DNA of 64,000 nucleotides, taken from NCBI RefSeq assembly GCF_013432195.1, contig NZ_JACCDB010000002.1, forward strand, positions 124,001 to 188,000. Reading direction: 5' to 3'. Under the pieces are notes generated by a model, which was not told where the DNA came from, did not search any database, and worked only from the letters and a program-made list of their open reading frames with translations. Below, one piece after another: positions 1 through 64,000 of this stretch (positions are counted from its first letter, which is position 1; each line of letters starts with the position of its first letter). Source of the stretch: Tepidicella baoligensis. Its GTDB lineage: Bacteria; Pseudomonadota; Gammaproteobacteria; Burkholderiales; Burkholderiaceae_C. A program made the translations under genes and the position numbers.

Positions 1-434
1 GTTCGCATTTTCAAGGTGACGGGCACCCCTTGTGGCGCGCAGGCCGCCACCACGGCCTCGATGATTTCCAGCGCCAGCGCCTCATCCTGCATCAGCGCCG
101 AGCCGGCCCACTTGTTGCATACCTTCTTGGCCGGGCAGCCCATGTTGATGTCGATGATCTGGGCGCCCCGATCGATGTTGTAGCGCGCGGCCTCGGCCAT
201 CATGGCCGCGTCGGTCCCCGCGATCTGCACGGCGATCGGCCCAGGCTCGCCCTCGTGATTGGCCCGGCGCGAAGTCTTCAGACTGTCGCGCAACTCCGGG
301 CGCGAGGTGACCATTTCGCTGACCGCATAACCCGCGCCCAGCCGCTTGCACAGGCGGCGAAACGGCCGGTCCGTCACCCCGGCCATGGGGGCGACGAACA
401 GCCGGTTGGGCAAGGAATACGGGCCGAGGTGCAT
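1..434 (-). CDS. dusB: tRNA-dihydrouridine synthase DusB, N-terminal part (runs off the left edge)
   Basis: Reduces uridine to dihydrouridine in the D-loop of tRNAs with FMN and NADPH, in the cytoplasm. The 144 codons present begin MHLGPYSLPN and contain the family's VAPMAGVTDRPFR start of the TIM barrel, the ...SEMVTS segment, the IAG...M loop and the DINMGCPAKKV motif, with the expected catalytic Cys in the MGCPAKKV...C stretch; the gene continues beyond position 1. The start is the ATG at 434; no upstream in-frame Met fits the family as well. It is divergent from the membrane protein gene that starts at 567. In this group dusB is commonly followed by fis and purH, which would lie outside the window. 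Recognition of the family is firm; the choice of DusB over DusA/DusC rests on the N-terminal wording. Confidence 0.9.
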   Translation of the reverse strand, partial: MHLGPYSLPNRLFVAPMAGVTDRPFRRLCKRLGAGYAVSEMVTSRPELRDSLKTSRRANHEGEPGPIAVQIAGTDAAMMAEAARYNIDRGAQIIDINMGCPAKKVCNKWAGSALMQDEALALEIIEAVVAACAPQGVPVTLKMR

Positions 435-566
435 GGACAGAAAACAAAAGCACCCGCCTCGGGCGATACCCAGGCACGACGCGGGCACGCCAACGGATGC
501 TGAAATTTTGTGCACGATTGTAACGCCCTGACCCGGCATCATGCGATCTCCCTATACTCCCGCCCC

Positions 567-1055
567 ATGGAAGCCTGGTTGTGGTCCCTGCTGGAAACCC
601 TGAGCCTGCCTCAATACGGGTTGAGCTCGGTGTTCGTGGTGGCGTTCGTCTCGGCAACCTTGTTGCCCATGGGGTCGGAGCCTGCGGTGTTCGGTCTGGT
701 CAAGCTCAACCCCGAACTGTTCTGGCCCGCCATTCTGGTGGCCACGGTAGGCAATACGCTGGGGGGCGTGGTGAGCTGGGCCATGGGTTACGGCGCCCAT
801 CAGGCCATCGACAAGGCCCGGGGTTCGTCCACCCATCTGAAAGCGCTGGACTGGCTCGAACGCTTCGGCCCCAAGGCCTGTCTGTTGAGCTGGCTGCCCG
901 TCGTCGGCGACCCACTCTGTGTCGTGGCGGGCTGGCTCAAATTTCCCCTGCTGCCATGCATGCTCTACATGGCCATCGGCAAGTTTCTGCGTTATCTGGT
1001 GATGACGGCGGCACTGCTGTGGCTGCTGCCGGGCGACTGGCTGCCTGCAGTGTGA
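567..1055 (+). CDS. YqaA/DedA-like small integral membrane protein
   Basis: A 162-residue inner membrane protein of the SNARE-associated/VTT (DedA-related) type, like E. coli YqaA. The sequence shows about four hydrophobic stretches (residues ~15-35, ~48-68, ~103-123, ~130-155), the conserved GNTLGG motif near residue 52 and a charged KA...LERFGP segment before LLSWLPVVGDPL, all typical of the family, whose members are linked to lipid translocation or membrane homeostasis. The reading frame is open further upstream, but the ATG at 567 gives the family's usual start (MEAWLW); a TATACT-like -10 box ends only about 9 bp before it, so the leader would be very short. Stands alone, divergent from dusB and convergent with the Hpt gene. 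Family call is good; the biochemical role is not established. Confidence 0.8.
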   Translation: MEAWLWSLLETLSLPQYGLSSVFVVAFVSATLLPMGSEPAVFGLVKLNPELFWPAILVATVGNTLGGVVSWAMGYGAHQAIDKARGSSTHLKALDWLERFGPKACLLSWLPVVGDPLCVVAGWLKFPLLPCMLYMAIGKFLRYLVMTAALLWLLPGDWLPAV

Positions 1056-1060
1056 GCCCC

Positions 1061-1411
1061 TCAACGAGGCGGCAGCGCAAACGCCGAGACGATGGCCTGC
1101 TCCAGGCCGTGCCAACCCGATACGGCCTGCGCCCAGGCCGATGCATGCACGAGCTGCTCCAGATCCCGGGCCGCTGCGCCGAGCTCGTCATGCCCCAGCG
1201 TTTGCAGCACGCTCTTGAGACTGTGCACGATACGCCGCAGCGCGACCCGGTCTTGCGCCGCGATGGCGGCCGCGGCTGCCGAGAAATCGGCCTGGAACTG
1301 GGCGATGCATGTGGCCTTGAAGGCGAGGAACAGTTCTCCATCCCCTTCGAAATAGCGGTCAACGGCCAGCCGTTCGCCTGCGGTCCAACCGGACACCTCA
1401 CCCGGCATCAT
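1061..1411 (-). CDS. Hpt (histidine phosphotransfer) domain protein
   Basis: A 116-residue single-domain phosphotransfer protein. The core helix carries RRIVHSLKS with the phospho-accepting His at about residue 63, followed by the expected conserved hydrophobic/Leu pattern and a second helix (GAAARDLEQLV). Such proteins shuttle phosphate between receiver domains. Its ATG overlaps the stop codon of the upstream response regulator gene by 4 bp (ATGA), so the two are almost certainly translated together and work together. An alternative ATG one codon later cannot be excluded. No histidine kinase is encoded beside it, so the input kinase must lie elsewhere. The family call rests on the HSLKS motif and the context. 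Confidence 0.8.
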   Translation of the reverse strand: MMPGEVSGWTAGERLAVDRYFEGDGELFLAFKATCIAQFQADFSAAAAAIAAQDRVALRRIVHSLKSVLQTLGHDELGAAARDLEQLVHASAWAQAVSGWHGLEQAIVSAFALPPR

Positions 1412-2100
1412 GCCGCCGCCGGCGCCTCGGTGAGTGGCTGGTCTGCGGGCATGAGGTGCGCCATCGCCTCCTGGATGAGAGGCGGCAACTCCTGTACCAG
1501 CCGGGGCTTGTGCACCACTGGCACCCCGTCGAGGGCAAAGGCATAAGGCGCGCGCTGCTCGTCGTCCAACGAGGTCAGAACGATCAGCTGGCACTTCCCG
1601 AACAGGGCGTGGCGACGCAAACCGGTGATCATGGTGGCCCCGTCGATGCCCGGCAACAGAATGTCAACGATGATCAGGTCAGGCTGCAGGTGCCCGAACG
1701 ACACCAAGCCCGTGATGCCATCATGGGCGATGTGCAGCTCGACGGCTGGAAACCGCTGCTTGACCAGCATCGACACCAAATTCTGAAAGTGTGAAGAATC
1801 CTCGATCAACAGGATGCGCGGCACATGCACGGCGACCCGACGGCGGCCGCCGGAACGGCCCTCGGGGCTGCCGTGCAGGGCGGCCACCCCGGTGACCCCG
1901 GCGCGGCTGCCCTGTATCCACCGCTCCAACGACTCCCGGGTGATGCGCCGGTGACCCCCTGGGGTCTTCCATGCCTGCAGATCACCTCGATCGACCATTA
2001 ACTGCACCGACCGCACCGCCATGCCCAGGATCTTCGCCACCTCAAGCGTGGTGTAGTAACTGCCGGACGACATGTCTCCGTGATTCTTCACCGTGTTCAT
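1408..2100 (-). CDS. Response regulator with N-terminal MerR/excisionase-type HTH and C-terminal receiver domain
   Basis: A 230-residue protein with the domain order reversed relative to most response regulators: an excisionase/MerR-like DNA-binding helix-turn-helix at residues ~15-63 (TTLEVAKILGM...TPGGHRRI), an Arg/Gly-rich linker, then a receiver domain at ~94-220. The receiver has the acidic pair E100/D101, the phospho-acceptor D146 in VDILLPGIDG, and K198 in VHKPR. The stop overlaps the Hpt gene. The start is uncertain: ATG at 2100 has only a weak ribosome site, and ATG at 2073 is preceded by GGAG at too short a distance. Function is inferred as phospho-dependent gene regulation; target unknown. 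Confidence 0.8.
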   Translation of the reverse strand: MNTVKNHGDMSSGSYYTTLEVAKILGMAVRSVQLMVDRGDLQAWKTPGGHRRITRESLERWIQGSRAGVTGVAALHGSPEGRSGGRRRVAVHVPRILLIEDSSHFQNLVSMLVKQRFPAVELHIAHDGITGLVSFGHLQPDLIIVDILLPGIDGATMITGLRRHALFGKCQLIVLTSLDDEQRAPYAFALDGVPVVHKPRLVQELPPLIQEAMAHLMPADQPLTEAPAAA

Positions 2101-2172
2101 GGTGCCATTCTGCAACAAAAGGTGAGTGAAATGCAACGGAAATGGCAATAAATCATCCGCCTTCTGCTAACG

Positions 2173-2783
2173 CTACCCACTTCCCCGGTCATACAACGCC
2201 GCTGCCTGTAGGCGCATACAGCCCCCCTCGTCCATCCATGCCTGCCAGCCCTCCAAGCCCAGCCGGCGCAAAGTCGCCTCATTGCGGGCAACGATGGTGT
2301 CGGCATCGTCGCCGCCAGCCACGGCGCGTTCGATGCTGGCTTCGCGCAGCAGGTGCAGGGTGGGGTACGGCGCCCAGTTGCTGGCGTTGGTGATGTCTCC
2401 AGCCTCCACGCCTTCGAACTGGAAGCGGGGATGGAACGGTGCCACCTGCAGCACGCCTTCCAGATCATGCTCCCGGATCACCTCGTCCACCACGCCCAGG
2501 AAGTCATTGAAGACGAGAAAGTCGGGAAACAGCGTCGGGTGCACCAGCAGCGTGGTGTCCACTTGCGCGGCAGGGATGTCACGCAACAGGAGCAGCTCGC
2601 GGTCCAGGTCGTCCAGAAAGCCGTCGAGGTGGCGTGCCCGGCTCACGACGATGCGCACCTGTCCCTTGACATAGACGGCTTTGGCAAACGGACACAGGTT
2701 CAGGCCGATGACGGCGCGCTCGATCCAATGGCGCATGCGTGCCACGACCTGGTCGTCGGTCTGAGGGGTGGTGGGTGCGTCCA

Positions 2784-2784
<1 letters not shown>
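2173..2784 (-). CDS. DUF1415 family protein
   Basis: A 203-residue cytoplasmic protein of the uncharacterised DUF1415 family. The conserved N-terminal pattern WIERAVIGLNLCPFAKAV and the PFHPRFQFEG and NWAPYPTLHLLRE motifs are present. No catalytic function is established for the family; the conserved Cys in LCPF and the HPRFQF motif suggest an enzyme or metal protein but this is only a suggestion. Its ATG overlaps the ettA stop codon by one base (TGATG), so it is translationally coupled to ettA. The length matches the family norm (about 190-210). Confidence 0.85.
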
Positions 2785-4448
<1,664 letters not shown>

Positions 4449-4696
4449 GGTCGTGCTGTGAAAAATGCAACGCCTGAAAAGGCGTGTGAAGCTCCGATTA
4501 TCCCTTTATGCGACAATAGCAGCTGTGCGCACCTTCAGTCAGTGCCACATCAGCGCCCAGCTGGGGTTTGTTCTGCTCAGGCAGTTCACTCGTAACAAAC
4601 CCGATTTCACGACCCATCAGCCACCCTGACTGGCCCGCACGAGGTGCGGGAAGCGGCCGATACTCCTTGCGCCCAGGATGGGCGCCCGACACCTAC

Positions 4697-6376
4697 ATGA
4701 CATTTGAAGAACTGAAACTGGCCCCGGCCATTCTGGACGCCGTGCGTGAGCAGGGCTATGACCAACCCACCCCCATCCAGGCCGAGGCCATTCCCGCCGT
4801 GCTGCAAGGCCACGACCTGCTCGCCGGCGCCCAGACCGGCACTGGCAAAACCGCCGCCTTCACCTTGCCCATGCTGCACCGGCTGCAAGAGGGCTGGGAA
4901 GCCCCCAAGCGCGGTCAGAGCCGCCCGATCCGTGCCCTCGTACTGACCCCCACGCGTGAACTGGCCGCCCAGGTCGAGGAGTCCGTGAAGGCTTACGGCA
5001 AGCACCTCAAGCTCAAATCGGCCGTGATCTTCGGCGGCGTGGGCATGAACCCGCAGATCGAGAAGCTCAGCAAAGGCGTGGACGTGCTGGTGGCCACCCC
5101 CGGCCGCCTGCTGGACCTCGCCGACCAGGGGCATCTGGATCTCAGCCAGGTACAGATCCTGGTGCTGGACGAAGCCGACCGTATGCTGGACATGGGCTTC
5201 ATCCACGACGTCAAGAAGGTGCTCAAGCTGTTGCCAGCCACCAAGCAAAGCCTGCTCTTCTCGGCCACCTTCAGCGACGAGATCAAGGAGCTCGCCCATG
5301 GTCTGCTGCGCAGCCCGAAGCAGATCCAGGTCACACCACCGAACACCACGGTGCAGCGCATCAAGCAGACCATCCATCCGGTGGGGCGTGGCAAGAAGAA
5401 GGCGCTGCTGGTGCACATCATCAACCAGCACAACTGGAGCCAGGTGCTGGTGTTCACCCGCACCAAGTTCGGCGCCAACAACGTGGCCGACTACCTGAAC
5501 AAGCACGGCATCACCGCCATGGCGCTGCACGGCAACAAGAGCCAGACCGCACGCACCCAGGCGCTGGAAGGCTTCAAGACTGGCGCCATCCGCGCCCTGG
5601 TGGCCACCGATATCGCGGCACGCGGCATCGACATCGACGACCTGCCGCACGTGGTGAACTACGACATTCCCAATGTCTGCGAAGACTATGTGCACCGCAT
5701 CGGCCGCACCGGCCGTGCGGGCGCCGAGGGTGAAGCCGTGAGCTTGGTGAGCCTGGATGAAGAAGGCTTCATGATGGCCATCGAGAAGTTCACCCAGCAG
5801 GAAATCCCGGTCCAGATCTTCCCGGAATTCATGCCTGAACCCGGCGAAAAGGCAGAGCCCATCGCCATGGGCCGCCAGACCATCTGGGGCGGGGCCGGCA
5901 AGCCACCGAGCCGCGAAGTCATGGCCGCTGCCGCCAAGGCCGCACGCCAGGAGATGATGGAGCGCATCCGCGAGAAAAAGCAACAGGAACGCCAGCCCAA
6001 GCAGGCCCAGGCTTCAAACCAGGACGACCAGGCCGACATGGCGGACGACGGTGCCGACGACGGCCAGCCGCCACGCCAGCACGGCCAGCCGTTCAACCCG
6101 AACGGCCCGCGCCGCAAGAAGCGCAAAAACCGTGGCGGTGGCCAGCAAGCCCAGCCTGGCCAGCAGCCCCGCCAAAACCAGGGGCAAGGTCAGGGTCAGC
6201 GCACCCATGGTCAGGGTGGCGGCGCGCAGCAGCCCCGCCAGCCCGACCCGCTGCGCACCGGCATCGATGCGTTGGGCGAGCGCGGCGGCCGCAACCGCCA
6301 CCGTGGCAACCGCCCCGGCAAAGGAAGCGGGGGCGGCATCGACCCGCTGCGCACCAGTTTTGGCCGTATCAAGTAA
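4697..6376 (+). CDS. rhlE: DEAD-box ATP-dependent RNA helicase, RhlE type
   Basis: A 559-residue RNA helicase acting in ribosome assembly and RNA turnover. The helicase core (residues ~1-375) starts with the Q motif ([10 protein letters not shown]) and has motif I AQTGTGKT, Ia [21 protein letters not shown], and IV-VI including RGIDI and HRIGRTGR. The rest (~420-559) is a low-complexity tail rich in Gln, Gly, Arg and Pro with Lys/Arg clusters ([10 protein letters not shown]), a typical RNA-binding extension of Burkholderiales RhlE proteins. The ATG at 4697 gives the standard MTFEEL start, although the frame is open upstream. It is followed closely by an SDR gene on the same strand. Confidence 0.93.
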
Positions 6377-6421
6377 GGCCAGACGCACATATCCGCCCCC
6401 TCATGGCGCTAACATGGCGCC

Positions 6422-7198
6422 ATGACACGACGCATCTCATTCGGACTGGAAGGGCGGGTGGCCATCGTGACCGGTGGCGCCCAGGGTATCGGCGAGGCCT
6501 GCGTACGCCGCTTGCGGCAGGAAGGCTCGCAGGTGGTGATCGCCGACGTGGCCAGTGAGGCGGGCAACCGACTTGCGGGCGAGACCGGGGCGGCCTTCGT
6601 CCACACCGACGTGGGCAACAAGATGCACGTGGACGCCATGGTCGCCAAAACCCTGCAGATGTATGGACGGGTGGACATTTTGGTGAACAACGCCGGCATC
6701 TTCAAGGCGGCCCCGTTTCTCGAAGTGACCGAAGCCGATTTCGACGCGGTGTTGCGCGTCAACCTCAAGGGGGCGTTTCTCGTCGGGCAGGCAGTGGCGC
6801 GCGAGATGGCCCGCCTCGGCAGTGGTGGTGCCATCGTCAACATGAGCTCGGTCAATGGCGTACTCGCCATCCCCTCCATTGCCAGCTACAACGTCAGCAA
6901 GGGTGGCATCAACCAGCTCACCCGGGTCATGGCGCTGGCCCTGGCCGACCATGGCATCCGTGTCAACGCGGTGGCCCCCGGCACCATCGCCACGGAGCTG
7001 GCCGCGCAATCGGTGCTCACCAGCGAGGAAGCGCGGCTGAAAATCCTCAGCCGCACGCCCATGAAACGCCTGGGCGAACCCGCCGAAGTCGCCGACGTGG
7101 TCTGCTGGCTGGCCAGTGATGCCTCCAGCTATGTGACCGGCGAAATCGTCACCGTGGACGGTGGACGGATGACGCTGAACTACACCGTGCCGGTGTGA
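6422..7198 (+). CDS. SDR family NAD(P)-dependent oxidoreductase
   Basis: A 258-residue classical short-chain dehydrogenase. It has the cofactor-binding TGGAQGIG motif near residues 17-24, the NNAG motif, the active-site Ser in NMSSVNG, and the catalytic YNVSK (Tyr and Lys), followed by the PG motif (VAPGTIATE) and a C-terminal VDGG strand. An acidic residue after the second strand (VIADV) suggests preference for NAD over NADP. The substrate cannot be read from the sequence; 3-oxoacyl-ACP-reductase-like and glucose-1-dehydrogenase-like members look alike. It lies 45 bp after rhlE and ends 7 bp from the convergent slipin gene. Confidence 0.88.
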   Translation: MTRRISFGLEGRVAIVTGGAQGIGEACVRRLRQEGSQVVIADVASEAGNRLAGETGAAFVHTDVGNKMHVDAMVAKTLQMYGRVDILVNNAGIFKAAPFLEVTEADFDAVLRVNLKGAFLVGQAVAREMARLGSGGAIVNMSSVNGVLAIPSIASYNVSKGGINQLTRVMALALADHGIRVNAVAPGTIATELAAQSVLTSEEARLKILSRTPMKRLGEPAEVADVVCWLASDASSYVTGEIVTVDGGRMTLNYTVPV

Positions 7199-7205
7199 AC
7201 GGGCT

Positions 7206-8009
7206 TCAGCCTGTGCTGCCGGGCCCTGCGGCAGGGGGCGGGGGTGGGGGCGGGGATTTGTCCAGCAGCCTGCCCAACACGTCTATGGGCAGCGGAAGCA
7301 CCACGGTCGTGGCCCGGTCGCCGGCGACCTGGGTCATGGTCTGCAAATAGCGCAGTTGCATGGCCTCGGGGCGCTGGGCCAGCATGGCGGCAGCTTCCAG
7401 CAGGGCGGCGGCGGCCTGTTTCTCGCCTTCGGCATGGATGACCTTGGCCCGCCGCTCACGCTCCGCCTCGGCCTGACGGGCTATCGCTCGGACCATGGAT
7501 TCGTTGAGGTCGATGTGCTTGATCTCGACATTGGTCACCTTCACGCCCCAGGCATCGGTCTGGGCGTCGAGGATCTGCTGCACGTCCAGGTTGAGCCGTT
7601 CGCGCTCGGCCAGCATTTCATCGAGTTCGTGCTTGCCCAGCACGACGCGCAAGGTGGTTTGCGCCAACTGGCTGGTGGCCATCAGGTAGTTTTCCACCTG
7701 GATGATGGCTTTTTCCGGATCGACCACCCGGAAAAACACCACCGCATTCACCTTCACCGACACGTTGTCGCGTGAGATCACGTCTTGCGGTTCCACGTCC
7801 ATGGTCACGACGCGCAGGTCCACGCGCACCACCTGCTGGAGCCCGGGAATCACGATCACCAACCCCGGGCCCTTGACCTTCCAGAAGCGCCCGAGCTGGA
7901 ACACCACGCCGCGTTCGTATTCGCGCAACACCCGCAGCGACGACGCCAGAACGATGATCAGCACGGGGATGAGCACCCCGCCGAGCCCGATATTGAAGTC
8001 CATGAACAT
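7206..8009 (-). CDS. Slipin, SPFH/stomatin-like membrane protein
   Basis: A 267-residue SPFH-domain protein. A single N-terminal hydrophobic segment (residues ~5-24) anchors it to the inner membrane, followed by the stomatin signature ([24 protein letters not shown], ...AQTTLR) and an Ala/Glu-rich coiled coil ([27 protein letters not shown]), ending in a Pro-rich tail. The start is set by AGGAGG six bases before the ATG at 8009. It lies 27 bp downstream of nfeD on the same strand, the widely conserved stomatin/NfeD pair in which the NfeD protease cleaves the stomatin C-terminus (shown for the Pyrococcus pair). Likely a microdomain or membrane-quality scaffold. Confidence 0.92.
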
Positions 8010-8036
8010 GTGATGCCTCCTGAAAAATGGCTGTCA

Positions 8037-9509
8037 TCAATGCGGTGACGAGGGGTGCGCGGCGGGCGTCTCAGCGACCGGCTCCACCTCCAGCAGCAGC
8101 CCGGCCATACCGGTCACGCGCACCTTCTGCCCCACAGTCAACGGCACCGTTGAGCGCACTTGCCAGCGCTCGCCATGCACCAGCGCCCACACCTGGCCAT
8201 CGACCGCCGCGATCACCTGGCCCGTGGCTCCCACCATCTCTTCACGTCCGCTGACCACCCGCGCCTTGCGAGCCCGCAGCGCCATGCTGCCACCCACCAG
8301 CACACCGGCCGCCGTCGTCAGCGAAATACCGAACAGCAGGGGAAGCGGAACGCCCATACCCGGGATGTCGCTGTCAAACAGCAGCAGCCCCCCGGCCATG
8401 AAGGCGATCACCCCACCCACGCCCAGCACGCCGAAAGCCGGCGTCAACAACTCCGCCGCGAGCAAGGCAAAACCCAGCAGAATGAGCGCGAGCGCAGCAT
8501 AGTTGACCGGTAGCATCTGCAAGGCAAACAGCGCCAGCAGCAAACAGATCGCCCCCACCGTGCCCGGCAGACCGAACCCTGGTGACGTGAATTCGAAGAT
8601 CAGACCGTAAATACCCACCATCAGCAGCACCAGCGCGAAGCTCGGGTTGGCGATCACGCTGAGCAGGCGGTGCCGCCAATCTGGTGGTTGAGCAACCACG
8701 GCCAGCCCTTGGGTGGAGAGGGTATGCTCGCCAGTTGCCAGGCGAACGGTCCGGCCGTCGATCTGGGCCAGCAAGTCCTGCAGATCGGCGGCCACCACGT
8801 CCACCACACGCTGTTCCAGCGCTTCGGCAGCGGTCAGGCTCACGGCCTCGCGCACGGCCCGCTCTGCCCATTCGGCGTTGCGCCCATGCTGTTGGGCCAG
8901 TCCCCGAATGAAAGCGGAAGCGTCATGCACCTGCTTGGCGGTCATGGCGTCTTTCGGGGCTGAAGTGGCCGGTTGAGGATGGCCGGCCTCAGAGTTGCCA
9001 GCCTTGTCGCCCGGCCCCGAGTCGTCCTGTTTCGTCTTTTCTCCAGAAACGCCGGGCTGGGGTGGGCTGGGCATACCGATCGCCACCGGCGTGGCCGCCC
9101 CCAGGGTGGTGGCCGGCGCCATCGCCGCCACATGGCTGGCGTAGAGAATGAAGGTGCCGGCACTGGCGGCCCGAGCGCCTTGAGGACTCACATAGGTGAC
9201 CACCGGCACCGGAGACGCCAACACCGCCTGGATGATCTGACGCATGGAGGTATCCAGTCCGCCCGGCGTGTCGAGTTCGAGCACCACCAGTGCGGCCCCT
9301 TCGCCGGGCGCTTTCTGGATACCCCGCACCACATAGTCTGCCGAAGCGGGCCCAATGGCGTCGTGCACGGTCAGCACCTTCACGAAAGGCGCCTGCGCCG
9401 CTGCCATCCACCACCAGACCAACACAGGAACGACACCGATCCACCAGCGCCAGCGGACAAGCCAGGACTGGTTGCGCACATGAGGCACAAAGCGGGATAT
9501 CGACATCAT
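8037..9509 (-). CDS. nfeD: NfeD-family membrane serine protease (long form)
   Basis: About 490 residues. An N-terminal signal/anchor (Trp-rich hydrophobic run) leads into a ClpP-like periplasmic protease domain with VLELDTPGGLD and the nucleophile in ARAASAGTF; the conserved catalytic Lys region appears as AMTAKQVHDASAFIR. A charged, low-complexity insert (~residues 150-190) separates these. Four to five membrane segments follow (IYGLIFEF...GGLLLF) and a C-terminal OB-fold NfeD domain (VGATGQVIAAVDGQV...VRVTGM). Start is uncertain: the frame is open to a TTG at 9554 that overlaps the upstream stop, but AGGA spaced before the ATGs at 9509/9506 is the better signal. It partners the slipin encoded immediately downstream. 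Confidence 0.9.
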   Translation of the reverse strand: MMSISRFVPHVRNQSWLVRWRWWIGVVPVLVWWWMAAAQAPFVKVLTVHDAIGPASADYVVRGIQKAPGEGAALVVLELDTPGGLDTSMRQIIQAVLASPVPVVTYVSPQGARAASAGTFILYASHVAAMAPATTLGAATPVAIGMPSPPQPGVSGEKTKQDDSGPGDKAGNSEAGHPQPATSAPKDAMTAKQVHDASAFIRGLAQQHGRNAEWAERAVREAVSLTAAEALEQRVVDVVAADLQDLLAQIDGRTVRLATGEHTLSTQGLAVVAQPPDWRHRLLSVIANPSFALVLLMVGIYGLIFEFTSPGFGLPGTVGAICLLLALFALQMLPVNYAALALILLGFALLAAELLTPAFGVLGVGGVIAFMAGGLLLFDSDIPGMGVPLPLLFGISLTTAAGVLVGGSMALRARKARVVSGREEMVGATGQVIAAVDGQVWALVHGERWQVRSTVPLTVGQKVRVTGMAGLLLEVEPVAETPAAHPSSPH

Positions 9510-9550
9510 GACCATCCTGCCTGACATTCGACACCAGGGAGGCCGCCGAG

Positions 9551-10039
9551 TCAACCCGCCGGAGCGGAGCGCATGCCGTAAATCTGGTCGCCCAGGAACA
9601 GGTATTCGGCCCGCAGGACGGCATCGCCTCGTTCACCGGTGAAAGTGAACCCGATCAGGGCCAAGGCCGTACCGTCGGTGATTTCGGGCACACGCCACTG
9701 GTTCATGCGGGTCAACGGAGCCAGTTCCACCTCCCAGCGGGCGTCACGGCGGTTGGGCAGACGGGTGTTCGCCAGCAGCGTCTGTGTGTCCACCCGGGCC
9801 ATCTGCTCGGGCAGGCGGCGCGAGGTGAGATCGGCCGGCAGGGTCAGGTTGGATGCCACTTCCAGCACCCATTCGACATGTGGGTTGCGCCAGCGCACCT
9901 CACGTGCCACCCCTTCCAGGTAGAGGGGACGCGTCTGGTCGAAACTGCTCCAGCCATGGTGCGCATGTGCCAGCCAGGGCCAGCTCCCCAACGCCACCAC
10001 CGAGCCTGACAGGCAAAACAGGGATTCCCGACGGTTCAT
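9551..10039 (-). CDS. DUF6152-type exported protein
   Basis: A 162-residue protein with an N-terminal signal beginning MNRRESLFCLSGSVVAL and ending near AHAHHGW; the paired Arg resembles a Tat signal but lacks the full consensus. The mature part starts with the HHGWSSFD segment and carries LEGVAREVRWRNPHVEW, the pattern of small periplasmic proteins annotated DUF6152, of unknown function; the two His in HHGW could bind a metal. The ATG at 10039 is preceded by AAGGAG at seven bases; a GTG two codons earlier is less likely. It is downstream of and co-directional with a small membrane protein gene, a pairing that suggests a shared role at the membrane. Confidence 0.7.
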   Translation of the reverse strand: MNRRESLFCLSGSVVALGSWPWLAHAHHGWSSFDQTRPLYLEGVAREVRWRNPHVEWVLEVASNLTLPADLTSRRLPEQMARVDTQTLLANTRLPNRRDARWEVELAPLTRMNQWRVPEITDGTALALIGFTFTGERGDAVLRAEYLFLGDQIYGMRSAPAG

Positions 10040-10062
10040 GGTCACTCTCCTTTCGCATCAGG

Positions 10063-10482
10063 TCAGATGTACGCGATCCAGCGCCCGGCCAGCACGATGC
10101 CGATCCACAGTGCCGCCGACGACAGCATCAACAGCCGCGCGGTCAGATCCAGGCGGTGCAGCGAGCGCCGGCCATGAAACCAGGCGGCGTTGCCACCCGC
10201 CAGCATGAGCAGCACCATCTTGGTTAGGAAGGCCCGATTGGCCAACAGTTCCTCGGCCTGCGTGGCAAACATGAGGAGGCCGCTGCCGACCGCCAAGGTG
10301 AACCCCAGCGCCACCAACACGAGGCTGAGCCGCGCCAGGGCCAGCACCGGCAGCGATGCGGCCCCACCCCACACCCGAACCTCCAGTGCCATGAGGTTGC
10401 CGATGATGAGCGCAATGCCCCAGATGTGCACCACCTCCAGAAGCGGGTAAGCCCAAGGATGGGCCGACAAAGCCATGAACAT
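10063..10482 (-). CDS. Small integral membrane protein with conserved VHIWG helix (DUF6644-like)
   Basis: A 139-residue polytopic inner-membrane protein with four hydrophobic helices (residues ~12-34, ~45-70, ~83-98, ~113-136). His residues at the membrane edge (EVVHIWGIAL in helix 1 and WFHGRRSLHR between helices 3 and 4) resemble haem-ligand positions in small cytochrome b-like or DUF2214/DUF6644 proteins; this is inference only. Start ATG at 10482 or the one two codons later. The stop lies 23 bp before the start of the DUF6152 gene, so the two form an operon. No substrate or partner is known. Confidence 0.6.
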   Translation of the reverse strand: MFMALSAHPWAYPLLEVVHIWGIALIIGNLMALEVRVWGGAASLPVLALARLSLVLVALGFTLAVGSGLLMFATQAEELLANRAFLTKMVLLMLAGGNAAWFHGRRSLHRLDLTARLLMLSSAALWIGIVLAGRWIAYI

Positions 10483-10570
10483 GCGGCAAGCCTAGCGCAA
10501 TCCGGCTCCATGAGCCGGCAGGCATCCCCATGCCCGACCCGGAATCCCCAAAACCGGCACAATACGTCTT

Positions 10571-10984
10571 ATGCGTATCCTTCACACCATGCTGCGCGTG
10601 GGCAATCTCCAGCGCTCCATCGATTTTTACACCCAGGTGCTCGGCATGACGCTGCTGCGCACGTCCGAAAACCCCGAGTACAAGTATTCGCTGGCCTTCG
10701 TGGGCTTTGACGGCGGCAACCCCGGACAGGCCGAGATCGAGCTGACCTACAACTGGGGCGTGGAACAGTACGACCACGGCAACGCCTACGGGCACATCGC
10801 CCTGGGCGTGCCCGATGTCTATGCGGCGTGCGAAAAGATCAAGGCCGCCGGCGGCAACGTGACGCGTGAGCCGGGCCCGGTCAAAGGCGGCACGACCGTG
10901 ATCGCCTTCGTGACCGACCCCGACGGCTACAAGATCGAATTGATCCAGCGCGACTCCCACGCGCCTGGCGCCGGTCTGCGCTGA
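10571..10984 (+). CDS. gloA: Lactoylglutathione lyase (glyoxalase I)
   Basis: A 137-residue cytoplasmic metalloenzyme that isomerises the methylglyoxal-glutathione hemithioacetal to S-lactoylglutathione. The sequence is close to the E. coli Ni-type enzyme throughout ([48 protein letters not shown]). The four metal ligands correspond to H5, E57 (EIELTYNW), H75 (YGHIAL) and E123 (YKIELIQ). It lacks the long insertions of Zn-type glyoxalases, which supports the Ni/Co class. Stands alone, divergent from the small membrane protein and convergent with serS. Confidence 0.96.
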
Positions 10985-10997
10985 CCGAAAAGCGCGC

Positions 10998-11018
10998 GGC
11001 GGGGTGCGCGCCCCCGCC
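10998..11018. terminator. Possible bidirectional hairpin between gloA and serS
   Basis: GGCGGGG and CCCCGCC form a 7-bp GC stem around a 7-base loop in the 45-bp gap between the convergent gloA and serS stops. There is no T-run on either side, so it would be an imperfect intrinsic terminator. Confidence 0.3.
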
Positions 11019-11029
11019 CCCCGGGAAGT

Positions 11030-12385
<1,356 letters not shown>

Positions 12386-13324
12386 TCATTCGATCTTCAG
12401 GCCCTTGGGCAGCGGGAATTTCGTGGTTTCGCGAACCCCATCCAGGCTGCGGACCGAAACGGCCCCCAACGCCTTGAGCCGCTGCAGCACCCCTTGGACC
12501 AGGCCCTCGGGGGCGGAGGCGCCCGCCGTCACGCCCACGCGGGCGCGGCCCTCGAACCACTCGTCGCGCAGCTCCGAAGCATCCTCCACCATGAATGTGG
12601 GGACACCCATGCGCTCGGCCAGCTCGCGCAACCGGTTGGTGTTGGAACTGGTGGGGCTGCCCACCACCACCACGGCGTCCACCTGACGGCTCATGAGCTT
12701 GACGGCGTCCTGCCGGTTTTGGGTGGCGTAGCAAATGTCCTGCTGCTTGGGTTCGCGGATGTTCGGGAACCGTGCCTTGACGGCCGCGGTGATCTCGGCA
12801 GCGTCATCCACGCTCAGCGTGGTCTGCGTGACCACGGCCAGCTTCTCGACCTGGGCGGGTTGCACCCGGGCCACATCGGCCACGTCTTCCACCAGGTGGA
12901 TACCGTTGTCGAGCTGGCCCATGGTGCCTTCCACCTCGGGGTGGCCCTTGTGGCCGATCATGATGAATTCGTAGCCTTCCTTGTGCAGCTTGGCCACTTC
13001 CACGTGTACCTTGCTGACCAGCGGGCAGGTGGCGTCGAAGATGCGAAAGCCGCGCCGCTGGGCCTCGCGCTGGATGGCCTGACTCACGCCGTGGGCGCTG
13101 AACACCAGCGTGGCACCGGCGGGCACCTCGTCCAGCTCTTCGATGAAGACGGCGCCCCGGGCCTTGAGATCGTTGACGACGTGGGTGTTGTGCACGATCT
13201 CGTGCCGCACGTAGATGGGACGGCCGAATTTTTCCAGCGCGCGCTCGACGATCTCGATGGCGCGGTCCACCCCGGCACAAAAGCCGCGCGGCTCGGCCAA
13301 CAGCACTTCTTGCACAGCAGCCAT
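12386..13324 (-). CDS. ispH: 4-hydroxy-3-methylbut-2-enyl diphosphate reductase
   Basis: A 312-residue [4Fe-4S] enzyme making IPP and DMAPP in the last step of the MEP isoprenoid pathway. The three cluster Cys are C16 (EPRGFCAGV), C100 ([10 protein letters not shown]) and C198 ([10 protein letters not shown]); the catalytic Glu and substrate-binding His lie in [17 protein letters not shown] and TQTTLS. The ATG at 13324 overlaps the stop of the FKBP gene by one base; a GTG just upstream is also possible. Coupling to an slpA-like FKBP immediately upstream is the classic fkpB-ispH arrangement. Confidence 0.96.
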
Positions 13325-13770
13325 CACAACACCCCGATGATCTGAACCTCGAACCGCACCGGCTGGCCAGCGAGCGGGTGGTTGAAGTCGAACAGCACGG
13401 CGCCATCTGCGCGCACCTCACGCACCGCCCCCGCATAACTGCCCAAGCCATCGGGGGTGGGAAACTGCACCACGTCGCCTGCCGCGTATTGCTCGTGCGG
13501 ATCCCCCAGCTCATCCAGCAGCTTGCGCGCCACCCATTGCACCATCTCGGGCTGGCGCTCGCCAAACGCTTCACCAGCCGCCAGCTCGATCACCGTGTGC
13601 GTGCCTTCCTCCAATCCGATCAGGCGCTGCTCGATGGCGGGCGACAGCTCGCCACTACCCAAGCTGAGCGTGGCGGGCTGGGCGCCGAAGGTGTTGATGA
13701 AGTCGCGACCATCGGGACCCGACAGGCGGTAGTGCAGCGTGAGGAAAGATGCGGGTTGAACGTGGGGCAT
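13324..13770 (-). CDS. fkpB: FKBP-type peptidyl-prolyl isomerase (SlpA/FkpB-like)
   Basis: A 148-residue cytoplasmic cis-trans prolyl isomerase of the SlpA/SlyD branch. It shows the [18 protein letters not shown] start, the split FKBP fold with an insert-in-flap domain ([20 protein letters not shown]) and the terminal [18 protein letters not shown] strand that is diagnostic for SlpA/SlyD. There is no signal peptide. The ATG at 13768-13770 gives the family start, although the frame is open far upstream into the radC region. Translationally coupled to ispH, the same order as in E. coli. Confidence 0.9.
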
Positions 13771-13831
13771 GGGTATCGGGCTTGCAGGCACAATGGCGTA
13801 ACAACGTATTGTAGAAACCAGGGAGATGGTG

Positions 13832-14521
13832 ATGACGACAGTACCCCTGCCGCTCAAAGGGCTGCCCGCCGATGCCCGGCCACGCGAGAAGCTGCTGCAG
13901 CGAGGGCCCGGTGCCCTCAGCGATGCAGAGCTGTTGGCGCTGCTGCTGCGCACCGGCATTCAAGGCAAGAATGTGCTGCTGCTAGCGCAAGAGCTGGTGG
14001 ACCGCTTTGGCGGCGTCGCGGGGCTGCTGCACAGCGGGGCCGACGCCCTCAAAGCCATCAAGGGACTGGGGCCTGCGAAACGGGCCGAACTCATGGCCGT
14101 GGTGGAACTGGCCCGGCGCGCGCTGGCGCAAGAATTGAAAGAGCGTGCCTTGTTCGATTCGCCGCAGGCCGTGGCGCACTACCTGCAGCTGCATCTGGGC
14201 CACAGGCCGCACGAGGTGTTTGCCGTGCTGTTCCTGGACAGTCAGCACCGACTGCTGGCCATGGAAGAACTGTTTCGTGGCACCTTGACGCAAACCAGTG
14301 TGTACCCGCGCGAGGTGGTGCTGCGCGCCTTGCACCACCATGCGGCGGCCGTGGTGCTGGCCCACAACCACCCCAGCGGCACGGCCGAGCCATCGCGCGC
14401 CGACGAGGCACTCACCCAGACCCTCAAGTCCGCCTTGGCCCTGGTGGACGTGCGGGTGCTGGACCATTTCATCGTCACGGCCGGCGCGTGCCGATCCATG
14501 GCCGAGATGGGCCGGGTCTGA
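13832..14521 (+). CDS. radC: RadC family JAB/MPN-domain protein
   Basis: A 229-residue protein with an N-terminal helix-hairpin-helix-like UPF0758 domain ([27 protein letters not shown], and [12 protein letters not shown]) and a C-terminal JAB1/MPN metalloprotease-like domain with the Zn motif HNHPSG...SRADE plus [16 protein letters not shown]. Originally linked to radiation sensitivity; its cellular role is still unsettled. AGGGAG lies six bases before the ATG at 13832, favouring this over the ATG two codons upstream. Divergent from the FKBP gene, followed 47 bp later by the Smr gene. Confidence 0.93.
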
Positions 14522-14568
14522 ACGCCCCTGTGCTGGCAAGGCATGGTCCGCTGGGCCACAATCCCGCC

Positions 14569-15231
14569 ATGAAAGTGCACAGCCTGTCTGAACTCAAGCG
14601 CCTGAAAAAAGCCTTGGTCGACCGTGCTGCGCGTGAAACGGCCGAGCGTTTGGCGCAGGAAGCCGCCCGGCGCGAAGCCTTTGATCGCCAGCATCGTGAC
14701 CGGCTGCTGTTCGAGCAAGCCATCGGCCGGGTGCACCGTCTGCCCGATCACGGCCGGCACCTGGCGCTCCCAGCCACGCCGCTGCCTCGACCCGTGCAGC
14801 GTCAACTCGACGAAAAGGCCGTGATGCGTGAGGCGCTGAGCGACGAATTCGACGCGGAGACGCTGCTGCACACCGATGAGCACCTGAGCTTTCGCCGCCC
14901 GGGCGTGGGGCCGGAAGTCGTGCGCAAGCTGCGCAAGGGCGACTGGTCGATCCAGGCGCAGATCGACCTGCATGGCCAGCGCACCGACGAGGCCCGGGAG
15001 TCGTTGGGTCAATTCATCCGCGAGGCCTGGCGCCACGGCCTGCGCTGCGTGCGCGTGGTGCATGGCAAGGGCCTGGGTTCACCCGGCAAGACGCCGGTGC
15101 TCAAAGGCAAGGTGCACAGCTGGCTGGTGCAAAAAAGCGAGGTGATGGCCTTCGTGCAGGCGCGGCCGGCCGATGGGGGCGCCGGGGCGCTGGTGGTGTT
15201 GTTGCGGCCTTCGGCCCGCGGCCAGACCTAG
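14569..15231 (+). CDS. Smr (small MutS-related) domain protein
   Basis: A 220-residue protein with a basic, charged N-terminal half and a C-terminal Smr domain: the IDLHGQRTDEARESL motif (conserved DLHG), the VRVVHGKG loop (conserved HGxG), and a final LVVLLR strand. Smr domains are nucleases acting on nucleic acids or stalled ribosome-bound mRNA. The start is the ATG at 14569, MKVHSLSELKRLKK. The last residues (PSARGQT) lie right at the edge of a transposase fragment, so the original C-terminus may have been slightly altered. Confidence 0.88.
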   Translation: MKVHSLSELKRLKKALVDRAARETAERLAQEAARREAFDRQHRDRLLFEQAIGRVHRLPDHGRHLALPATPLPRPVQRQLDEKAVMREALSDEFDAETLLHTDEHLSFRRPGVGPEVVRKLRKGDWSIQAQIDLHGQRTDEARESLGQFIREAWRHGLRCVRVVHGKGLGSPGKTPVLKGKVHSWLVQKSEVMAFVQARPADGGAGALVVLLRPSARGQT

Positions 15232-15396
15232 CGATTTCATCAGGGTTGAGTTCAGGGCTGTAGCTGGGCGGGTAGAACACCACGATCTGGCCCTTGTGCT
15301 CGAGCAGCCACGCCTTGACCGGCTTGCTGTGGTGTACCCGCGCAGGTTGTCCAGAATCATGGAAATGGTGCAGTTGTAGGTGAACCTTCCCGCCAA
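15226..15396 (-). pseudogene. IS630-family transposase fragment, frameshifted
   Basis: On the minus strand two short frames together spell the end of an IS630/DDE_3 transposase core: MILDNLR (second catalytic Asp) in one frame, then, after a frame change, VHHSKPVKAWLLEHKG and the VFYPPSYSPELNPDE motif with the catalytic Glu. Nothing matching the first Asp region or the transposase C-terminus is present, and no terminal inverted repeats could be made out. It is a decayed fragment that cannot be active. It abuts the Smr gene on one side and a pirin remnant on the other. Confidence 0.75.
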
Positions 15397-15402
15397 GGAT
15401 AA

Positions 15403-15552
15403 GATGGCGCCGCCCGGCTACTCGTCATGGCTGGCGAGCCGATCAATGAGCCAGTGGTAGGACACGGCCCGTTCGTGGTGAACAGCGAAGCCGATATCCC
15501 TCAGGCGATCATGGACTTCAACAACGGCAAGTTCGGGCAGGTGCCGGCCTGA
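15403..15552 (+). pseudogene. Pirin C-terminal remnant
   Basis: A plus-strand frame ending in TGA at 15550-15552 reads LLVMAGEPINEPVVGHGPF and continues VVNSEADIPQAIMDFNNGKFGQVPA, which matches the last ~45 residues of pirin family proteins (cupin-like, C-terminal domain). There is no start codon or N-terminal cupin domain in frame; the rest has been lost, apparently with the arrival of the transposase fragment just upstream. Pirins are iron-dependent cupins related to quercetinases. Followed by a strong hairpin that was probably this gene's terminator. Confidence 0.75.
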
Positions 15553-15563
15553 GCCTGAACGAT

Positions 15564-15596
15564 GGCAGGAAGCCTGGCCAGGCCAGGCTTCCTGCC
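15564..15596. terminator. Strong hairpin after the pirin remnant
   Basis: A perfect 15-bp inverted repeat (arms 15564-15578 and 15582-15596, GGCAGGAAGCCTGGC and its complement) with a 3-base loop. There is no T-run. It lies between the pirin remnant and the convergent iorB-like stop, so it may end transcription from both sides. Confidence 0.6.
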
Positions 15597-15623
15597 GTCA
15601 AGCCCTTATACCCTTCAAGCCGT

Positions 15624-17894
15624 TCAAGCCAGTTTGAACGGCAGCTCCCGCAGCGGCTTGCCGGTGAGCTGAGCTATGGCGTTGGCAAATGCCGGTGCCA
15701 GTGGCGGCACCGCCGGTTCGCCCATGCCGGTGGGTGCATCGGCGCTCGGCACGATGTGCACCGCCATGGTGGGCATGTCGGTGATGCGCGGCACCGCGAA
15801 GTCACCGAAGTTGCTCTGCTCGACCACGCCGTCCTTGAACGTGATGGCTGCCCCGGGCAGGCACATGGACAGGCCCATGAGCGCGCTGCCCTGAACCTGT
15901 GCTTCCACGCTCTTCGGGTTCACGGCCAGGTTGCAGTGCACACCCGCCGTCACGGCATGCAGCTTGGGGGCGCCGTTCACGATGGAAGCTTCTACCACAT
16001 ACGCCACCACCGAGCTGAAGGACTCGTGCACGGCCACGCCCCAGGCGCGGCCGGCCTCGAGCTGCTTTTTCCCGTAGCCGCTCTTGTCCACCGCCAGCTG
16101 CAGCGCGGCACGGTGGCGCGAGGCGCCAGCGTCCATGAGCTTCATGCGGTAGGCTACCGGGTCCTGCTTCGTGGCGCGGGCAATCTCGTCGATCAGCGTT
16201 TCCATGACATAGGCGGTGTGGGTGGAGCCCACGCTGCGCCACCACAGCACGGGCACATTGTGCTTCGGGTGGTGGGCCGACAGGCGCATGGGCACCTGGT
16301 AGGGTGCCTTCATGCCTTCCACCATGGTTTCGTCCACGCCGCCCTTGACCATCATGGGCTCGAAGAAGGTACCCGCCATGATGGACTGTCCCACGATCAC
16401 GTGGTCCCAGGCCAGCACATTGCCCTGGGCATCAAAGCCGATCTCGGCGCGGTGCACGTGCATGGGCCGGTAGTAGCCACCGCGGATGTCGTCTTCGCGG
16501 CTCCATAGCGTACGCACCGGCACATTCAGGCCGGCGGTCTGCGCGGCCTTGGCCACGGTGCAGGCTTCCACCACATAATCGCTGGTAATGATGGCGCGCC
16601 GGCCGAAGCCACCACCGGCCATCTGCACCTCCATGGCCACGTTCTCGGGTTTGACCCCTAGCACGCGTGCGGCAGCGGCGGCGTCGATGCCCGGCATCTG
16701 GGTGCCCACCCACAGCTTCGCTTTTGCATCGGCCCCGGTGCCGGTGATCTGCACGGTGCAGTTCAGCGGTTCCATGGGCGCGTGGGCCAGGTAGGGGAAA
16801 GTGAATTCAGCGCTGATCCGGTTCGGTGCGCTGGCCAGCGGTGCCATGTCAGCGTCGAACTTGATGTTGCCGGTCTTGGCCGCGAGTTCGCGGTAGCTGG
16901 CAAGCTGACGCGCGCTGTCCACCTTCTCGCGGCCGGTGTCGTTCCATTGCACCTTCAGCGCTTCGCGTCCCTGCTTGGCCGCCCAGTAGCCGGTGGCCAG
17001 CACGGCCACACCCTCGCCACCGTCGTGAAGTGGCACGCGCAGCACGGCCTTCACGCCAGGCACGGCACGGGCTGCGGCGTCGTCCACCGAAGCCACCTTG
17101 CTACCAAACACAGGCGGCCGGGTCACCACCGCGGTGAGCATGCCGGACAGGTTCACGTCGATGCCAAAGTTCTGCTGGCCGCTGGACTTGTCCTTGGCGT
17201 CCAGGCGCGTGGTTGGCTGACCAATGATCGTGAAGCGCGACGGGTCCTTGAGCACCACCTCGGCAGGTACCGGCTGCTGCATAGCGGCGTCAGCGAGTTC
17301 GCCGTAGGGCAGGCGCTTGCCACCAGGACCGATCACCACACCGCGTTCAGCAGACAGCGAGCCCACCGGCACGTTCCACTGCTTGGCCGCGGCTGCCAGC
17401 AGCATGGCGCGGGTGCGCGCGCCGAGTTCGCGGTACTGGGTGTACGAATGTTTCACCGAGGTGGAGCCACCGGTGATATGGATGCCGAAAGCCGGGTCGG
17501 CGTAGGCCATGTCGGCAGTGCCGTGTACGGCCTTCACGCGGCTCCAGTCGGCGTCCAGTTCTTCGGCCAGCACCATGGCCAGGCCGGTGTGGGTGCCCTG
17601 GCCGAACTCCAGCCGGTTGACCGTGACGGTCACGGTGCCGTCCCGCGCAATGCTCACGAACGCTGCGGGCAACTGGTTGGCTTTCAGGCTTGTGGCAGCG
17701 GTAGGTGCCACTGTCTGCTCGGTGTTGGCCAGCAGCGGAAAGGCGCCCAGCGCAAAGCCGGAGGCGGTGGCCACTTTGAGGAAGGTGCGGCGCGGCACGC
17801 CGCTGGGGACTTCGGTTTCTTCGCGCAGCCGGTGGGCCAGTGCGGGTGGCAGTAGGGACTGAAGCTGTTCGCCGGAAAGGGATTCGAAATGCAT
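15624..17894 (-). CDS. Molybdopterin-binding large subunit, isoquinoline 1-oxidoreductase/aldehyde dehydrogenase type (IorB-like)
   Basis: A 756-residue molybdenum hydroxylase subunit of the IorB/aldehyde oxidase group. Residues ~34-55 form a twin-arginine signal (PRRTFLKVATASGFALGAF), so the complex is probably folded in the cytoplasm and exported by Tat. The body has the Moco-binding motifs (QMAGGGFGRR, FGIHITGGSTS, YRELGA) and ends GEPAVPPLAPAFANAIAQLTGK with the conserved active-site Glu region. The frame opens further upstream but ATG 17894 is the natural start. The 2Fe-2S subunit gene precedes it by 13 bp. The actual substrate (aldehyde or N-heterocycle) cannot be told from the sequence, and no Moco chaperone (XdhC type) is next to it. 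Confidence 0.88.
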   Translation of the reverse strand: MHFESLSGEQLQSLLPPALAHRLREETEVPSGVPRRTFLKVATASGFALGAFPLLANTEQTVAPTAATSLKANQLPAAFVSIARDGTVTVTVNRLEFGQGTHTGLAMVLAEELDADWSRVKAVHGTADMAYADPAFGIHITGGSTSVKHSYTQYRELGARTRAMLLAAAAKQWNVPVGSLSAERGVVIGPGGKRLPYGELADAAMQQPVPAEVVLKDPSRFTIIGQPTTRLDAKDKSSGQQNFGIDVNLSGMLTAVVTRPPVFGSKVASVDDAAARAVPGVKAVLRVPLHDGGEGVAVLATGYWAAKQGREALKVQWNDTGREKVDSARQLASYRELAAKTGNIKFDADMAPLASAPNRISAEFTFPYLAHAPMEPLNCTVQITGTGADAKAKLWVGTQMPGIDAAAAARVLGVKPENVAMEVQMAGGGFGRRAIITSDYVVEACTVAKAAQTAGLNVPVRTLWSREDDIRGGYYRPMHVHRAEIGFDAQGNVLAWDHVIVGQSIMAGTFFEPMMVKGGVDETMVEGMKAPYQVPMRLSAHHPKHNVPVLWWRSVGSTHTAYVMETLIDEIARATKQDPVAYRMKLMDAGASRHRAALQLAVDKSGYGKKQLEAGRAWGVAVHESFSSVVAYVVEASIVNGAPKLHAVTAGVHCNLAVNPKSVEAQVQGSALMGLSMCLPGAAITFKDGVVEQSNFGDFAVPRITDMPTMAVHIVPSADAPTGMGEPAVPPLAPAFANAIAQLTGKPLRELPFKLA

Positions 17895-17907
17895 GGTGGG
17901 TCTCCGG

Positions 17908-18372
17908 TTAGGCCAGCGAACGCGCGGCGTCGTGGATGGCGGCGCGGATGCGCACATAGGTGCCACAGCGGCAGACGTTGCCGGCCATGGCGGCGTCGAT
18001 GTCGGCGTCGGTGGGCTTGCGGTTGGTTTTGAGCAGTGCGATGGCGCTCATGATCTGCCCGCTCTGGCAGTACCCGCACTGGGCCACGTCGTGCTTGACC
18101 CAGGCGGCATGCACGGCCGAGCCCACGCGGTCGGCGCCGCCGGTGGCGGCTTCAATGGTGGTGATGGCCTTGCCCTGCGCGGCCGACACTGGCGTGACGC
18201 AGGAGCGGATGGCCTGGCCGTCAAGATGCACAGTGCAGGCACCGCACAGCGCGGCCCCACAGCCAAACTTGGTGCCCGTGAGGCCCAGGGTGTCGCGCAG
18301 CGCCCAGAGGATGGGGGTTCCGGGGTCCACATCGACCGTTTGGGTCCGGCCGTTGACGTTCAAGGGAATCAT
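17908..18372 (-). CDS. [2Fe-2S] small subunit of a molybdenum hydroxylase (IorA-like)
   Basis: A 154-residue electron-transfer subunit. The N-terminal plant-type [2Fe-2S] site is [16 protein letters not shown] with a further Cys in RSCVTPV, and the second, helical [2Fe-2S] domain has [11 protein letters not shown] and NVCRCGTY. It receives electrons from the Moco subunit encoded next in the operon; unlike three-subunit xanthine-oxidase relatives there is no FAD subunit gene, as expected for IorAB-type enzymes that pass electrons to a cytochrome. It has no signal of its own and would be exported with the Tat-bearing partner. Confidence 0.9.
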
Positions 18373-18708
18373 GGTTTGCTCCAGATGGGGGGTCGCTGAA
18401 TCAGAGACCGGATGGGTGGGTGTGGGAGCAAGGGCTTGACGCACCTGACGGGGCGACGCGCCACTCCACCACCTACCCATGCAAGCGCATGGCGTCCGGT
18501 CTGCCAAGGCTGAAGTTTCGCATTTGGGCGTTGTCCATGTTCGGCCTGGCTGGAATGACCCTATCCAGTGCCCAAGGCATTGCACCAGCGCCGCGCTGGC
18601 CTGCCCGGTTTGGTGAAAACTGGCCCCGGGTGACCAACCAACCCTCCCCCGGCCTCCCCATCCGCTGCTCTTCTCAAGAGAAGGAAAAAACCAAAGCAGA
18701 GCATGAAC
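18373..18708. other. Intergenic stretch upstream of the iorA-like gene
   Basis: 336 bases between the iorA-like start and the haemoglobin gene's stop. Short open frames here have no recognisable protein features and unlike codon patterns. It presumably holds the iorAB promoter, but I see no convincing -35/-10 pair, hairpin or repeat. Confidence 0.5.
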
Positions 18709-19149
18709 TCAGAGGGTCGTCTTTACTAACGAACCTTGGTTGACCATCCAGTCGGCGGTCTGGAAAAAGCTCTGGTTCAGGCGCTTGCGCAAGTCGGCGG
18801 GCACACCGGTGTCGCGCATGGCCTGGTCCATGCAGGCCAGCCACTGATCCCGTTCGATGATGCCGATTTTGAAGGGCATGTGGCGCAGGCGCAGGCGCGG
18901 ATGGCCGAAACGCTCCTGGTAGTGCTGGGGGCCTCCGAGCCAGCCGCAGAGGAACCAGAACAGCTTCTGCCGGGCGTCGTCCAGCGTGGTGCCGTGGCTG
19001 GCACGCAGCTCGCGGTAAGCCGGCTCCAGATCCATCAGGTCGTAGAAGCGGTCCACCAGGGCCCGCACGGCGGGTTCCCCACCCATCCATTCAAAAGGCG
19101 TTACGGGCAGGCCCTGCGCATTTGTCGGTGGAGGTTCTTGTATTTGCAT
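18709..19149 (-). CDS. Group II truncated haemoglobin
   Basis: A 146-residue haem protein of the trHbO type, likely binding O2/NO or dealing with peroxide. It shows FEWMGGEPAVRALVDRFYDLM, the FLCGWLGGPQHYQERFGHPRLR loop, the proximal His in RLRHMPFKIG, and the Trp at WLACM (G8 position typical of group II). The length is slightly longer than the classical ~130 because of a ~15-residue N-terminal extension. It sits 3 bp downstream of the large permease gene on the same strand, so they are probably co-transcribed, with no obvious functional link. Confidence 0.9.
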   Translation of the reverse strand: MQIQEPPPTNAQGLPVTPFEWMGGEPAVRALVDRFYDLMDLEPAYRELRASHGTTLDDARQKLFWFLCGWLGGPQHYQERFGHPRLRLRHMPFKIGIIERDQWLACMDQAMRDTGVPADLRKRLNQSFFQTADWMVNQGSLVKTTL

Positions 19150-19152
19150 GGC

Positions 19153-21681
19153 TTATTGTGCGGCCTTGCGCAGCGTCTCGACGACCGGGGTGCGCAAGAC
19201 GCCGCGCAAGCCCCACCAGCCAGCCGCCAGCGCCAACCACGCCCCGGCCAGCGCGCCGGCCAGCGGCACCCAAGCCGAGACATTCCATTCGAATTCGAAC
19301 GCATAACGCGCCAGCGCCCAACCGACGATCACCGCCACCACCGAGGCCAGGAAACCCGCCAGCAGGCCCACACCGAGCAGTTCGGCCCGCTGCACCTGAC
19401 GCAACAGCGTGGCTTGAGCCCCCACGGCGCGCAGAATCGCGTATTCGCGCTCGCGCTCGGTCCGCGTTGCTGTGACGGCGGCGAACAGCACCACCAGCCC
19501 GGCGGCCAGGGTAAAGGCGAACAGGAACTCGACGGCGCGGATCACCTGCCCCAGCACACGCTGCACCTGCGCGATCGTGCTGCTCATGTCCACGTTGGTG
19601 ATGTTGGGAAAGGCGCGCACCAGCGCGTTGTCGAAACCCGGGGTATCGGGGGCGCGGTAGGCGCTGATGTAGGTCAGGGGCACATCCTCCATCTGGGAGA
19701 CAGGGTACATGGCGAAGAAGTTCACGCGCATGGACCCCCAGTCCACCTTGCGCAGGCTGGTGATGCGTGACTCCACGGGGATGCCGGCGATGTCGAACGT
19801 GAGACGGTCGCCCAGCTTGAGGCCGAGGGTTTGCGCCAACCCTTCCTCGATGGAAATGGCGTCAGGCTCCTCGGGTTGCCAGCGCCCGGCCACGATCTGG
19901 TTGTGCGGCGGCGCGGTGGCGCTGTGCGAGAGGTTGAACTCACGGTCCACCAGGCGCTGGGCCCGATCGCCCTCGAAGTCCTCGGGCACCACGGTGCGGC
20001 CGTTGACGGCCACCAGCCGGCCGCGGATCATGGGATACCAGTCGTAGCGCTCCACCCCCTGCTCGCGCAGCGTCTGCTGGAAAGGTTCGGCCTGCTCGGG
20101 CTGGATGTTGATGACGAAACGGTTGGGTGCGTCGGGCGGCGTGGCCTGCTGCCAGCTGGTGATGAGGTCGGTGCGCAGCAGCACCAGCAGCACCAGCGCC
20201 AGCAAGCCAACCGACAAGGCACTGACCTGCACCACCGCATACGCAGGCCGGGCGCTGAGCTGGCGGGTGGCCAGGCGCAGCCAGCGCGGCGCCATGCTTT
20301 CATTGACCACGGCGCGCAACACCCGCACCGCGATGTAGCTGGCCAGAGCGAACACGGCCACTGCAGCGGCGAAACCGCCGACCGCGATGAGTCCCAGGGT
20401 GAGGTCTCGACTGGCGACCAGCAGCAGCGCGGCAAAACCGGCTGCCCCCAGCCCCAACACGGCCAGGGAGGCGGGCTTGAGGTTGCCCACCTCGCGCCGG
20501 ATGACGCGCAACGGCGGCACCCGGGCGAGCTGCAGCACCGGGGGCAGGCCGAAGGCCAGCATCAGCGTCAGACCCACACCCAAACCAAACACGGCAGGCC
20601 AGGCGCTCGGCGCCGGCATGTCGGTCTTGACCAGTTCGGCCAGCAACACCACGAAACCGTGGTGCACGATGTAGCCCAGCACCACGCCTGCCACGCCCGC
20701 CAGCAGACCCACGACCACGAAGGACAGGGTGTAGGCCTTGGCCATGGTGGCCTGCGACAGGCCCAGCACGCGCAACATGGCGCAGTCGTCCAAGTGCCGG
20801 CTGGCGTACACGCGCGCGGCGATGGCCACCGCCACGGCGCTCAGCAAAGCGGCCAGCAAGGCCACCAGATTGAGGAATTTCTCGGCCCGGGCCAAGGTCT
20901 GCTGCATTTCGGGGCGGCCGCTCTCAAACGACTCCAGGCCCACCCCCCGCACGTCCGGCCGGGCCACTTCGGCCTCAGCCCACTGGATGTAGCGCCGCAC
21001 GGCGGCATCGTCACCCGCCACCACCAGCCGGTAGCTCAGGCGGCTGGCGGGCTGCACCAGACCGGTGGCAGGCAGATCGTCGGCATGAATCATGACCCGC
21101 GGCGCAAAGCTCATGAAGCCTGCGCCCCGGTCGGGTTCGATGACGATGACCCGGTCGATACGGAACTGCCGGTCGCCCAGCCACAAGGACTGCCCTACCT
21201 CCAGATCGAGCGCTGCCAGCAGCGCTGCATCCACCCAGGCGGTGCCCGGCGCAGGCACCTCGCGGGTGGCTTCGTCCGGGGCATCGGGCGCCATGGCCAC
21301 GCGCAACTGACCGCGCAACGGGTAGTTGCTCTCCACCGCCTTGAGCGCCACCAAACGCGCCGCACCCCCTTGTTCGTCATCGGCTCGACCCATGGTCGGG
21401 AAACCCACATGGCGGGTCACTTCCAGACCCAGGGCGCGCGCTTGCTCCTCGAAGGCGGGGGGGGGAGGCTGGTCGCTGCGGACCACCGCATCCCCACCGA
21501 TGAGCTGGCGCGCGTCGCGATTCAGGCCGCTTTGCAGCCGGTCGGCAAAGAAACCCACCGCGGTGAGCGCCGCCACCGCCAGCGCAATGGCCAGCACCAG
21601 CACGTGCAGTTCGCCCGCACGCCAGTCACGCACGAGCGCGCGCCAGCCGATGGACCAAAAGGAAGCGGAAGGGGTATGCAT
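19153..21681 (-). CDS. FtsX-like ABC transporter permease (YbbP type)
   Basis: An 842-residue inner-membrane protein with an N-terminal transmembrane segment (~residues 28-48), a large periplasmic MacB-like domain (~50-250), two groups of transmembrane helices with FtsX domains (~265-400 and ~720-835) and a second periplasmic domain (~500-700). Family members (YbbP, DevC-like) work with an ATPase YbbA and often the esterase TesA in exporting or extracting lipids or fatty-acid derivatives; neither partner gene is adjacent here, so the ATPase must be elsewhere. Start ATG 21681 gives MHTPSASFWSIGWRALVRDWRAGEL, matching the usual cytoplasmic lead-in. Confidence 0.88.
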   Translation of the reverse strand: MHTPSASFWSIGWRALVRDWRAGELHVLVLAIALAVAALTAVGFFADRLQSGLNRDARQLIGGDAVVRSDQPPPPAFEEQARALGLEVTRHVGFPTMGRADDEQGGAARLVALKAVESNYPLRGQLRVAMAPDAPDEATREVPAPGTAWVDAALLAALDLEVGQSLWLGDRQFRIDRVIVIEPDRGAGFMSFAPRVMIHADDLPATGLVQPASRLSYRLVVAGDDAAVRRYIQWAEAEVARPDVRGVGLESFESGRPEMQQTLARAEKFLNLVALLAALLSAVAVAIAARVYASRHLDDCAMLRVLGLSQATMAKAYTLSFVVVGLLAGVAGVVLGYIVHHGFVVLLAELVKTDMPAPSAWPAVFGLGVGLTLMLAFGLPPVLQLARVPPLRVIRREVGNLKPASLAVLGLGAAGFAALLLVASRDLTLGLIAVGGFAAAVAVFALASYIAVRVLRAVVNESMAPRWLRLATRQLSARPAYAVVQVSALSVGLLALVLLVLLRTDLITSWQQATPPDAPNRFVINIQPEQAEPFQQTLREQGVERYDWYPMIRGRLVAVNGRTVVPEDFEGDRAQRLVDREFNLSHSATAPPHNQIVAGRWQPEEPDAISIEEGLAQTLGLKLGDRLTFDIAGIPVESRITSLRKVDWGSMRVNFFAMYPVSQMEDVPLTYISAYRAPDTPGFDNALVRAFPNITNVDMSSTIAQVQRVLGQVIRAVEFLFAFTLAAGLVVLFAAVTATRTEREREYAILRAVGAQATLLRQVQRAELLGVGLLAGFLASVVAVIVGWALARYAFEFEWNVSAWVPLAGALAGAWLALAAGWWGLRGVLRTPVVETLRKAAQ

Positions 21682-21726
21682 GGGTCAAGGTTAGCGCAAA
21701 CCCTTATTCCGTGCGATAGCAGTCGT

Positions 21727-22359
<633 letters not shown>

Positions 22360-22472
22360 GAAAATCGGGGCGCTGCAGCGGCCACAATAACGTCAATGGA
22401 CCGTATGCTAACGGCTTGGGCTTACGCCGAGTGGACCCATTGCCCACGTCGGACACCCCGCACAATGCACCT

Positions 22473-23804
22473 ATGCCACCCGCCATCCTCACCACACTGG
22501 AACAACAGCTGCGCGCTGCCAGCCACGCGCGGTTCTTCACCACCGATATCGACGGCGTCTGCCGGGGCAAGACGCACTCCGGGGACAAGATGGCCGAATT
22601 GCTCACAGGTGGTGGCACCATCGCCAGCGCGGCCTTCGGCTGGGACATTGCCGATGACCTCTACACCCACACCGTACGGTTCGCTGGCCTGGGCACGGCG
22701 CTCGGCGAGATCGGCTTGCGGCTGGATGCGGCGACCGCGCGCCAGTTGCCCTGGGACGAAGGGCGCTGGGCGCTGATCGGCGAGCACCTGCTGCCCGATG
22801 GCACCCCTTTGCCCATGTGCCCCCGGCAGGTGCTCAAACGTGTGCTGGCCCAAGCCGCCGACATGGGGCTGGACGTGCAGGTAGGCGTGGAGCTGGAGTG
22901 GTATGTGTTCCGCGAAACCGAACGCAGCGTCCGGGTCAAGGGCTACCGGGAGCTGGAAGCGGCCACCGAATCGGTCACCAACTACTCACCGTTCCGCATC
23001 GATGCCGTGGCCGGTTTCGTCAACGACCTGTTCCGCTGGCTGCCACAGGCCGGCATCCCGCTCGAGACGCTGCACACCGAAGCCGGCCCGGGCAACCTGG
23101 AAGTGGCCCTGACATACGGCCCGGCCCTGGAGAGTGCCGACCGGGCCGCCCTATTCAAGCAAGCCACGCGCGAAATCGGGCGGCGGCACGGGCTGCTCAA
23201 TACCTTTATGGCGAAGTGGTCACCCGCCTATGCCGGCTGCGGCCAACATTTGCACCAAAGCCTGTGGCAAGACGGCCGCAACCTGTTCCACGATGCGCAG
23301 GCGGCACACGGCGTGAGCGAGACATTGCGGCATTACATCGCCGGGCAGATGCACGCCCTGCCCCACCTGTTCGCGGTGTACGCACCCTTCATCAACAGCT
23401 ACAAACGGCTGGTGGATGGCATGCTGGCCCCGGTGCAGGCCACCTGGGGCATCGACAACCGGCACGCCGCCTTTCGGGTGGTGCCGGGCAGCGCCCGCTC
23501 GCAACGGCTGGAAACGCGCGTGCCCGGTGCAGACGCCAACGCTTATCTGACGATCGCAGCGGCGGTGGCATCGGGCCTGCACGGCATCCGCCACCGGCTG
23601 GACCCCGACGCGGTGGACACCGGCGCCCCTCTGCCCCAGAACCTGGAGCAGGCGACCGCACTCATGGCCGAATCGGCCCTGGCCCGCGAATTGCTAGGGG
23701 ACGGTTTCGTGGACCACTTCGTGCAGACCCGCCAGTGGGAGATCAGCCGCTTCCGACTCGCCGTCACCGACTGGGAACGGGCTCGCTACATGGAGCTGGT
23801 GTAG
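22473..23804 (+). CDS. Glutamine synthetase family ligase of unknown substrate
   Basis: A 443-residue protein with the GS fold: an N-terminal beta-grasp part (TTDIDGVCRGK, AFGWDIAD) and a catalytic domain with GVELEWYVF (metal Glu), TEAGPGNLEVAL, GCGQHLHQSLW (metal His/Glu site), INSYKRL and RLETRVPGADANAYL. It is shorter than GlnA and lacks the GlnA adenylylation loop, placing it among the GS-like gamma-glutamyl ligases (PuuA, GlnT, FluG-like). The amine substrate is unknown, and no polyamine or amine catabolic genes are adjacent. ATG 22473 chosen over an upstream TTG. Its last 19 bases overlap the convergent fdhD gene. Confidence 0.8.
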   Translation: MPPAILTTLEQQLRAASHARFFTTDIDGVCRGKTHSGDKMAELLTGGGTIASAAFGWDIADDLYTHTVRFAGLGTALGEIGLRLDAATARQLPWDEGRWALIGEHLLPDGTPLPMCPRQVLKRVLAQAADMGLDVQVGVELEWYVFRETERSVRVKGYRELEAATESVTNYSPFRIDAVAGFVNDLFRWLPQAGIPLETLHTEAGPGNLEVALTYGPALESADRAALFKQATREIGRRHGLLNTFMAKWSPAYAGCGQHLHQSLWQDGRNLFHDAQAAHGVSETLRHYIAGQMHALPHLFAVYAPFINSYKRLVDGMLAPVQATWGIDNRHAAFRVVPGSARSQRLETRVPGADANAYLTIAAAVASGLHGIRHRLDPDAVDTGAPLPQNLEQATALMAESALARELLGDGFVDHFVQTRQWEISRFRLAVTDWERARYMELV

Positions 23805-24673
23805 GTTGCGCGAACGGGTTCAACGTCCCGCAGCAGGCGCTGCGGATGGGAAAAACACAGAAAACGCTGGTGGGTGGCCCGACCAATGGCGCACACCCCG
23901 ACGCGCTCGGCCACTTCAAGCCCCATCTGCGTGATGCCGCTGCGCGACACCACGACCGGCACGCCCATCTGTGCCGCCTTGATCACCATCTCGCTGGTCA
24001 GCCGGCCCGTGGTGTAGAAGGTCTTGTCAGTCCCCTCCATGTCGGCCGGGTTTTGCAGCCACATCCAGCCGGCGATGGTGTCCACCGCGTTGTGGCGGCC
24101 CACGTCCTCCACGAACAGCAGCATGTCGGAACCCCGGAACAAGGCGCAACCATGCACCGAACCGGCCTGCTTGTAGGTCGAGTCCTGCTCACGGATGGTC
24201 TTGACGATCTGGTACAGATCGGACTGCCGCAACTGCGCCGTGGGCGACAGCCGGATGCGGTCCAGTTCGTCGAGGATGCCGCCAAACACGCTGCCCTGCC
24301 CGCAACCGGTCGTGACCACACGCTTGGCCGTGCGCTCTTCGATGTGGTGCAGCCCGCGCCGGGTCTTCACGGCAGCGGCCCCCACCTCCCAGTCCACCGT
24401 GATGGATTCGATGTCGTGCACGGATTCGACGAGGCGCTGGTTGCGCAGATAACCGAGCACCAGCCATTCGGGGTGCCCCCCAAGCGTCATGAGCGTGACG
24501 AGTTCGCGCTTGTCCACATAGACCGTAAGGTCCCGCTCGGCGGGAATGGACAGGGAGCGCCGCTCACCGCACTCGTTGACCACCGTCACGTCGCGCGTCA
24601 GCGGCACGCGTGCCCGCGACAGGCGGGGCAAAGGAAGCTGGAAGGCGGCTTGCTGCGGTTCCGTCAACAACAC
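23786..24673 (-). CDS. fdhD: FdhD, sulfurtransferase for formate dehydrogenase maturation
   Basis: A 295-residue cytoplasmic protein that passes sulfur from a cysteine desulfurase to the bis-MGD cofactor, needed for active formate dehydrogenase. Recognised from VDKRELVTLMTLGGHPEWLVLGYL, VHGCALF, LFVEDVGRHNAVD, and the TTGRLTSEMVIKAAQMGVPVVVSRS motif. The usual Cys-x-x-Cys of the flexible loop reads C124-G-Q-G127, so only the first Cys is present. Starts with GTG at 24673, preceded by AGGAGG at six bases. Last gene of the fdh operon, 27 bp after the cytochrome subunit gene; its 3' end overlaps the convergent GS-like gene by 19 bp. Confidence 0.94.
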   Translation of the reverse strand: MLLTEPQQAAFQLPLPRLSRARVPLTRDVTVVNECGERRSLSIPAERDLTVYVDKRELVTLMTLGGHPEWLVLGYLRNQRLVESVHDIESITVDWEVGAAAVKTRRGLHHIEERTAKRVVTTGCGQGSVFGGILDELDRIRLSPTAQLRQSDLYQIVKTIREQDSTYKQAGSVHGCALFRGSDMLLFVEDVGRHNAVDTIAGWMWLQNPADMEGTDKTFYTTGRLTSEMVIKAAQMGVPVVVSRSGITQMGLEVAERVGVCAIGRATHQRFLCFSHPQRLLRDVEPVRATYTSSM

Positions 24674-24700
24674 CTTCGGCCTCCTGTCGTGGATCGGTCG

Positions 24701-25885
24701 TCAAACAGCCTTGGCCTTGCCCACAGCGGGCTTGCCACTTGCGGGTGTGCTGCGTTCTGCCGGAATCTTGCCCGCCTTGATGTCGTCATACCAGAGTTCG
24801 TGATGTTCCTTGGCCCAGGTCTCGTCCACATAGCCCGTTTTCATGGCCTGGTAGGCACCTTGCATACCCAGTGTACCCATGTAGATGTGCCCAAGGAACA
24901 TGGCCATCATCATGACCGCAGCCGACGCATGAATCATGTGCGCGATCTGCATGTCGGCACGGAGGTAGGCCAGCCCGGGAATCAGCTTGTCGAGCACGAG
25001 GCCTGAGGCCACGACGATGAAGCCGAGCAGGAACACCCCACCCCAGAAAACGGCTTTTTCACCGGCGTTGAAGCGGTGCGAAGGCACCTCCTGGCCGCTG
25101 AACAGACCTCCCCCCTTGAGCAACCACTGGATGTCATCCTTGCTGGGCAGGTTGTCGCGCAGGAAGGTGAAGAACACGATCACCAGCGACACGGCAAACA
25201 GCGGCCCGACGAAGTTGTGGAGGTTCTTCATCGCGTAGGTCAGCCAGCCAAACAGCGTGCTTCCCATGATGGGCAGCAGGAAGAACTTGCCAAAGGCCAT
25301 GATCAGACCCGAAACCGCGAGGGCGACGAAGGCGAACGCATTCGTCCAGTGAGCGGCGCGCTCGAAAGCGGTGAAGCGCTCGATCTGGCGACCGGTCTCC
25401 TGACCATGTAGACGAATGGGGCCCTTGCCGAAGTAGAACAGCGCAATCGCCACCACCACGATGAGCAGCAACGCGCCTCCGTAGGGGAGAATCACCTCGT
25501 TGCGCACTTGCCGCCAGGCCTCGCCCGCATTGGTCAGACGAGAACCCGGATATTGCACGAAAGGCTGAATGAGCGTGCCGTATTCGGGATAGGGGAAGTT
25601 GGTGACCCCCGTGACACCCTGCCCTACCTGACGCCACATGGGGGCGTTGTTGCCGGGCTGAACCTGCCTGCGCTCCGCGTTCGACTGGTTCATGTAGTTG
25701 GGGTCGGTGTCGGCATCCGGGGCGATCTGGAAGATGTTCGCATTCTGGATGCCGCCTCCAGCCTCGGGCATGGTGCCCGGGGTCGTCGTCTGTGCCACAG
25801 CAACACCGAGACCGACCGCCATGAGGAGCGCCACACACCAGCCCCGCCATGGGCGCAGGGCCGCTGCGTTGAGGAGAGTTCGCAT
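24701..25885 (-). CDS. fdhC: Formate dehydrogenase cytochrome b (gamma) subunit
   Basis: A 394-residue inner-membrane subunit that takes electrons from the FeS subunit to quinone. A cleavable-looking signal (~residues 10-31, ending AVAQ) is followed by a ~100-residue periplasmic stretch (NYMNQSNAERRQVQPG...), then a TM helix (~134-152) and the FdnI-type core: TAFERAAHWTNAFAF with a haem His, LHNFVGPLFAVSL, GEKAVFWGGVFLLGF and AHMIHASAAVMMMAMFLGHIYMG with further haem His. The long N-terminal extension is normal for the betaproteobacterial form. ATG 25885 has AGGAGG five bases before it. Third from the end of the fdh operon. Confidence 0.93.
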   Translation of the reverse strand: MRTLLNAAALRPWRGWCVALLMAVGLGVAVAQTTTPGTMPEAGGGIQNANIFQIAPDADTDPNYMNQSNAERRQVQPGNNAPMWRQVGQGVTGVTNFPYPEYGTLIQPFVQYPGSRLTNAGEAWRQVRNEVILPYGGALLLIVVVAIALFYFGKGPIRLHGQETGRQIERFTAFERAAHWTNAFAFVALAVSGLIMAFGKFFLLPIMGSTLFGWLTYAMKNLHNFVGPLFAVSLVIVFFTFLRDNLPSKDDIQWLLKGGGLFSGQEVPSHRFNAGEKAVFWGGVFLLGFIVVASGLVLDKLIPGLAYLRADMQIAHMIHASAAVMMMAMFLGHIYMGTLGMQGAYQAMKTGYVDETWAKEHHELWYDDIKAGKIPAERSTPASGKPAVGKAKAV

Positions 25886-25898
25886 GGGGTCCTCCTGT

Positions 25899-26144
25899 TC
25901 AGTGGACACGGGTGTATTCGTTCTGACCGTAGGCGGCACGGGCACGCAATTGCTGTTCCCAGCTGGTGCGGTCTCCGGGCTGCCAGCCACGCTCGGCGAA
26001 CTGGCTGGCACCGACACCCTGGTAGGCCGGGGTGCCGGGCTTGACGGCCGCCGTATTCAGATCCTGGGGCACCTCCCCACAGGCGGCCAACAGGGCCACG
26101 CCAGCGGCCACGAAGGCGATTTTCAAGATGCGTGCGCGAATCAT
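25899..26144 (-). CDS. Small lipoprotein within the fdh operon
   Basis: An 81-residue predicted lipoprotein: a short basic start (MIRARILK), a hydrophobic run, and the lipobox LLAAC with the acceptor Cys at about residue 22. The mature ~60 residues are hydrophilic (AYQGVGASQFAERGW...RARAAYGQNEYTRVH) with no recognisable domain. Its ATG overlaps the fdhB stop by 4 bp and has GGAGG six bases ahead, and it is followed 13 bp later by the cytochrome subunit, so it is an integral part of the operon. A role in assembly or anchoring of the periplasmic enzyme is inferred from position only. Confidence 0.75.
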   Translation of the reverse strand: MIRARILKIAFVAAGVALLAACGEVPQDLNTAAVKPGTPAYQGVGASQFAERGWQPGDRTSWEQQLRARAAYGQNEYTRVH

Positions 26145-26743
26145 GAGCGTCCTCCCTGGGCGCTGCCATAGGCAGTGCCCCAACCCCACACTTCGGCCCC
26201 CTTGCCTCGCCGCAGAACCCGGCTGCGGAAGATGTCGGCCACCACATCGCCGTCACCAGCGAGCAGGGCCTTGGTAGAGCACATCTCGGCGCAGGCGGGC
26301 AGCTTGCCTTCGGCCAGGCGGTTGCGACCGTATTTCTCGAATTCGGCCTGGCTGCCGCTGGCTTCGGGGCCGCCGGCACAGAAAGTGCACTTGTCCATTT
26401 TGCCGCGCACGCCGAAAGTGCCCTGGCCTGGGAACTGAGGGGCACCAAACGGGCAGGCATAGCTGCAATAGCCGCAGCCGATGCACACATCCTTGTCGTG
26501 CAGCACCACGCCCTCGTCGGTGCGGTAGAAACAGTTCACTGGGCAGACGGCCATGCAGGGGGCGTCGGAACAGTGCATGCAGGCCACCGAGATGGACTTT
26601 TCGCCCGGCACCCCATCGTTGAGGGTGACCACACGGCGACGGTTGACCCCCCAAGGCACCTCGTGTTCGTTCTTGCAAGCGGTCACACAACCGTTGCACT
26701 CGATGCAGCGTTCTGCATCACAGATGAATTTCATGCGTGCCAT
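26141..26743 (-). CDS. fdhB: Formate dehydrogenase iron-sulfur (beta) subunit
   Basis: A 200-residue subunit with four [4Fe-4S] ferredoxin-type motifs: CIECNGCVTAC, CMHCSDAPCMAVCP, CIGCGYCSYACP and the split CTFC...CAEMC site. It relays electrons from the Moco subunit to the cytochrome b subunit. Compared with E. coli FdnH (about 290 residues) it lacks the C-terminal membrane helix, as in the shorter FdhB forms of betaproteobacteria. 10 bp separate it from the alpha subunit stop; it overlaps the lipoprotein gene by 4 bp. Confidence 0.95.
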   Translation of the reverse strand: MARMKFICDAERCIECNGCVTACKNEHEVPWGVNRRRVVTLNDGVPGEKSISVACMHCSDAPCMAVCPVNCFYRTDEGVVLHDKDVCIGCGYCSYACPFGAPQFPGQGTFGVRGKMDKCTFCAGGPEASGSQAEFEKYGRNRLAEGKLPACAEMCSTKALLAGDGDVVADIFRSRVLRRGKGAEVWGWGTAYGSAQGGRS

Positions 26744-26753
26744 TCGTTGCTCC

Positions 26754-29714
26754 TCATGCGCGCTCGACGTTGCAGATGGTGGTCTTGGTTTCCTGCATCA
26801 TGGTCACGATGTCGTAACCATAGGTGGTGGCGGTGTTGACCGCCTCCCCGCGCACGATCGGCGCTGCACCTTCTGGATACTGCTTGAGCAGATCCTGCCC
26901 TTGCCAGCGACCCGAGAAGTGGAACGGCAAGAACACGGTGGTCTCATCCACACGAGGCGTGACTTGTGCCTGCACATTGATGCGAGCCCCGGTCGGGGTG
27001 GTCACCCACACCCGGTCGCCGTTGCGGATGCCGCGCTGGGCTGCCGTGGCCGGGTTGATCTCCACGAACATCTCCTGCTGCAGCTCGGCCAGCCAGGGAT
27101 TGGAGCGGGTTTCCTCGCCACCGCCTTCGTATTCGACGAGACGCCCGGAGGTCATGATCAGCGGGAATTTCTCGTACACCTTGTCTTCGACGTTCTTTTG
27201 CTGCAGCGTTTTGTAAAGGATGGGCAGGCGCCAGCGGTTCTTCTGGTCGTCGTGACTCGGGTACTTTGCGATCAAATCCGGCCGGGTGCCATAAACCGGC
27301 TCGCGGTGCTGGGGAATAGGATCCGGGAAGTTCCAGACGTAGGCACGAGCCCGGGCATTGCCGAAGGGGTGGCAGCCGTGCTTCATGAACACGCGGATCA
27401 TGGCACCCGTCGGGTCGGTGGTCCAGGTCTTGCCTTCCGCGGCGGCCTGCTCTTCAGGCGTCAACTCGTCCCACCAGCCGAGTTTCTTGAGCAACTGGTC
27501 GGTCAGCATGGGATACCCGGTGGTGATCTCGGCACCCAGTGAATGCGAGCCATCGGCTGCCAACAGGCTCACGCCGTCGCGTTCCACGCCAAAGTTGGCC
27601 CGGAAGTTGCCACCCCCGTCCATCACGTGCTTGGAGGTGTCGTACAGGTTGGGCGAGCCCGGGTGCTTCATCTCGGGGGTGCCGTAGCAGGGCCAGGGCA
27701 GGCCGAAGTAGTCGCCGGTCATGTCGTAGCCGGTTTCCTTGTCGACCACATGGCCCTTGCACTTCAGCGTCTTGATGTCGAAGGCATGCATGTTGCGCAT
27801 GTGAGCCTTCAGGCGTTCGGGGCTGTGCCCGGTGTAGCCGATGGTCCAGACACACTTGTTGATCTCGCGCAGGATGTCCTCGACCACCGGCTCGTCCATG
27901 CCGCCGACCTTCTGCAAACCATAGTTCTTGCAGAGCTCGTTGGCAAAACCCAGGCGCTGGGCCAGCTGGTACATGATCATGTGGTCGCTGCGGCTTTCCC
28001 ACAGCGGCTCGATCACCTTCTCACGCCACTGGATGGAACGGTTGGAAGCCGTGCAGGAACCACTGGTCTCGAACTGCGTGGCCGCCGGCAGCAGAATCAC
28101 CGTGCGGTTGGGGTTCAGATCCTGCGGGTTGCCGGGCATCGCGGCCATGGCGGCCGTCGCCGAGGGGTATGGGTCGATCACCACCAGCAGGTCCAGCTTG
28201 TCCATGGCCCGCTTCATTTCCAAGCCGCGGGTCTGGGAGTTCGGGGCATGGCCCCAGAAGATCACACCGCGCAGGTTGCTGCTCTGGTCTATGGCCTCCT
28301 TGTCCTCGAGCACACCGTCGATCCAGCGCGATACGGTGATGCCCGGCTTGGACATCATGCCTTCGGCGTAACGCGACTGGATCCAGTCGACATCCACTCC
28401 CCAGGTGGCGGCGAAGTGTTTCCATGCGCCCTCGGCCAGACCGTAATAGCCCGGCAGGGAATCGGGGTTGGGCCCGACATCGGTAGCCCCCTGCACGTTG
28501 TCGTGACCGCGGAAGATGTTGGCCCCGCCGCCGCTGACTCCGATGTTGCCCAGTGCGAGCTGCAGGATGCACGATGCGCGCACGATGGCGTTGCCAATGG
28601 TGTGCTGGGTTTGCCCCATGCACCAGACGATGGTGCCCGGCCGGTTCTCGTGCAACATCCTCGCGACCTTGAGTACCTGCTCCTCCTTGACGCCGCAGGC
28701 TTCCTCGACCTGATCCGGCGTCCATTTGGCCATCACTTCCTCGCGCACCTTGTCCATGCCATAGACGCGGTCGCTGATGTACTTCTTGTCTTCCCAGCCA
28801 TTCTTGAAGATGTGGTACAGCACTCCGAACAGGAAGGGGATGTCGGAGCCGGAGCGAATGCGCACGTACTCGTCGGCCTTGGCCGCCGTACGGGTGAAGC
28901 GCGGGTCGACCACGATCATCTTGCAGCCCTGCTCTTTGGCGTGGAGCATGTGCAGCATCGACACGGGGTGTGCTTCGGCAGCGTTGGAACCGATGTACAA
29001 CGCCACTTTGCTGTTTTGCATGTCGTTGTAGGAGTTGGTCATCGCACCATAGCCCCAGGTGTTGGCCACACCCGCAACGGTGGTCGAGTGGCAGATGCGC
29101 GCCTGGTGGTCGCAGTTGTTGGTCCCCCAGAAGCTGACGAACTTGCGCAGCAGGTAGGCCTGTTCGTTGCTGTGCTTGGAAGACCCGATGAAATACATGC
29201 TGTCAGGGCCGCTGGCCTCGCGCAGCGCTTTCATCTTGGCCACGATTTCGTCGTAGGCTTGGTCCCAGGTGATGCGCTGGTAGTTGCCGTTGACCAACTT
29301 CATCGGGTAACGCAGACGGTACTCGCCATGGCCGTGCTCGCGGACGGAGGCGCCCTTGGCACAATGCGCACCCAGGTTGATGGGGGAGTCGAACACCGGT
29401 TCCTGACGGACCCAGACGCCGTTTTCCACCACGGCGTCGACGGCGCAACCCACCGAGCAGTGGGTGCAAACAGTCCGCTTGACCTCGACCTTGCCGGTAC
29501 CGTCGATGGAGCCGCCGGATGCGGCCTCGGCCTTCTTCACGAGCGAGAGTTGAGAGGCCGCGAGGCCGACGCCCAGGCCCAGACCTGAGCGGCGCAAGAA
29601 GGCGCGACGGTCCATGGTGGGCACGGCATGGGCAAAACCGCGCCGAAGGCTGTTGACAAAGCTGCCCGATCCAGCCGAGCCTACGCGATGCCCCGTTTTT
29701 TTGGTCAGCAACAT
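26754..29714 (-). CDS. fdhA: Formate dehydrogenase catalytic (alpha) subunit, Cys form, Tat-exported
   Basis: A 986-residue bis-MGD enzyme oxidising formate to CO2. A ~35-residue extension leads to a twin-arginine signal (MDRRAFLRRSGLGLG, Arg 36-37). The [4Fe-4S] site uses C83, C86, C90 and C118 (CTHCSVGC...GAHCAKG). The catalytic position, a selenocysteine in E. coli FdnG, is Cys208 in ARICHSTTVAG; the conserved His follows directly. Other marks: GSNAAEAHP, MTNSYNDMQN, FFHFSGRWQG-type Moco C-terminal domain. It is fully open with no TGA read-through needed. The start at 29714 has AGAGGT ahead and matches the known long N-terminus of this group. Lies 70 bp after the small Tat peptide gene. 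Confidence 0.96.
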   Translation of the reverse strand: MLLTKKTGHRVGSAGSGSFVNSLRRGFAHAVPTMDRRAFLRRSGLGLGVGLAASQLSLVKKAEAASGGSIDGTGKVEVKRTVCTHCSVGCAVDAVVENGVWVRQEPVFDSPINLGAHCAKGASVREHGHGEYRLRYPMKLVNGNYQRITWDQAYDEIVAKMKALREASGPDSMYFIGSSKHSNEQAYLLRKFVSFWGTNNCDHQARICHSTTVAGVANTWGYGAMTNSYNDMQNSKVALYIGSNAAEAHPVSMLHMLHAKEQGCKMIVVDPRFTRTAAKADEYVRIRSGSDIPFLFGVLYHIFKNGWEDKKYISDRVYGMDKVREEVMAKWTPDQVEEACGVKEEQVLKVARMLHENRPGTIVWCMGQTQHTIGNAIVRASCILQLALGNIGVSGGGANIFRGHDNVQGATDVGPNPDSLPGYYGLAEGAWKHFAATWGVDVDWIQSRYAEGMMSKPGITVSRWIDGVLEDKEAIDQSSNLRGVIFWGHAPNSQTRGLEMKRAMDKLDLLVVIDPYPSATAAMAAMPGNPQDLNPNRTVILLPAATQFETSGSCTASNRSIQWREKVIEPLWESRSDHMIMYQLAQRLGFANELCKNYGLQKVGGMDEPVVEDILREINKCVWTIGYTGHSPERLKAHMRNMHAFDIKTLKCKGHVVDKETGYDMTGDYFGLPWPCYGTPEMKHPGSPNLYDTSKHVMDGGGNFRANFGVERDGVSLLAADGSHSLGAEITTGYPMLTDQLLKKLGWWDELTPEEQAAAEGKTWTTDPTGAMIRVFMKHGCHPFGNARARAYVWNFPDPIPQHREPVYGTRPDLIAKYPSHDDQKNRWRLPILYKTLQQKNVEDKVYEKFPLIMTSGRLVEYEGGGEETRSNPWLAELQQEMFVEINPATAAQRGIRNGDRVWVTTPTGARINVQAQVTPRVDETTVFLPFHFSGRWQGQDLLKQYPEGAAPIVRGEAVNTATTYGYDIVTMMQETKTTICNVERA

Positions 29715-29784
29715 GGCTTGTTACCTCTGGAGTTGAAACGAAATGGCTGCCGCGGAGACCCTCAGACCACTCGCGGCCAAGGGT

Positions 29785-29997
29785 TCAGACGCGAGTGGTC
29801 TGGTAATAGCGCTTGACGTGCTCTGACAGCTTGTAGCCGCCTCCGGAACGGGGGGCCGTTGCCGCTGCTGCCGTGGCCTCGGTCTGGACCACCGCCTTGG
29901 GAGCCACGGCGGCAACCGCTGCGACCGCTCCCACGGCACCGGCTCCGGCAAACCAGCGGCGACGGGAAAGGAAATGGGATTTGTTGGGGGTGCCCAT
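29785..29997 (-). CDS. Small twin-arginine peptide of the formate dehydrogenase region (FdhX-like)
   Basis: A 70-residue protein that is almost entirely a Tat-type signal (SRRRWFAGAGAVGAVAAVAAVA) followed by an Ala/Thr-rich linker and a short conserved tail (GGGYKLSEHVKRYYQTTRV). It matches the small 'formate dehydrogenase region TAT target' family found first in such operons; its role is unknown, possibly in membrane targeting of the alpha subunit. GAGGAG lies six bases before the ATG. It is the first gene of the leftward fdh operon, with an intergenic control region of about 400 bp upstream. Confidence 0.85.
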   Translation of the reverse strand: MGTPNKSHFLSRRRWFAGAGAVGAVAAVAAVAPKAVVQTEATAAAATAPRSGGGYKLSEHVKRYYQTTRV

Positions 29998-30188
29998 GCA
30001 TGTCTCCTCAGATGTGGACCACAAACCGCTCCATGCGGCGGTATGAAGTCATGTACATAAACAGCGAATCTACCGCCGGCCGGGAAAGTCAGCAAGGACG
30101 TCAACAGGACGACCGCGCGCGTCCAGGTTAGGCCGCACAATCAGGGCCACGATACAGAGAATGACCGCGGAACGCCCCTCCTCCCGAA

Positions 30189-30204
30189 AGCAATATGCAG
30201 GCCA
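30189..30204 (-). promoter_or_regulatory. Sigma-54-like -24/-12 promoter element facing the fdh operon
   Basis: The minus strand reads TGGCCTGCATATTGCT, against the consensus TGGCAC-N5-TTGCW: invariant GG and GC have the required spacing, and 9 of the 11 defined positions fit. Transcription would start near 30177 and run into the fdhX-like gene. No other good sigma-54 element was found in this gap. Confidence 0.55.
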
Positions 30205-30285
30205 ACAGTGATTGCTTATGAATCGATTTTTACCTTGGGTCACAACCCCGGAAATGGTTTCGGGATTACCCTGAATGTCGACGCT

Positions 30286-30315
30286 TTGTCGCGCCACGAG
30301 ACGACAAGTTGTCGC
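30286..30315. promoter_or_regulatory. TTGTCGC repeat cluster, probable regulator binding site for the fdh operon
   Basis: Contains TTGTCGC at 30286-30292, then a 13-bp palindrome CGACAA-G-TTGTCG at 30302-30314 (the TTGTCGC copy again at 30309-30315, 23 bp from the first). The cluster lies about 80-110 bp upstream of the -24 element, the usual place for an enhancer-type activator site. Nearly the same palindrome recurs at 38020-38034 before the second fdh-related operon. Confidence 0.6.
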
Positions 30316-30402
30316 ATCCATCCAAACACTCGTACCACTGGAGGTCAGCCTCCTCCTGTCTCGAAAACCCCAATTCCCGAGTTTTTTATTCAGGAATAAA
30401 GA

Positions 30403-31827
30403 ATGGAACGTCTGGTGAATTCCCCCACTGCGCCTCCTCTTTCTGATCGATTCAACACCCCTGGTCCGACCGACGGGTGGCCCCACTGGTCCATTCTGGT
30501 GGTCGATGACGAGCAAGGCATGCGCAACTTTCTCGTGAAGGTGCTCGCACCTCGATGCCGCTTCGTCGCCGTGGCGGCCAGCGCTGAAGAGGGGTCCGAG
30601 TGGATGCGCGCCCAGCGGATGGATCTGGTGATCTTGGACATCTCCCTGCCGGGCAAGAATGGCGTGGTCTGGCTCAAGGAATTGAGGGAGCAAGGTTACA
30701 GCGGCGAGGTCATTCTCATCACCGCCTTTGCCGACCTGGAAACGGCGATCGAAGCCTTGCGGGCGGGCGCATCCGACTTCATCCTCAAGCCTTTCCGCAT
30801 TCCACAGATCCTCAACGCCATCCAGCAATGCCACGAGCGCACCCGGCTGCGGCGTGAGAACTACGTGCTGCGGCGCGAAACCAAGCCGATGGCCCGCCGG
30901 TCGGGTTCACCCATCGTGGGCCGTTCTGCTGCCATGCAAGCGGTGCGGGATGCGATCGAGCGCACCGCACCGATGCCAAGCACGGTGCTGCTCACCGGAG
31001 AGTCTGGCACCGGTAAGGAACTGGTGGCCAGAGAGCTGCACGCGCGCAGCGCCCGAGCCGGCGGGCCTTTCGTGCCGGTGAACTGCGCCTCGCTCTCCCC
31101 GGAAGACATGGCCATTGAACTGTTCGGGCATGCCAAGCCAGGCGGCCACGGCAGTGCGCATGCGAAAGACGGGCTCTTCTATTACGCCCAGGGGGGCACC
31201 CTGTTTTTCGATGAGGTGGCCGAACTGCCGCTGCCTGTGCAGGCGGCGCTGCTGCGCGCCATCGAAGACCTGCGGATACGCCCGGTCGGCAGTCAACAGA
31301 CCTTGGCGGTGGACGTGCGCATCGTCGCAGCCACCAACCGCGAGTTGACCGCTGAGGTGGCTGCCGGGCGCTTCCGGTCCGACCTGTACTACCGCCTCAA
31401 GGTGGTGGATATTCATTTACCCCCCCTGCGCACGCACAGCGAGGACATTGCGGACCTGATCAACCACTACATCCACGAATTGGCCCCGCTGCTCGGGGTG
31501 GCCCCTATAGAAGTCTCCCCAGAGGAGCTCCAACTGCTCATGCAATACGGCTGGCCGGGAAACACGCGCGAGCTGCGCAACTTCATCGAACGTTCGCTGA
31601 TCCTGGGCACCCTCAATGTCTCCGCGCTCTATCCGTCCATGTCGGCAGCGTCTACCCGTTTGGCCCACGGCCCCATCGATTTGCAGACACTGGAAAAGCA
31701 GCACATCCTGTCTATCCTGGAGTCGGTGCAAGGCGACAAGACCCGGGCTGCCCAGTTGCTCGGGGTTTCCAGGCGCACGCTGGAGCGGCGCGTTGCAGAA
31801 TGGGGAATGAACTCGCACCACCCCTGA
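30403..31827 (+). CDS. NtrC-family response regulator lacking the GAFTGA loop
   Basis: A 474-residue three-domain regulator: receiver (~30-140; acidic pocket D35/D36, phospho-acceptor D79 in ILDISLPG, T107, K129), AAA+ domain (~165-395; Walker A GESGTGKE at 199-206, Walker B TLFFDEV, sensor and Arg-finger region ATNREL...RFRSDLYYRL) and a Fis-type HTH at the end (TRAAQLLGVSRRTLERR). The loop after ELFGH, normally KGAFTGA, reads AKPGGHGSAHAKDG, so the sigma-54 contact motif is absent. It has AGGA ahead of ATG 30403 and is followed 3 bp later by its kinase gene. Divergent from the fdh operon, it is the obvious candidate regulator of formate dehydrogenase. Confidence 0.9.
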   Translation: MERLVNSPTAPPLSDRFNTPGPTDGWPHWSILVVDDEQGMRNFLVKVLAPRCRFVAVAASAEEGSEWMRAQRMDLVILDISLPGKNGVVWLKELREQGYSGEVILITAFADLETAIEALRAGASDFILKPFRIPQILNAIQQCHERTRLRRENYVLRRETKPMARRSGSPIVGRSAAMQAVRDAIERTAPMPSTVLLTGESGTGKELVARELHARSARAGGPFVPVNCASLSPEDMAIELFGHAKPGGHGSAHAKDGLFYYAQGGTLFFDEVAELPLPVQAALLRAIEDLRIRPVGSQQTLAVDVRIVAATNRELTAEVAAGRFRSDLYYRLKVVDIHLPPLRTHSEDIADLINHYIHELAPLLGVAPIEVSPEELQLLMQYGWPGNTRELRNFIERSLILGTLNVSALYPSMSAASTRLAHGPIDLQTLEKQHILSILESVQGDKTRAAQLLGVSRRTLERRVAEWGMNSHHP

Positions 31828-31830
31828 CCC

Positions 31831-33936
31831 ATGGCCTGGTTCAAGACGCCCCGCTGGATGAACCATTCGGTTCGTCACAAGCTGCTGGCCATCGCTTTGC
31901 TGCCACTGGCCGTCGTCTTCCCGCTGCTGGTACTGGCCCTGATGCTGTGGAGCCATGTGGCTTACGACCGCCTGCTCACCGCCAAGGTGCGCGCCGACCT
32001 GGCGGTGGCCAACGGCTACTTCCAGCAGGTGCTCTACGAGGTGGGGGCAGGCACCCGGGGGGTGGCGATGTCGCTGGCGCTACACCAGGCGCTGGAAGGT
32101 GCCCGTGCGCATGGCGGTGCCCTCGTGGCCCCACATCCGGGCGGGGTGGCGGCATACGGGGATCGATACCCCGACCTGATCGACCTGCACGACTTGTTGC
32201 TGGATGAGCGAGAACGCCTTGGACTCGACATCCTGATACTGGTTCGCCACGGAGAGGCTCCAACCGGCCCACTGAACGGGCCCAAAGACTACAGCGCCAC
32301 GCTTAGGCTGATGTCGCCCTCCGAGCTGGCCGAATGGGGCCCCCACTTGCTGGAACGCACCTCCATTCCCCTGGTCGACACCCTCAATGCCAGCCCCACT
32401 CAACGTCAGATCGAAAACCGGGCCATGGTCATGTTGGCCAGTCTGCCCGTTCCCGATGCCCAGGGGCGTCCCTGGGCCGTGTTGCACGGCGGATTGTTGT
32501 TGAACCAGAACCTGGCGCTCATCGACCACATCAATCGCATCGTGTACCCGGAGGGCTCGCTGCCGTTCGGGAGCCTGGGCACGGCCACCCTGTTCCTGGA
32601 CGACGTGCGCATCTCCACCAACGTGCGCCTGTTTCAGGGCCAACGGGCCATCGGCACCCGGGTCTCTCAGGCCGTGCGTGACGCGGTGCTGGGCCAAGGT
32701 CAGACATGGCTGGACCGGGCCTTCGTGGTGAACGACTGGTACGTGAGCGCCTACCAGCCCCTGCAGGACGCGCGGGGTGAACGGATCGGCATGCTGTACG
32801 TGGGTTACCTGGAACGCCCGTACCGCTGGATGCGTTACGGCATGCTCGGAGTCATGGGTCTGATCTTCCTGGCGGTCATGGCCCTGGCCGCCGTGTTTTC
32901 GGTCCGCTGGGCGCGCAGCATCTTCCGACCGGTGGAACAAATGAACGCCACCATCGAGCGCATCGAGAAAGGCGAGTCCGGGGCCCGCGTGGGCACGATC
33001 GTGGCGCGTGACGAACTCGGCGCATTGGCGAACCACCTCGATCACCTGCTGGACGTGGTGGAGGACAACACGCGCCGGCTGCGGGAATGGGCCCAGACGC
33101 TGGACCTCAAGGTGCAGGAACGCACCCGCGAACTGGAGGCGAGCAACGCCTCGCTGCGGCAGGCCCAGCAGCAGCTCGTCAAATCGGAAAAACTCGCGGC
33201 CATCGGCCAGCTCACGGCCAGCGTCGCGCACGAGATCAACAACCCCATCGCCGTGATGCAAGGCAACCTGGACCTGATCCGCCAGGAACTCGGCCCGGCA
33301 GCCGATCCCGTGCTCGGCGAACTCCGGCTGCTCGACGAACAGGTCGAACGCATGCGGCTCATCGTGACCCAGTTGCTCCAGTACGCCCGACCGACCGAAT
33401 TTGCCGGCTACGTGGACCAGCAGGACGTCAACCAGATCGCCTCCGATTGCCTGGTGCTGGTGGGCCACCTGCTGCAACAGCGACGGATCCGTGTGGAGCA
33501 GGATTGCCAAGCCTCGGCTCGCGCGGGCATCAACCGGCAGGAACTGCAGCAGGTGATCATCAACCTGATGATCAACGCCATCCAGGCCATGCCCGACCAA
33601 GGCTGTTTGACCCTGCGGACGTTCGATTGGGTGGATGACGCCTCTGGCACGACTCTGGGCCCCGTCGTGGAGGTGGCCGACACCGGACCGGGCCTGAGCC
33701 CGGCCGTTATGGAGCGGCTGTTCTCGCCATTCTTCACGACCAAGAACGACGGCAATGGCCTTGGACTCTGGATCAGTCAGGGCTTGGTGGAGCGGTACGG
33801 TGGGCAACTGGAAGCCGGTAACCGGCCCGATGCCCAGGGTGCCGTGTTCCGGTTGCGCCTGTTGACGGAGCCGCATGTGCCCTCCGCAGCGCAAGGGCCG
33901 ACCGGCGATGGCCGCCCCGGTCGGCTCCAGCCCTGA
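31831..33936 (+). CDS. Membrane sensor histidine kinase, partner of the adjacent NtrC-family regulator
   Basis: A 701-residue kinase. One TM helix (~residues 18-41) and a second (~335-357) enclose a ~290-residue periplasmic sensor of the single/double Cache type (WLDRAFVVNDWYVSAYQPLQDARGERIGMLYVGY). HAMP (~358-410), a coiled coil, then HisKA with the phospho-acceptor H467 in SVAHEINNP and a HATPase domain (NLMINAIQAM, VADTGPGLS, FFTTKNDGNGLGLWIS). The signal is not known; formate or a related small acid is plausible from the context since Cache domains bind such ligands. Its gene follows the regulator by 3 bp and is convergent with the TorD-like gene. Confidence 0.92.
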   Translation: MAWFKTPRWMNHSVRHKLLAIALLPLAVVFPLLVLALMLWSHVAYDRLLTAKVRADLAVANGYFQQVLYEVGAGTRGVAMSLALHQALEGARAHGGALVAPHPGGVAAYGDRYPDLIDLHDLLLDERERLGLDILILVRHGEAPTGPLNGPKDYSATLRLMSPSELAEWGPHLLERTSIPLVDTLNASPTQRQIENRAMVMLASLPVPDAQGRPWAVLHGGLLLNQNLALIDHINRIVYPEGSLPFGSLGTATLFLDDVRISTNVRLFQGQRAIGTRVSQAVRDAVLGQGQTWLDRAFVVNDWYVSAYQPLQDARGERIGMLYVGYLERPYRWMRYGMLGVMGLIFLAVMALAAVFSVRWARSIFRPVEQMNATIERIEKGESGARVGTIVARDELGALANHLDHLLDVVEDNTRRLREWAQTLDLKVQERTRELEASNASLRQAQQQLVKSEKLAAIGQLTASVAHEINNPIAVMQGNLDLIRQELGPAADPVLGELRLLDEQVERMRLIVTQLLQYARPTEFAGYVDQQDVNQIASDCLVLVGHLLQQRRIRVEQDCQASARAGINRQELQQVIINLMINAIQAMPDQGCLTLRTFDWVDDASGTTLGPVVEVADTGPGLSPAVMERLFSPFFTTKNDGNGLGLWISQGLVERYGGQLEAGNRPDAQGAVFRLRLLTEPHVPSAAQGPTGDGRPGRLQP

Positions 33937-33951
33937 GCCTGGCAGCCGGGA

Positions 33952-34569
33952 TCAGTCGAGCATGTCGAAACCCTGTGCCTCCACGCTCATGAAGGCCCGC
34001 GTGAAGCCCGCCAGCGCGGCATAGAAGCGGCTGCGTGGATGGGCGGCCAGCGCGTCGCACATGTCGTTGACCCAGGGCTGCAAGTGCTTCGCAAAAAAGG
34101 CTTGCTGCCGGGTGAGGTTGGAGACGGCTACGTCCTCACCCGCGATGAGGAAACGCATGACTTCACACAGGTAGGCAATGTGGTCTTCGGTTTCCGGCAT
34201 CTGCTCGTTGCGCGTCAGGCCCAGATCGGCCAGGTCGGAACGCAGCGCGACCAGGGGCTTTTCGTTCAGGAAGCCGCTGAGGTAATGCGAGCCGAAAAGG
34301 TAGATTTCGGGTTTGCCGACGCCGCCGAACAGGGTGTCGAACTCGTCGGCGATGATCGCGTCGTCCAGCTCGCGGGCCGTGGCCACCAGGCCACGCCACG
34401 GCTCTTCCAGGAAAGCCCCGGCGGCCGGCGCCTCGGTCACGGACACGCGAAGCTGGGCCAGCAATTCGGGCGCCGGTGGCGCATAGTAGAGGGCCGCCAG
34501 CAGGCCGTAGATTTCGGCACGCGCGGTTTCCTCGTCCAGGGCGGAGGTCACGGGAATGTGGGGTGTCAT
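33952..34569 (-). CDS. TorD/DmsD-family chaperone for the formate dehydrogenase
   Basis: A 205-residue all-helical cytoplasmic protein of the NarJ/TorD/DmsD group of redox-enzyme maturation chaperones. It shows the EIYGLLAALYYAPP start, DEFDTLFGGVGKPEIYLFGSHYLSGFLNEKPL (the conserved E-x-x-x-Y-LFG motif), and ETEDHIAYLCEVMRFLI. Such proteins hold the Tat signal of a Moco enzyme until the cofactor is inserted; the likely client is the alpha subunit encoded 4 kb away, whose Tat signal would be its ligand. Last gene of the DUF3305-DUF3306-polyferredoxin operon. ATG 34569 chosen; the frame stays open a little upstream. Confidence 0.88.
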   Translation of the reverse strand: MTPHIPVTSALDEETARAEIYGLLAALYYAPPAPELLAQLRVSVTEAPAAGAFLEEPWRGLVATARELDDAIIADEFDTLFGGVGKPEIYLFGSHYLSGFLNEKPLVALRSDLADLGLTRNEQMPETEDHIAYLCEVMRFLIAGEDVAVSNLTRQQAFFAKHLQPWVNDMCDALAAHPRSRFYAALAGFTRAFMSVEAQGFDMLD

Positions 34570-34582
34570 GGGGGCTTTGTGC

Positions 34583-36757
34583 TCAAAGGTCGGTGATCTT
34601 GACTTCGTTACCGGTGTAGATATCGATGACGCGGCAGTCACCGCACATTTTCAGCCGCTCCGCCGCCGCGCCCTGGAACATGGCATGCCCGGACAGTCGG
34701 CCCAGCATGGCCTCGACCCCCTTGAGGGTGCCAAACGGCTTACCACAGCGGATGCAGGCATAAGCCGGCTGTTCATTCACCACGCGCGGCTGGCGCCGCT
34801 GCTCCGACAACCAGAAGCGCGGCTCCAGCCGGATGGCATGCTCCGGACAGGTTTTGACGCACAGCCCGCACTGCACGCAGTTTTTCTCGACGAAGCGCAG
34901 TTGGGGCACGGCCGGGTTGTCTTGCAACGCCCCCGCCGGGCACGCACTGACGCAACTGAGGCACAGCGTGCAGGCATCGGGGTTGACATGGACGCTGCCC
35001 AAGGGAGCTCCAGCAGCCGGCAGCCCAATGGCCGCGGGCAAGGCGCTGGCGGGCGCCTGCTTCACCAAGTGCTCCAGCGCCAGCTCCAGCGTGCTCCGTT
35101 TGGAGGCTTGCACCGCATACGTGGCCGGCTGGCGAACCGTGACCGCCGGGGCCACCCGCACCGCCTGGTCGACGTGGGCGATGTCTCGCGCATCCCGGGC
35201 CTGGATCAGCCGGAAGTGCTCACCGCCGTAACCCAGCCCCTGCAACAAGGCTTCGCCCACCGCCATCTGCTCCTGCAGGGCGCGAACGTAATCGGGAGCC
35301 TCCTCGTCGGTCACGAGGACGAACACCTGACTGGCACCGTAGGCAATGGCGCTGAGCCAGACCTCCAGGCCCAGGCTGGCCGTGTGCCAGCAAGATACGG
35401 GGATCAGCCGGGCCGGGACGCCGCGCACCGAAGCATCGAGCTGAGCCGCCCGCCCCCAGTCGTTGACGAACCGCTGCCCGGCCTGCTCGCTGTGCAGCAA
35501 CAATGCGGCATTCTGCCCCCCGGCATGGGCGTAGGTGGTCAGCAGGGTACGCAGCCGCTGCCCCTGATGGCCCACACCCGGATAGGCATAGCTCAGCGCG
35601 CCGGTGGGGCACACCGTCGTGCAGGCGCCGCAGCCCACGCACAAATGGGGGTTGACGTGGATCTGCTGCGCATCACCCCGTACCCCCACGCTGCGCTGCC
35701 CCCCGAGAGGGCTCTGGTCAGCTTGGGGCGGCCCGGCGCTGACCAACCGACTCGTGATGGCCGACGCCGAGCAGATCTCCACGCAGGCATTGCAACCGAC
35801 CTTCTCGTTGCGGCCATGGGCGCAGATGTTGGGCTTGTACTGGAAGAAGCGCGGTTTTTCGAATTCGCCCACGGCATCGCGCAGCTTGACGATGGCTGCC
35901 ATGTGCGCATCGGCACCGGCAGCCGCAGGCAGATGCAGGTAGCCCTGCGGCAGGGCATGGCGGGTCAGTGCGGGCGAGTCGCGAAGGTCCAGCACCAGGT
36001 CGAAGGTGTCCTGGTGGGTCACGGGCTCGCGCTGGAAGTCGATGGCACCCGGGGCCTCGCACACGCGCACGCAGTCGCGGTGGCTGCGGCAGGCGCTGAG
36101 GTCGATCTGGTAGTCCAGCCCGATCGCGCCTTCCGGACAAGCCGCGACACAGGCATTGCAGCGGGTGCACAGGTCCAGCGCGATGGGGTTGCTTTCCGTC
36201 CATTCGACCTTGAAGGCCCCCAGCCAGCCGTCGAGCCGACGCAACTCACCGGCCAGCACGGGATAGCGCCGCTCCTGCGCCCCGGCTCCACCGGTGGCAA
36301 ACAGGGTCACGTCCAGCACATCGTCCAACTGTGCAGCCAGTGACTGCGCCCGATCGAGTGGCCCGATCACGAGCAGGCGGCCGGCGCTGCGGTAGGTGAC
36401 CGTGGGCACCGGGTCGGGGTCGGGCAGCCGGGCCGCCGCGAGCAAGGCCGCCATTTTCGCGGTGGCCTGCGTACCTTCCTTGCCCCAGCCACCGGTTTCG
36501 CGCAGGTTCACGAACCGGATGGGGCGCTCATCCAAGGCAACGGCGCCTTCGGTCTGTTCGGACAGTTCGCTGAACAGGCGCTGCTCCTGGGTGCAGGCCA
36601 CGATCAAGTCCTCCCGGCTGCGGGTGGCTCGCTGAAACGCTGGCGCTTCGCGGCGACACAAGGTCGTGTGGACGGTCAAGGGTTCGTCGAGCACGCGGCT
36701 CAGGGCCTCGCCGTCCAGCGGCAGGGTGCGGTTGCAGTTGCAGATGAGCGTGGTCAT
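34583..36757 (-). CDS. Polyferredoxin-like 4Fe-4S protein of the formate dehydrogenase accessory operon
   Basis: A 724-residue cytoplasmic protein with at least four, possibly five, ferredoxin-type [4Fe-4S] motifs: CTRCNACVAACP, CNACVEICS, CVGCGACTTVCP, CTLCLSCVSACP and CVQCGLCVKTCP. It also has an N-terminal CNCNRT site and a C-terminal pair CIRCGK...CGDCR of zinc- or FeS-type spacing. The middle (~420-560) has no Cys motifs and resembles a flavodoxin-like or HdrA/MvhD-type region only weakly. Proteins like this accompany the DUF3305/DUF3306 genes near formate dehydrogenases; their function is not known. A soluble electron input for cofactor assembly or a second electron outlet are both possible. 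Overlaps DUF3306 by 4 bp. Confidence 0.82.
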   Translation of the reverse strand: MTTLICNCNRTLPLDGEALSRVLDEPLTVHTTLCRREAPAFQRATRSREDLIVACTQEQRLFSELSEQTEGAVALDERPIRFVNLRETGGWGKEGTQATAKMAALLAAARLPDPDPVPTVTYRSAGRLLVIGPLDRAQSLAAQLDDVLDVTLFATGGAGAQERRYPVLAGELRRLDGWLGAFKVEWTESNPIALDLCTRCNACVAACPEGAIGLDYQIDLSACRSHRDCVRVCEAPGAIDFQREPVTHQDTFDLVLDLRDSPALTRHALPQGYLHLPAAAGADAHMAAIVKLRDAVGEFEKPRFFQYKPNICAHGRNEKVGCNACVEICSASAITSRLVSAGPPQADQSPLGGQRSVGVRGDAQQIHVNPHLCVGCGACTTVCPTGALSYAYPGVGHQGQRLRTLLTTYAHAGGQNAALLLHSEQAGQRFVNDWGRAAQLDASVRGVPARLIPVSCWHTASLGLEVWLSAIAYGASQVFVLVTDEEAPDYVRALQEQMAVGEALLQGLGYGGEHFRLIQARDARDIAHVDQAVRVAPAVTVRQPATYAVQASKRSTLELALEHLVKQAPASALPAAIGLPAAGAPLGSVHVNPDACTLCLSCVSACPAGALQDNPAVPQLRFVEKNCVQCGLCVKTCPEHAIRLEPRFWLSEQRRQPRVVNEQPAYACIRCGKPFGTLKGVEAMLGRLSGHAMFQGAAAERLKMCGDCRVIDIYTGNEVKITDL

Positions 36758-37383
36758 GGTTGTCGGGGAGCTTGGGGCGGGTCGGATTCCGGAGCCGGTT
36801 CAGGGTCAGGCGTCGCAACCGCCTCGGGTGGCTGGCCCAGGGGAGCGGGCCGGGGGGCAAGTTCGCTGGATGGCACCGCAACGGGCGAGGGCTGCTCGTC
36901 CTGTGGTTCGTCGAACAGCTTCATGAATTGGGCACTCACGAGTTTGCGGGCCAAGCTGGCGGGCAACGGGTCTGGCTTGGAATAGTCGTCGATGTAAATG
37001 TCCAACCCGTCCATTTCATTGAAGAACGGATCGGAAAAGAGTTTTTTCATCGCCGCGTTGCGCACATCCGGCGACACCTCGGGCGCCACAAAACGGCTGA
37101 AATCGGCATCGGGCGTCAGGGCGCGCACATCGTCCAGCGTGGGCAGGGGTGGTGCGGCTTCGGTAGGGCGCTCTGCCTCCGGCAAGGGTGGCGCAATGGG
37201 CTGCCCGGGGGCAGCTGGCGGCTCGACGGCCAAAGGGGCGGAGGGGGGGGTCGGGATGGGTGCGGCAGCTGCGGGGGTTGCGCCCACCGCCTGCCTCGTG
37301 GGCCGGTCCACGGCCTGTTCCTCCTGCCTGGCCTGGGCCTTGCGCCGTGACCAGCGGCTGAAAAAACCTTCGTCGTCAGCCAT
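36754..37383 (-). CDS. DUF3306 family protein
   Basis: A 209-residue protein with the DUF3306 core DEGFFSRWSRRKAQAR at the start and FVAPEVSPDVRNAAMKKLFSDPFFNEMDGLDIYIDDYS in the middle; between them and at the end lie Pro/Ala-rich low-complexity linkers (~50-85 and ~170-209). No membrane segment. Function unknown; found almost only with DUF3305 and formate dehydrogenase genes, so a maturation role is probable. Its ATG at 37383 lies within the DUF3305 gene (8-bp overlap) and its stop overlaps the polyferredoxin start by 4 bp. Confidence 0.88.
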   Translation of the reverse strand: MADDEGFFSRWSRRKAQARQEEQAVDRPTRQAVGATPAAAAPIPTPPSAPLAVEPPAAPGQPIAPPLPEAERPTEAAPPLPTLDDVRALTPDADFSRFVAPEVSPDVRNAAMKKLFSDPFFNEMDGLDIYIDDYSKPDPLPASLARKLVSAQFMKLFDEPQDEQPSPVAVPSSELAPRPAPLGQPPEAVATPDPEPAPESDPPQAPRQP

Positions 37384-37993
37384 GACGGTCTCCACCACGC
37401 ACCTTGTCGGTGGTGATGCTCACGGGATGACCGAAGCGGTCGGATAGCGACTGAAAACTGGCCGGGCGCTTGCGCCGCTTGGGCTCTGGCTGGTAATGCA
37501 GTTTGGTGAAACCGGCCATCCAGTCGATCACGCCGGATGGAGCGGGCACCTGATCCACCCGCTCCTGAGCGTCGAGCCAGCGGCCGGCATCGTGATAGCT
37601 CACGGTGACGATCAGGGGCTGAGGGAAGGCGTCGTCGGACTGCTCGTTGTCCAGCCGCCACATCACCCAGAAGCACGGATGCGGGGAAGTCAGGTTCAGG
37701 TAATAACCCTCCGCGTCGTCGCGGTGCAGCGTCACCTCGAAACCCGGATACAACCAGTGCGTTGCCCCTTTGGGCAACGCGCCCTCGGGCTCGATGGGGA
37801 TGGGGGCACTGGCAGCACCCGGTGCGTCCAACGCAGGCAACGGGGGCAAGGTCTCCTGGGGAACCACATCGGCCAGTACCCAGCGGAAGGCCTGCCAGCG
37901 GCTCATGGGGCCTTGAACCGGTTCACGGCGCATGATCACGCCCACCTGAAGGGTGGGGTGAATGGCGCCGATGGTCTCCTTGGATGCGTCCAT
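37376..37993 (-). CDS. DUF3305 family protein
   Basis: A 205-residue protein with the DUF3305 pattern LQVGVIMRREPVQGPMSRWQ and WVLADVVP at the start, then LYPGFEVTLHRDDAEGYYLNLTSPHPCFWVMWRL and VTVSYHDAGRWLDAQERVD. A basic C-terminal stretch (EPKRRKRP) follows. Function unknown; always seen near formate dehydrogenases. The start is uncertain: ATG 37993 lacks a good ribosome site, and a later ATG at 37933 would remove part of the conserved start. First gene of a four-gene operon; a 15-bp palindrome lies 27 bp before this ATG. Confidence 0.85.
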   Translation of the reverse strand: MDASKETIGAIHPTLQVGVIMRREPVQGPMSRWQAFRWVLADVVPQETLPPLPALDAPGAASAPIPIEPEGALPKGATHWLYPGFEVTLHRDDAEGYYLNLTSPHPCFWVMWRLDNEQSDDAFPQPLIVTVSYHDAGRWLDAQERVDQVPAPSGVIDWMAGFTKLHYQPEPKRRKRPASFQSLSDRFGHPVSITTDKVRGGDRHG

Positions 37994-38019
37994 AGCGATG
38001 GAACTGTACGGCATTGGCC

Positions 38020-38034
38020 GCGACAATTTGTCGC
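38020..38034. promoter_or_regulatory. Perfect 15-bp palindrome before the fdh accessory operon
   Basis: GCGACAA-T-TTGTCGC, a perfect 7-1-7 inverted repeat. It lies in the 100-bp gap between the boxA stop and the DUF3305 gene. The core CGACAA-N-TTGTCG is shared with the site at 30302-30314 in front of the fdh operon, which points to one regulator acting on both. Confidence 0.6.
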
Positions 38035-38093
38035 AACCCGCCCAGCCATACGCCTATTAGGGGATTATCCCGAGGCGCACCGCCCATGGAGGC

Positions 38094-39404
38094 TCAGTAC
38101 GTCTCCAGATGCAGGCGCCCCTGCTTCCTCAGCTCGGCGCCCAGAGCCTCCCAGTCCAGTCCCGCGGCCTGGGCCACATCGCGCAAGGCCATGACCACGC
38201 CCTCTTCCATGCTCTTGAGACCGCAGACGTAGAAGTAGGCGTTCGGGTCCTGCAGCAAGGGCACCAGGTCGGCGGCGCGCTCGCGCATGACATCCTGCAC
38301 GTAGCGCTTGGGCTGGCCGGGTACACGGCTGAACGCGAAGTTGATGTCGATGAAGTCCTTGGGGAGCTTCTGCAGCGGGCCAAAGTACGGCAGCTCCTGT
38401 GGCGTGCGCGCGCCAAAGAACAGCATCAGCTTGCCACCTTCGAACTTGCCGCTGGCGCGCAGGCGGCGGCGCCATTCGGTCATGGCACGCATGGGGGCAC
38501 TGCCGGTACCGGTGCAGATCATGACGATGCTCGACCGTGGATGGTTGGGCATGAGGAAGCTGGCACCGAAGGGGCCGATCACCTCTACCTGGTCACCCAC
38601 CTTCAGGTCGCACATGTAATTGGAGCCGACGCCACGCACGGGGTTGCCGTCGTGGTCTTGCAGCACGCGCTTGATGGTGAGGGACAGGTTGTTGTAGCCG
38701 GGGCGCTCGCCGTTGCGCGGGCTGGCCACCGAATACTGGCGGGCGTGGTGGGGCTTGCCGCGTTCGTCCAACCCCGGCGGGATGATGCCGATCGACTGCC
38801 CCTCCAGCACCGGAAATGGCGTGTTGCCAAAGTCCAGAACGATGTGGTGGGTGTCGTAGTCGGAACCCACCTCCGTGACGCGCACGTTGCCGGTCACGGT
38901 GGCGGTGATGGATTTCTGCGCCGCCTTGGGACCGTAGAGGTTGGTGTAGGGATGTGCGGCCGACCACGGGGGCACCGTGGCTCCGTAGGTGGCACTGTTG
39001 AACACCGCGCCCTGCTCCGCAGCCCCCACCGATGCCCACGACGTCTGGGCGGCCGCCGAAGCCAAGGCTGCCTGGGCGGCCTCGGCCGCTGCCACCGCCG
39101 GGTCTGCGCCGCCCCCCAGAGCCGCCAGCGCCTCCTCACTCCAGGCCGCGGGCAGCTCGTCCCAGCCGAGCTGCTCTTCCACGCTGTAGGCCCGATCGCG
39201 CGGCACGGTGCGCCAGTTGTCGATCGAGCCGGTCGGGCAAGGCGGCACACAGGCCATGCAGAGATTGCACTTCTCCGCGTCCACCACATAGTTGCGCGCG
39301 TCGTGGGTGATCGCGCCCACCGGGCAGGTGGCCTCACAGGTGTTGCAGCGGATGCAGATCTCGGGATCGATCAGGTGCTGCTGGATCAGGACGGCGGTGC
39401 TCAT
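38094..39404 (-). CDS. boxA: BoxA, reductase component of benzoyl-CoA 2,3-epoxidase
   Basis: A 436-residue iron-sulfur flavoprotein that passes electrons from NADPH to the oxygenase BoxB. The N-terminus has two [4Fe-4S] motifs, [16 protein letters not shown] and [16 protein letters not shown], then an Ala-rich linker (~residues 85-125), and an FNR-type reductase domain: FAD motif [21 protein letters not shown] for NADP, and a terminal LHLETY. Ferredoxin-linker-FNR order and length fit BoxA. It is the last gene of the boxCBA operon, 4 bp after boxB. Confidence 0.95.
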
Positions 39405-39408
39405 GGCG

Positions 39409-40836
<1,428 letters not shown>

Positions 40837-40925
40837 GAGAGTCTCCGAAAAACAGAAACACGGTGGAAATGGCATTCGGTTGCGACAAGCTCCACCGGGA
40901 AACCCGCCGCACAACGAGAGGGGGG

Positions 40926-42599
40926 TCAGACGCGGTTCATGTCGAACTGGGCTTTCTCGCCCTTGCCATACACCTTCAGGGCTCCTTTTTCACCGACGGC
41001 GTTGGGGCGCTGGAAAATCCAGTTCTGCCAAGCGGTGAGGCGACCGAAAATACGGGTGAGCATGTTTTCCTTCTGGGCGAAGCGCAGATTGGCTTCCAGG
41101 CCGGTCAACGCGTCGGGCGACATGGCGGCACGCTGCTCCAGCTCCAGGCGGATTTCGTCGGCCCAGTCGATGTCGTCCAGCGCGGCCGTGACCAGACCGA
41201 GCTTGGCGGCCTGATCACCGTCCAGGGCTTGTCCAATGGCGGCACGGGCAGCCCCCATGGGCCCCTCTTCCTCGTAGAAACGGCGGGCCAGACGGGACTG
41301 GTCATTGACCATGGGGTAGGCGCCGAAGTTCAGCTCACTGAGTTGCAACGTGGGCTGCTGCTCGGGCGCATCGGGCAGCACCTGCATGTAGGCTCGGTCG
41401 GCGGCGAAGGCCAATTCGGCCAGCGTGCCGGCAAAGCAGGAGCCGGACTCGATGAGCGCAAACAGGCTGCGGCTCGATACATCCAGGCGCGCCAGCGTGC
41501 GACGCAACATGCCGAGGGTTTCGTTGACGAACCAGTGATCCCGGTGGGCCCGCAGCGTCGCATCCATGGCCAGCACGGCGGCCGGCTCCCCCTCCGTCTT
41601 GAGCACCCAGGTGCCGATGTCCAGCTCGTTGGTGCGCATGTGCAAAACGGCGTCGTCGAGCTCGCGTGCCATTTCGAGCGGATACCACTTGGCCCCGGCA
41701 GCCACGATGGCGGCGATGTCGCCAGGCTGGGCACCGGTGGGCGCCTTCACCGTGAAGGTGGCGTGCCGCTTGCTGCGGTCGATCTGTACCGTCACATGGG
41801 TATAGGTGAGCTGGTCCGCCTCGATCGTGCGGTTCAACGGGGTCAGGGCTATGCCCTGTGCACCTGCGCCCGGGCGGCTGCTCCCGGCGCTGAGCTTGAC
41901 CGCACGTTCGCGCACCACCTGCTGGAACTGTGCGGGCTTGGCAATCGCGTCCACGAGGCGCCAATCCACCGCCTTCTGACCACGCACCCCTTCGACGCTG
42001 GTACAGAAAATGTCGGCCAGGTCGTGACGCACCTTGCGCTTGTCGGTCACACGGGTCAGACCGCCGGTGCCGGGCAACACGCCCAGCAACGGCACCTCGG
42101 GCAGGCTCACGCTGGAAGAACGGTCATCGACCAGCACGATGTCGTCACAGGCCAGGGCCAATTCGTACCCGCCGCCGGCACACGCGCCGTTGAGCGCGGC
42201 CACGAACTTCAACCCGCTGTGGCGGCTGCTGTCTTCGATGCCATTGCGCGTTTCGTTGGTGAACTTGCAGAAATTCACCTTCCAGGCGTGACTGGACAGG
42301 CCCAGCATGAAGATGTTGGCACCCGAGCAGAAGATGCGGTCGCGCAGGCTGGTGACGATCACCGCCTTGACCTCCGGGTGCTCGAAGCGGATACGCTGCA
42401 AGGCGTCGTGCAATTCGATGTCCACCCCCAGGTCGTAGCTGTTGAGCTTGAGTTTGTAGCCTGGGCGCAGGCCACCGTCTTCGTGGATGTTCAACGCCAG
42501 GGTGGCCAACTCCCCGTCGAACGACAGGGTGACGTGCTTGTACTGCGTCGGATCGGTCTGGTAATCGACCCGGGGCTGGGTGACGGGATTCTGACTCAT
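40926..42599 (-). CDS. boxC: BoxC, 2,3-epoxybenzoyl-CoA dihydrolase
   Basis: A 557-residue fused crotonase-family enzyme that hydrolytically opens 2,3-epoxybenzoyl-CoA to 3,4-dehydroadipyl-CoA semialdehyde and formate. The N-terminal half has a crotonase fold with VTSLRDRIFCSGANIFMLG and ALNGACAGGGYELALACD (oxyanion hole); the second half is a diverged copy. The start YQTDPTQYKHVTLSFDGELATLALN and the length of about 550 residues are BoxC-typical. It begins the boxCBA operon, 89 bp before boxB, behind a promoter with a BoxR-type operator. Confidence 0.96.
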   Translation of the reverse strand: MSQNPVTQPRVDYQTDPTQYKHVTLSFDGELATLALNIHEDGGLRPGYKLKLNSYDLGVDIELHDALQRIRFEHPEVKAVIVTSLRDRIFCSGANIFMLGLSSHAWKVNFCKFTNETRNGIEDSSRHSGLKFVAALNGACAGGGYELALACDDIVLVDDRSSSVSLPEVPLLGVLPGTGGLTRVTDKRKVRHDLADIFCTSVEGVRGQKAVDWRLVDAIAKPAQFQQVVRERAVKLSAGSSRPGAGAQGIALTPLNRTIEADQLTYTHVTVQIDRSKRHATFTVKAPTGAQPGDIAAIVAAGAKWYPLEMARELDDAVLHMRTNELDIGTWVLKTEGEPAAVLAMDATLRAHRDHWFVNETLGMLRRTLARLDVSSRSLFALIESGSCFAGTLAELAFAADRAYMQVLPDAPEQQPTLQLSELNFGAYPMVNDQSRLARRFYEEEGPMGAARAAIGQALDGDQAAKLGLVTAALDDIDWADEIRLELEQRAAMSPDALTGLEANLRFAQKENMLTRIFGRLTAWQNWIFQRPNAVGEKGALKVYGKGEKAQFDMNRV

Positions 42600-42632
42600 G
42601 GAGGCTCCTCAACGGCTCAACAGGGAAATGAA

Positions 42633-42688
42633 TGCACATTCATGCATGCGGCACATGAATAATAATTCATCTATTGAGGCTCGGTCAA
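42633..42688 (-). promoter_or_regulatory. boxCBA promoter with BoxR-type operator
   Basis: On the minus strand, TTGACC (42688-42683) and TATTAT (42664-42659) form a -35/-10 pair with 18-bp spacing, each with 5 of 6 consensus bases. Just downstream, TGCA-N6-TGCA (42633-42646) overlaps the likely start site, where a bound repressor would block transcription. TGCA repeats are the half-site reported for BzdR/BoxR regulators. Two further AT-rich inverted repeats (TGAATAATAATTCA, ATGAA-N6-TTCAT) lie within or just upstream. Confidence 0.65.
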
Positions 42689-42730
42689 ATGAATTTTAGT
42701 TCATCATGTCGGTATTAACCCTGATTTCCT

Positions 42731-43687
42731 TCAAACCGGCAACTCCAGAAAGCGCCGGACATCCTGGCGCAACTGCGCAAAGGCTTCGTCCAGCGTGTAG
42801 GCACTGGTGTTGAGCGTCAGATCGGCCTTGGAGTAGAAGGCCGATCGGCCTTCGAGAATGCGCTTGAGGTCTTCCAGCGCCTCGCGACTCGCGGCCATGG
42901 GGCGCATGTCCCCCTGGGCGGCCACACGCTTGAGGTGATCGGCCGGATCGGCTTGCAGCCACACCGTGGTGCAGTGCTGCAGCAGCAGGTTGAAGTTGGC
43001 CGAATCCGACACCAAGCCTCCCGGCGTGGCGATCACCACCTCGGGATAGATTTGGATCGCCTCCTCCAATGCCCGGCGCTCGTAGCGCCGATAGGCGTTG
43101 GTGCCGTACAGGTTGTGGATCTCGCTGATGCTGCAACCGGCGAACTGCTCGATCTCGCGACTGAGTTCGATGAACGGATAACCCAGATCGCGCGCCAGCC
43201 GCTCCCCCAGGGCCGATTTACCGGCGCCCCGCAAACCGATCAGCGCAATCCGTGCGCGCCGCCCTTGGGCATCCACGCCGGAGCTGCCGAACAGCTCCAC
43301 CAGTTTCATGCGCGCACGCCGCAACTCGGTCTCGTCGCGCCCCTGTAACAGCTCTCGAATGAGCAGCCACTCTGGCGACGAAGTGGTGACATCGCCCAGC
43401 AGCTCGGCGAGTGAGCATTGCAGCGCCCGCGCGACTTGCAACAACACCAGGATGGATGCATTGCCCGAACCGTACTCCAGATTCGCCAAATGACGCTCCG
43501 ACACATTGGCCGCCAACGCCACGGCTTTGCGCGTCATGCCTTTGCGCGAACGCAAGGTGCGCACCCGCTCGCCCAGCGCCACCAGGAACGGACTGCGCTG
43601 TTCCCCAGCCTCGCTCCCCTCCAGAACCACACCCAGAGCGTCCACGGCGGGCACTCTCAGGCCGGATTCGATGGTCATTTCTGTCAT
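42731..43687 (-). CDS. boxR: BoxR, XRE/shikimate-kinase-like regulator of benzoate degradation
   Basis: A 318-residue repressor with an XRE-type helix-turn-helix (~residues 36-100: LRSRKGMTRKAVALAANVSERHLANLEYGSG), a linker and a shikimate-kinase-like domain (~140-318) with P-loop LIGLRGAGKSALG and SREIEQFAGCSISEIHNLYG. In known BzdR/BoxR proteins the kinase-like domain binds benzoyl-CoA, which releases the repressor. It sits between boxCBA (same strand) and the divergent dehydrogenase-ligase pair, with TGCA repeats in both promoter regions. Ribosome site is weak. Confidence 0.94.
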   Translation of the reverse strand: MTEMTIESGLRVPAVDALGVVLEGSEAGEQRSPFLVALGERVRTLRSRKGMTRKAVALAANVSERHLANLEYGSGNASILVLLQVARALQCSLAELLGDVTTSSPEWLLIRELLQGRDETELRRARMKLVELFGSSGVDAQGRRARIALIGLRGAGKSALGERLARDLGYPFIELSREIEQFAGCSISEIHNLYGTNAYRRYERRALEEAIQIYPEVVIATPGGLVSDSANFNLLLQHCTTVWLQADPADHLKRVAAQGDMRPMAASREALEDLKRILEGRSAFYSKADLTLNTSAYTLDEAFAQLRQDVRRFLELPV

Positions 43688-43759
43688 GACATCTCATTGT
43701 TGGTTGGAAACATCCGTGAACCGAGGGAAAACCCTTAAGGCAGCGATTCACCCAAAACA

Positions 43760-43821
43760 TGCACTTTAATGCATACTTGCAGGCAAGCAAGATAGTGCAT
43801 TTATACCGTCTTTGACATGCA
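43760..43821. promoter_or_regulatory. BoxR-type operator cluster in the boxR/boxD divergent region
   Basis: TGCA occurs at 43760, 43770, 43778, 43796 and 43818; the first two form an exact TGCA-N6-TGCA like that before boxC. The cluster occupies the region where promoters for both boxR and the rightward dehydrogenase gene must lie (TTATAC at 43801 and TTGACA at 43812 are candidate elements), which fits repression of both and self-control by BoxR. Confidence 0.65.
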
Positions 43822-43851
43822 CTGAATAGCCCGACCCCATTGAGCCCGCAC

Positions 43852-45429
43852 ATGAACCCTACGCCCCTGCTCCCCAACCACCTCGCCGGCCGCTGGCAAC
43901 ACGGGCAAGGCAAAGGCACACCCCTGTTCGATCCGGTTCGCGGCACTGAGCTGGTGCGCGTCTCCAGCCAGGGGCTGGACCTGGCCGAAGGCTTTCGCTT
44001 CGCCCGCGAGCAGGGTGGCACCGCTTTGCGTGCCCTGAGCTACGGGCAGCGCGCCGCTTTGCTGAGCGAAATCGTGAAGATCCTGCAGGCGAACCGCGAG
44101 GCTTACCACGAAATCGCCACCGCCAACTCGGGCACGGTCGCCAAAGACTCGGCGGTGGACATCGACGGCGGCATCTTCACCCTGGGTTACTACGCCAAAC
44201 AGGGCGCGGCCTTGGGTGACGCCCGCTTCCTGCTCGATGGCGAACGCATCCGCATGGGCAAGGACCCGCTGTTCCAGGCCCAGCACATCCTCACCCCGAC
44301 GCGCGGCGTGGCCCTGTTCATCAACGCCTTCAACTTCCCGAGCTGGGGCCTGTGGGAGAAAGCCGCACCGGCGCTGCTGTCGGGGGTGCCGGTCATCGTC
44401 AAGCCCGCCACCAGCACGGCGTGGCTCACCCAGCGCATGGTGCAGGACGTGATCGACGCGAACATCCTGCCCACCGGCGCGTTGTCCATCGTCTGCGGCT
44501 CGTCGACCGGGCTGATGGACCAGCTGGAACCGTTCGATGTGGTCTCTTTCACCGGCTCGGCCGAGACGGGGCGCATCATCCGCTCCCACCCCGCGGTGGC
44601 CCAGCGCTCGGTGCGCTGCAACATCGAGGCCGACAGCGTCAACTCCGCCCTGCTCGACCCCGCTGCCACCGCCGACAGCGAAGCCTTCAACCTGCTGGTG
44701 AGCGAGGTGGTGCGGGAAATGACCGTGAAAAGCGGCCAGAAGTGCACCGCCATCCGCCGCGTGTTCGTGCCCAGAGCGCTGTACGACGCCGCCGCCCAGG
44801 CCATTGCGGCCCAACTCGCCTCCATGACGGTGGGCGATCCGCGTAACGAGGTGGTGCGCATGGGGTCGCTGGTGAGCCGCGCACAGCACGACGCCGTGCT
44901 GGCCGGCATCGCCCACCTGAAAACCGAAGCCGAGGTGTTGTTCGATGGCAGCCAGGTGGCCCTGGTGGACGCCGACCCCGCCGTGGCCGCCTGCGTGGCC
45001 CCCACCCTGCTGGGCAGCCGCCAGCCGGCTGATGCCCGCGTGCTGCACGAGGTGGAGGTGTTCGGCCCGGTGGCCACGCTCATGGCTTACGACGGCATCG
45101 AGCAGGCCTATGAACTCGTCCGCCGCGGCGAGGGTTCGCTGGTCATGTCGGTCTACAGCGCCGACCCGGCCTTCATCGCTCAGACAGCGCTGGAACTGGG
45201 TTCCAGCCACGGCCGGATCCACGCTGTTTCGCCCGACGTGGCCCGCCTGCACAGCGGCCACGGCAATGTGATGCCGATGTCGCTGCATGGCGGTCCGGGT
45301 CGCGCCGGTGGCGGCGAGGAGCTGGGCGGCCTACGCGCCCTGGGCTTCTACCACCGCCGCAGCGCCGTGCAGGCCAGCACCGTCGCACTGGATCGGTGGG
45401 GCGGCTGCGCCGTACCCTTGTCGCTCTGA
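43852..45429 (+). CDS. boxD: 3,4-dehydroadipyl-CoA semialdehyde dehydrogenase
   Basis: A 525-residue aldehyde dehydrogenase oxidising the BoxC product to 3,4-dehydroadipyl-CoA with NADP. The catalytic Cys is in SGQKCTAIRR, the cofactor motif is FTGSAETGR, and INAFNFPSWGLWEKAAPALLSG is the conserved PaaZ/BoxD-type aldehyde dehydrogenase segment. It lacks the hydratase domain of full-length PaaZ. ATG 43852 is chosen over a TTG four codons upstream. First gene of the rightward box unit, 41 bp before the ligase. Substrate specificity is inferred from the cluster; the gene is also annotated boxD/aldDH. Confidence 0.92.
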   Translation: MNPTPLLPNHLAGRWQHGQGKGTPLFDPVRGTELVRVSSQGLDLAEGFRFAREQGGTALRALSYGQRAALLSEIVKILQANREAYHEIATANSGTVAKDSAVDIDGGIFTLGYYAKQGAALGDARFLLDGERIRMGKDPLFQAQHILTPTRGVALFINAFNFPSWGLWEKAAPALLSGVPVIVKPATSTAWLTQRMVQDVIDANILPTGALSIVCGSSTGLMDQLEPFDVVSFTGSAETGRIIRSHPAVAQRSVRCNIEADSVNSALLDPAATADSEAFNLLVSEVVREMTVKSGQKCTAIRRVFVPRALYDAAAQAIAAQLASMTVGDPRNEVVRMGSLVSRAQHDAVLAGIAHLKTEAEVLFDGSQVALVDADPAVAACVAPTLLGSRQPADARVLHEVEVFGPVATLMAYDGIEQAYELVRRGEGSLVMSVYSADPAFIAQTALELGSSHGRIHAVSPDVARLHSGHGNVMPMSLHGGPGRAGGGEELGGLRALGFYHRRSAVQASTVALDRWGGCAVPLSL

Positions 45430-45470
45430 CCCGATCACCGTCCGTTCAACCGCCCACCGAGGAGAAGCCG

Positions 45471-47096
45471 ATGACCACACAACTGCCCCCACCGCCGGCC
45501 ACGGACTACAACTTCGCACACGACCTGATCCAACGCAACGCCGCGCGCCGCGACAAGGTAGCCCTGATCGACGATCACGGGCTGCTGACCTACGGCGAGT
45601 TGGCCGAACGGGTCCAGCGCATGGCCAGTGGCCTGCGGTCGCTGGGGCTGCGGCGGGAGGAACGCGTGCTGCTGCTCATGCATGACAACAACGACTGGGT
45701 CGTGAGCTTTCTCGGCGCCCTGTACGCCGGCATCGTGCCGGTGTGCCTCAACACCCTGCTCACGGCCGAGGACTACGCCTTCATGCTACGCCACTGCCGC
45801 GCGCAGGCGGCACTGGTGTCGCAAGCCCTGCTGCCAACGCTGGAAGCGGCTCTGGAACAAGGCCCGCACGAAGTCCGGCACCTGGTCGTCTCCAAGCCCA
45901 CACACACCCTACCCGTCGGCCCCGGTGTCCACACCCTGGCCATGGACGAGCTGCTGGCCCGCAGCGCTCCCCAAACCGCTCCCACTGCCACGCTGGCCGA
46001 CGAAGCCGCCTTCTGGCTCTACTCCTCCGGCTCCACCGGCCGCCCCAAGGGCACGGTGCACACCCATGGCAACCTGTACTGGACGGCGGCGCTCTACGCC
46101 CAACCGGTGCTGGGCCTGACCGAGGCCGACACCGTGTTCTCGGCGGCCAAGCTGTTCTTCGCTTATGGCTTGGGCAACGCACTCAGCTTCCCGCTGAGCG
46201 TAGGTGCCACCGTGGTGTTGATGGCTGAGCGCCCCACACCGCCCGCGGTGTTCCAGCGCCTCACCGGCCGCACCCCGACGCTCGCCGGCCGCAAGCCCAC
46301 CGTGTTCTACGGCGCGCCCACCGGCTACGGCGGCATGCTCGCCCACCCCGACCTGCCTGCCAAAGCCGACGTGGCGCTGCGCCTGTGCTCATCCGCTGGC
46401 GAGGCCTTGCCACGCGACATCGGCGAGCGCTGGACAAACCGTTTCGGCGTCGAAATCATCGACGGCATCGGCTCCACCGAGATGCTGCACATCTTCCTGT
46501 CCAACCGCCCCGGCGACGTGCGTTATGGCACCACCGGCAAACCGGTACCCGGCTACGAAGTGGAACTGCGCGGCGAGGATGGTCTGCCTCTGAAACCCAA
46601 CGCCGACGGCTCGATCGAGATCGGCGACCTGTACGTCAAGGGCCCGAGCGCCGCGCTCATGTACTGGCACAACCGGGAAAAGTCGCGCGACACCTTCCGC
46701 GGCGAATGGACCAAGAGCGGCGACAAGTACAGCCGTGACGCCGACGGCTACTACACCTACGCCGGCCGCAACGACGACATGCTCAAGGTCAGCGGCGTTT
46801 ACGTCAGCCCGTTTGAGGTGGAGGCCGCACTGGTGCAGCATCCCGCCATTCTGGAAGCAGCGGTGATCGGCAAGACCGACCACGACGGCCTGGTCAAGAC
46901 CAAAGCCTTCATCGTGCTCAAGCCCGGGCAATCGCTGGACGAGGACGGCGTCAAGGCCTTCTGCAAGGAGCGACTGGCTCCCTACAAGTACCCGCGCTAC
47001 ATCGAGTTCGTGGATGAATTGCCCAAGACAGCCACCGGCAAGATCCAACGCTTCAAACTGCGCGACCTGGAGGCACGTCGCGCCACCCAGGTCTGA
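45471..47096 (+). CDS. bclA: Benzoate-CoA ligase
   Basis: A 541-residue ANL-superfamily ligase that activates benzoate to benzoyl-CoA with ATP, the entry step of the box pathway. The AMP-binding P-loop is YSSGSTGRPKG; IDGIGSTEMLHIFLSN, GEWTKSGDKY and YAGRNDDMLKVSG(VYVSP) mark the A-domain and hinge, and the catalytic Lys is in PKTATGKIQRF. The benzoate-type GSTEMLHIF segment distinguishes it from acetate and fatty acid ligases. AGGAG lies six bases before ATG 45471. Known ligases of this group may also accept fluoro- or aminobenzoates. Confidence 0.93.
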   Translation: MTTQLPPPPATDYNFAHDLIQRNAARRDKVALIDDHGLLTYGELAERVQRMASGLRSLGLRREERVLLLMHDNNDWVVSFLGALYAGIVPVCLNTLLTAEDYAFMLRHCRAQAALVSQALLPTLEAALEQGPHEVRHLVVSKPTHTLPVGPGVHTLAMDELLARSAPQTAPTATLADEAAFWLYSSGSTGRPKGTVHTHGNLYWTAALYAQPVLGLTEADTVFSAAKLFFAYGLGNALSFPLSVGATVVLMAERPTPPAVFQRLTGRTPTLAGRKPTVFYGAPTGYGGMLAHPDLPAKADVALRLCSSAGEALPRDIGERWTNRFGVEIIDGIGSTEMLHIFLSNRPGDVRYGTTGKPVPGYEVELRGEDGLPLKPNADGSIEIGDLYVKGPSAALMYWHNREKSRDTFRGEWTKSGDKYSRDADGYYTYAGRNDDMLKVSGVYVSPFEVEAALVQHPAILEAAVIGKTDHDGLVKTKAFIVLKPGQSLDEDGVKAFCKERLAPYKYPRYIEFVDELPKTATGKIQRFKLRDLEARRATQV

Positions 47097-47119
47097 GCAA
47101 GCGCGTAGCGTCTCGCCGC

Positions 47120-47602
47120 TCAATCCGGGTGCTGCAGGGCCGATTGGGGCAGGCCGAATACCTTGTCGAACACCCAAGTGAACACCACGGTATAGACCAG
47201 GAAGAACAACAGCAACCCCAAGTCCGCCAGAAACGCCAGCCACAGGGTGGTCTGCAGCCACCAGGCCATGACTGGAATCAGCAGGATGGCCAGCCCTCCT
47301 TCGAACCCCAGGCCATGAATCACTCGGCGGCGCCAGCTGCGGCCCTTGACCGGCTGGCGCCGTTCCCAACGCTCGAACAGGCCGTTGAACACATAGTTCC
47401 ACGCCAGCGCAATGCCCGACGTGAGCAGCGACAAACCCAGCGCAGACGGGGCCGGCTCGTCGAACGCCAGCGCCAGGGCCAAGGCCACGAAGATCACGGC
47501 AAAGGTTTCGTACAGCACCGCCTGGACCACCCGCCGCGTTCGGGGCCCCATGCGACGCCATGCAGGCGGCTGGCCTCCAGAAGCCGTTGGCGATTCAGCC
47601 AT
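47120..47602 (-). CDS. PACE-family (AceI-like) efflux transporter
   Basis: A 160-residue inner-membrane protein with four TM helices in two tandem bacterial transmembrane pair domains: RVVQAVLYETFAVIFVALALA (with the conserved membrane Glu), WNYVFNGLFERWERR, RRRVIHGLGFEGGLAILLIPVM (second Glu) and YTVVFTWVFDKVFGLP. PACE proteins export cationic biocides such as chlorhexidine or short polyamines by proton antiport. Starts with ATG 47602 overlapping the apbC stop by one base. Its link to apbC is positional. Confidence 0.87.
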   Translation of the reverse strand: MAESPTASGGQPPAWRRMGPRTRRVVQAVLYETFAVIFVALALALAFDEPAPSALGLSLLTSGIALAWNYVFNGLFERWERRQPVKGRSWRRRVIHGLGFEGGLAILLIPVMAWWLQTTLWLAFLADLGLLLFFLVYTVVFTWVFDKVFGLPQSALQHPD

Positions 47603-48693
47603 CAAGTCTCCGTCGAAATCTTGATCGTCGGGAACTTGGATGAAAAATCCTTGGCCTTCTGGGCCACGGTGATGGCCACCTGCCGCGCCACCGCCTTGTA
47701 GATGCCGGCGATCTCACCCTCCGGGTCGGCCACGACCGTGGGCTGGCCGCTGTCGGCCTGAACCCGGATCTGCATGTTCAGCGGCAGGGCGCCCAGGTAA
47801 TCGATGCCGTACTCGGTTGCCATGCGCCGGCCACCCTCGGCACCGAAGATGTGCTCGGTGTGACCACAGTTCGGACAGCAGTACACCGCCATGTTCTCCA
47901 CGATACCCAGAATCGGCACCCCCACCTTCTCGAACATCCTGATGCCCTTGCGCGCGTCCAGCAAGGCGATGTCTTGCGGCGTGGTCACGATCACGGCGCC
48001 GGTCATGGGCACACGCTGGCTGAGCGTGAGCTGGATATCGCCGGTGCCGGGCGGCATGTCCACCAGCAGATAGTCCAGATCCTTCCAGTTGGTCTGGCGC
48101 AGCAGTTGTTCCAGCGCCTGGGTGGCCATGGGGCCGCGCCAGATCATGGCCTCGTCCTTGTCGACCAGGAAACCGATCGAGATGACCTGCACCCCATAGT
48201 TTTCCAGCGGCTCCATGGTTTGGCCGTCCAGGCTCTCGGGCCGGCCCTCGATGCCCATCATCATGGGCTGACTGGGGCCGTAGATATCGGCGTCCAGAAT
48301 GCCGACGCGCGCGCCCTCGGCAGCCAGCGCCAGCGCCAGGTTCACGGTGGTGGTGCTCTTGCCCACCCCTCCTTTGCCCGAAGCCACGGCAATGATGTTC
48401 TTCACATTCGGCAGCAATGACACGCCACGCTGCACCGCATGCGCGATGATCCGGGTCTGCAGGTTGACCGACACATTCTCCACGCCTGGCACCGACTTGG
48501 CTGCCGCGATCAACGCCTTGCGCAACGCGGGATGCTGACTTCGGCACGGATAGCCCAGCTCGATGTCGAACGACACGTCGCCGTCGTGCACCTGCAGGTG
48601 CTTCAGCGCCTTGGTGGACACAAAATCCTTGCCGGTATGGGGGTCGGTGACGGCTTGCAGCGCCAGGAGCAGCGCCTGCTGTTGAACGGCCAT
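47602..48693 (-). CDS. apbC: ApbC/Mrp family iron-sulfur cluster carrier ATPase
   Basis: A 363-residue cytoplasmic P-loop protein that binds and hands on [4Fe-4S] clusters. An N-terminal MIP18/DUF59 domain (~residues 1-85: ALQAVTDPHTGKDFVSTKAL) precedes the Mrp ATPase with the deviant Walker A ASGKGGVGKSTTT, DADIYGPSQPMMM, DMPPGTGDIQLT, and the cluster-binding CCPNCGH. A reasonable source of clusters for the many FeS enzymes of this window. Divergent from metG. Confidence 0.95.
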   Translation of the reverse strand: MAVQQQALLLALQAVTDPHTGKDFVSTKALKHLQVHDGDVSFDIELGYPCRSQHPALRKALIAAAKSVPGVENVSVNLQTRIIAHAVQRGVSLLPNVKNIIAVASGKGGVGKSTTTVNLALALAAEGARVGILDADIYGPSQPMMMGIEGRPESLDGQTMEPLENYGVQVISIGFLVDKDEAMIWRGPMATQALEQLLRQTNWKDLDYLLVDMPPGTGDIQLTLSQRVPMTGAVIVTTPQDIALLDARKGIRMFEKVGVPILGIVENMAVYCCPNCGHTEHIFGAEGGRRMATEYGIDYLGALPLNMQIRVQADSGQPTVVADPEGEIAGIYKAVARQVAITVAQKAKDFSSKFPTIKISTET

Positions 48694-48815
48694 GGGTGAG
48701 GGTCTCCGTTGTGAGTGATGGGTGCACGAAGTCTATCCGCTTGTGAAGTCTGACCGGGGTATCGGGGCTGCGGTGCCCTCATTAAAATCGTGGGCTTGCC
48801 CACAAGGACACCCAC

Positions 48816-50921
48816 ATGACCGCGCGCCCTGAGAAACGACGCTTCTTCGTCACCACCGCCCTGCCCTACGCCAACGGCCACTTCCACATCGGCCACATCA
48901 TGGAGTACATCCAGGCCGACATCTGGGTGCGCATGCAGCGCATGCACGGGCACGAGGTGCACTTCGTGGGCGCCGACGACGCCCACGGCGCCCCCATCAT
49001 GATCGCCGCCGAAAAAGCCGGCAAGACGCCACAGCAGTTCGTGGCCGACATCGCTGCCGGACGCGCCCAATACCTGGACGGCTTCCACATCAAGTTCGAC
49101 AACTGGCACAGCACCGACGGCCCCGAGAACCACGAGCTGGCGCAGAGCATCTACCTCGGCCTCAAGGCCAACGGCCTGATCAGCACCAAAACCATCGAGC
49201 AGTTCTTCGACCCCGAGAAGAACATGTTCCTGCCCGACCGCTTCATCAAGGGCGAATGCCCCAAGTGCGGCGCCAAGGACCAGTACGGGGACTCCTGCGA
49301 GAGCTGCGGCGCCGTCTATGCCCCCACCGAGCTGAAGAACCCCTACTCCGCTCTGTCCGGCGCCACGCCGGTGCTGCGCAGCTCCGAGCACTACTTCTTC
49401 AAACTCAGCGACCCGCGCTGCCTCGAATTCCTGGAAAACTGGACCAGCGAACCCGGCCGCCTGCAGCCCGAGGTGCTCAACAAGATCAAGGAATGGTTCG
49501 CCAAAGATGAACATGGCCATGGCGGCCTGGGCGACTGGGACATCTCGCGCGATGCGCCCTACTTCGGTATCGAGATCCCTGACGCGCCGGGCAAATACTT
49601 CTACGTCTGGCTGGACGCCCCCATCGGCTACCTCGCCAGCCTGAAGAACCACTTTGCCAAAGGCCAGGCGGCGAACCATTGGCACCCGGAATCGCGCACC
49701 ACGCAGTCCTACGACGAATTCGTGGCCGACCCGGCGGTCGAGCAGGTGCACTTCATTGGTAAAGACATCACCTATTTCCACACCCTGTTCTGGCCCGCCA
49801 TGCTGCACTTCAGCGGCCGCAAAACGCCCACGCAGGTGAACGTGCACGGCTTCATCACCGTCAACGGCGGCGAGAAGATGAGCAAGAGCCGGGGCACCGG
49901 CATCGATCCCCTCCGCTACCTCAGCCTGGGTCTGAACCCCGAATGGCTGCGCTACTACCTGGCCGCCAAGCTCAACAGCCGCGTGGAAGACGTGGACTTC
50001 AACCCCGACGACTTCGTGGCCCGCGTCAACAGCGACCTGATCGGCAAATACATCAACATCGCCTCGCGCGCGGCCGGCTTCATGGCCAAGCGCTTCGCGG
50101 GACGGCTGGGTGCCATCTCGCCCGACGGCGAAGCCCTGCTCGACAGTCTGCAACAGGCCGTGCCGGGCATCGCCGAACTGCTGGCCGAGCGCGAATACGG
50201 CAAGGCCATCCGCGAGACCATGGCCCTGGCCGACCGCGTCAACGAATACGTGGACCAGAACAAGCCCTGGGAACTGGCCAAGCAGCCAGGCATGGACGCT
50301 CGTCTGCACGATGTCTGCACCACCTGCATCGAGTGCTTTCGCGTGCTGACCGCTCTGCTCAAACCGGTGCTACCGGCGCTGGCCGCCCAGGTGGAGGCCT
50401 TCTTGCGGTGCCCACCCCTCACTTACGCCAATGCCACCACGCCGCTGGGCGCAGGCCACACCATCGGCGTCTACCAGCACCTGATGCAGCGGGTGGATGT
50501 GAAGCTGCTCGAAGCCCTGTTCGAGCCACCGGCCACACCGGAGCCGGACCAACCGGCGCCAGGCGGGGAGCCGATCGCGGAAACCATCTCCATCGACGAC
50601 TTCGCCAAAGTCGATCTGCGCATTGCCCGCATCGAGGCTTGCGAGCCAGTGGAAGGCTCCACCAAGCTGCTGCGCCTGACGCTGGACGTGGGCGAAGGCC
50701 GCACACGCAACGTGTTCAGCGGCATCGCCAGCATGTACAAGCCTGAGGACCTGGTCGGCAAGCTCACCGTCATGGTGGCCAACCTGGCGCCGCGCAAGAT
50801 GAAGTTCGGCGTGAGCGAAGGCATGGTGCTGGCCGCCAGCCATGCAGACGAAAAGGCCCATCCCGGCATCTACGTGTTGCACCCGTGGCCCGGCGCCCAG
50901 CCCGGCATGCGGATCCACTGA
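48816..50921 (+). CDS. metG: Methionyl-tRNA synthetase
   Basis: A 701-residue class I synthetase. The HIGH motif lies in NGHFHIGH (~20-27) and KMSKS in [10 protein letters not shown]; the zinc knuckle has four Cys ([18 protein letters not shown]). The C-terminal ~110 residues form the OB-fold tRNA-binding/dimerisation domain ([17 protein letters not shown]...[14 protein letters not shown]). Length and domain order match the full-length E. coli type. Follows apbC divergently with 122 bp between. Confidence 0.97.
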
Positions 50922-50923
50922 TG

Positions 50924-50948
50924 GGTGCTGGGCGCCATGCCCAGCGCC
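50924..50948 (+). terminator. Hairpin terminator after metG
   Basis: GGTGCTGGGC and GCCCAGCGCC form a 10-bp stem (one G-T pair) around a 5-base loop, beginning 3 bp after the metG stop. A T-run is missing, as in many GC-rich terminators. Confidence 0.5.
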
Positions 50949-51033
50949 TGAAACGGCTCACCTGGTGTAAACCCTCACCGAAAACCGTCATCTCCGCACC
51001 AGAGCGAAGTCGTGACAGGTTGTAACATTTGGC

Positions 51034-52677
51034 ATGCTTCCGCGCATACCCCACCTGGCTCCGTTCCGCCCCCGCCTGCTGCAGGACTTGCAGGGCTACA
51101 ACACCGAGCGTCTGATCAAGGACGCTGGCGCCGGGGCCACGGTGGGCATCGTCGCCCTGCCCCTGGCCATGGCGTTCGCGATTGCCTCGGGCCTGGAGCC
51201 TGCCGCCGGCTTATGGACGGCGATCATCGCGGGGCTGTTGATTTCGCTGCTGGGTGGCACCTCGGTGCAGATCGGCGGGCCGGCGGGTGCCTTCATCGTC
51301 ATCGTCTACGGCATCGTGGAGCGCTACGGGCTGGCCAACCTGCTCATCTCCACGCTGTGCGCCGGTGTGCTGCTGTTCCTGCTCGGATGGTTCCGACTGG
51401 GCACGCTGGTGCGCTATGTGCCCGTGAGCGTGGTGATCGGCTTCACCAATGGCATCGCGGTGCTGATCGGCCTGTCGCAGCTGCGCGATGCGTTCGGGCT
51501 GCAAGTCGATAAGATGCCGGCCGACTTTTTCCAGCAAATCGCCACGATCAGCCGGCACCTGGACAGCTTCAACCCGTGGGCCTTTGCCCTGGCGGCCACC
51601 TGCGTCTTGGGTCTGTTCCTATGGCCGCGGCTGTGGGCCGCCGACTCGGGGTTCCGCCAGAAGCTGGAAGGCATCGAAACCGTCAGCGCCCTCAAGGCCA
51701 CCTCGCGCGTGCCCGCCCCCATCATCGCGCTGGTCAGCCTGTCGGTGCTCGCCTGGGCGCTGGAGCTACCGGTCGAAACCATCGGCTCGCGCTTTGGCGG
51801 CATCCCGCAGAGCCTGCCCAGTTTCAACTGGCCTGCGTTCTCGTGGGAAACGGTCAAGCAATTGGTGGTGCCCACCCTGACCATCGCCTTGCTGGGCGCG
51901 ATCGAATCGCTGTTGTGCGCACGGGTGGCCGACCAGCTCAGCGACCGCCCCAAGCACGACCCCAACCAGGAACTCATGGCTCAGGGCATCGCCAACGCAG
52001 TGGTGCCCTTTTTCGGTGGCATGCCGGCCACCGGCACCATCGCCCGCACCGTGACCAATATCCGCGCCGGGGCCACTTCGCCGGTCGCGGGCATCGTGCA
52101 CGCCCTCACGCTCATGGCGGTGGTGTTGCTGGCCGCCCCCCTGGCCAAACACATTCCGCTGGCGGTGCTGGCGGGTGTGCTGCTGTTCGTGGCCTGGAAC
52201 ATGGGAGAGTGGAGAGAGTTCGCCCGGCTGCGCCAGTTCAGCAACCACTACCGGATCATGCTGCTGTCCACCTTCTTCGTGACGGTGGTGTTCGACCTGA
52301 CGGTGGCGGTGGAATTGGGTCTGGTGCTGGCGGTGGTGCTGTTCGTGCGCCGCCAAAGCGAGATCTTCCGCGCGGAGCCGCGTGGCGATACCGACGGGCG
52401 CATGCATTACCAGTTGTACGGCTCGCTGTTCTTCGGTGCCGTGACCAAGATCGACCGCATCGTGGACGCCGTGGAACGCGCCCCCCAAGGGGTTCACGTG
52501 GTGCTGGATGCGAGCCAGTTGATCTCGCTGGACACCACCGGGCTGGACGCCCTGGAGCAACTGCACAAATCCCTGGAAAAACGCGGCGGACGCTTGTCCA
52601 TCACCGGCTTGAACGAACAACCGCGTTCGCTCATCGAACGATCGGGCTTTGCGGCCAAGCTGCACCCGGTGGAGTGA
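51034..52677 (+). CDS. SulP-family anion transporter with STAS domain
   Basis: A 547-residue inner membrane transporter with ~12-14 TM helices (SulP core: DAGAGATVGIVALPLAMAFAIASGLEPAAGLWTAIIAGLL, FFGGMPATGTIARTVTNIRAG) and a C-terminal STAS domain (~450-547; VLDASQLISLDTTGLDALEQL). Substrate may be sulfate, bicarbonate or a dicarboxylate; it cannot be settled from sequence, and there is no carbonic anhydrase or sulfate gene beside it. Separate unit after the metG hairpin. Confidence 0.9.
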   Translation: MLPRIPHLAPFRPRLLQDLQGYNTERLIKDAGAGATVGIVALPLAMAFAIASGLEPAAGLWTAIIAGLLISLLGGTSVQIGGPAGAFIVIVYGIVERYGLANLLISTLCAGVLLFLLGWFRLGTLVRYVPVSVVIGFTNGIAVLIGLSQLRDAFGLQVDKMPADFFQQIATISRHLDSFNPWAFALAATCVLGLFLWPRLWAADSGFRQKLEGIETVSALKATSRVPAPIIALVSLSVLAWALELPVETIGSRFGGIPQSLPSFNWPAFSWETVKQLVVPTLTIALLGAIESLLCARVADQLSDRPKHDPNQELMAQGIANAVVPFFGGMPATGTIARTVTNIRAGATSPVAGIVHALTLMAVVLLAAPLAKHIPLAVLAGVLLFVAWNMGEWREFARLRQFSNHYRIMLLSTFFVTVVFDLTVAVELGLVLAVVLFVRRQSEIFRAEPRGDTDGRMHYQLYGSLFFGAVTKIDRIVDAVERAPQGVHVVLDASQLISLDTTGLDALEQLHKSLEKRGGRLSITGLNEQPRSLIERSGFAAKLHPVE

Positions 52678-52736
52678 GACGGGCGGGCTAAAATCGATGG
52701 ATTGCCCGACCCGACAGACCCTTCACACCCCGCGCC

Positions 52737-52949
52737 ATGAACCTGTTCGCCCGCCCGCACTACACCTCCGACGCCACCCAGTTCATCGAATCGCTCAAGC
52801 AACAGAAACCCGAACTGGAAGCGGAACAGCGCCAAGGCCGTGCCCTGCTCTGGGACCAGTCCATTGACCGCGAATTCATGGCCCAGGCCCGCGCCGCGCG
52901 CGCGAAGCAGAAACCCTACGTCTATCAGACCGAACCCTCGCTGCGCTGA
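52737..52949 (+). CDS. DUF3460 family small protein
   Basis: A 70-residue protein matching the betaproteobacterial DUF3460 family: FARPHYTSDATQFIESLKQQKPELEAEQRQGRALLWD, with a basic tail. No catalytic motif; function unknown. In Burkholderiales it typically precedes scpA, as here with 31 bp between them. Confidence 0.85.
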   Translation: MNLFARPHYTSDATQFIESLKQQKPELEAEQRQGRALLWDQSIDREFMAQARAARAKQKPYVYQTEPSLR

Positions 52950-52980
52950 AGGCTCGCGCCCTGCCCCAGCGGGCTCCTCC

Positions 52981-53841
52981 ATGGCCACCTTGCCACCCGA
53001 AGCCGACCTCGATCTCCCGCCTACCGGAGCGCTACCCGACAGCATGCCCGATGTGGTGGATCAGGTCGCGCGAGCCCGGCTGTATGGCGAGCCGCTGTTC
53101 GCCCTGCCTCAAGACCTCTACATCCCACCGGATGCCCTGGAAATTTTCCTGGAAGCCTTCGAGGGTCCGTTGGACCTGCTGCTCTACCTCATCCGCAAGC
53201 AGAACTTCAACATCCTCGACATCCCCATGGCCGAGGTCACCCGCCAGTACCTGAGCTATGTGGATCAGGTCCGCGCGCGCAACCTGGAGCTGGCCGGCGA
53301 ATACCTGCTCATGGCCGCCATGCTCATCGAGATCAAGTCCCGTATGCTGCTGCCCCCGAAGCGGGTAGAAGAAGGCGATGAGGCCGAGGACCCACGCGCC
53401 GAACTGGTCCGGCGCCTGCTGGAGTATGAGCAGATCAAGCTCGCTGCCGAGCAACTCAACGCCTTGCCACAACTGGGGCGTGACTTTCTGCGCGCCCAGG
53501 TGGCCGTGGAGCGTTCGCTCGTGCCACGGCTCCCCGACGTAAACCCTCAGGATCTGGCCGACGCCTGGCGCGACATCCTGCGCCGGGCACGGCTCGTTCA
53601 GCGTCACAAGATCAGCCGCGAAGAACTCAGCGTGCGTGAGCACATGAGTCTGATCCTGCGCCGACTGCAAGGCCGGCGCTTCGTCGAATTTGCCGACTTG
53701 TTCGACGTGACCCAGGGCACTGCGGTGCTCGTCGTCACCTTCATCGCCATGCTGGAGCTGGCCAAGGAAACGCTGATCGAACTCACCCAGGCCGAAGCCT
53801 ATGCCCCCATATACGTGCGCCTGACCTACACGCCTGCCTGA
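52981..53841 (+). CDS. scpA: Segregation and condensation protein A
   Basis: A 286-residue kleisin that bridges SMC heads with ScpB to organise the chromosome. The ScpA core is IFLEAFEGPLDLLLYLIRKQNFNILDIPMAEVTRQYL, then EYLLMAAMLIEIKSRMLLP, and a C-terminal winged helix (VEFADLFDVTQGTAVLVVTFIAMLELAKE). The ~45-residue N-terminal extension is usual in this group. The frame is open upstream through the DUF3460 gene, but ATG 52981 is right for the family. The usual neighbour panC is absent; nadB follows by 15 bp. Confidence 0.93.
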   Translation: MATLPPEADLDLPPTGALPDSMPDVVDQVARARLYGEPLFALPQDLYIPPDALEIFLEAFEGPLDLLLYLIRKQNFNILDIPMAEVTRQYLSYVDQVRARNLELAGEYLLMAAMLIEIKSRMLLPPKRVEEGDEAEDPRAELVRRLLEYEQIKLAAEQLNALPQLGRDFLRAQVAVERSLVPRLPDVNPQDLADAWRDILRRARLVQRHKISREELSVREHMSLILRRLQGRRFVEFADLFDVTQGTAVLVVTFIAMLELAKETLIELTQAEAYAPIYVRLTYTPA

Positions 53842-53856
53842 CCCATCCAGTCCCCG

Positions 53857-55476
53857 ATGAACGACTCCCACCCCCCCACAGACGCCTCTGCACCCACCCA
53901 CCACTTTGACGTCGTCATCGTCGGCAGCGGCCTGGCCGGCCTCTCCACCGCCCTGCTGCTGCCGTCGCATCTCCGCGTGGCGGTGCTCACCAAACGCACC
54001 ATCGAAGACGGCTCCAGCGGCTGGGCCCAAGGCGGCATTGCCGCCGTGCTGGCGGAAGACGACAGCTTCGACGCCCATGTGGAAGACACCTTCGTGGCCG
54101 GGGCCGGCCTGTGCGACCCGGTCGCCACCCGCTTCACCGTCGAACACGCACCAGAAGCCATCGCCTGGCTGCGCGAAATGGGGACCCAGTTCACCCTGTA
54201 TGACGGTGAACTGCACCTCACACGCGAAGGCGGCCACAGCCACCGGCGCATCGTGCACGCGGCCGACGCCACGGGGGCGGCCGTGCAGCACACCCTCATC
54301 GAACGGGTGCGCCAAGCCGCCAACGTGCACGTGTTCGAGGGGCACAGCCTGGTCGATCTCATCCTCAGCCACAAACACAGCCTGCAGCCCGATGCCTCGC
54401 GTCGCTGCCTGGGCGCCTATGCCTTGAACGAAGACACCGATCGGGTGGAGGCGTTCGTGGCGCCGCACACCGTGCTGTGCACCGGCGGCGCGGGCAAGGT
54501 ATATCTCTACACCTCCAACCCCGACACGGCCACGGGCGACGGCATCGCGGCCGCCTGGCGCGCCGGCTGCCGGGTGGCCAACATGGAGTTCATCCAGTTC
54601 CACCCCACCTGCCTGTATCACCCCAAGGCCAAGAGCTTTCTCATCAGTGAGGCGGTGCGGGGTGAAGGCGGCCTGCTGAAACTGCCGGCACACCTGGGGA
54701 GCCACCGCTTCATGCCTGATCACGACCCTCGTGCCGAACTCGCTCCACGCGACGTGGTGGCCCGCGCCATCGACTTCGAGATGAAGAAACACGGCATCGA
54801 CTGCGTGTACCTCGATATCTCGCACCAAACACCCGAGTTCCTGCACGAGCATTTTCCCAACATCCTGGCGCGCTGCGCCGAGTTGGGCATCGACATCACG
54901 CAAGAGCCCATTCCCGTGGTGCCCGCCGCCCACTACACCTGCGGTGGCGTGGTCACCGACCTGAACGCCCGCACCGACCTGCCCGGTCTGTACGTGGTGG
55001 GCGAGGCCAGCTACACCGGGCTGCATGGCGCCAACCGGCTGGCCAGCAATTCGCTGCTGGAGTGCATGGTGTTCGCCCGCGCGGCCGTGCGCGACATGCT
55101 GGCCCAGCCTCGCGCCGCCATTCCCGCCATCCGGCCTTGGGACGACAGCCGCGTCATCGACGCCGACGAGCAGGTCGTCATCTCGCACAACTGGGACGAG
55201 CTGCGCCGCTTCATGTGGGACTACGTGGGCATCGTACGCACCGACAAGCGACTGGAGCGTGCCGCCCACCGCATCGCGCTGCTCAAGGCCGAAATCCAGG
55301 AGTTCTACCAGAGCTTCCATGTCACGCGCGACCTGCTGGAGCTGCGCAACCTGGTCGAGGTGGCCGACTTGATCGTGCGCTGCGCCCAGGCCCGCAAGGA
55401 AAGCCGGGGCCTGCACTTCAGCCGCGACTATCCGGACCTTCTGCCCGTGGCACGGCCCACGGTGCTCGTGCCCTGA
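53857..55476 (+). CDS. nadB: L-aspartate oxidase
   Basis: A 539-residue FAD enzyme making iminoaspartate for NAD synthesis with quinolinate synthase NadA. The FAD-binding motif is VVIVGSGLAGLSTALLL; SSGWAQGGIAAVL, HSHRRIVHAADATG, HPTCLYHP, REVVAR-type APRDVVARAI and GEASYTGLHGANRLASNSLLE mark the substrate site and the fumarate reductase fold. It lies apart from nadA-nadC, 4 kb away. No in-frame oddities. Confidence 0.96.
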   Translation: MNDSHPPTDASAPTHHFDVVIVGSGLAGLSTALLLPSHLRVAVLTKRTIEDGSSGWAQGGIAAVLAEDDSFDAHVEDTFVAGAGLCDPVATRFTVEHAPEAIAWLREMGTQFTLYDGELHLTREGGHSHRRIVHAADATGAAVQHTLIERVRQAANVHVFEGHSLVDLILSHKHSLQPDASRRCLGAYALNEDTDRVEAFVAPHTVLCTGGAGKVYLYTSNPDTATGDGIAAAWRAGCRVANMEFIQFHPTCLYHPKAKSFLISEAVRGEGGLLKLPAHLGSHRFMPDHDPRAELAPRDVVARAIDFEMKKHGIDCVYLDISHQTPEFLHEHFPNILARCAELGIDITQEPIPVVPAAHYTCGGVVTDLNARTDLPGLYVVGEASYTGLHGANRLASNSLLECMVFARAAVRDMLAQPRAAIPAIRPWDDSRVIDADEQVVISHNWDELRRFMWDYVGIVRTDKRLERAAHRIALLKAEIQEFYQSFHVTRDLLELRNLVEVADLIVRCAQARKESRGLHFSRDYPDLLPVARPTVLVP

Positions 55477-55516
55477 ACGACCATGCGTGGGCCTTTGGAG
55501 CTTATACTGCGTCCTG

Positions 55517-57637
<2,121 letters not shown>

Positions 57638-57692
57638 GCGCTTCCTCGCTGGTTGCGGCAAACCTGGCCCTGTGAGGGCTCATACTGTGACG

Positions 57693-57712
57693 GTCGGCGC
57701 CAGGGCGCCGAC
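57693..57712. terminator. Possible hairpin after thiC
   Basis: GTCGGCGCC and GGCGCCGAC make a near-perfect inverted repeat with a 2-base centre, ~55 bp after the thiC stop. The 250-bp gap to panD holds otherwise only the expected panD promoter, for which no clear elements could be read. Confidence 0.4.
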
Positions 57713-57887
57713 TCCGCTGCGTCCACCTGCCTGGAGCCGGTGCGCAGCACCGGCCACCTCGCTGAAGCGCCAGCGCCTGGGCGCACACGTCTTGGCTACC
57801 CACACAAGTGCGCGATACACCCCCCTGGCCACCCGAAGCCATCTGTCACAATTCGGCCCCGACGCGTCCCCCATTCAGGACCACACC

Positions 57888-58268
57888 ATGTACCGTACCC
57901 TGCTCAAATCCAAGATCCACCGCGTGACCACCACCCACGCCGAACTGCACTACGAAGGCTCCTGCGCCATCGACGAAGACCTGCTCGACGCCGCCAACAT
58001 CTGCGAAAACGAGCAAATCCACATCTGGAACATCCACAACGGCGAGCGCTTCGTCACCTACGCCATCAAGGGCGAACGGGGATCGGGCATGATCTCGGTC
58101 AACGGCTCGGCTGCGCGCCGCGCTCAGGTGGGCGACCTGCTCATCATCGCCGCGTTTGCCCAGGTCCACGAAGACCAGCTGCCCCAGCACAAACCCCGGC
58201 TGGTGTTCGTCAACGAACGCAACCAGCAGGTGGAACTGCGCGACCAGGTGCCCACGCAAAAGCCCTGA
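57888..58268 (+). CDS. panD: Aspartate 1-decarboxylase
   Basis: A 126-residue pyruvoyl enzyme forming beta-alanine for pantothenate. The self-cleavage site is G24-S25 in [12 protein letters not shown], giving the pyruvoyl group; [20 protein letters not shown], Tyr and the [22 protein letters not shown] barrel are family-standard. ATG 57888 is the canonical start; the frame is open upstream. Complements panB-panC 3.3 kb away. Confidence 0.97.
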
Positions 58269-58295
58269 CCACGACCGATCCCGAGCACAAGCGCC

Positions 58296-58949
58296 TCAGC
58301 GGCCCGGGGATTTCAGTTCCCACGTGGCCGACATGCGCCCTGCAAAGGTCATGTCCAGCGTCGCACCGTCGGCGGTCTCGGACAGGCGCACGCCGGGCTG
58401 CGGAGCAGGCCGGGTTTGCTCCACCGTCAGCAGGCCTGCAGGCCACTGCAGGCTCAGCTTGGCCTCCATCGGCAGATAGCCATCCAGGTAGCGACGCATC
58501 AACGGGCCTGCGTGCAGCCGCCAGCGCCCGTCCCCCGTGGACTCCAGCGCCTGCGAACGCAACCCGATACAGACACGTCCGCCGCGCTGCACGTCCGCGA
58601 GTTCGACCCGATGTCCATCCACCCAGGCTCGCCCCACGCCGGCGGTCTCCAAAATCTCGATGTGCTGCACACGCTCCCGATTGAACGTCACCACCACCCG
58701 GCGATTGGGATCGAGCTGCAGGTGACAGGTCCGCAGCGTGACCACGCCGGTCTGTAGGCTTTGCAGGTCGATCACCGCACTCGCTTCGTAGCGGTAGGCG
58801 TCGGGGTCGGGCCGCTGCGCCAGAAAGCGCAACTGGCCTTCCAGTGCAATGTCTTCGAATTCCAGTGGCGCGGCACTGGCCATGATCGCGCACAGCGCCC
58901 AACCGACCAGGGCAACCTTCCCCACCGGAAAAGACCGGATTTCACGCAT
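58296..58949 (-). CDS. Secreted protein of unknown function
   Basis: A 217-residue protein with a clear Sec signal (basic start MREIRSFPVGK, hydrophobic run, cleavage near ASAAP). The mature part is rich in short beta-like segments (VIDLQSLQTGVVTLRTCHLQLDPNRRVVVTF, VQHIEILETAG) and has two Cys (one in RTCHLQL, one in RVCIGL) that could form a disulfide. I do not recognise a family. GAGGAG six bases before ATG 58949 supports the start. It is the last gene after nadC-nadA on the minus strand, 65 bp away. Confidence 0.7.
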   Translation of the reverse strand: MREIRSFPVGKVALVGWALCAIMASAAPLEFEDIALEGQLRFLAQRPDPDAYRYEASAVIDLQSLQTGVVTLRTCHLQLDPNRRVVVTFNRERVQHIEILETAGVGRAWVDGHRVELADVQRGGRVCIGLRSQALESTGDGRWRLHAGPLMRRYLDGYLPMEAKLSLQWPAGLLTVEQTRPAPQPGVRLSETADGATLDMTFAGRMSATWELKSPGR

Positions 58950-59014
58950 GGCATGCTCCTCAAAGGGCAAGAGGCACCGGCACCCCGCACGTCCACGCAT
59001 TGTGCGTTGAACGC

Positions 59015-60112
59015 TCAGGCCGCGCCCAAATGGGGAACCAAGGCCCCGGCATCGTGACCGGATTTCAACGCCGCGGTGAAAGCCAGCATCCGGTCGATCG
59101 GCTGGCGCGCCCGGGGAATCAACCGCGCATCCACATGGATTTCGTTGAGCCCGGTCTCCAGCACCATCGCCACGCCGGCCAGGCTGTTCATCGCCATCCA
59201 AGGGCAATGGGCACAGCTTTTGCAGGTCGCGCTGTGGCCAGCCGTCGGGGCTTCGATGAACACCTTGCCCGGGTTGAGCGTGCGCAGCTTGTGCATCATG
59301 CCGCTGTCGGTGGCCACGATGAAGGTGTGCGCATCCATCTCCTGGGCCGCCTTCAGAATGGCGCTGGTGGAGCCGACCGCATCGGCCAGGGCCACCACGT
59401 CGGCCGGGCTTTCCGGGTGCACCAGCACCTTCGCACCCGGGTGCTGCTTGAGCAGCTCCCGCAGCTCGAACGCCTTGAACTCGTCGTGCACCACGCAGGA
59501 GCCCTTCCACATCAGCATGTCGGCGCCCGTCTGGCGCTGGATGTAATCGCCCAGATGCTTGTCGGGCGCCCAGAGGATCTTGTGGCCCTTGGCCTTGAGG
59601 GCAGAGACGATGTCCAGGGCGCAGCTGGAGGTGACGAGCCAGTCGGCCCGCGCCTTCACCGCCGCGCTGGTGTTCGCATAGACGACCACCGTGCGGTCGG
59701 GATGGGCATCGCAGAAATCGGCGAAGTCGCCTTCGGGGCAGCCCAGATCCAGCGAGCAGTTGGCGTCCAGGTCGGGCATGAGGACGGTTTTTTCGGGCGA
59801 CAGGATCTTGGCCGTCTCGCCCATGAAGCGCACACCACTGACCACCAGCGTCTGGGCCGGGTGGTCGCGGCCGAAGCGGGCCATTTCCAGGCTGTCGCTG
59901 ACGATGCCACCCGTCTCCTCGGCGAGGTCCTGCAGGTCTGGGTGCACGTAGTAGTGCGAGACCATCACCGCGTTGCGCTCCTTGAGCAAGCGACGGATTT
60001 TCTCCTTCAGCGCCCGCCGCTCGTCAGGCGACGGCTCCACGGGCACCCGCGCCCAGGCGTGCCGCGTGGTACACGCCGGTTGCTCGATATCGACTTCAAT
60101 GACCTGATCCAT
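59015..60112 (-). CDS. nadA: Quinolinate synthase A
   Basis: A 365-residue [4Fe-4S] enzyme condensing iminoaspartate with dihydroxyacetone phosphate to quinolinate. Cluster Cys are seen at [19 protein letters not shown] and the C-terminal [10 protein letters not shown]; the substrate motifs [30 protein letters not shown] and [15 protein letters not shown] are in place. Follows nadC by 28 bp, the second gene of a nadC-nadA operon. Confidence 0.96.
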
Positions 60113-60140
60113 GTTGCTTCCCAGCGATGCGCCTGCGGCC

Positions 60141-61016
60141 TCAGCAGGCCTCGAAACGCATCGAAAAATCCACCGCCTTCACATCCTTGGTGAGCGCTCC
60201 GATGGAAATGCGGTCCACCCCGGTTTCTGCAAGGGCCCGCACCGTGCCCTCGTTCACACCGCCGGAAATCTCCAGCACCGCGCCCCCCTTCGGATGTGCG
60301 GCATTGCGCCTGACCGCCTCATGCAAGGTCGGCAGATCCATATTGTCCAGCAGGATCATGCGGGCACCGGCCTCCAGGGCCTCTTCGAGCTGGGCCAGCG
60401 TCTCGACCTCGATTTGCACGAACCGCGCTTGTGGTGCCACAGCCTGGACTTGCTGCAGCACCGCCGTCACGCCACCGGCCGCCGCGATGTGGTTTTCCTT
60501 GATCAGCACCGCGTCGTACAGACCGATGCGGTGGTTGGTGCCTCCACCCACCCGCACGGCGTACTTCTGCGCCATGCGCAAGCCCGGCAGGGTCTTGCGG
60601 GTGTCGACGATGCGCGCGCGCGTCCCGGCCACCAGGCCGACATAATGCGCCGTCTTGGTCGCCACGGCGCTGAGCGTCTGCAGAAAATTCAGCGCCGTGC
60701 GCTCGGCGCTGAGCAAAGCCTGGGCGCGACCTTCGACCTCCAGCACCACCTGATCCGCCACACAGCGCCCGCCTTCGGCCACATGCCAGGTGATGCGGGC
60801 CTGCGGGTCCAGCGCACGTACCGTCGCCTCCACCCAGGGCTGACCGCACAGCACGGCAGGCTCCCGCACCAGCACGCGGGCACGGGCCTCGCGGGTCGGC
60901 TCGACCAGCGCAGCCGTCAGGTCGCCGGGCCCCACATCCTCGGCCAGCGCCCGCTCCACATCGGCCTGCACAATGGCAGCCATTGCCGCCGCTGAAAAGT
61001 CGTCTCGATGACTCAT
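60141..61016 (-). CDS. nadC: Quinolinate (nicotinate-nucleotide) phosphoribosyltransferase
   Basis: A 291-residue enzyme converting quinolinate and PRPP to nicotinate mononucleotide and CO2. [72 protein letters not shown] and ILLDNMD with the final EISGGV and SIGALT loops match the type II PRTase fold. ATG 61016 has GAGG five bases before it. Divergent from panB with a 148-bp gap holding both promoters. Confidence 0.97.
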
Positions 61017-61164
61017 GACATCCTCGGGTATGAAAGCCCTTTCGGCTTCAAAGAGGGCAAGCATAACGGCTGCAGCGGCTACAGCCAGCGGATCGACTAG
61101 ACTTCCATGGTCCAATCCAGGATTTTGCAGCGCAATATCCACCCTTTCCCGAGCCCGAACCCAC

Positions 61165-62040
61165 ATGAGTGAGACCACCGCCAGCACCCCCTACGGCACC
61201 CTCCCGGCCGCTTCCCCCTTGCCGCCGCGCAAGCCCGTGAGCCTGCCGCGCCTGCAGGACATGCGCGAGCGCGGCGAAAAGATCACCATGCTCACCGCCT
61301 ACGACGCCACCTTCGCCGCCGTGGCCGACAGCGCGGGGGTCGAATGCCTGTTGATCGGCGACTCCCTGGGCATGGTCTGCCAGGGCTTGAGCAGCACCGT
61401 CGGCGTCACGCTGGACGCCATGTGCTACCACGTCGAATGCGTCACCCGCGGCCTGCGCCGGGTGCAGGGCACCGCCTGGGTGATCGGCGACCTGCCTTTC
61501 GGCAGCTATCACGAATCGAAGGAACAGGCCATCCGCAGCGCCTCTGCCTTGCTGCACGCCGGCGCCCACATGATCAAGCTCGAAGGCGGCGGCTGGACCA
61601 CCGACACCGTCCGCTTTCTGGTCGAGCGTGGTATTCCGGTCTGCGCACACCTCGGCCTCACGCCTCAAACGGTGCATGCCCTCGGGGGCTACCGCGTGCA
61701 GGGTCGCAGCGAAAGCGACGCCCTGCGCCTGAAGCGCGACGCCCTGGAGCTGCAGGATGCCGGCGCCGCCATGCTGGTACTCGAAATGGTGCCTGCGGCT
61801 CTGGCTGCCGAGGTCACCCAACAATTGCTACGCTGCCACACCATCGGCATCGGGTCGGGCAACGGTACCGCCGGGCAGGTACTCGTCATGCATGACATGC
61901 TCGGCGTCAACCTGGGCAAAACCCCGAAGTTCGTTCGCAACTTCATGGAAGGCGCCTCCAGTGTGCGCGATGCCATGGCGTCCTATGTGCGCGCCGTCAA
62001 GGACGGCAGCTTCCCCGACAACGCCAGCCACGCCTGGTGA
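61165..62040 (+). CDS. panB: 3-methyl-2-oxobutanoate hydroxymethyltransferase
   Basis: A 291-residue enzyme making ketopantoate from 2-oxoisovalerate and methylene-THF. TIM barrel with [51 protein letters not shown] (active-site Lys/Glu) and [21 protein letters not shown] ~30-residue basic-free extension precedes the core. First gene of the panBC operon. Confidence 0.97.
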
Positions 62041-62044
62041 GGCC

Positions 62045-62896
62045 ATGCAAGTCGTCCACACCATTGCCGAACTGCGCCGTCACCTGGCCCGTTTCGACGC
62101 TCCGGCCTTCGTGCCCACGATGGGCAATCTGCACGAAGGGCACCTCGCGCTCGTGCGCCAGGCCCAACAGCTGGGAGACGTGACCGTCGCCAGCATCTTC
62201 GTCAACCGGCTGCAATTCCTGCCGCACGAAGACTTCGACACTTACCCGCGCACCCTTGATGCCGACTGCGCCCAACTCGAGGCTCTAGGCTGCGACGTGG
62301 TGTTCGCCCCTTCGGAGCAAGAGCTCTATCCCGAACCCCAGGGCTTCAAGGTTCACCCGCCGGCCGCGCTCGCCGACATGCTGGAGGGCCATTTCCGCCC
62401 GGGCTTTTTCACCGGCGTCAGCACGGTGGTGATGAAGCTGTTCCAGATCGTCTTCGGGCAGTGCAAGGCAGGCGGCCACGCCGTGTTCGGCAAAAAGGAC
62501 TACCAGCAGCTCATGGTGATCCGCCAGATGGTCCGGCAGTTCGCGCTGCCCGTGACCATTCATGGCGGCGAGATCGTCCGGACCGACGACGGTCTGGCCC
62601 TGAGCTCACGCAACGGCTACCTGACCCCCGAGGAGCGAGCCGAAGCGGTGCAGTTGCCACGCGCCTTGCAAACCCTCGTCGCCGCGGTGCTGGGTGGCGA
62701 GCATAACCTGGCCGCACTGGAACAGCAGGCCACGGACACCCTGACCCGGCGCGGCTGGCAGGTGGACTACCTCACCGTGCGCCGGCGTGCCGACCTGCAC
62801 CCCCCCGCCCCCAACGGCTTCTTGCCAGGTGAACTGGTGGCGCTGGGTGCGGCCCGCCTGGGCCGCACGCGCCTGATCGACAACTGGGAATTCTGA
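62045..62896 (+). CDS. panC: Pantothenate synthetase
   Basis: A 283-residue enzyme joining pantoate and beta-alanine with [22 protein letters not shown] contains the HIGH-like motif (HEGH), SIFVNRLQF replaces the more common FVNPTQF wording (common in this bacterial group), [29 protein letters not shown] and the KMSKS-like SSRNGYL complete the active site. Starts 4 bp after panB, so the two are co-translated. Confidence 0.97.
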
Positions 62897-62909
62897 GGGC
62901 CCGGCGGTC

Positions 62910-63944
62910 TCAGCGGATTTCGGCCACGGGTTCACGTCCCATCAACCGGGTCACGGCTTCCTGGGGGCGCAGTCGCCCGTCCAGCAAAGCCACCACCGCC
63001 TCGGTGATCGGCATTTCGACGCCCAGCCATCGGGCCCGCTGTGCCACCGTGCGGGCGCTGTACACGCCCTCGGCCACATGGCCGAGCGAGTCCACCGCCT
63101 GCTGCAAGGTCTGCCCCTGCGCCAGCAGCAACCCCACTTGCCGGTTGCGGCTCAAGTCACCCGTGGCGGTCAGGACCAGATCACCCAGGCCGCTGAGTCC
63201 CATGAAGGTATCGATCTTCGCGCCCAGCGCTTGCCCGAGCCGAACCATCTCGGCCAGACCGCGTGTGATCAGTGCTGCACGGGCATTGAGGCCCAGCTGC
63301 AAGCCATCGCACAGCCCGGTGGCGATGGCCATCACATTTTTCACCGCTCCGCCCACTTCAACCCCCACCACGTCGTCGTTGGCATAGACCCGCAGCGCCT
63401 GGCTGTGGAAGGCCTCCACCAACAGGCGGCAGACCTCGGGATCGCGGCTGGCGGCCACCAGGGCGGTGGGGCAACCAGCCGCGACCTCCTTGGCAAAACT
63501 CGGGCCGCTGAGCACACCGGCGCGCAGGTCCGGTGCCACTTGTGCGCAAACCTCATGCCCCAGCAGCCCCAGCGGGGTCCGACCATCGGAGGCGGCATCC
63601 AGCGGTCGCTCGAAACCCTTGCACAGCCACACCACCGGCATCGACAGACCCCTCAATCGCTGCAGCATGCCGCGCAGCGCCGCCATCGGCGTCCCGATGA
63701 CGATCAGATCCTCCGCCGCGAGCATGGCGGACAGCGCCGCTTCGGGTGCCGAAAAGGGATCGAGTCCAGCGGGAAACCTGGCACCGGGCAGGTAACGTCG
63801 GTTCTCCCGGTCTGCGGCCATCGCATCGGCCTGAGCGGCATCACGCGCCCACAGGCGCACCCGGTGCCTCACGCCCGTTTCGCTCGCGGCAGCGATCGCC
63901 AGAGCCGTCCCCCAGGCCCCGGCGCCCAGCACGGTGATGTTCAT
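62910..63944 (-). CDS. gpsA: Glycerol-3-phosphate dehydrogenase [NAD(P)+]
   Basis: A 344-residue cytoplasmic enzyme making sn-glycerol 3-phosphate for phospholipids. NAD motif [16 protein letters not shown] at the start, catalytic Lys in [31 protein letters not shown] and SRNRQVG (the conserved (G/S)RN loop). Convergent with panC. In betaproteobacteria gpsA follows secB, which agrees with the partial gene at the right edge. Confidence 0.96.
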
Positions 63945-63962
63945 GGCTCGGGGGGGCGGGCT

Positions 63963-64000
63963 TTATTGAGTCACGGCCGGCGCAGCCGCTGCATCCTGCA
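63963..64000 (-). CDS. C-terminal end of a gene upstream of gpsA, probably secB (partial)
   Basis: Only twelve codons fall inside the window: an Ala-rich QDAAAAPAVTQ ending with TAA at 63965-63963, 18 bp before the gpsA start. Acidic/Ala-rich tails and the order secB-gpsA are usual in Burkholderiales. Identity is inferred from position, not from the few residues. Confidence 0.4.
   Translation of the reverse strand, partial: QDAAAAPAVTQ

Follow-up and report, generated by a model that had tools for sequence, protein, structure and literature searches.

Among NtrC and its relatives, NtrC of Rhodobacter capsulatus works from upstream tandem sites, and TyrR and DhaR are built without a receiver domain. 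The GAFTGA loop is the defining feature of σ54 activators and is needed by most of those tested (PMC7175178, PMC3162934), about 110 homologues with deviations from the motif having been counted in 2011 (PMC3162934). The closest described systems are the NtrB–NtrC pairs of R. capsulatus and Caulobacter crescentus, which are reported to be kinase-coupled, to lack GAFTGA and to work at σ70 promoters, VpsR being a further GAFTGA-less relative (PMC10274813). The same source describes R. capsulatus NtrC as needing ATP binding and using σ70 polymerase, and C. crescentus NtrC as needing its Walker motifs and acting at σ70 promoters. HTH mutants of the Caulobacter protein are described as raising σ54-dependent transcripts despite the missing GAFTGA (PMC12421884), so even in Caulobacter some connection to σ54 may survive.

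The regulator described here shares with R. capsulatus NtrC its response-regulator character, AAA+ module, HTH and lack of GAFTGA, and with C. crescentus NtrC its kinase coupling and the absence of GAFTGA, which is deleted there (PMC10274813). The original prediction had regarded a kinase-coupled, loop-less NtrC controlling formate oxidation as an uncommon type; a kinase-coupled, loop-less NtrC is not new in kind, since both of these systems precede it. The differences lie in loop, target and promoter. R. capsulatus NtrC is reported to have a loop deletion and a nitrogen target, whereas here the loop is replaced in register, the predicted target is formate oxidation and a −24/−12-like element is kept; C. 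crescentus NtrC likewise has a nitrogen target, and a retained −24/−12 main target was not found described in the accessible parts of PMC10274813 and PMC12421884. VpsR, TyrR, DhaR, HupR and YplP are enhancer-binding-protein relatives in which GAFTGA is similarly defective, but they have other inputs and targets (PMC3162934). A literature search, mostly without subscription papers, found neither this regulator nor repeated loop loss within one orthologous group. Loop-less NtrC-like proteins are thus already known one at a time; what is new here is a regulator that retains its inherited promoter element and belongs to an orthologous series in which many stages of loop loss are represented. Its relatives, unlike R. 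capsulatus NtrC, include loops at every step between GAFTGA and complete deletion.

The locus lies in the window, by which we mean the whole 64,000-nucleotide stretch of DNA analysed, from a bacterium with a 2.87 Mb genome that is close to Tepidicella xavieri (regulator 88% identical). Start codons and small open reading frames were chosen mechanically. The regulator and its kinase are made up as follows.

30403–31827, + strand: NtrC-type response regulator, REC–AAA+–HTH_8, 474 aa (translation and domain search)
30997–31020, + strand: Walker A GESGTGKE, intact, residues 199–206 (sequence)
31138–31155, + strand: PGGHGS where GAFTGA is expected, L1 loop, codons 246–251 (translation and alignment; model pLDDT <50 at residues 247–251)
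31831–33936, + strand: sensor histidine kinase, sCache_3_3, HAMP, HisKA and HATPase_c, 701 aa, 3 bp after the regulator (domain search)

The regulator has the architecture of an NtrC-family enhancer-binding protein, with a receiver (residues 31–141), a Sigma54_activat AAA+ module (PF00158; residues 171–338, 192 bits), a lid and a Fis-type HTH (residues 429–467), while scoring below the cut-offs of the curated NCBIfam equivalogs AtoC, NtrX, NtrC and ZraR (best, AtoC at 349.6 bits versus 714). The 16 residues that follow ELFGH, AKPGGHGSAHAKDGLF, equal the normal loop in length, and GAFTGA is therefore replaced in register by PGGHGS, so that the defining feature of σ54 activators is missing. The absence of Phe-Thr had been predicted correctly, and the predicted retention of Walker A, Walker B and the receiver was borne out: the receiver Asp, GESGTGKE and LFFDE are all intact, as are the R-finger (FRSDLYYRL) and sensor II (GWPGNTREL). 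The protein consequently carries the sequence features of the GAFTGA-less group, loop lost and ATP-binding motifs kept. Its predicted structure has a confident core and a disordered loop tip.

That the altered loop is an artefact of sequencing or assembly was rejected, and we give it a negligible chance, because frame and length are kept and a near-identical altered loop, PGSHGS, occurs both in a named isolate genome (L012, T. xavieri DSM 19605, 88% identical) and in a separate MAG (L011, 93% identical). Among these three regulators (L011 and L012 are the same genes as L145 and L146) dN/dS is 0.07–0.09, which together with the recurrence of the loop in relatives points to a functional gene under purifying selection, neither error nor pseudogene. 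The host genome carries one rpoN and four other full-length enhancer-binding proteins, all with GAFTGA or GAYTGA: an NtrC that clears its cut-off, a NifA-like GAF protein that does not, a PAS protein and a response regulator beside a sensor kinase, which we take to be PilR-like.

The genes around the regulator are as predicted, layout and family searches both giving a neighbouring kinase and divergent formate dehydrogenase (fdh) genes. The fdh operon faces away from the regulator, and a second, accessory operon converges on the regulator–kinase pair.

29785–29997, − strand: small ORF with a twin-arginine-like motif, 70 aa, first past the divergent promoter region (role inferred from position)
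26754–29714, − strand: formate dehydrogenase alpha subunit, 986 aa (TIGR01591, 478.3 bits, below the cut-off of 666.25)
26141–26743, − strand: FDH3-type beta subunit (NF038355, above cut-off)
24701–26017, − strand: formate dehydrogenase gamma subunit, cytochrome b (TIGR01583, above cut-off)
23786–24673, − strand: FdhD-like sulfurtransferase (TIGR00129, 137.1 bits versus a cut-off of 140.9)
37376–37993, − strand: DUF3305 gene, start of the accessory operon (family search)
36754–37398, − strand: DUF3306 gene (family search)
34583–36757, − strand: polyferredoxin-like protein with several 4Fe-4S motifs (domain search)
33952–34641, − strand: TorD-family chaperone, Nitrate_red_del (domain search)

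The gamma subunit has about 210 extra N-terminal residues ahead of its cytochrome b domain. Directly upstream of the accessory operon lies boxA (38094–39404; benzoyl-CoA 2,3-epoxidase subunit, above cut-off), a match to which is also present in 12 other loci.

To place the altered loop we compared orthologues. Searching 399 genomes of the family, an even sample of a larger group, yielded 78 matches with E ≤ 1.8e-122, whereas all other listed hits had E ≥ 2.1e-98 and were mostly close to 40% identical; an order search of 399 genomes found orthologues in other families as well, and 20 regions were taken from its hits. The tree, calculated with the loop columns omitted, has 101 rows, of which 75 form one clade that includes the window (100*), the rest being 22 further orthologues and 4 distant rows. 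The tree and the class counts omit L128, whose regulator is broken across two frames, and L132, which lies at a contig end; L114 was retained although its regulator frame continues into the kinase. We scored as intact those loops with Ser for Thr (L089, L161, L209 and L213) or GAFTGS (L203). A kinase match is present in 72 of the 75 clade loci.

Within the 75-row clade, 23 regulators have GA[FY][TS]GA, 10 have GAF[AP]GA and 42 have lost the motif. The outgroup orthologues, by comparison, carry GA[FY][TS]G[AS] in 22 of 22 rows, exactly GA[FY]TGA in 19. The lost state requires eight changes on the tree, seven of them forced by starred branches and one of the eight being the distant outgroup row L135; the Thr-substituted label likewise requires eight. 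On this tree the loop was lost repeatedly from a GAFTGA-bearing ancestor, in about seven separate changes. The end states differ, comprising in-register replacement (the window), short deletion (L151 and L158), complete loop deletion (L121, L129 and L131) and insertions (L109 and L122). In the window's own clade of nine (99*) every member has lost the loop, and what replaces it varies in sequence and length, being four residues shorter in L151, L158, L160 and L162, while the form G-[GS]-[HQ]-G-S is common to the window, L145, L146 and L147. Alignment with orthologues therefore gave an ambiguous answer to the original proposal: many keep GAFTGA, which had been expected to speak against it, yet the loss is real and repeated. 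In practice, a PF00158 match by itself is no safe basis for calling a protein σ54-dependent in more than half of this clade, 42 of its 75 members having lost the motif and a further 10 having Thr replaced.

We then asked what the loop-less proteins retain. Across the 42 loop-less rows the receiver Asp and the R-finger are present in all, and Walker A, Walker B and sensor II in 41 each, L095 being the sole exception for these three. Sensor I is more variable, with Asn in 30 of the 42 and His in 7 of the other 12; the canonical NtrC of the host genome also has His there. Estimates of dN/dS were 0.05–0.32 in 13 loop-less pairs, not all independent, and 0.08–0.26 in five loop-intact pairs, shared ancestry being uncorrected in both. 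Motif retention and low dN/dS make ATP handling and DNA binding look selected for once the σ54 contact loop has gone. Loss of rpoN as a cause of loop loss was rejected, rpoN being found in 39 of the 41 loop-less genomes examined; the two without a match are incomplete (79% and 89% complete). Plain decay, in which the loop was lost as σ54 activation of fdh ceased to matter and the promoter element is a relic, would account for parallel erosion to many end states, complete deletion and insertions included, and for L095, where Walker A, Walker B and the sensor motifs have changed too. We consider this very improbable given the low dN/dS, the preservation of the Walker motifs in all but one of the 42 loop-less rows and, as described below, the operators that persist in 24 of 25 loop-less fdh-linked loci and the conserved promoter element of the window's clade.

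Two regulators deserve separate mention. That of L095 (G341) has Walker A SESGTGKE, DG at Walker B and changed sensor motifs, with receiver Asp and HTH kept, and is apparently losing its ATPase. In L114 (G056) there is no stop between regulator and kinase and the HTH is changed, which may be a frameshift or a fusion.

A pattern scan returned three candidate operators in the window.

30302–30314, no strand assigned: operator 1, the perfect palindrome CGACAANTTGTCG, one of two in the genome (pattern scan)
30279–30291, − strand: operator 2, CGACAAAGCGTCG, 10/12, 23 bp from operator 1 (pattern scan)
38021–38033, no strand assigned: second perfect operator, CGACAAATTGTCG, upstream of the accessory operon (pattern scan)

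The genome (2,874,557 bases) holds only these two perfect sites, upstream of both fdh operons; with one mismatch allowed there was no genome-wide enrichment (7 sites versus 23 for the reversed pattern). A candidate operator matching at least 11/12 was found in 44 of the 51 fdh-linked clade loci (intact 16/19, Thr-substituted 4/7, lost 24/25), where three control palindromes were found in none. The same threshold was reached in 10 of 24 clade loci with another or more distant neighbour and in 1 of the 22 outgroup loci, whose sites are weaker and, in L126, L201, L206 and L208, paired 33 bp apart. The two perfect candidate operators at the fdh operons identify formate oxidation as the regulator's predicted target, and in this respect the proposed tie between regulator and formate dehydrogenase was supported.

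Facing the fdh genes, the main promoter region contains a further element.

30189–30204, − strand: −24/−12-like element TGGCCTGCATATTGCT facing fdh, 10/12 to consensus, 87 bp from operator 2 (consensus scan)

Its −24 half is weak, with TGGCCT for TGGCAC. We counted such elements in 48 of the 51 fdh-linked loci (L087, L150 and L165 have no operator and were left out), requiring at least 9/12 within 200 bp of the operator, a score reached in only 1 of the 48 loci by a reverse-strand control on the same stretches. The element is present in all eight scanned loci of the window's loop-less clade, the window included, and lies 87 bp from operator 2 in the window, 88 bp in L145, L146 and L147 and 98–119 bp in the other four; L148, a clade member with no fdhA on its contig piece and so uncounted, has a 10/12 match. 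Loop-intact clade loci have it in 15 of 19 cases, 10 of the 15 at 86–89 bp from the second-operator position and in both halves of the clade. Elsewhere it occurs in 2 of 4 Thr-substituted loci, in 2 of 3 other loop-less loci and in none of 14 loci of a separate, 22-row loop-less clade, so that overall it is present in 10 of 25 loop-less loci and absent from 4 of the 19 that are loop-intact.

When members of the window's clade were aligned as two separate sets of four genomes, all eight consensus columns proved invariant, although four of the eight are required by the search itself, against 2 of the 8 other columns within the element and a background of about 26%; other 16-column stretches were equally conserved in 6 of 303 and 3 of 251 cases. 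Invariance of the consensus columns makes the element look maintained in the window's clade although the loop has gone. No σ70 consensus promoter was found by scan at 29950–30460, and σ70 scoring by operator offset across the window's clade gave a best mean of 5.3/12. An inverted repeat, AAGCAAT...ATTGCTT (30188–30217), spans the element in the window, L145 and L146 and is a possible site of another regulator.

These features bear on whether the regulator could still open σ54 polymerase at fdh through its substitute L1 loop or another surface. Both operators and the element stand at the ancestral 87–88 bp in the window, L145, L146 and L147, the same four that have the loop form G-[GS]-[HQ]-G-S in common; conservation of the consensus columns extends to both halves of the window's clade; the catalytic motifs are conserved; and the Caulobacter HTH mutants are reported to raise σ54-dependent transcripts without GAFTGA (PMC12421884). 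Nevertheless we think such activation distinctly unlikely, since loops in the window's clade differ in sequence and length, the modelled loop tip is disordered and GAFTGA mutants mostly fail (PMC7175178, PMC3162934). That selection has kept operators and −24/−12 contacts in this clade after loop loss, together with the precise 87–88 bp spacing in four genomes, with a GAFTGA-less regulator opening a σ54 promoter non-canonically, is doubtful to the same degree; were it true, GAFTGA would not be strictly required in nature.

We also compared the fates of loop and promoter across the tree. Joint loss of the loop and the −24/−12 element was unsupported: presence of the element changes only four times on the tree, and independent pairs mostly showed no promoter difference (p = 1; 5 to 7 pairs, fewer than 6 of them informative). 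In the window's clade the comparison reads as the loop having changed first. On a neighbouring branch (support 87), L170 keeps GAFTGA without the element, and there the promoter may have changed before the loop. A subgroup of five in the 22-row loop-less clade shares TTG-N17-xxTAAT some 24 bp past the operator, with four exact copies and a single differing base in L101, and none of the other combinations among the 225 of offset and spacer scored better there. As a σ70 promoter it is suggestive only, because over all 13 loci tested of the 22-row clade no σ70 offset rose above a mean of 4.5/12 and 12 loop-intact loci also reached an offset mean of 4.5/12. The distance from operator to small-ORF start is about 130–155 bp in 7 of 14 loci of this clade (where the ORF is readable) and about 255–355 bp in the window, L147, L158, L149, L153, L094 and L173.

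The accessory operon presents a different arrangement.

38003–38008, − strand: TACAGT, σ70-like −10 element, 12 bp past the operator and 9 bp before the ATG (sequence reading)

No −24/−12 element was found by scan between this operator and the gene, one 9/12 match lying inside the gene. A DUF3305 match is present in 43 loci, and a scan of 300 bp in each gave an operator scoring 11/12 or better in 13 of them. The gap from operator to TAnAnT is 12–13 bp in 7 of these 13, six of them loop-less (the window, L145, L146, L147, L109 and L116) and one loop-intact (L149); it widens to 35 bp in L165 and to 48 bp in L167, and L105, L110, L111 and L124 are laid out otherwise. Such an operator was not found in 5 of the 9 members of the window's clade (L148, L151, L158, L160 and L162), and TAnAnT-N8-11-ATG occurs in 16 of the 43 loci, 7 of which have no operator. 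With the operator patchy, the gaps varied and the −10-like motif also present without it, activation at this site is a candidate role for the regulator. To judge from the loop-intact L149, use of a σ70-type promoter by the regulator may predate loop loss, and that would go some way to account for the protein's retention.

Two further observations concern the same region. The DUF3305 genes of the window (37991–38008), L149, L153, L155, L164, L165 and L167 look leaderless, with TACAGT or TACATT 9–11 bp before the ATG, with and without an operator. In the loop-less loci L110 and L111 two operators 22 bp apart lie about 227 bp upstream of DUF3305, away from the −10-like element.

A site 12 bp ahead of a −10 element is where PhoB-type activators act, and an operator that overlaps the −35 region is in a position typical of repressors. 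Since the accessory operator would lie over the −35 region, repression could equally well be its function. The overlap would suit a division of labour in which another GAFTGA-bearing activator fires the fdh −24/−12 promoter from solution or from elsewhere, the regulator described here only repressing, poising or shaping the promoter. Four other full-length GAFTGA or GAYTGA activators and one rpoN are available in the genome for this, and the −24/−12 element is kept; none of the four was linked to fdh in this analysis, however, and by eye their HTH regions are unlike that of the regulator. We regard such an arrangement as possible but unlikely.

The reading we lean towards, with slightly better than even confidence, is that the regulator is a dedicated, kinase-coupled controller of respiratory formate dehydrogenase, with ATP- and phosphorylation-dependent DNA binding and contact with the housekeeping polymerase. 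Its ancestor was a normal σ54 enhancer-binding protein, whose σ54 contact loop has since gone. The neighbouring kinase would phosphorylate it, leading to ATP-dependent oligomerization on CGACAANTTGTCG sites, and the bound oligomer would control the housekeeping polymerase by contact instead of remodelling σ54. The clearest case would be the accessory operon, with 12 bp separating its operator from the σ70-like −10 element; the inherited −24/−12 element at the main fdh promoter could reflect basal use, use by another activator or slow loss. Action with σ70, as originally predicted, is thus suggested at the accessory operon and in the related loop-less clade, but not at the main fdh promoter, where a −24/−12-like element stands at the ancestral spacing and a σ70 consensus promoter was not found.

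Loop-intact proteins, single-residue losses (GAFAGA and GAFPGA), scrambled loops, insertions and full deletions here belong to one orthologous group, many of them with operators and promoter. With such a graded series, how an enhancer-binding protein leaves σ54, and what keeps its ATPase selected, become testable by promoter and protein swaps.

The outgroup provides the canonical counterpart. In L126, and by layout also in L201 and L206, the same regulator and kinase stand beside a divergent formate dehydrogenase of the FDH-N type (identified by family search in L126 only) with two weak operators (9–10/12), and unlike the window these loci keep GAYTGA and a −24/−12 element (9–11/12), which is the canonical σ54 design. 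The match facing FDH-N in L126 is 9/12. Over ten outgroup loci (L126, L127, L128, L201, L203, L205, L206, L208, L209 and L217), whose neighbours are similar by layout with weak sequence similarity, the best −24/−12 match facing the enzyme is 9–11/12 and the best facing the regulator 0–9. The FDH-N alpha gene of L126 (L126:9190–12264), beside the same regulator, is split into 199 and 825 aa around an in-frame TGA, presumably at the position expected for selenocysteine; L201, similar in layout, has an in-frame TGA too.
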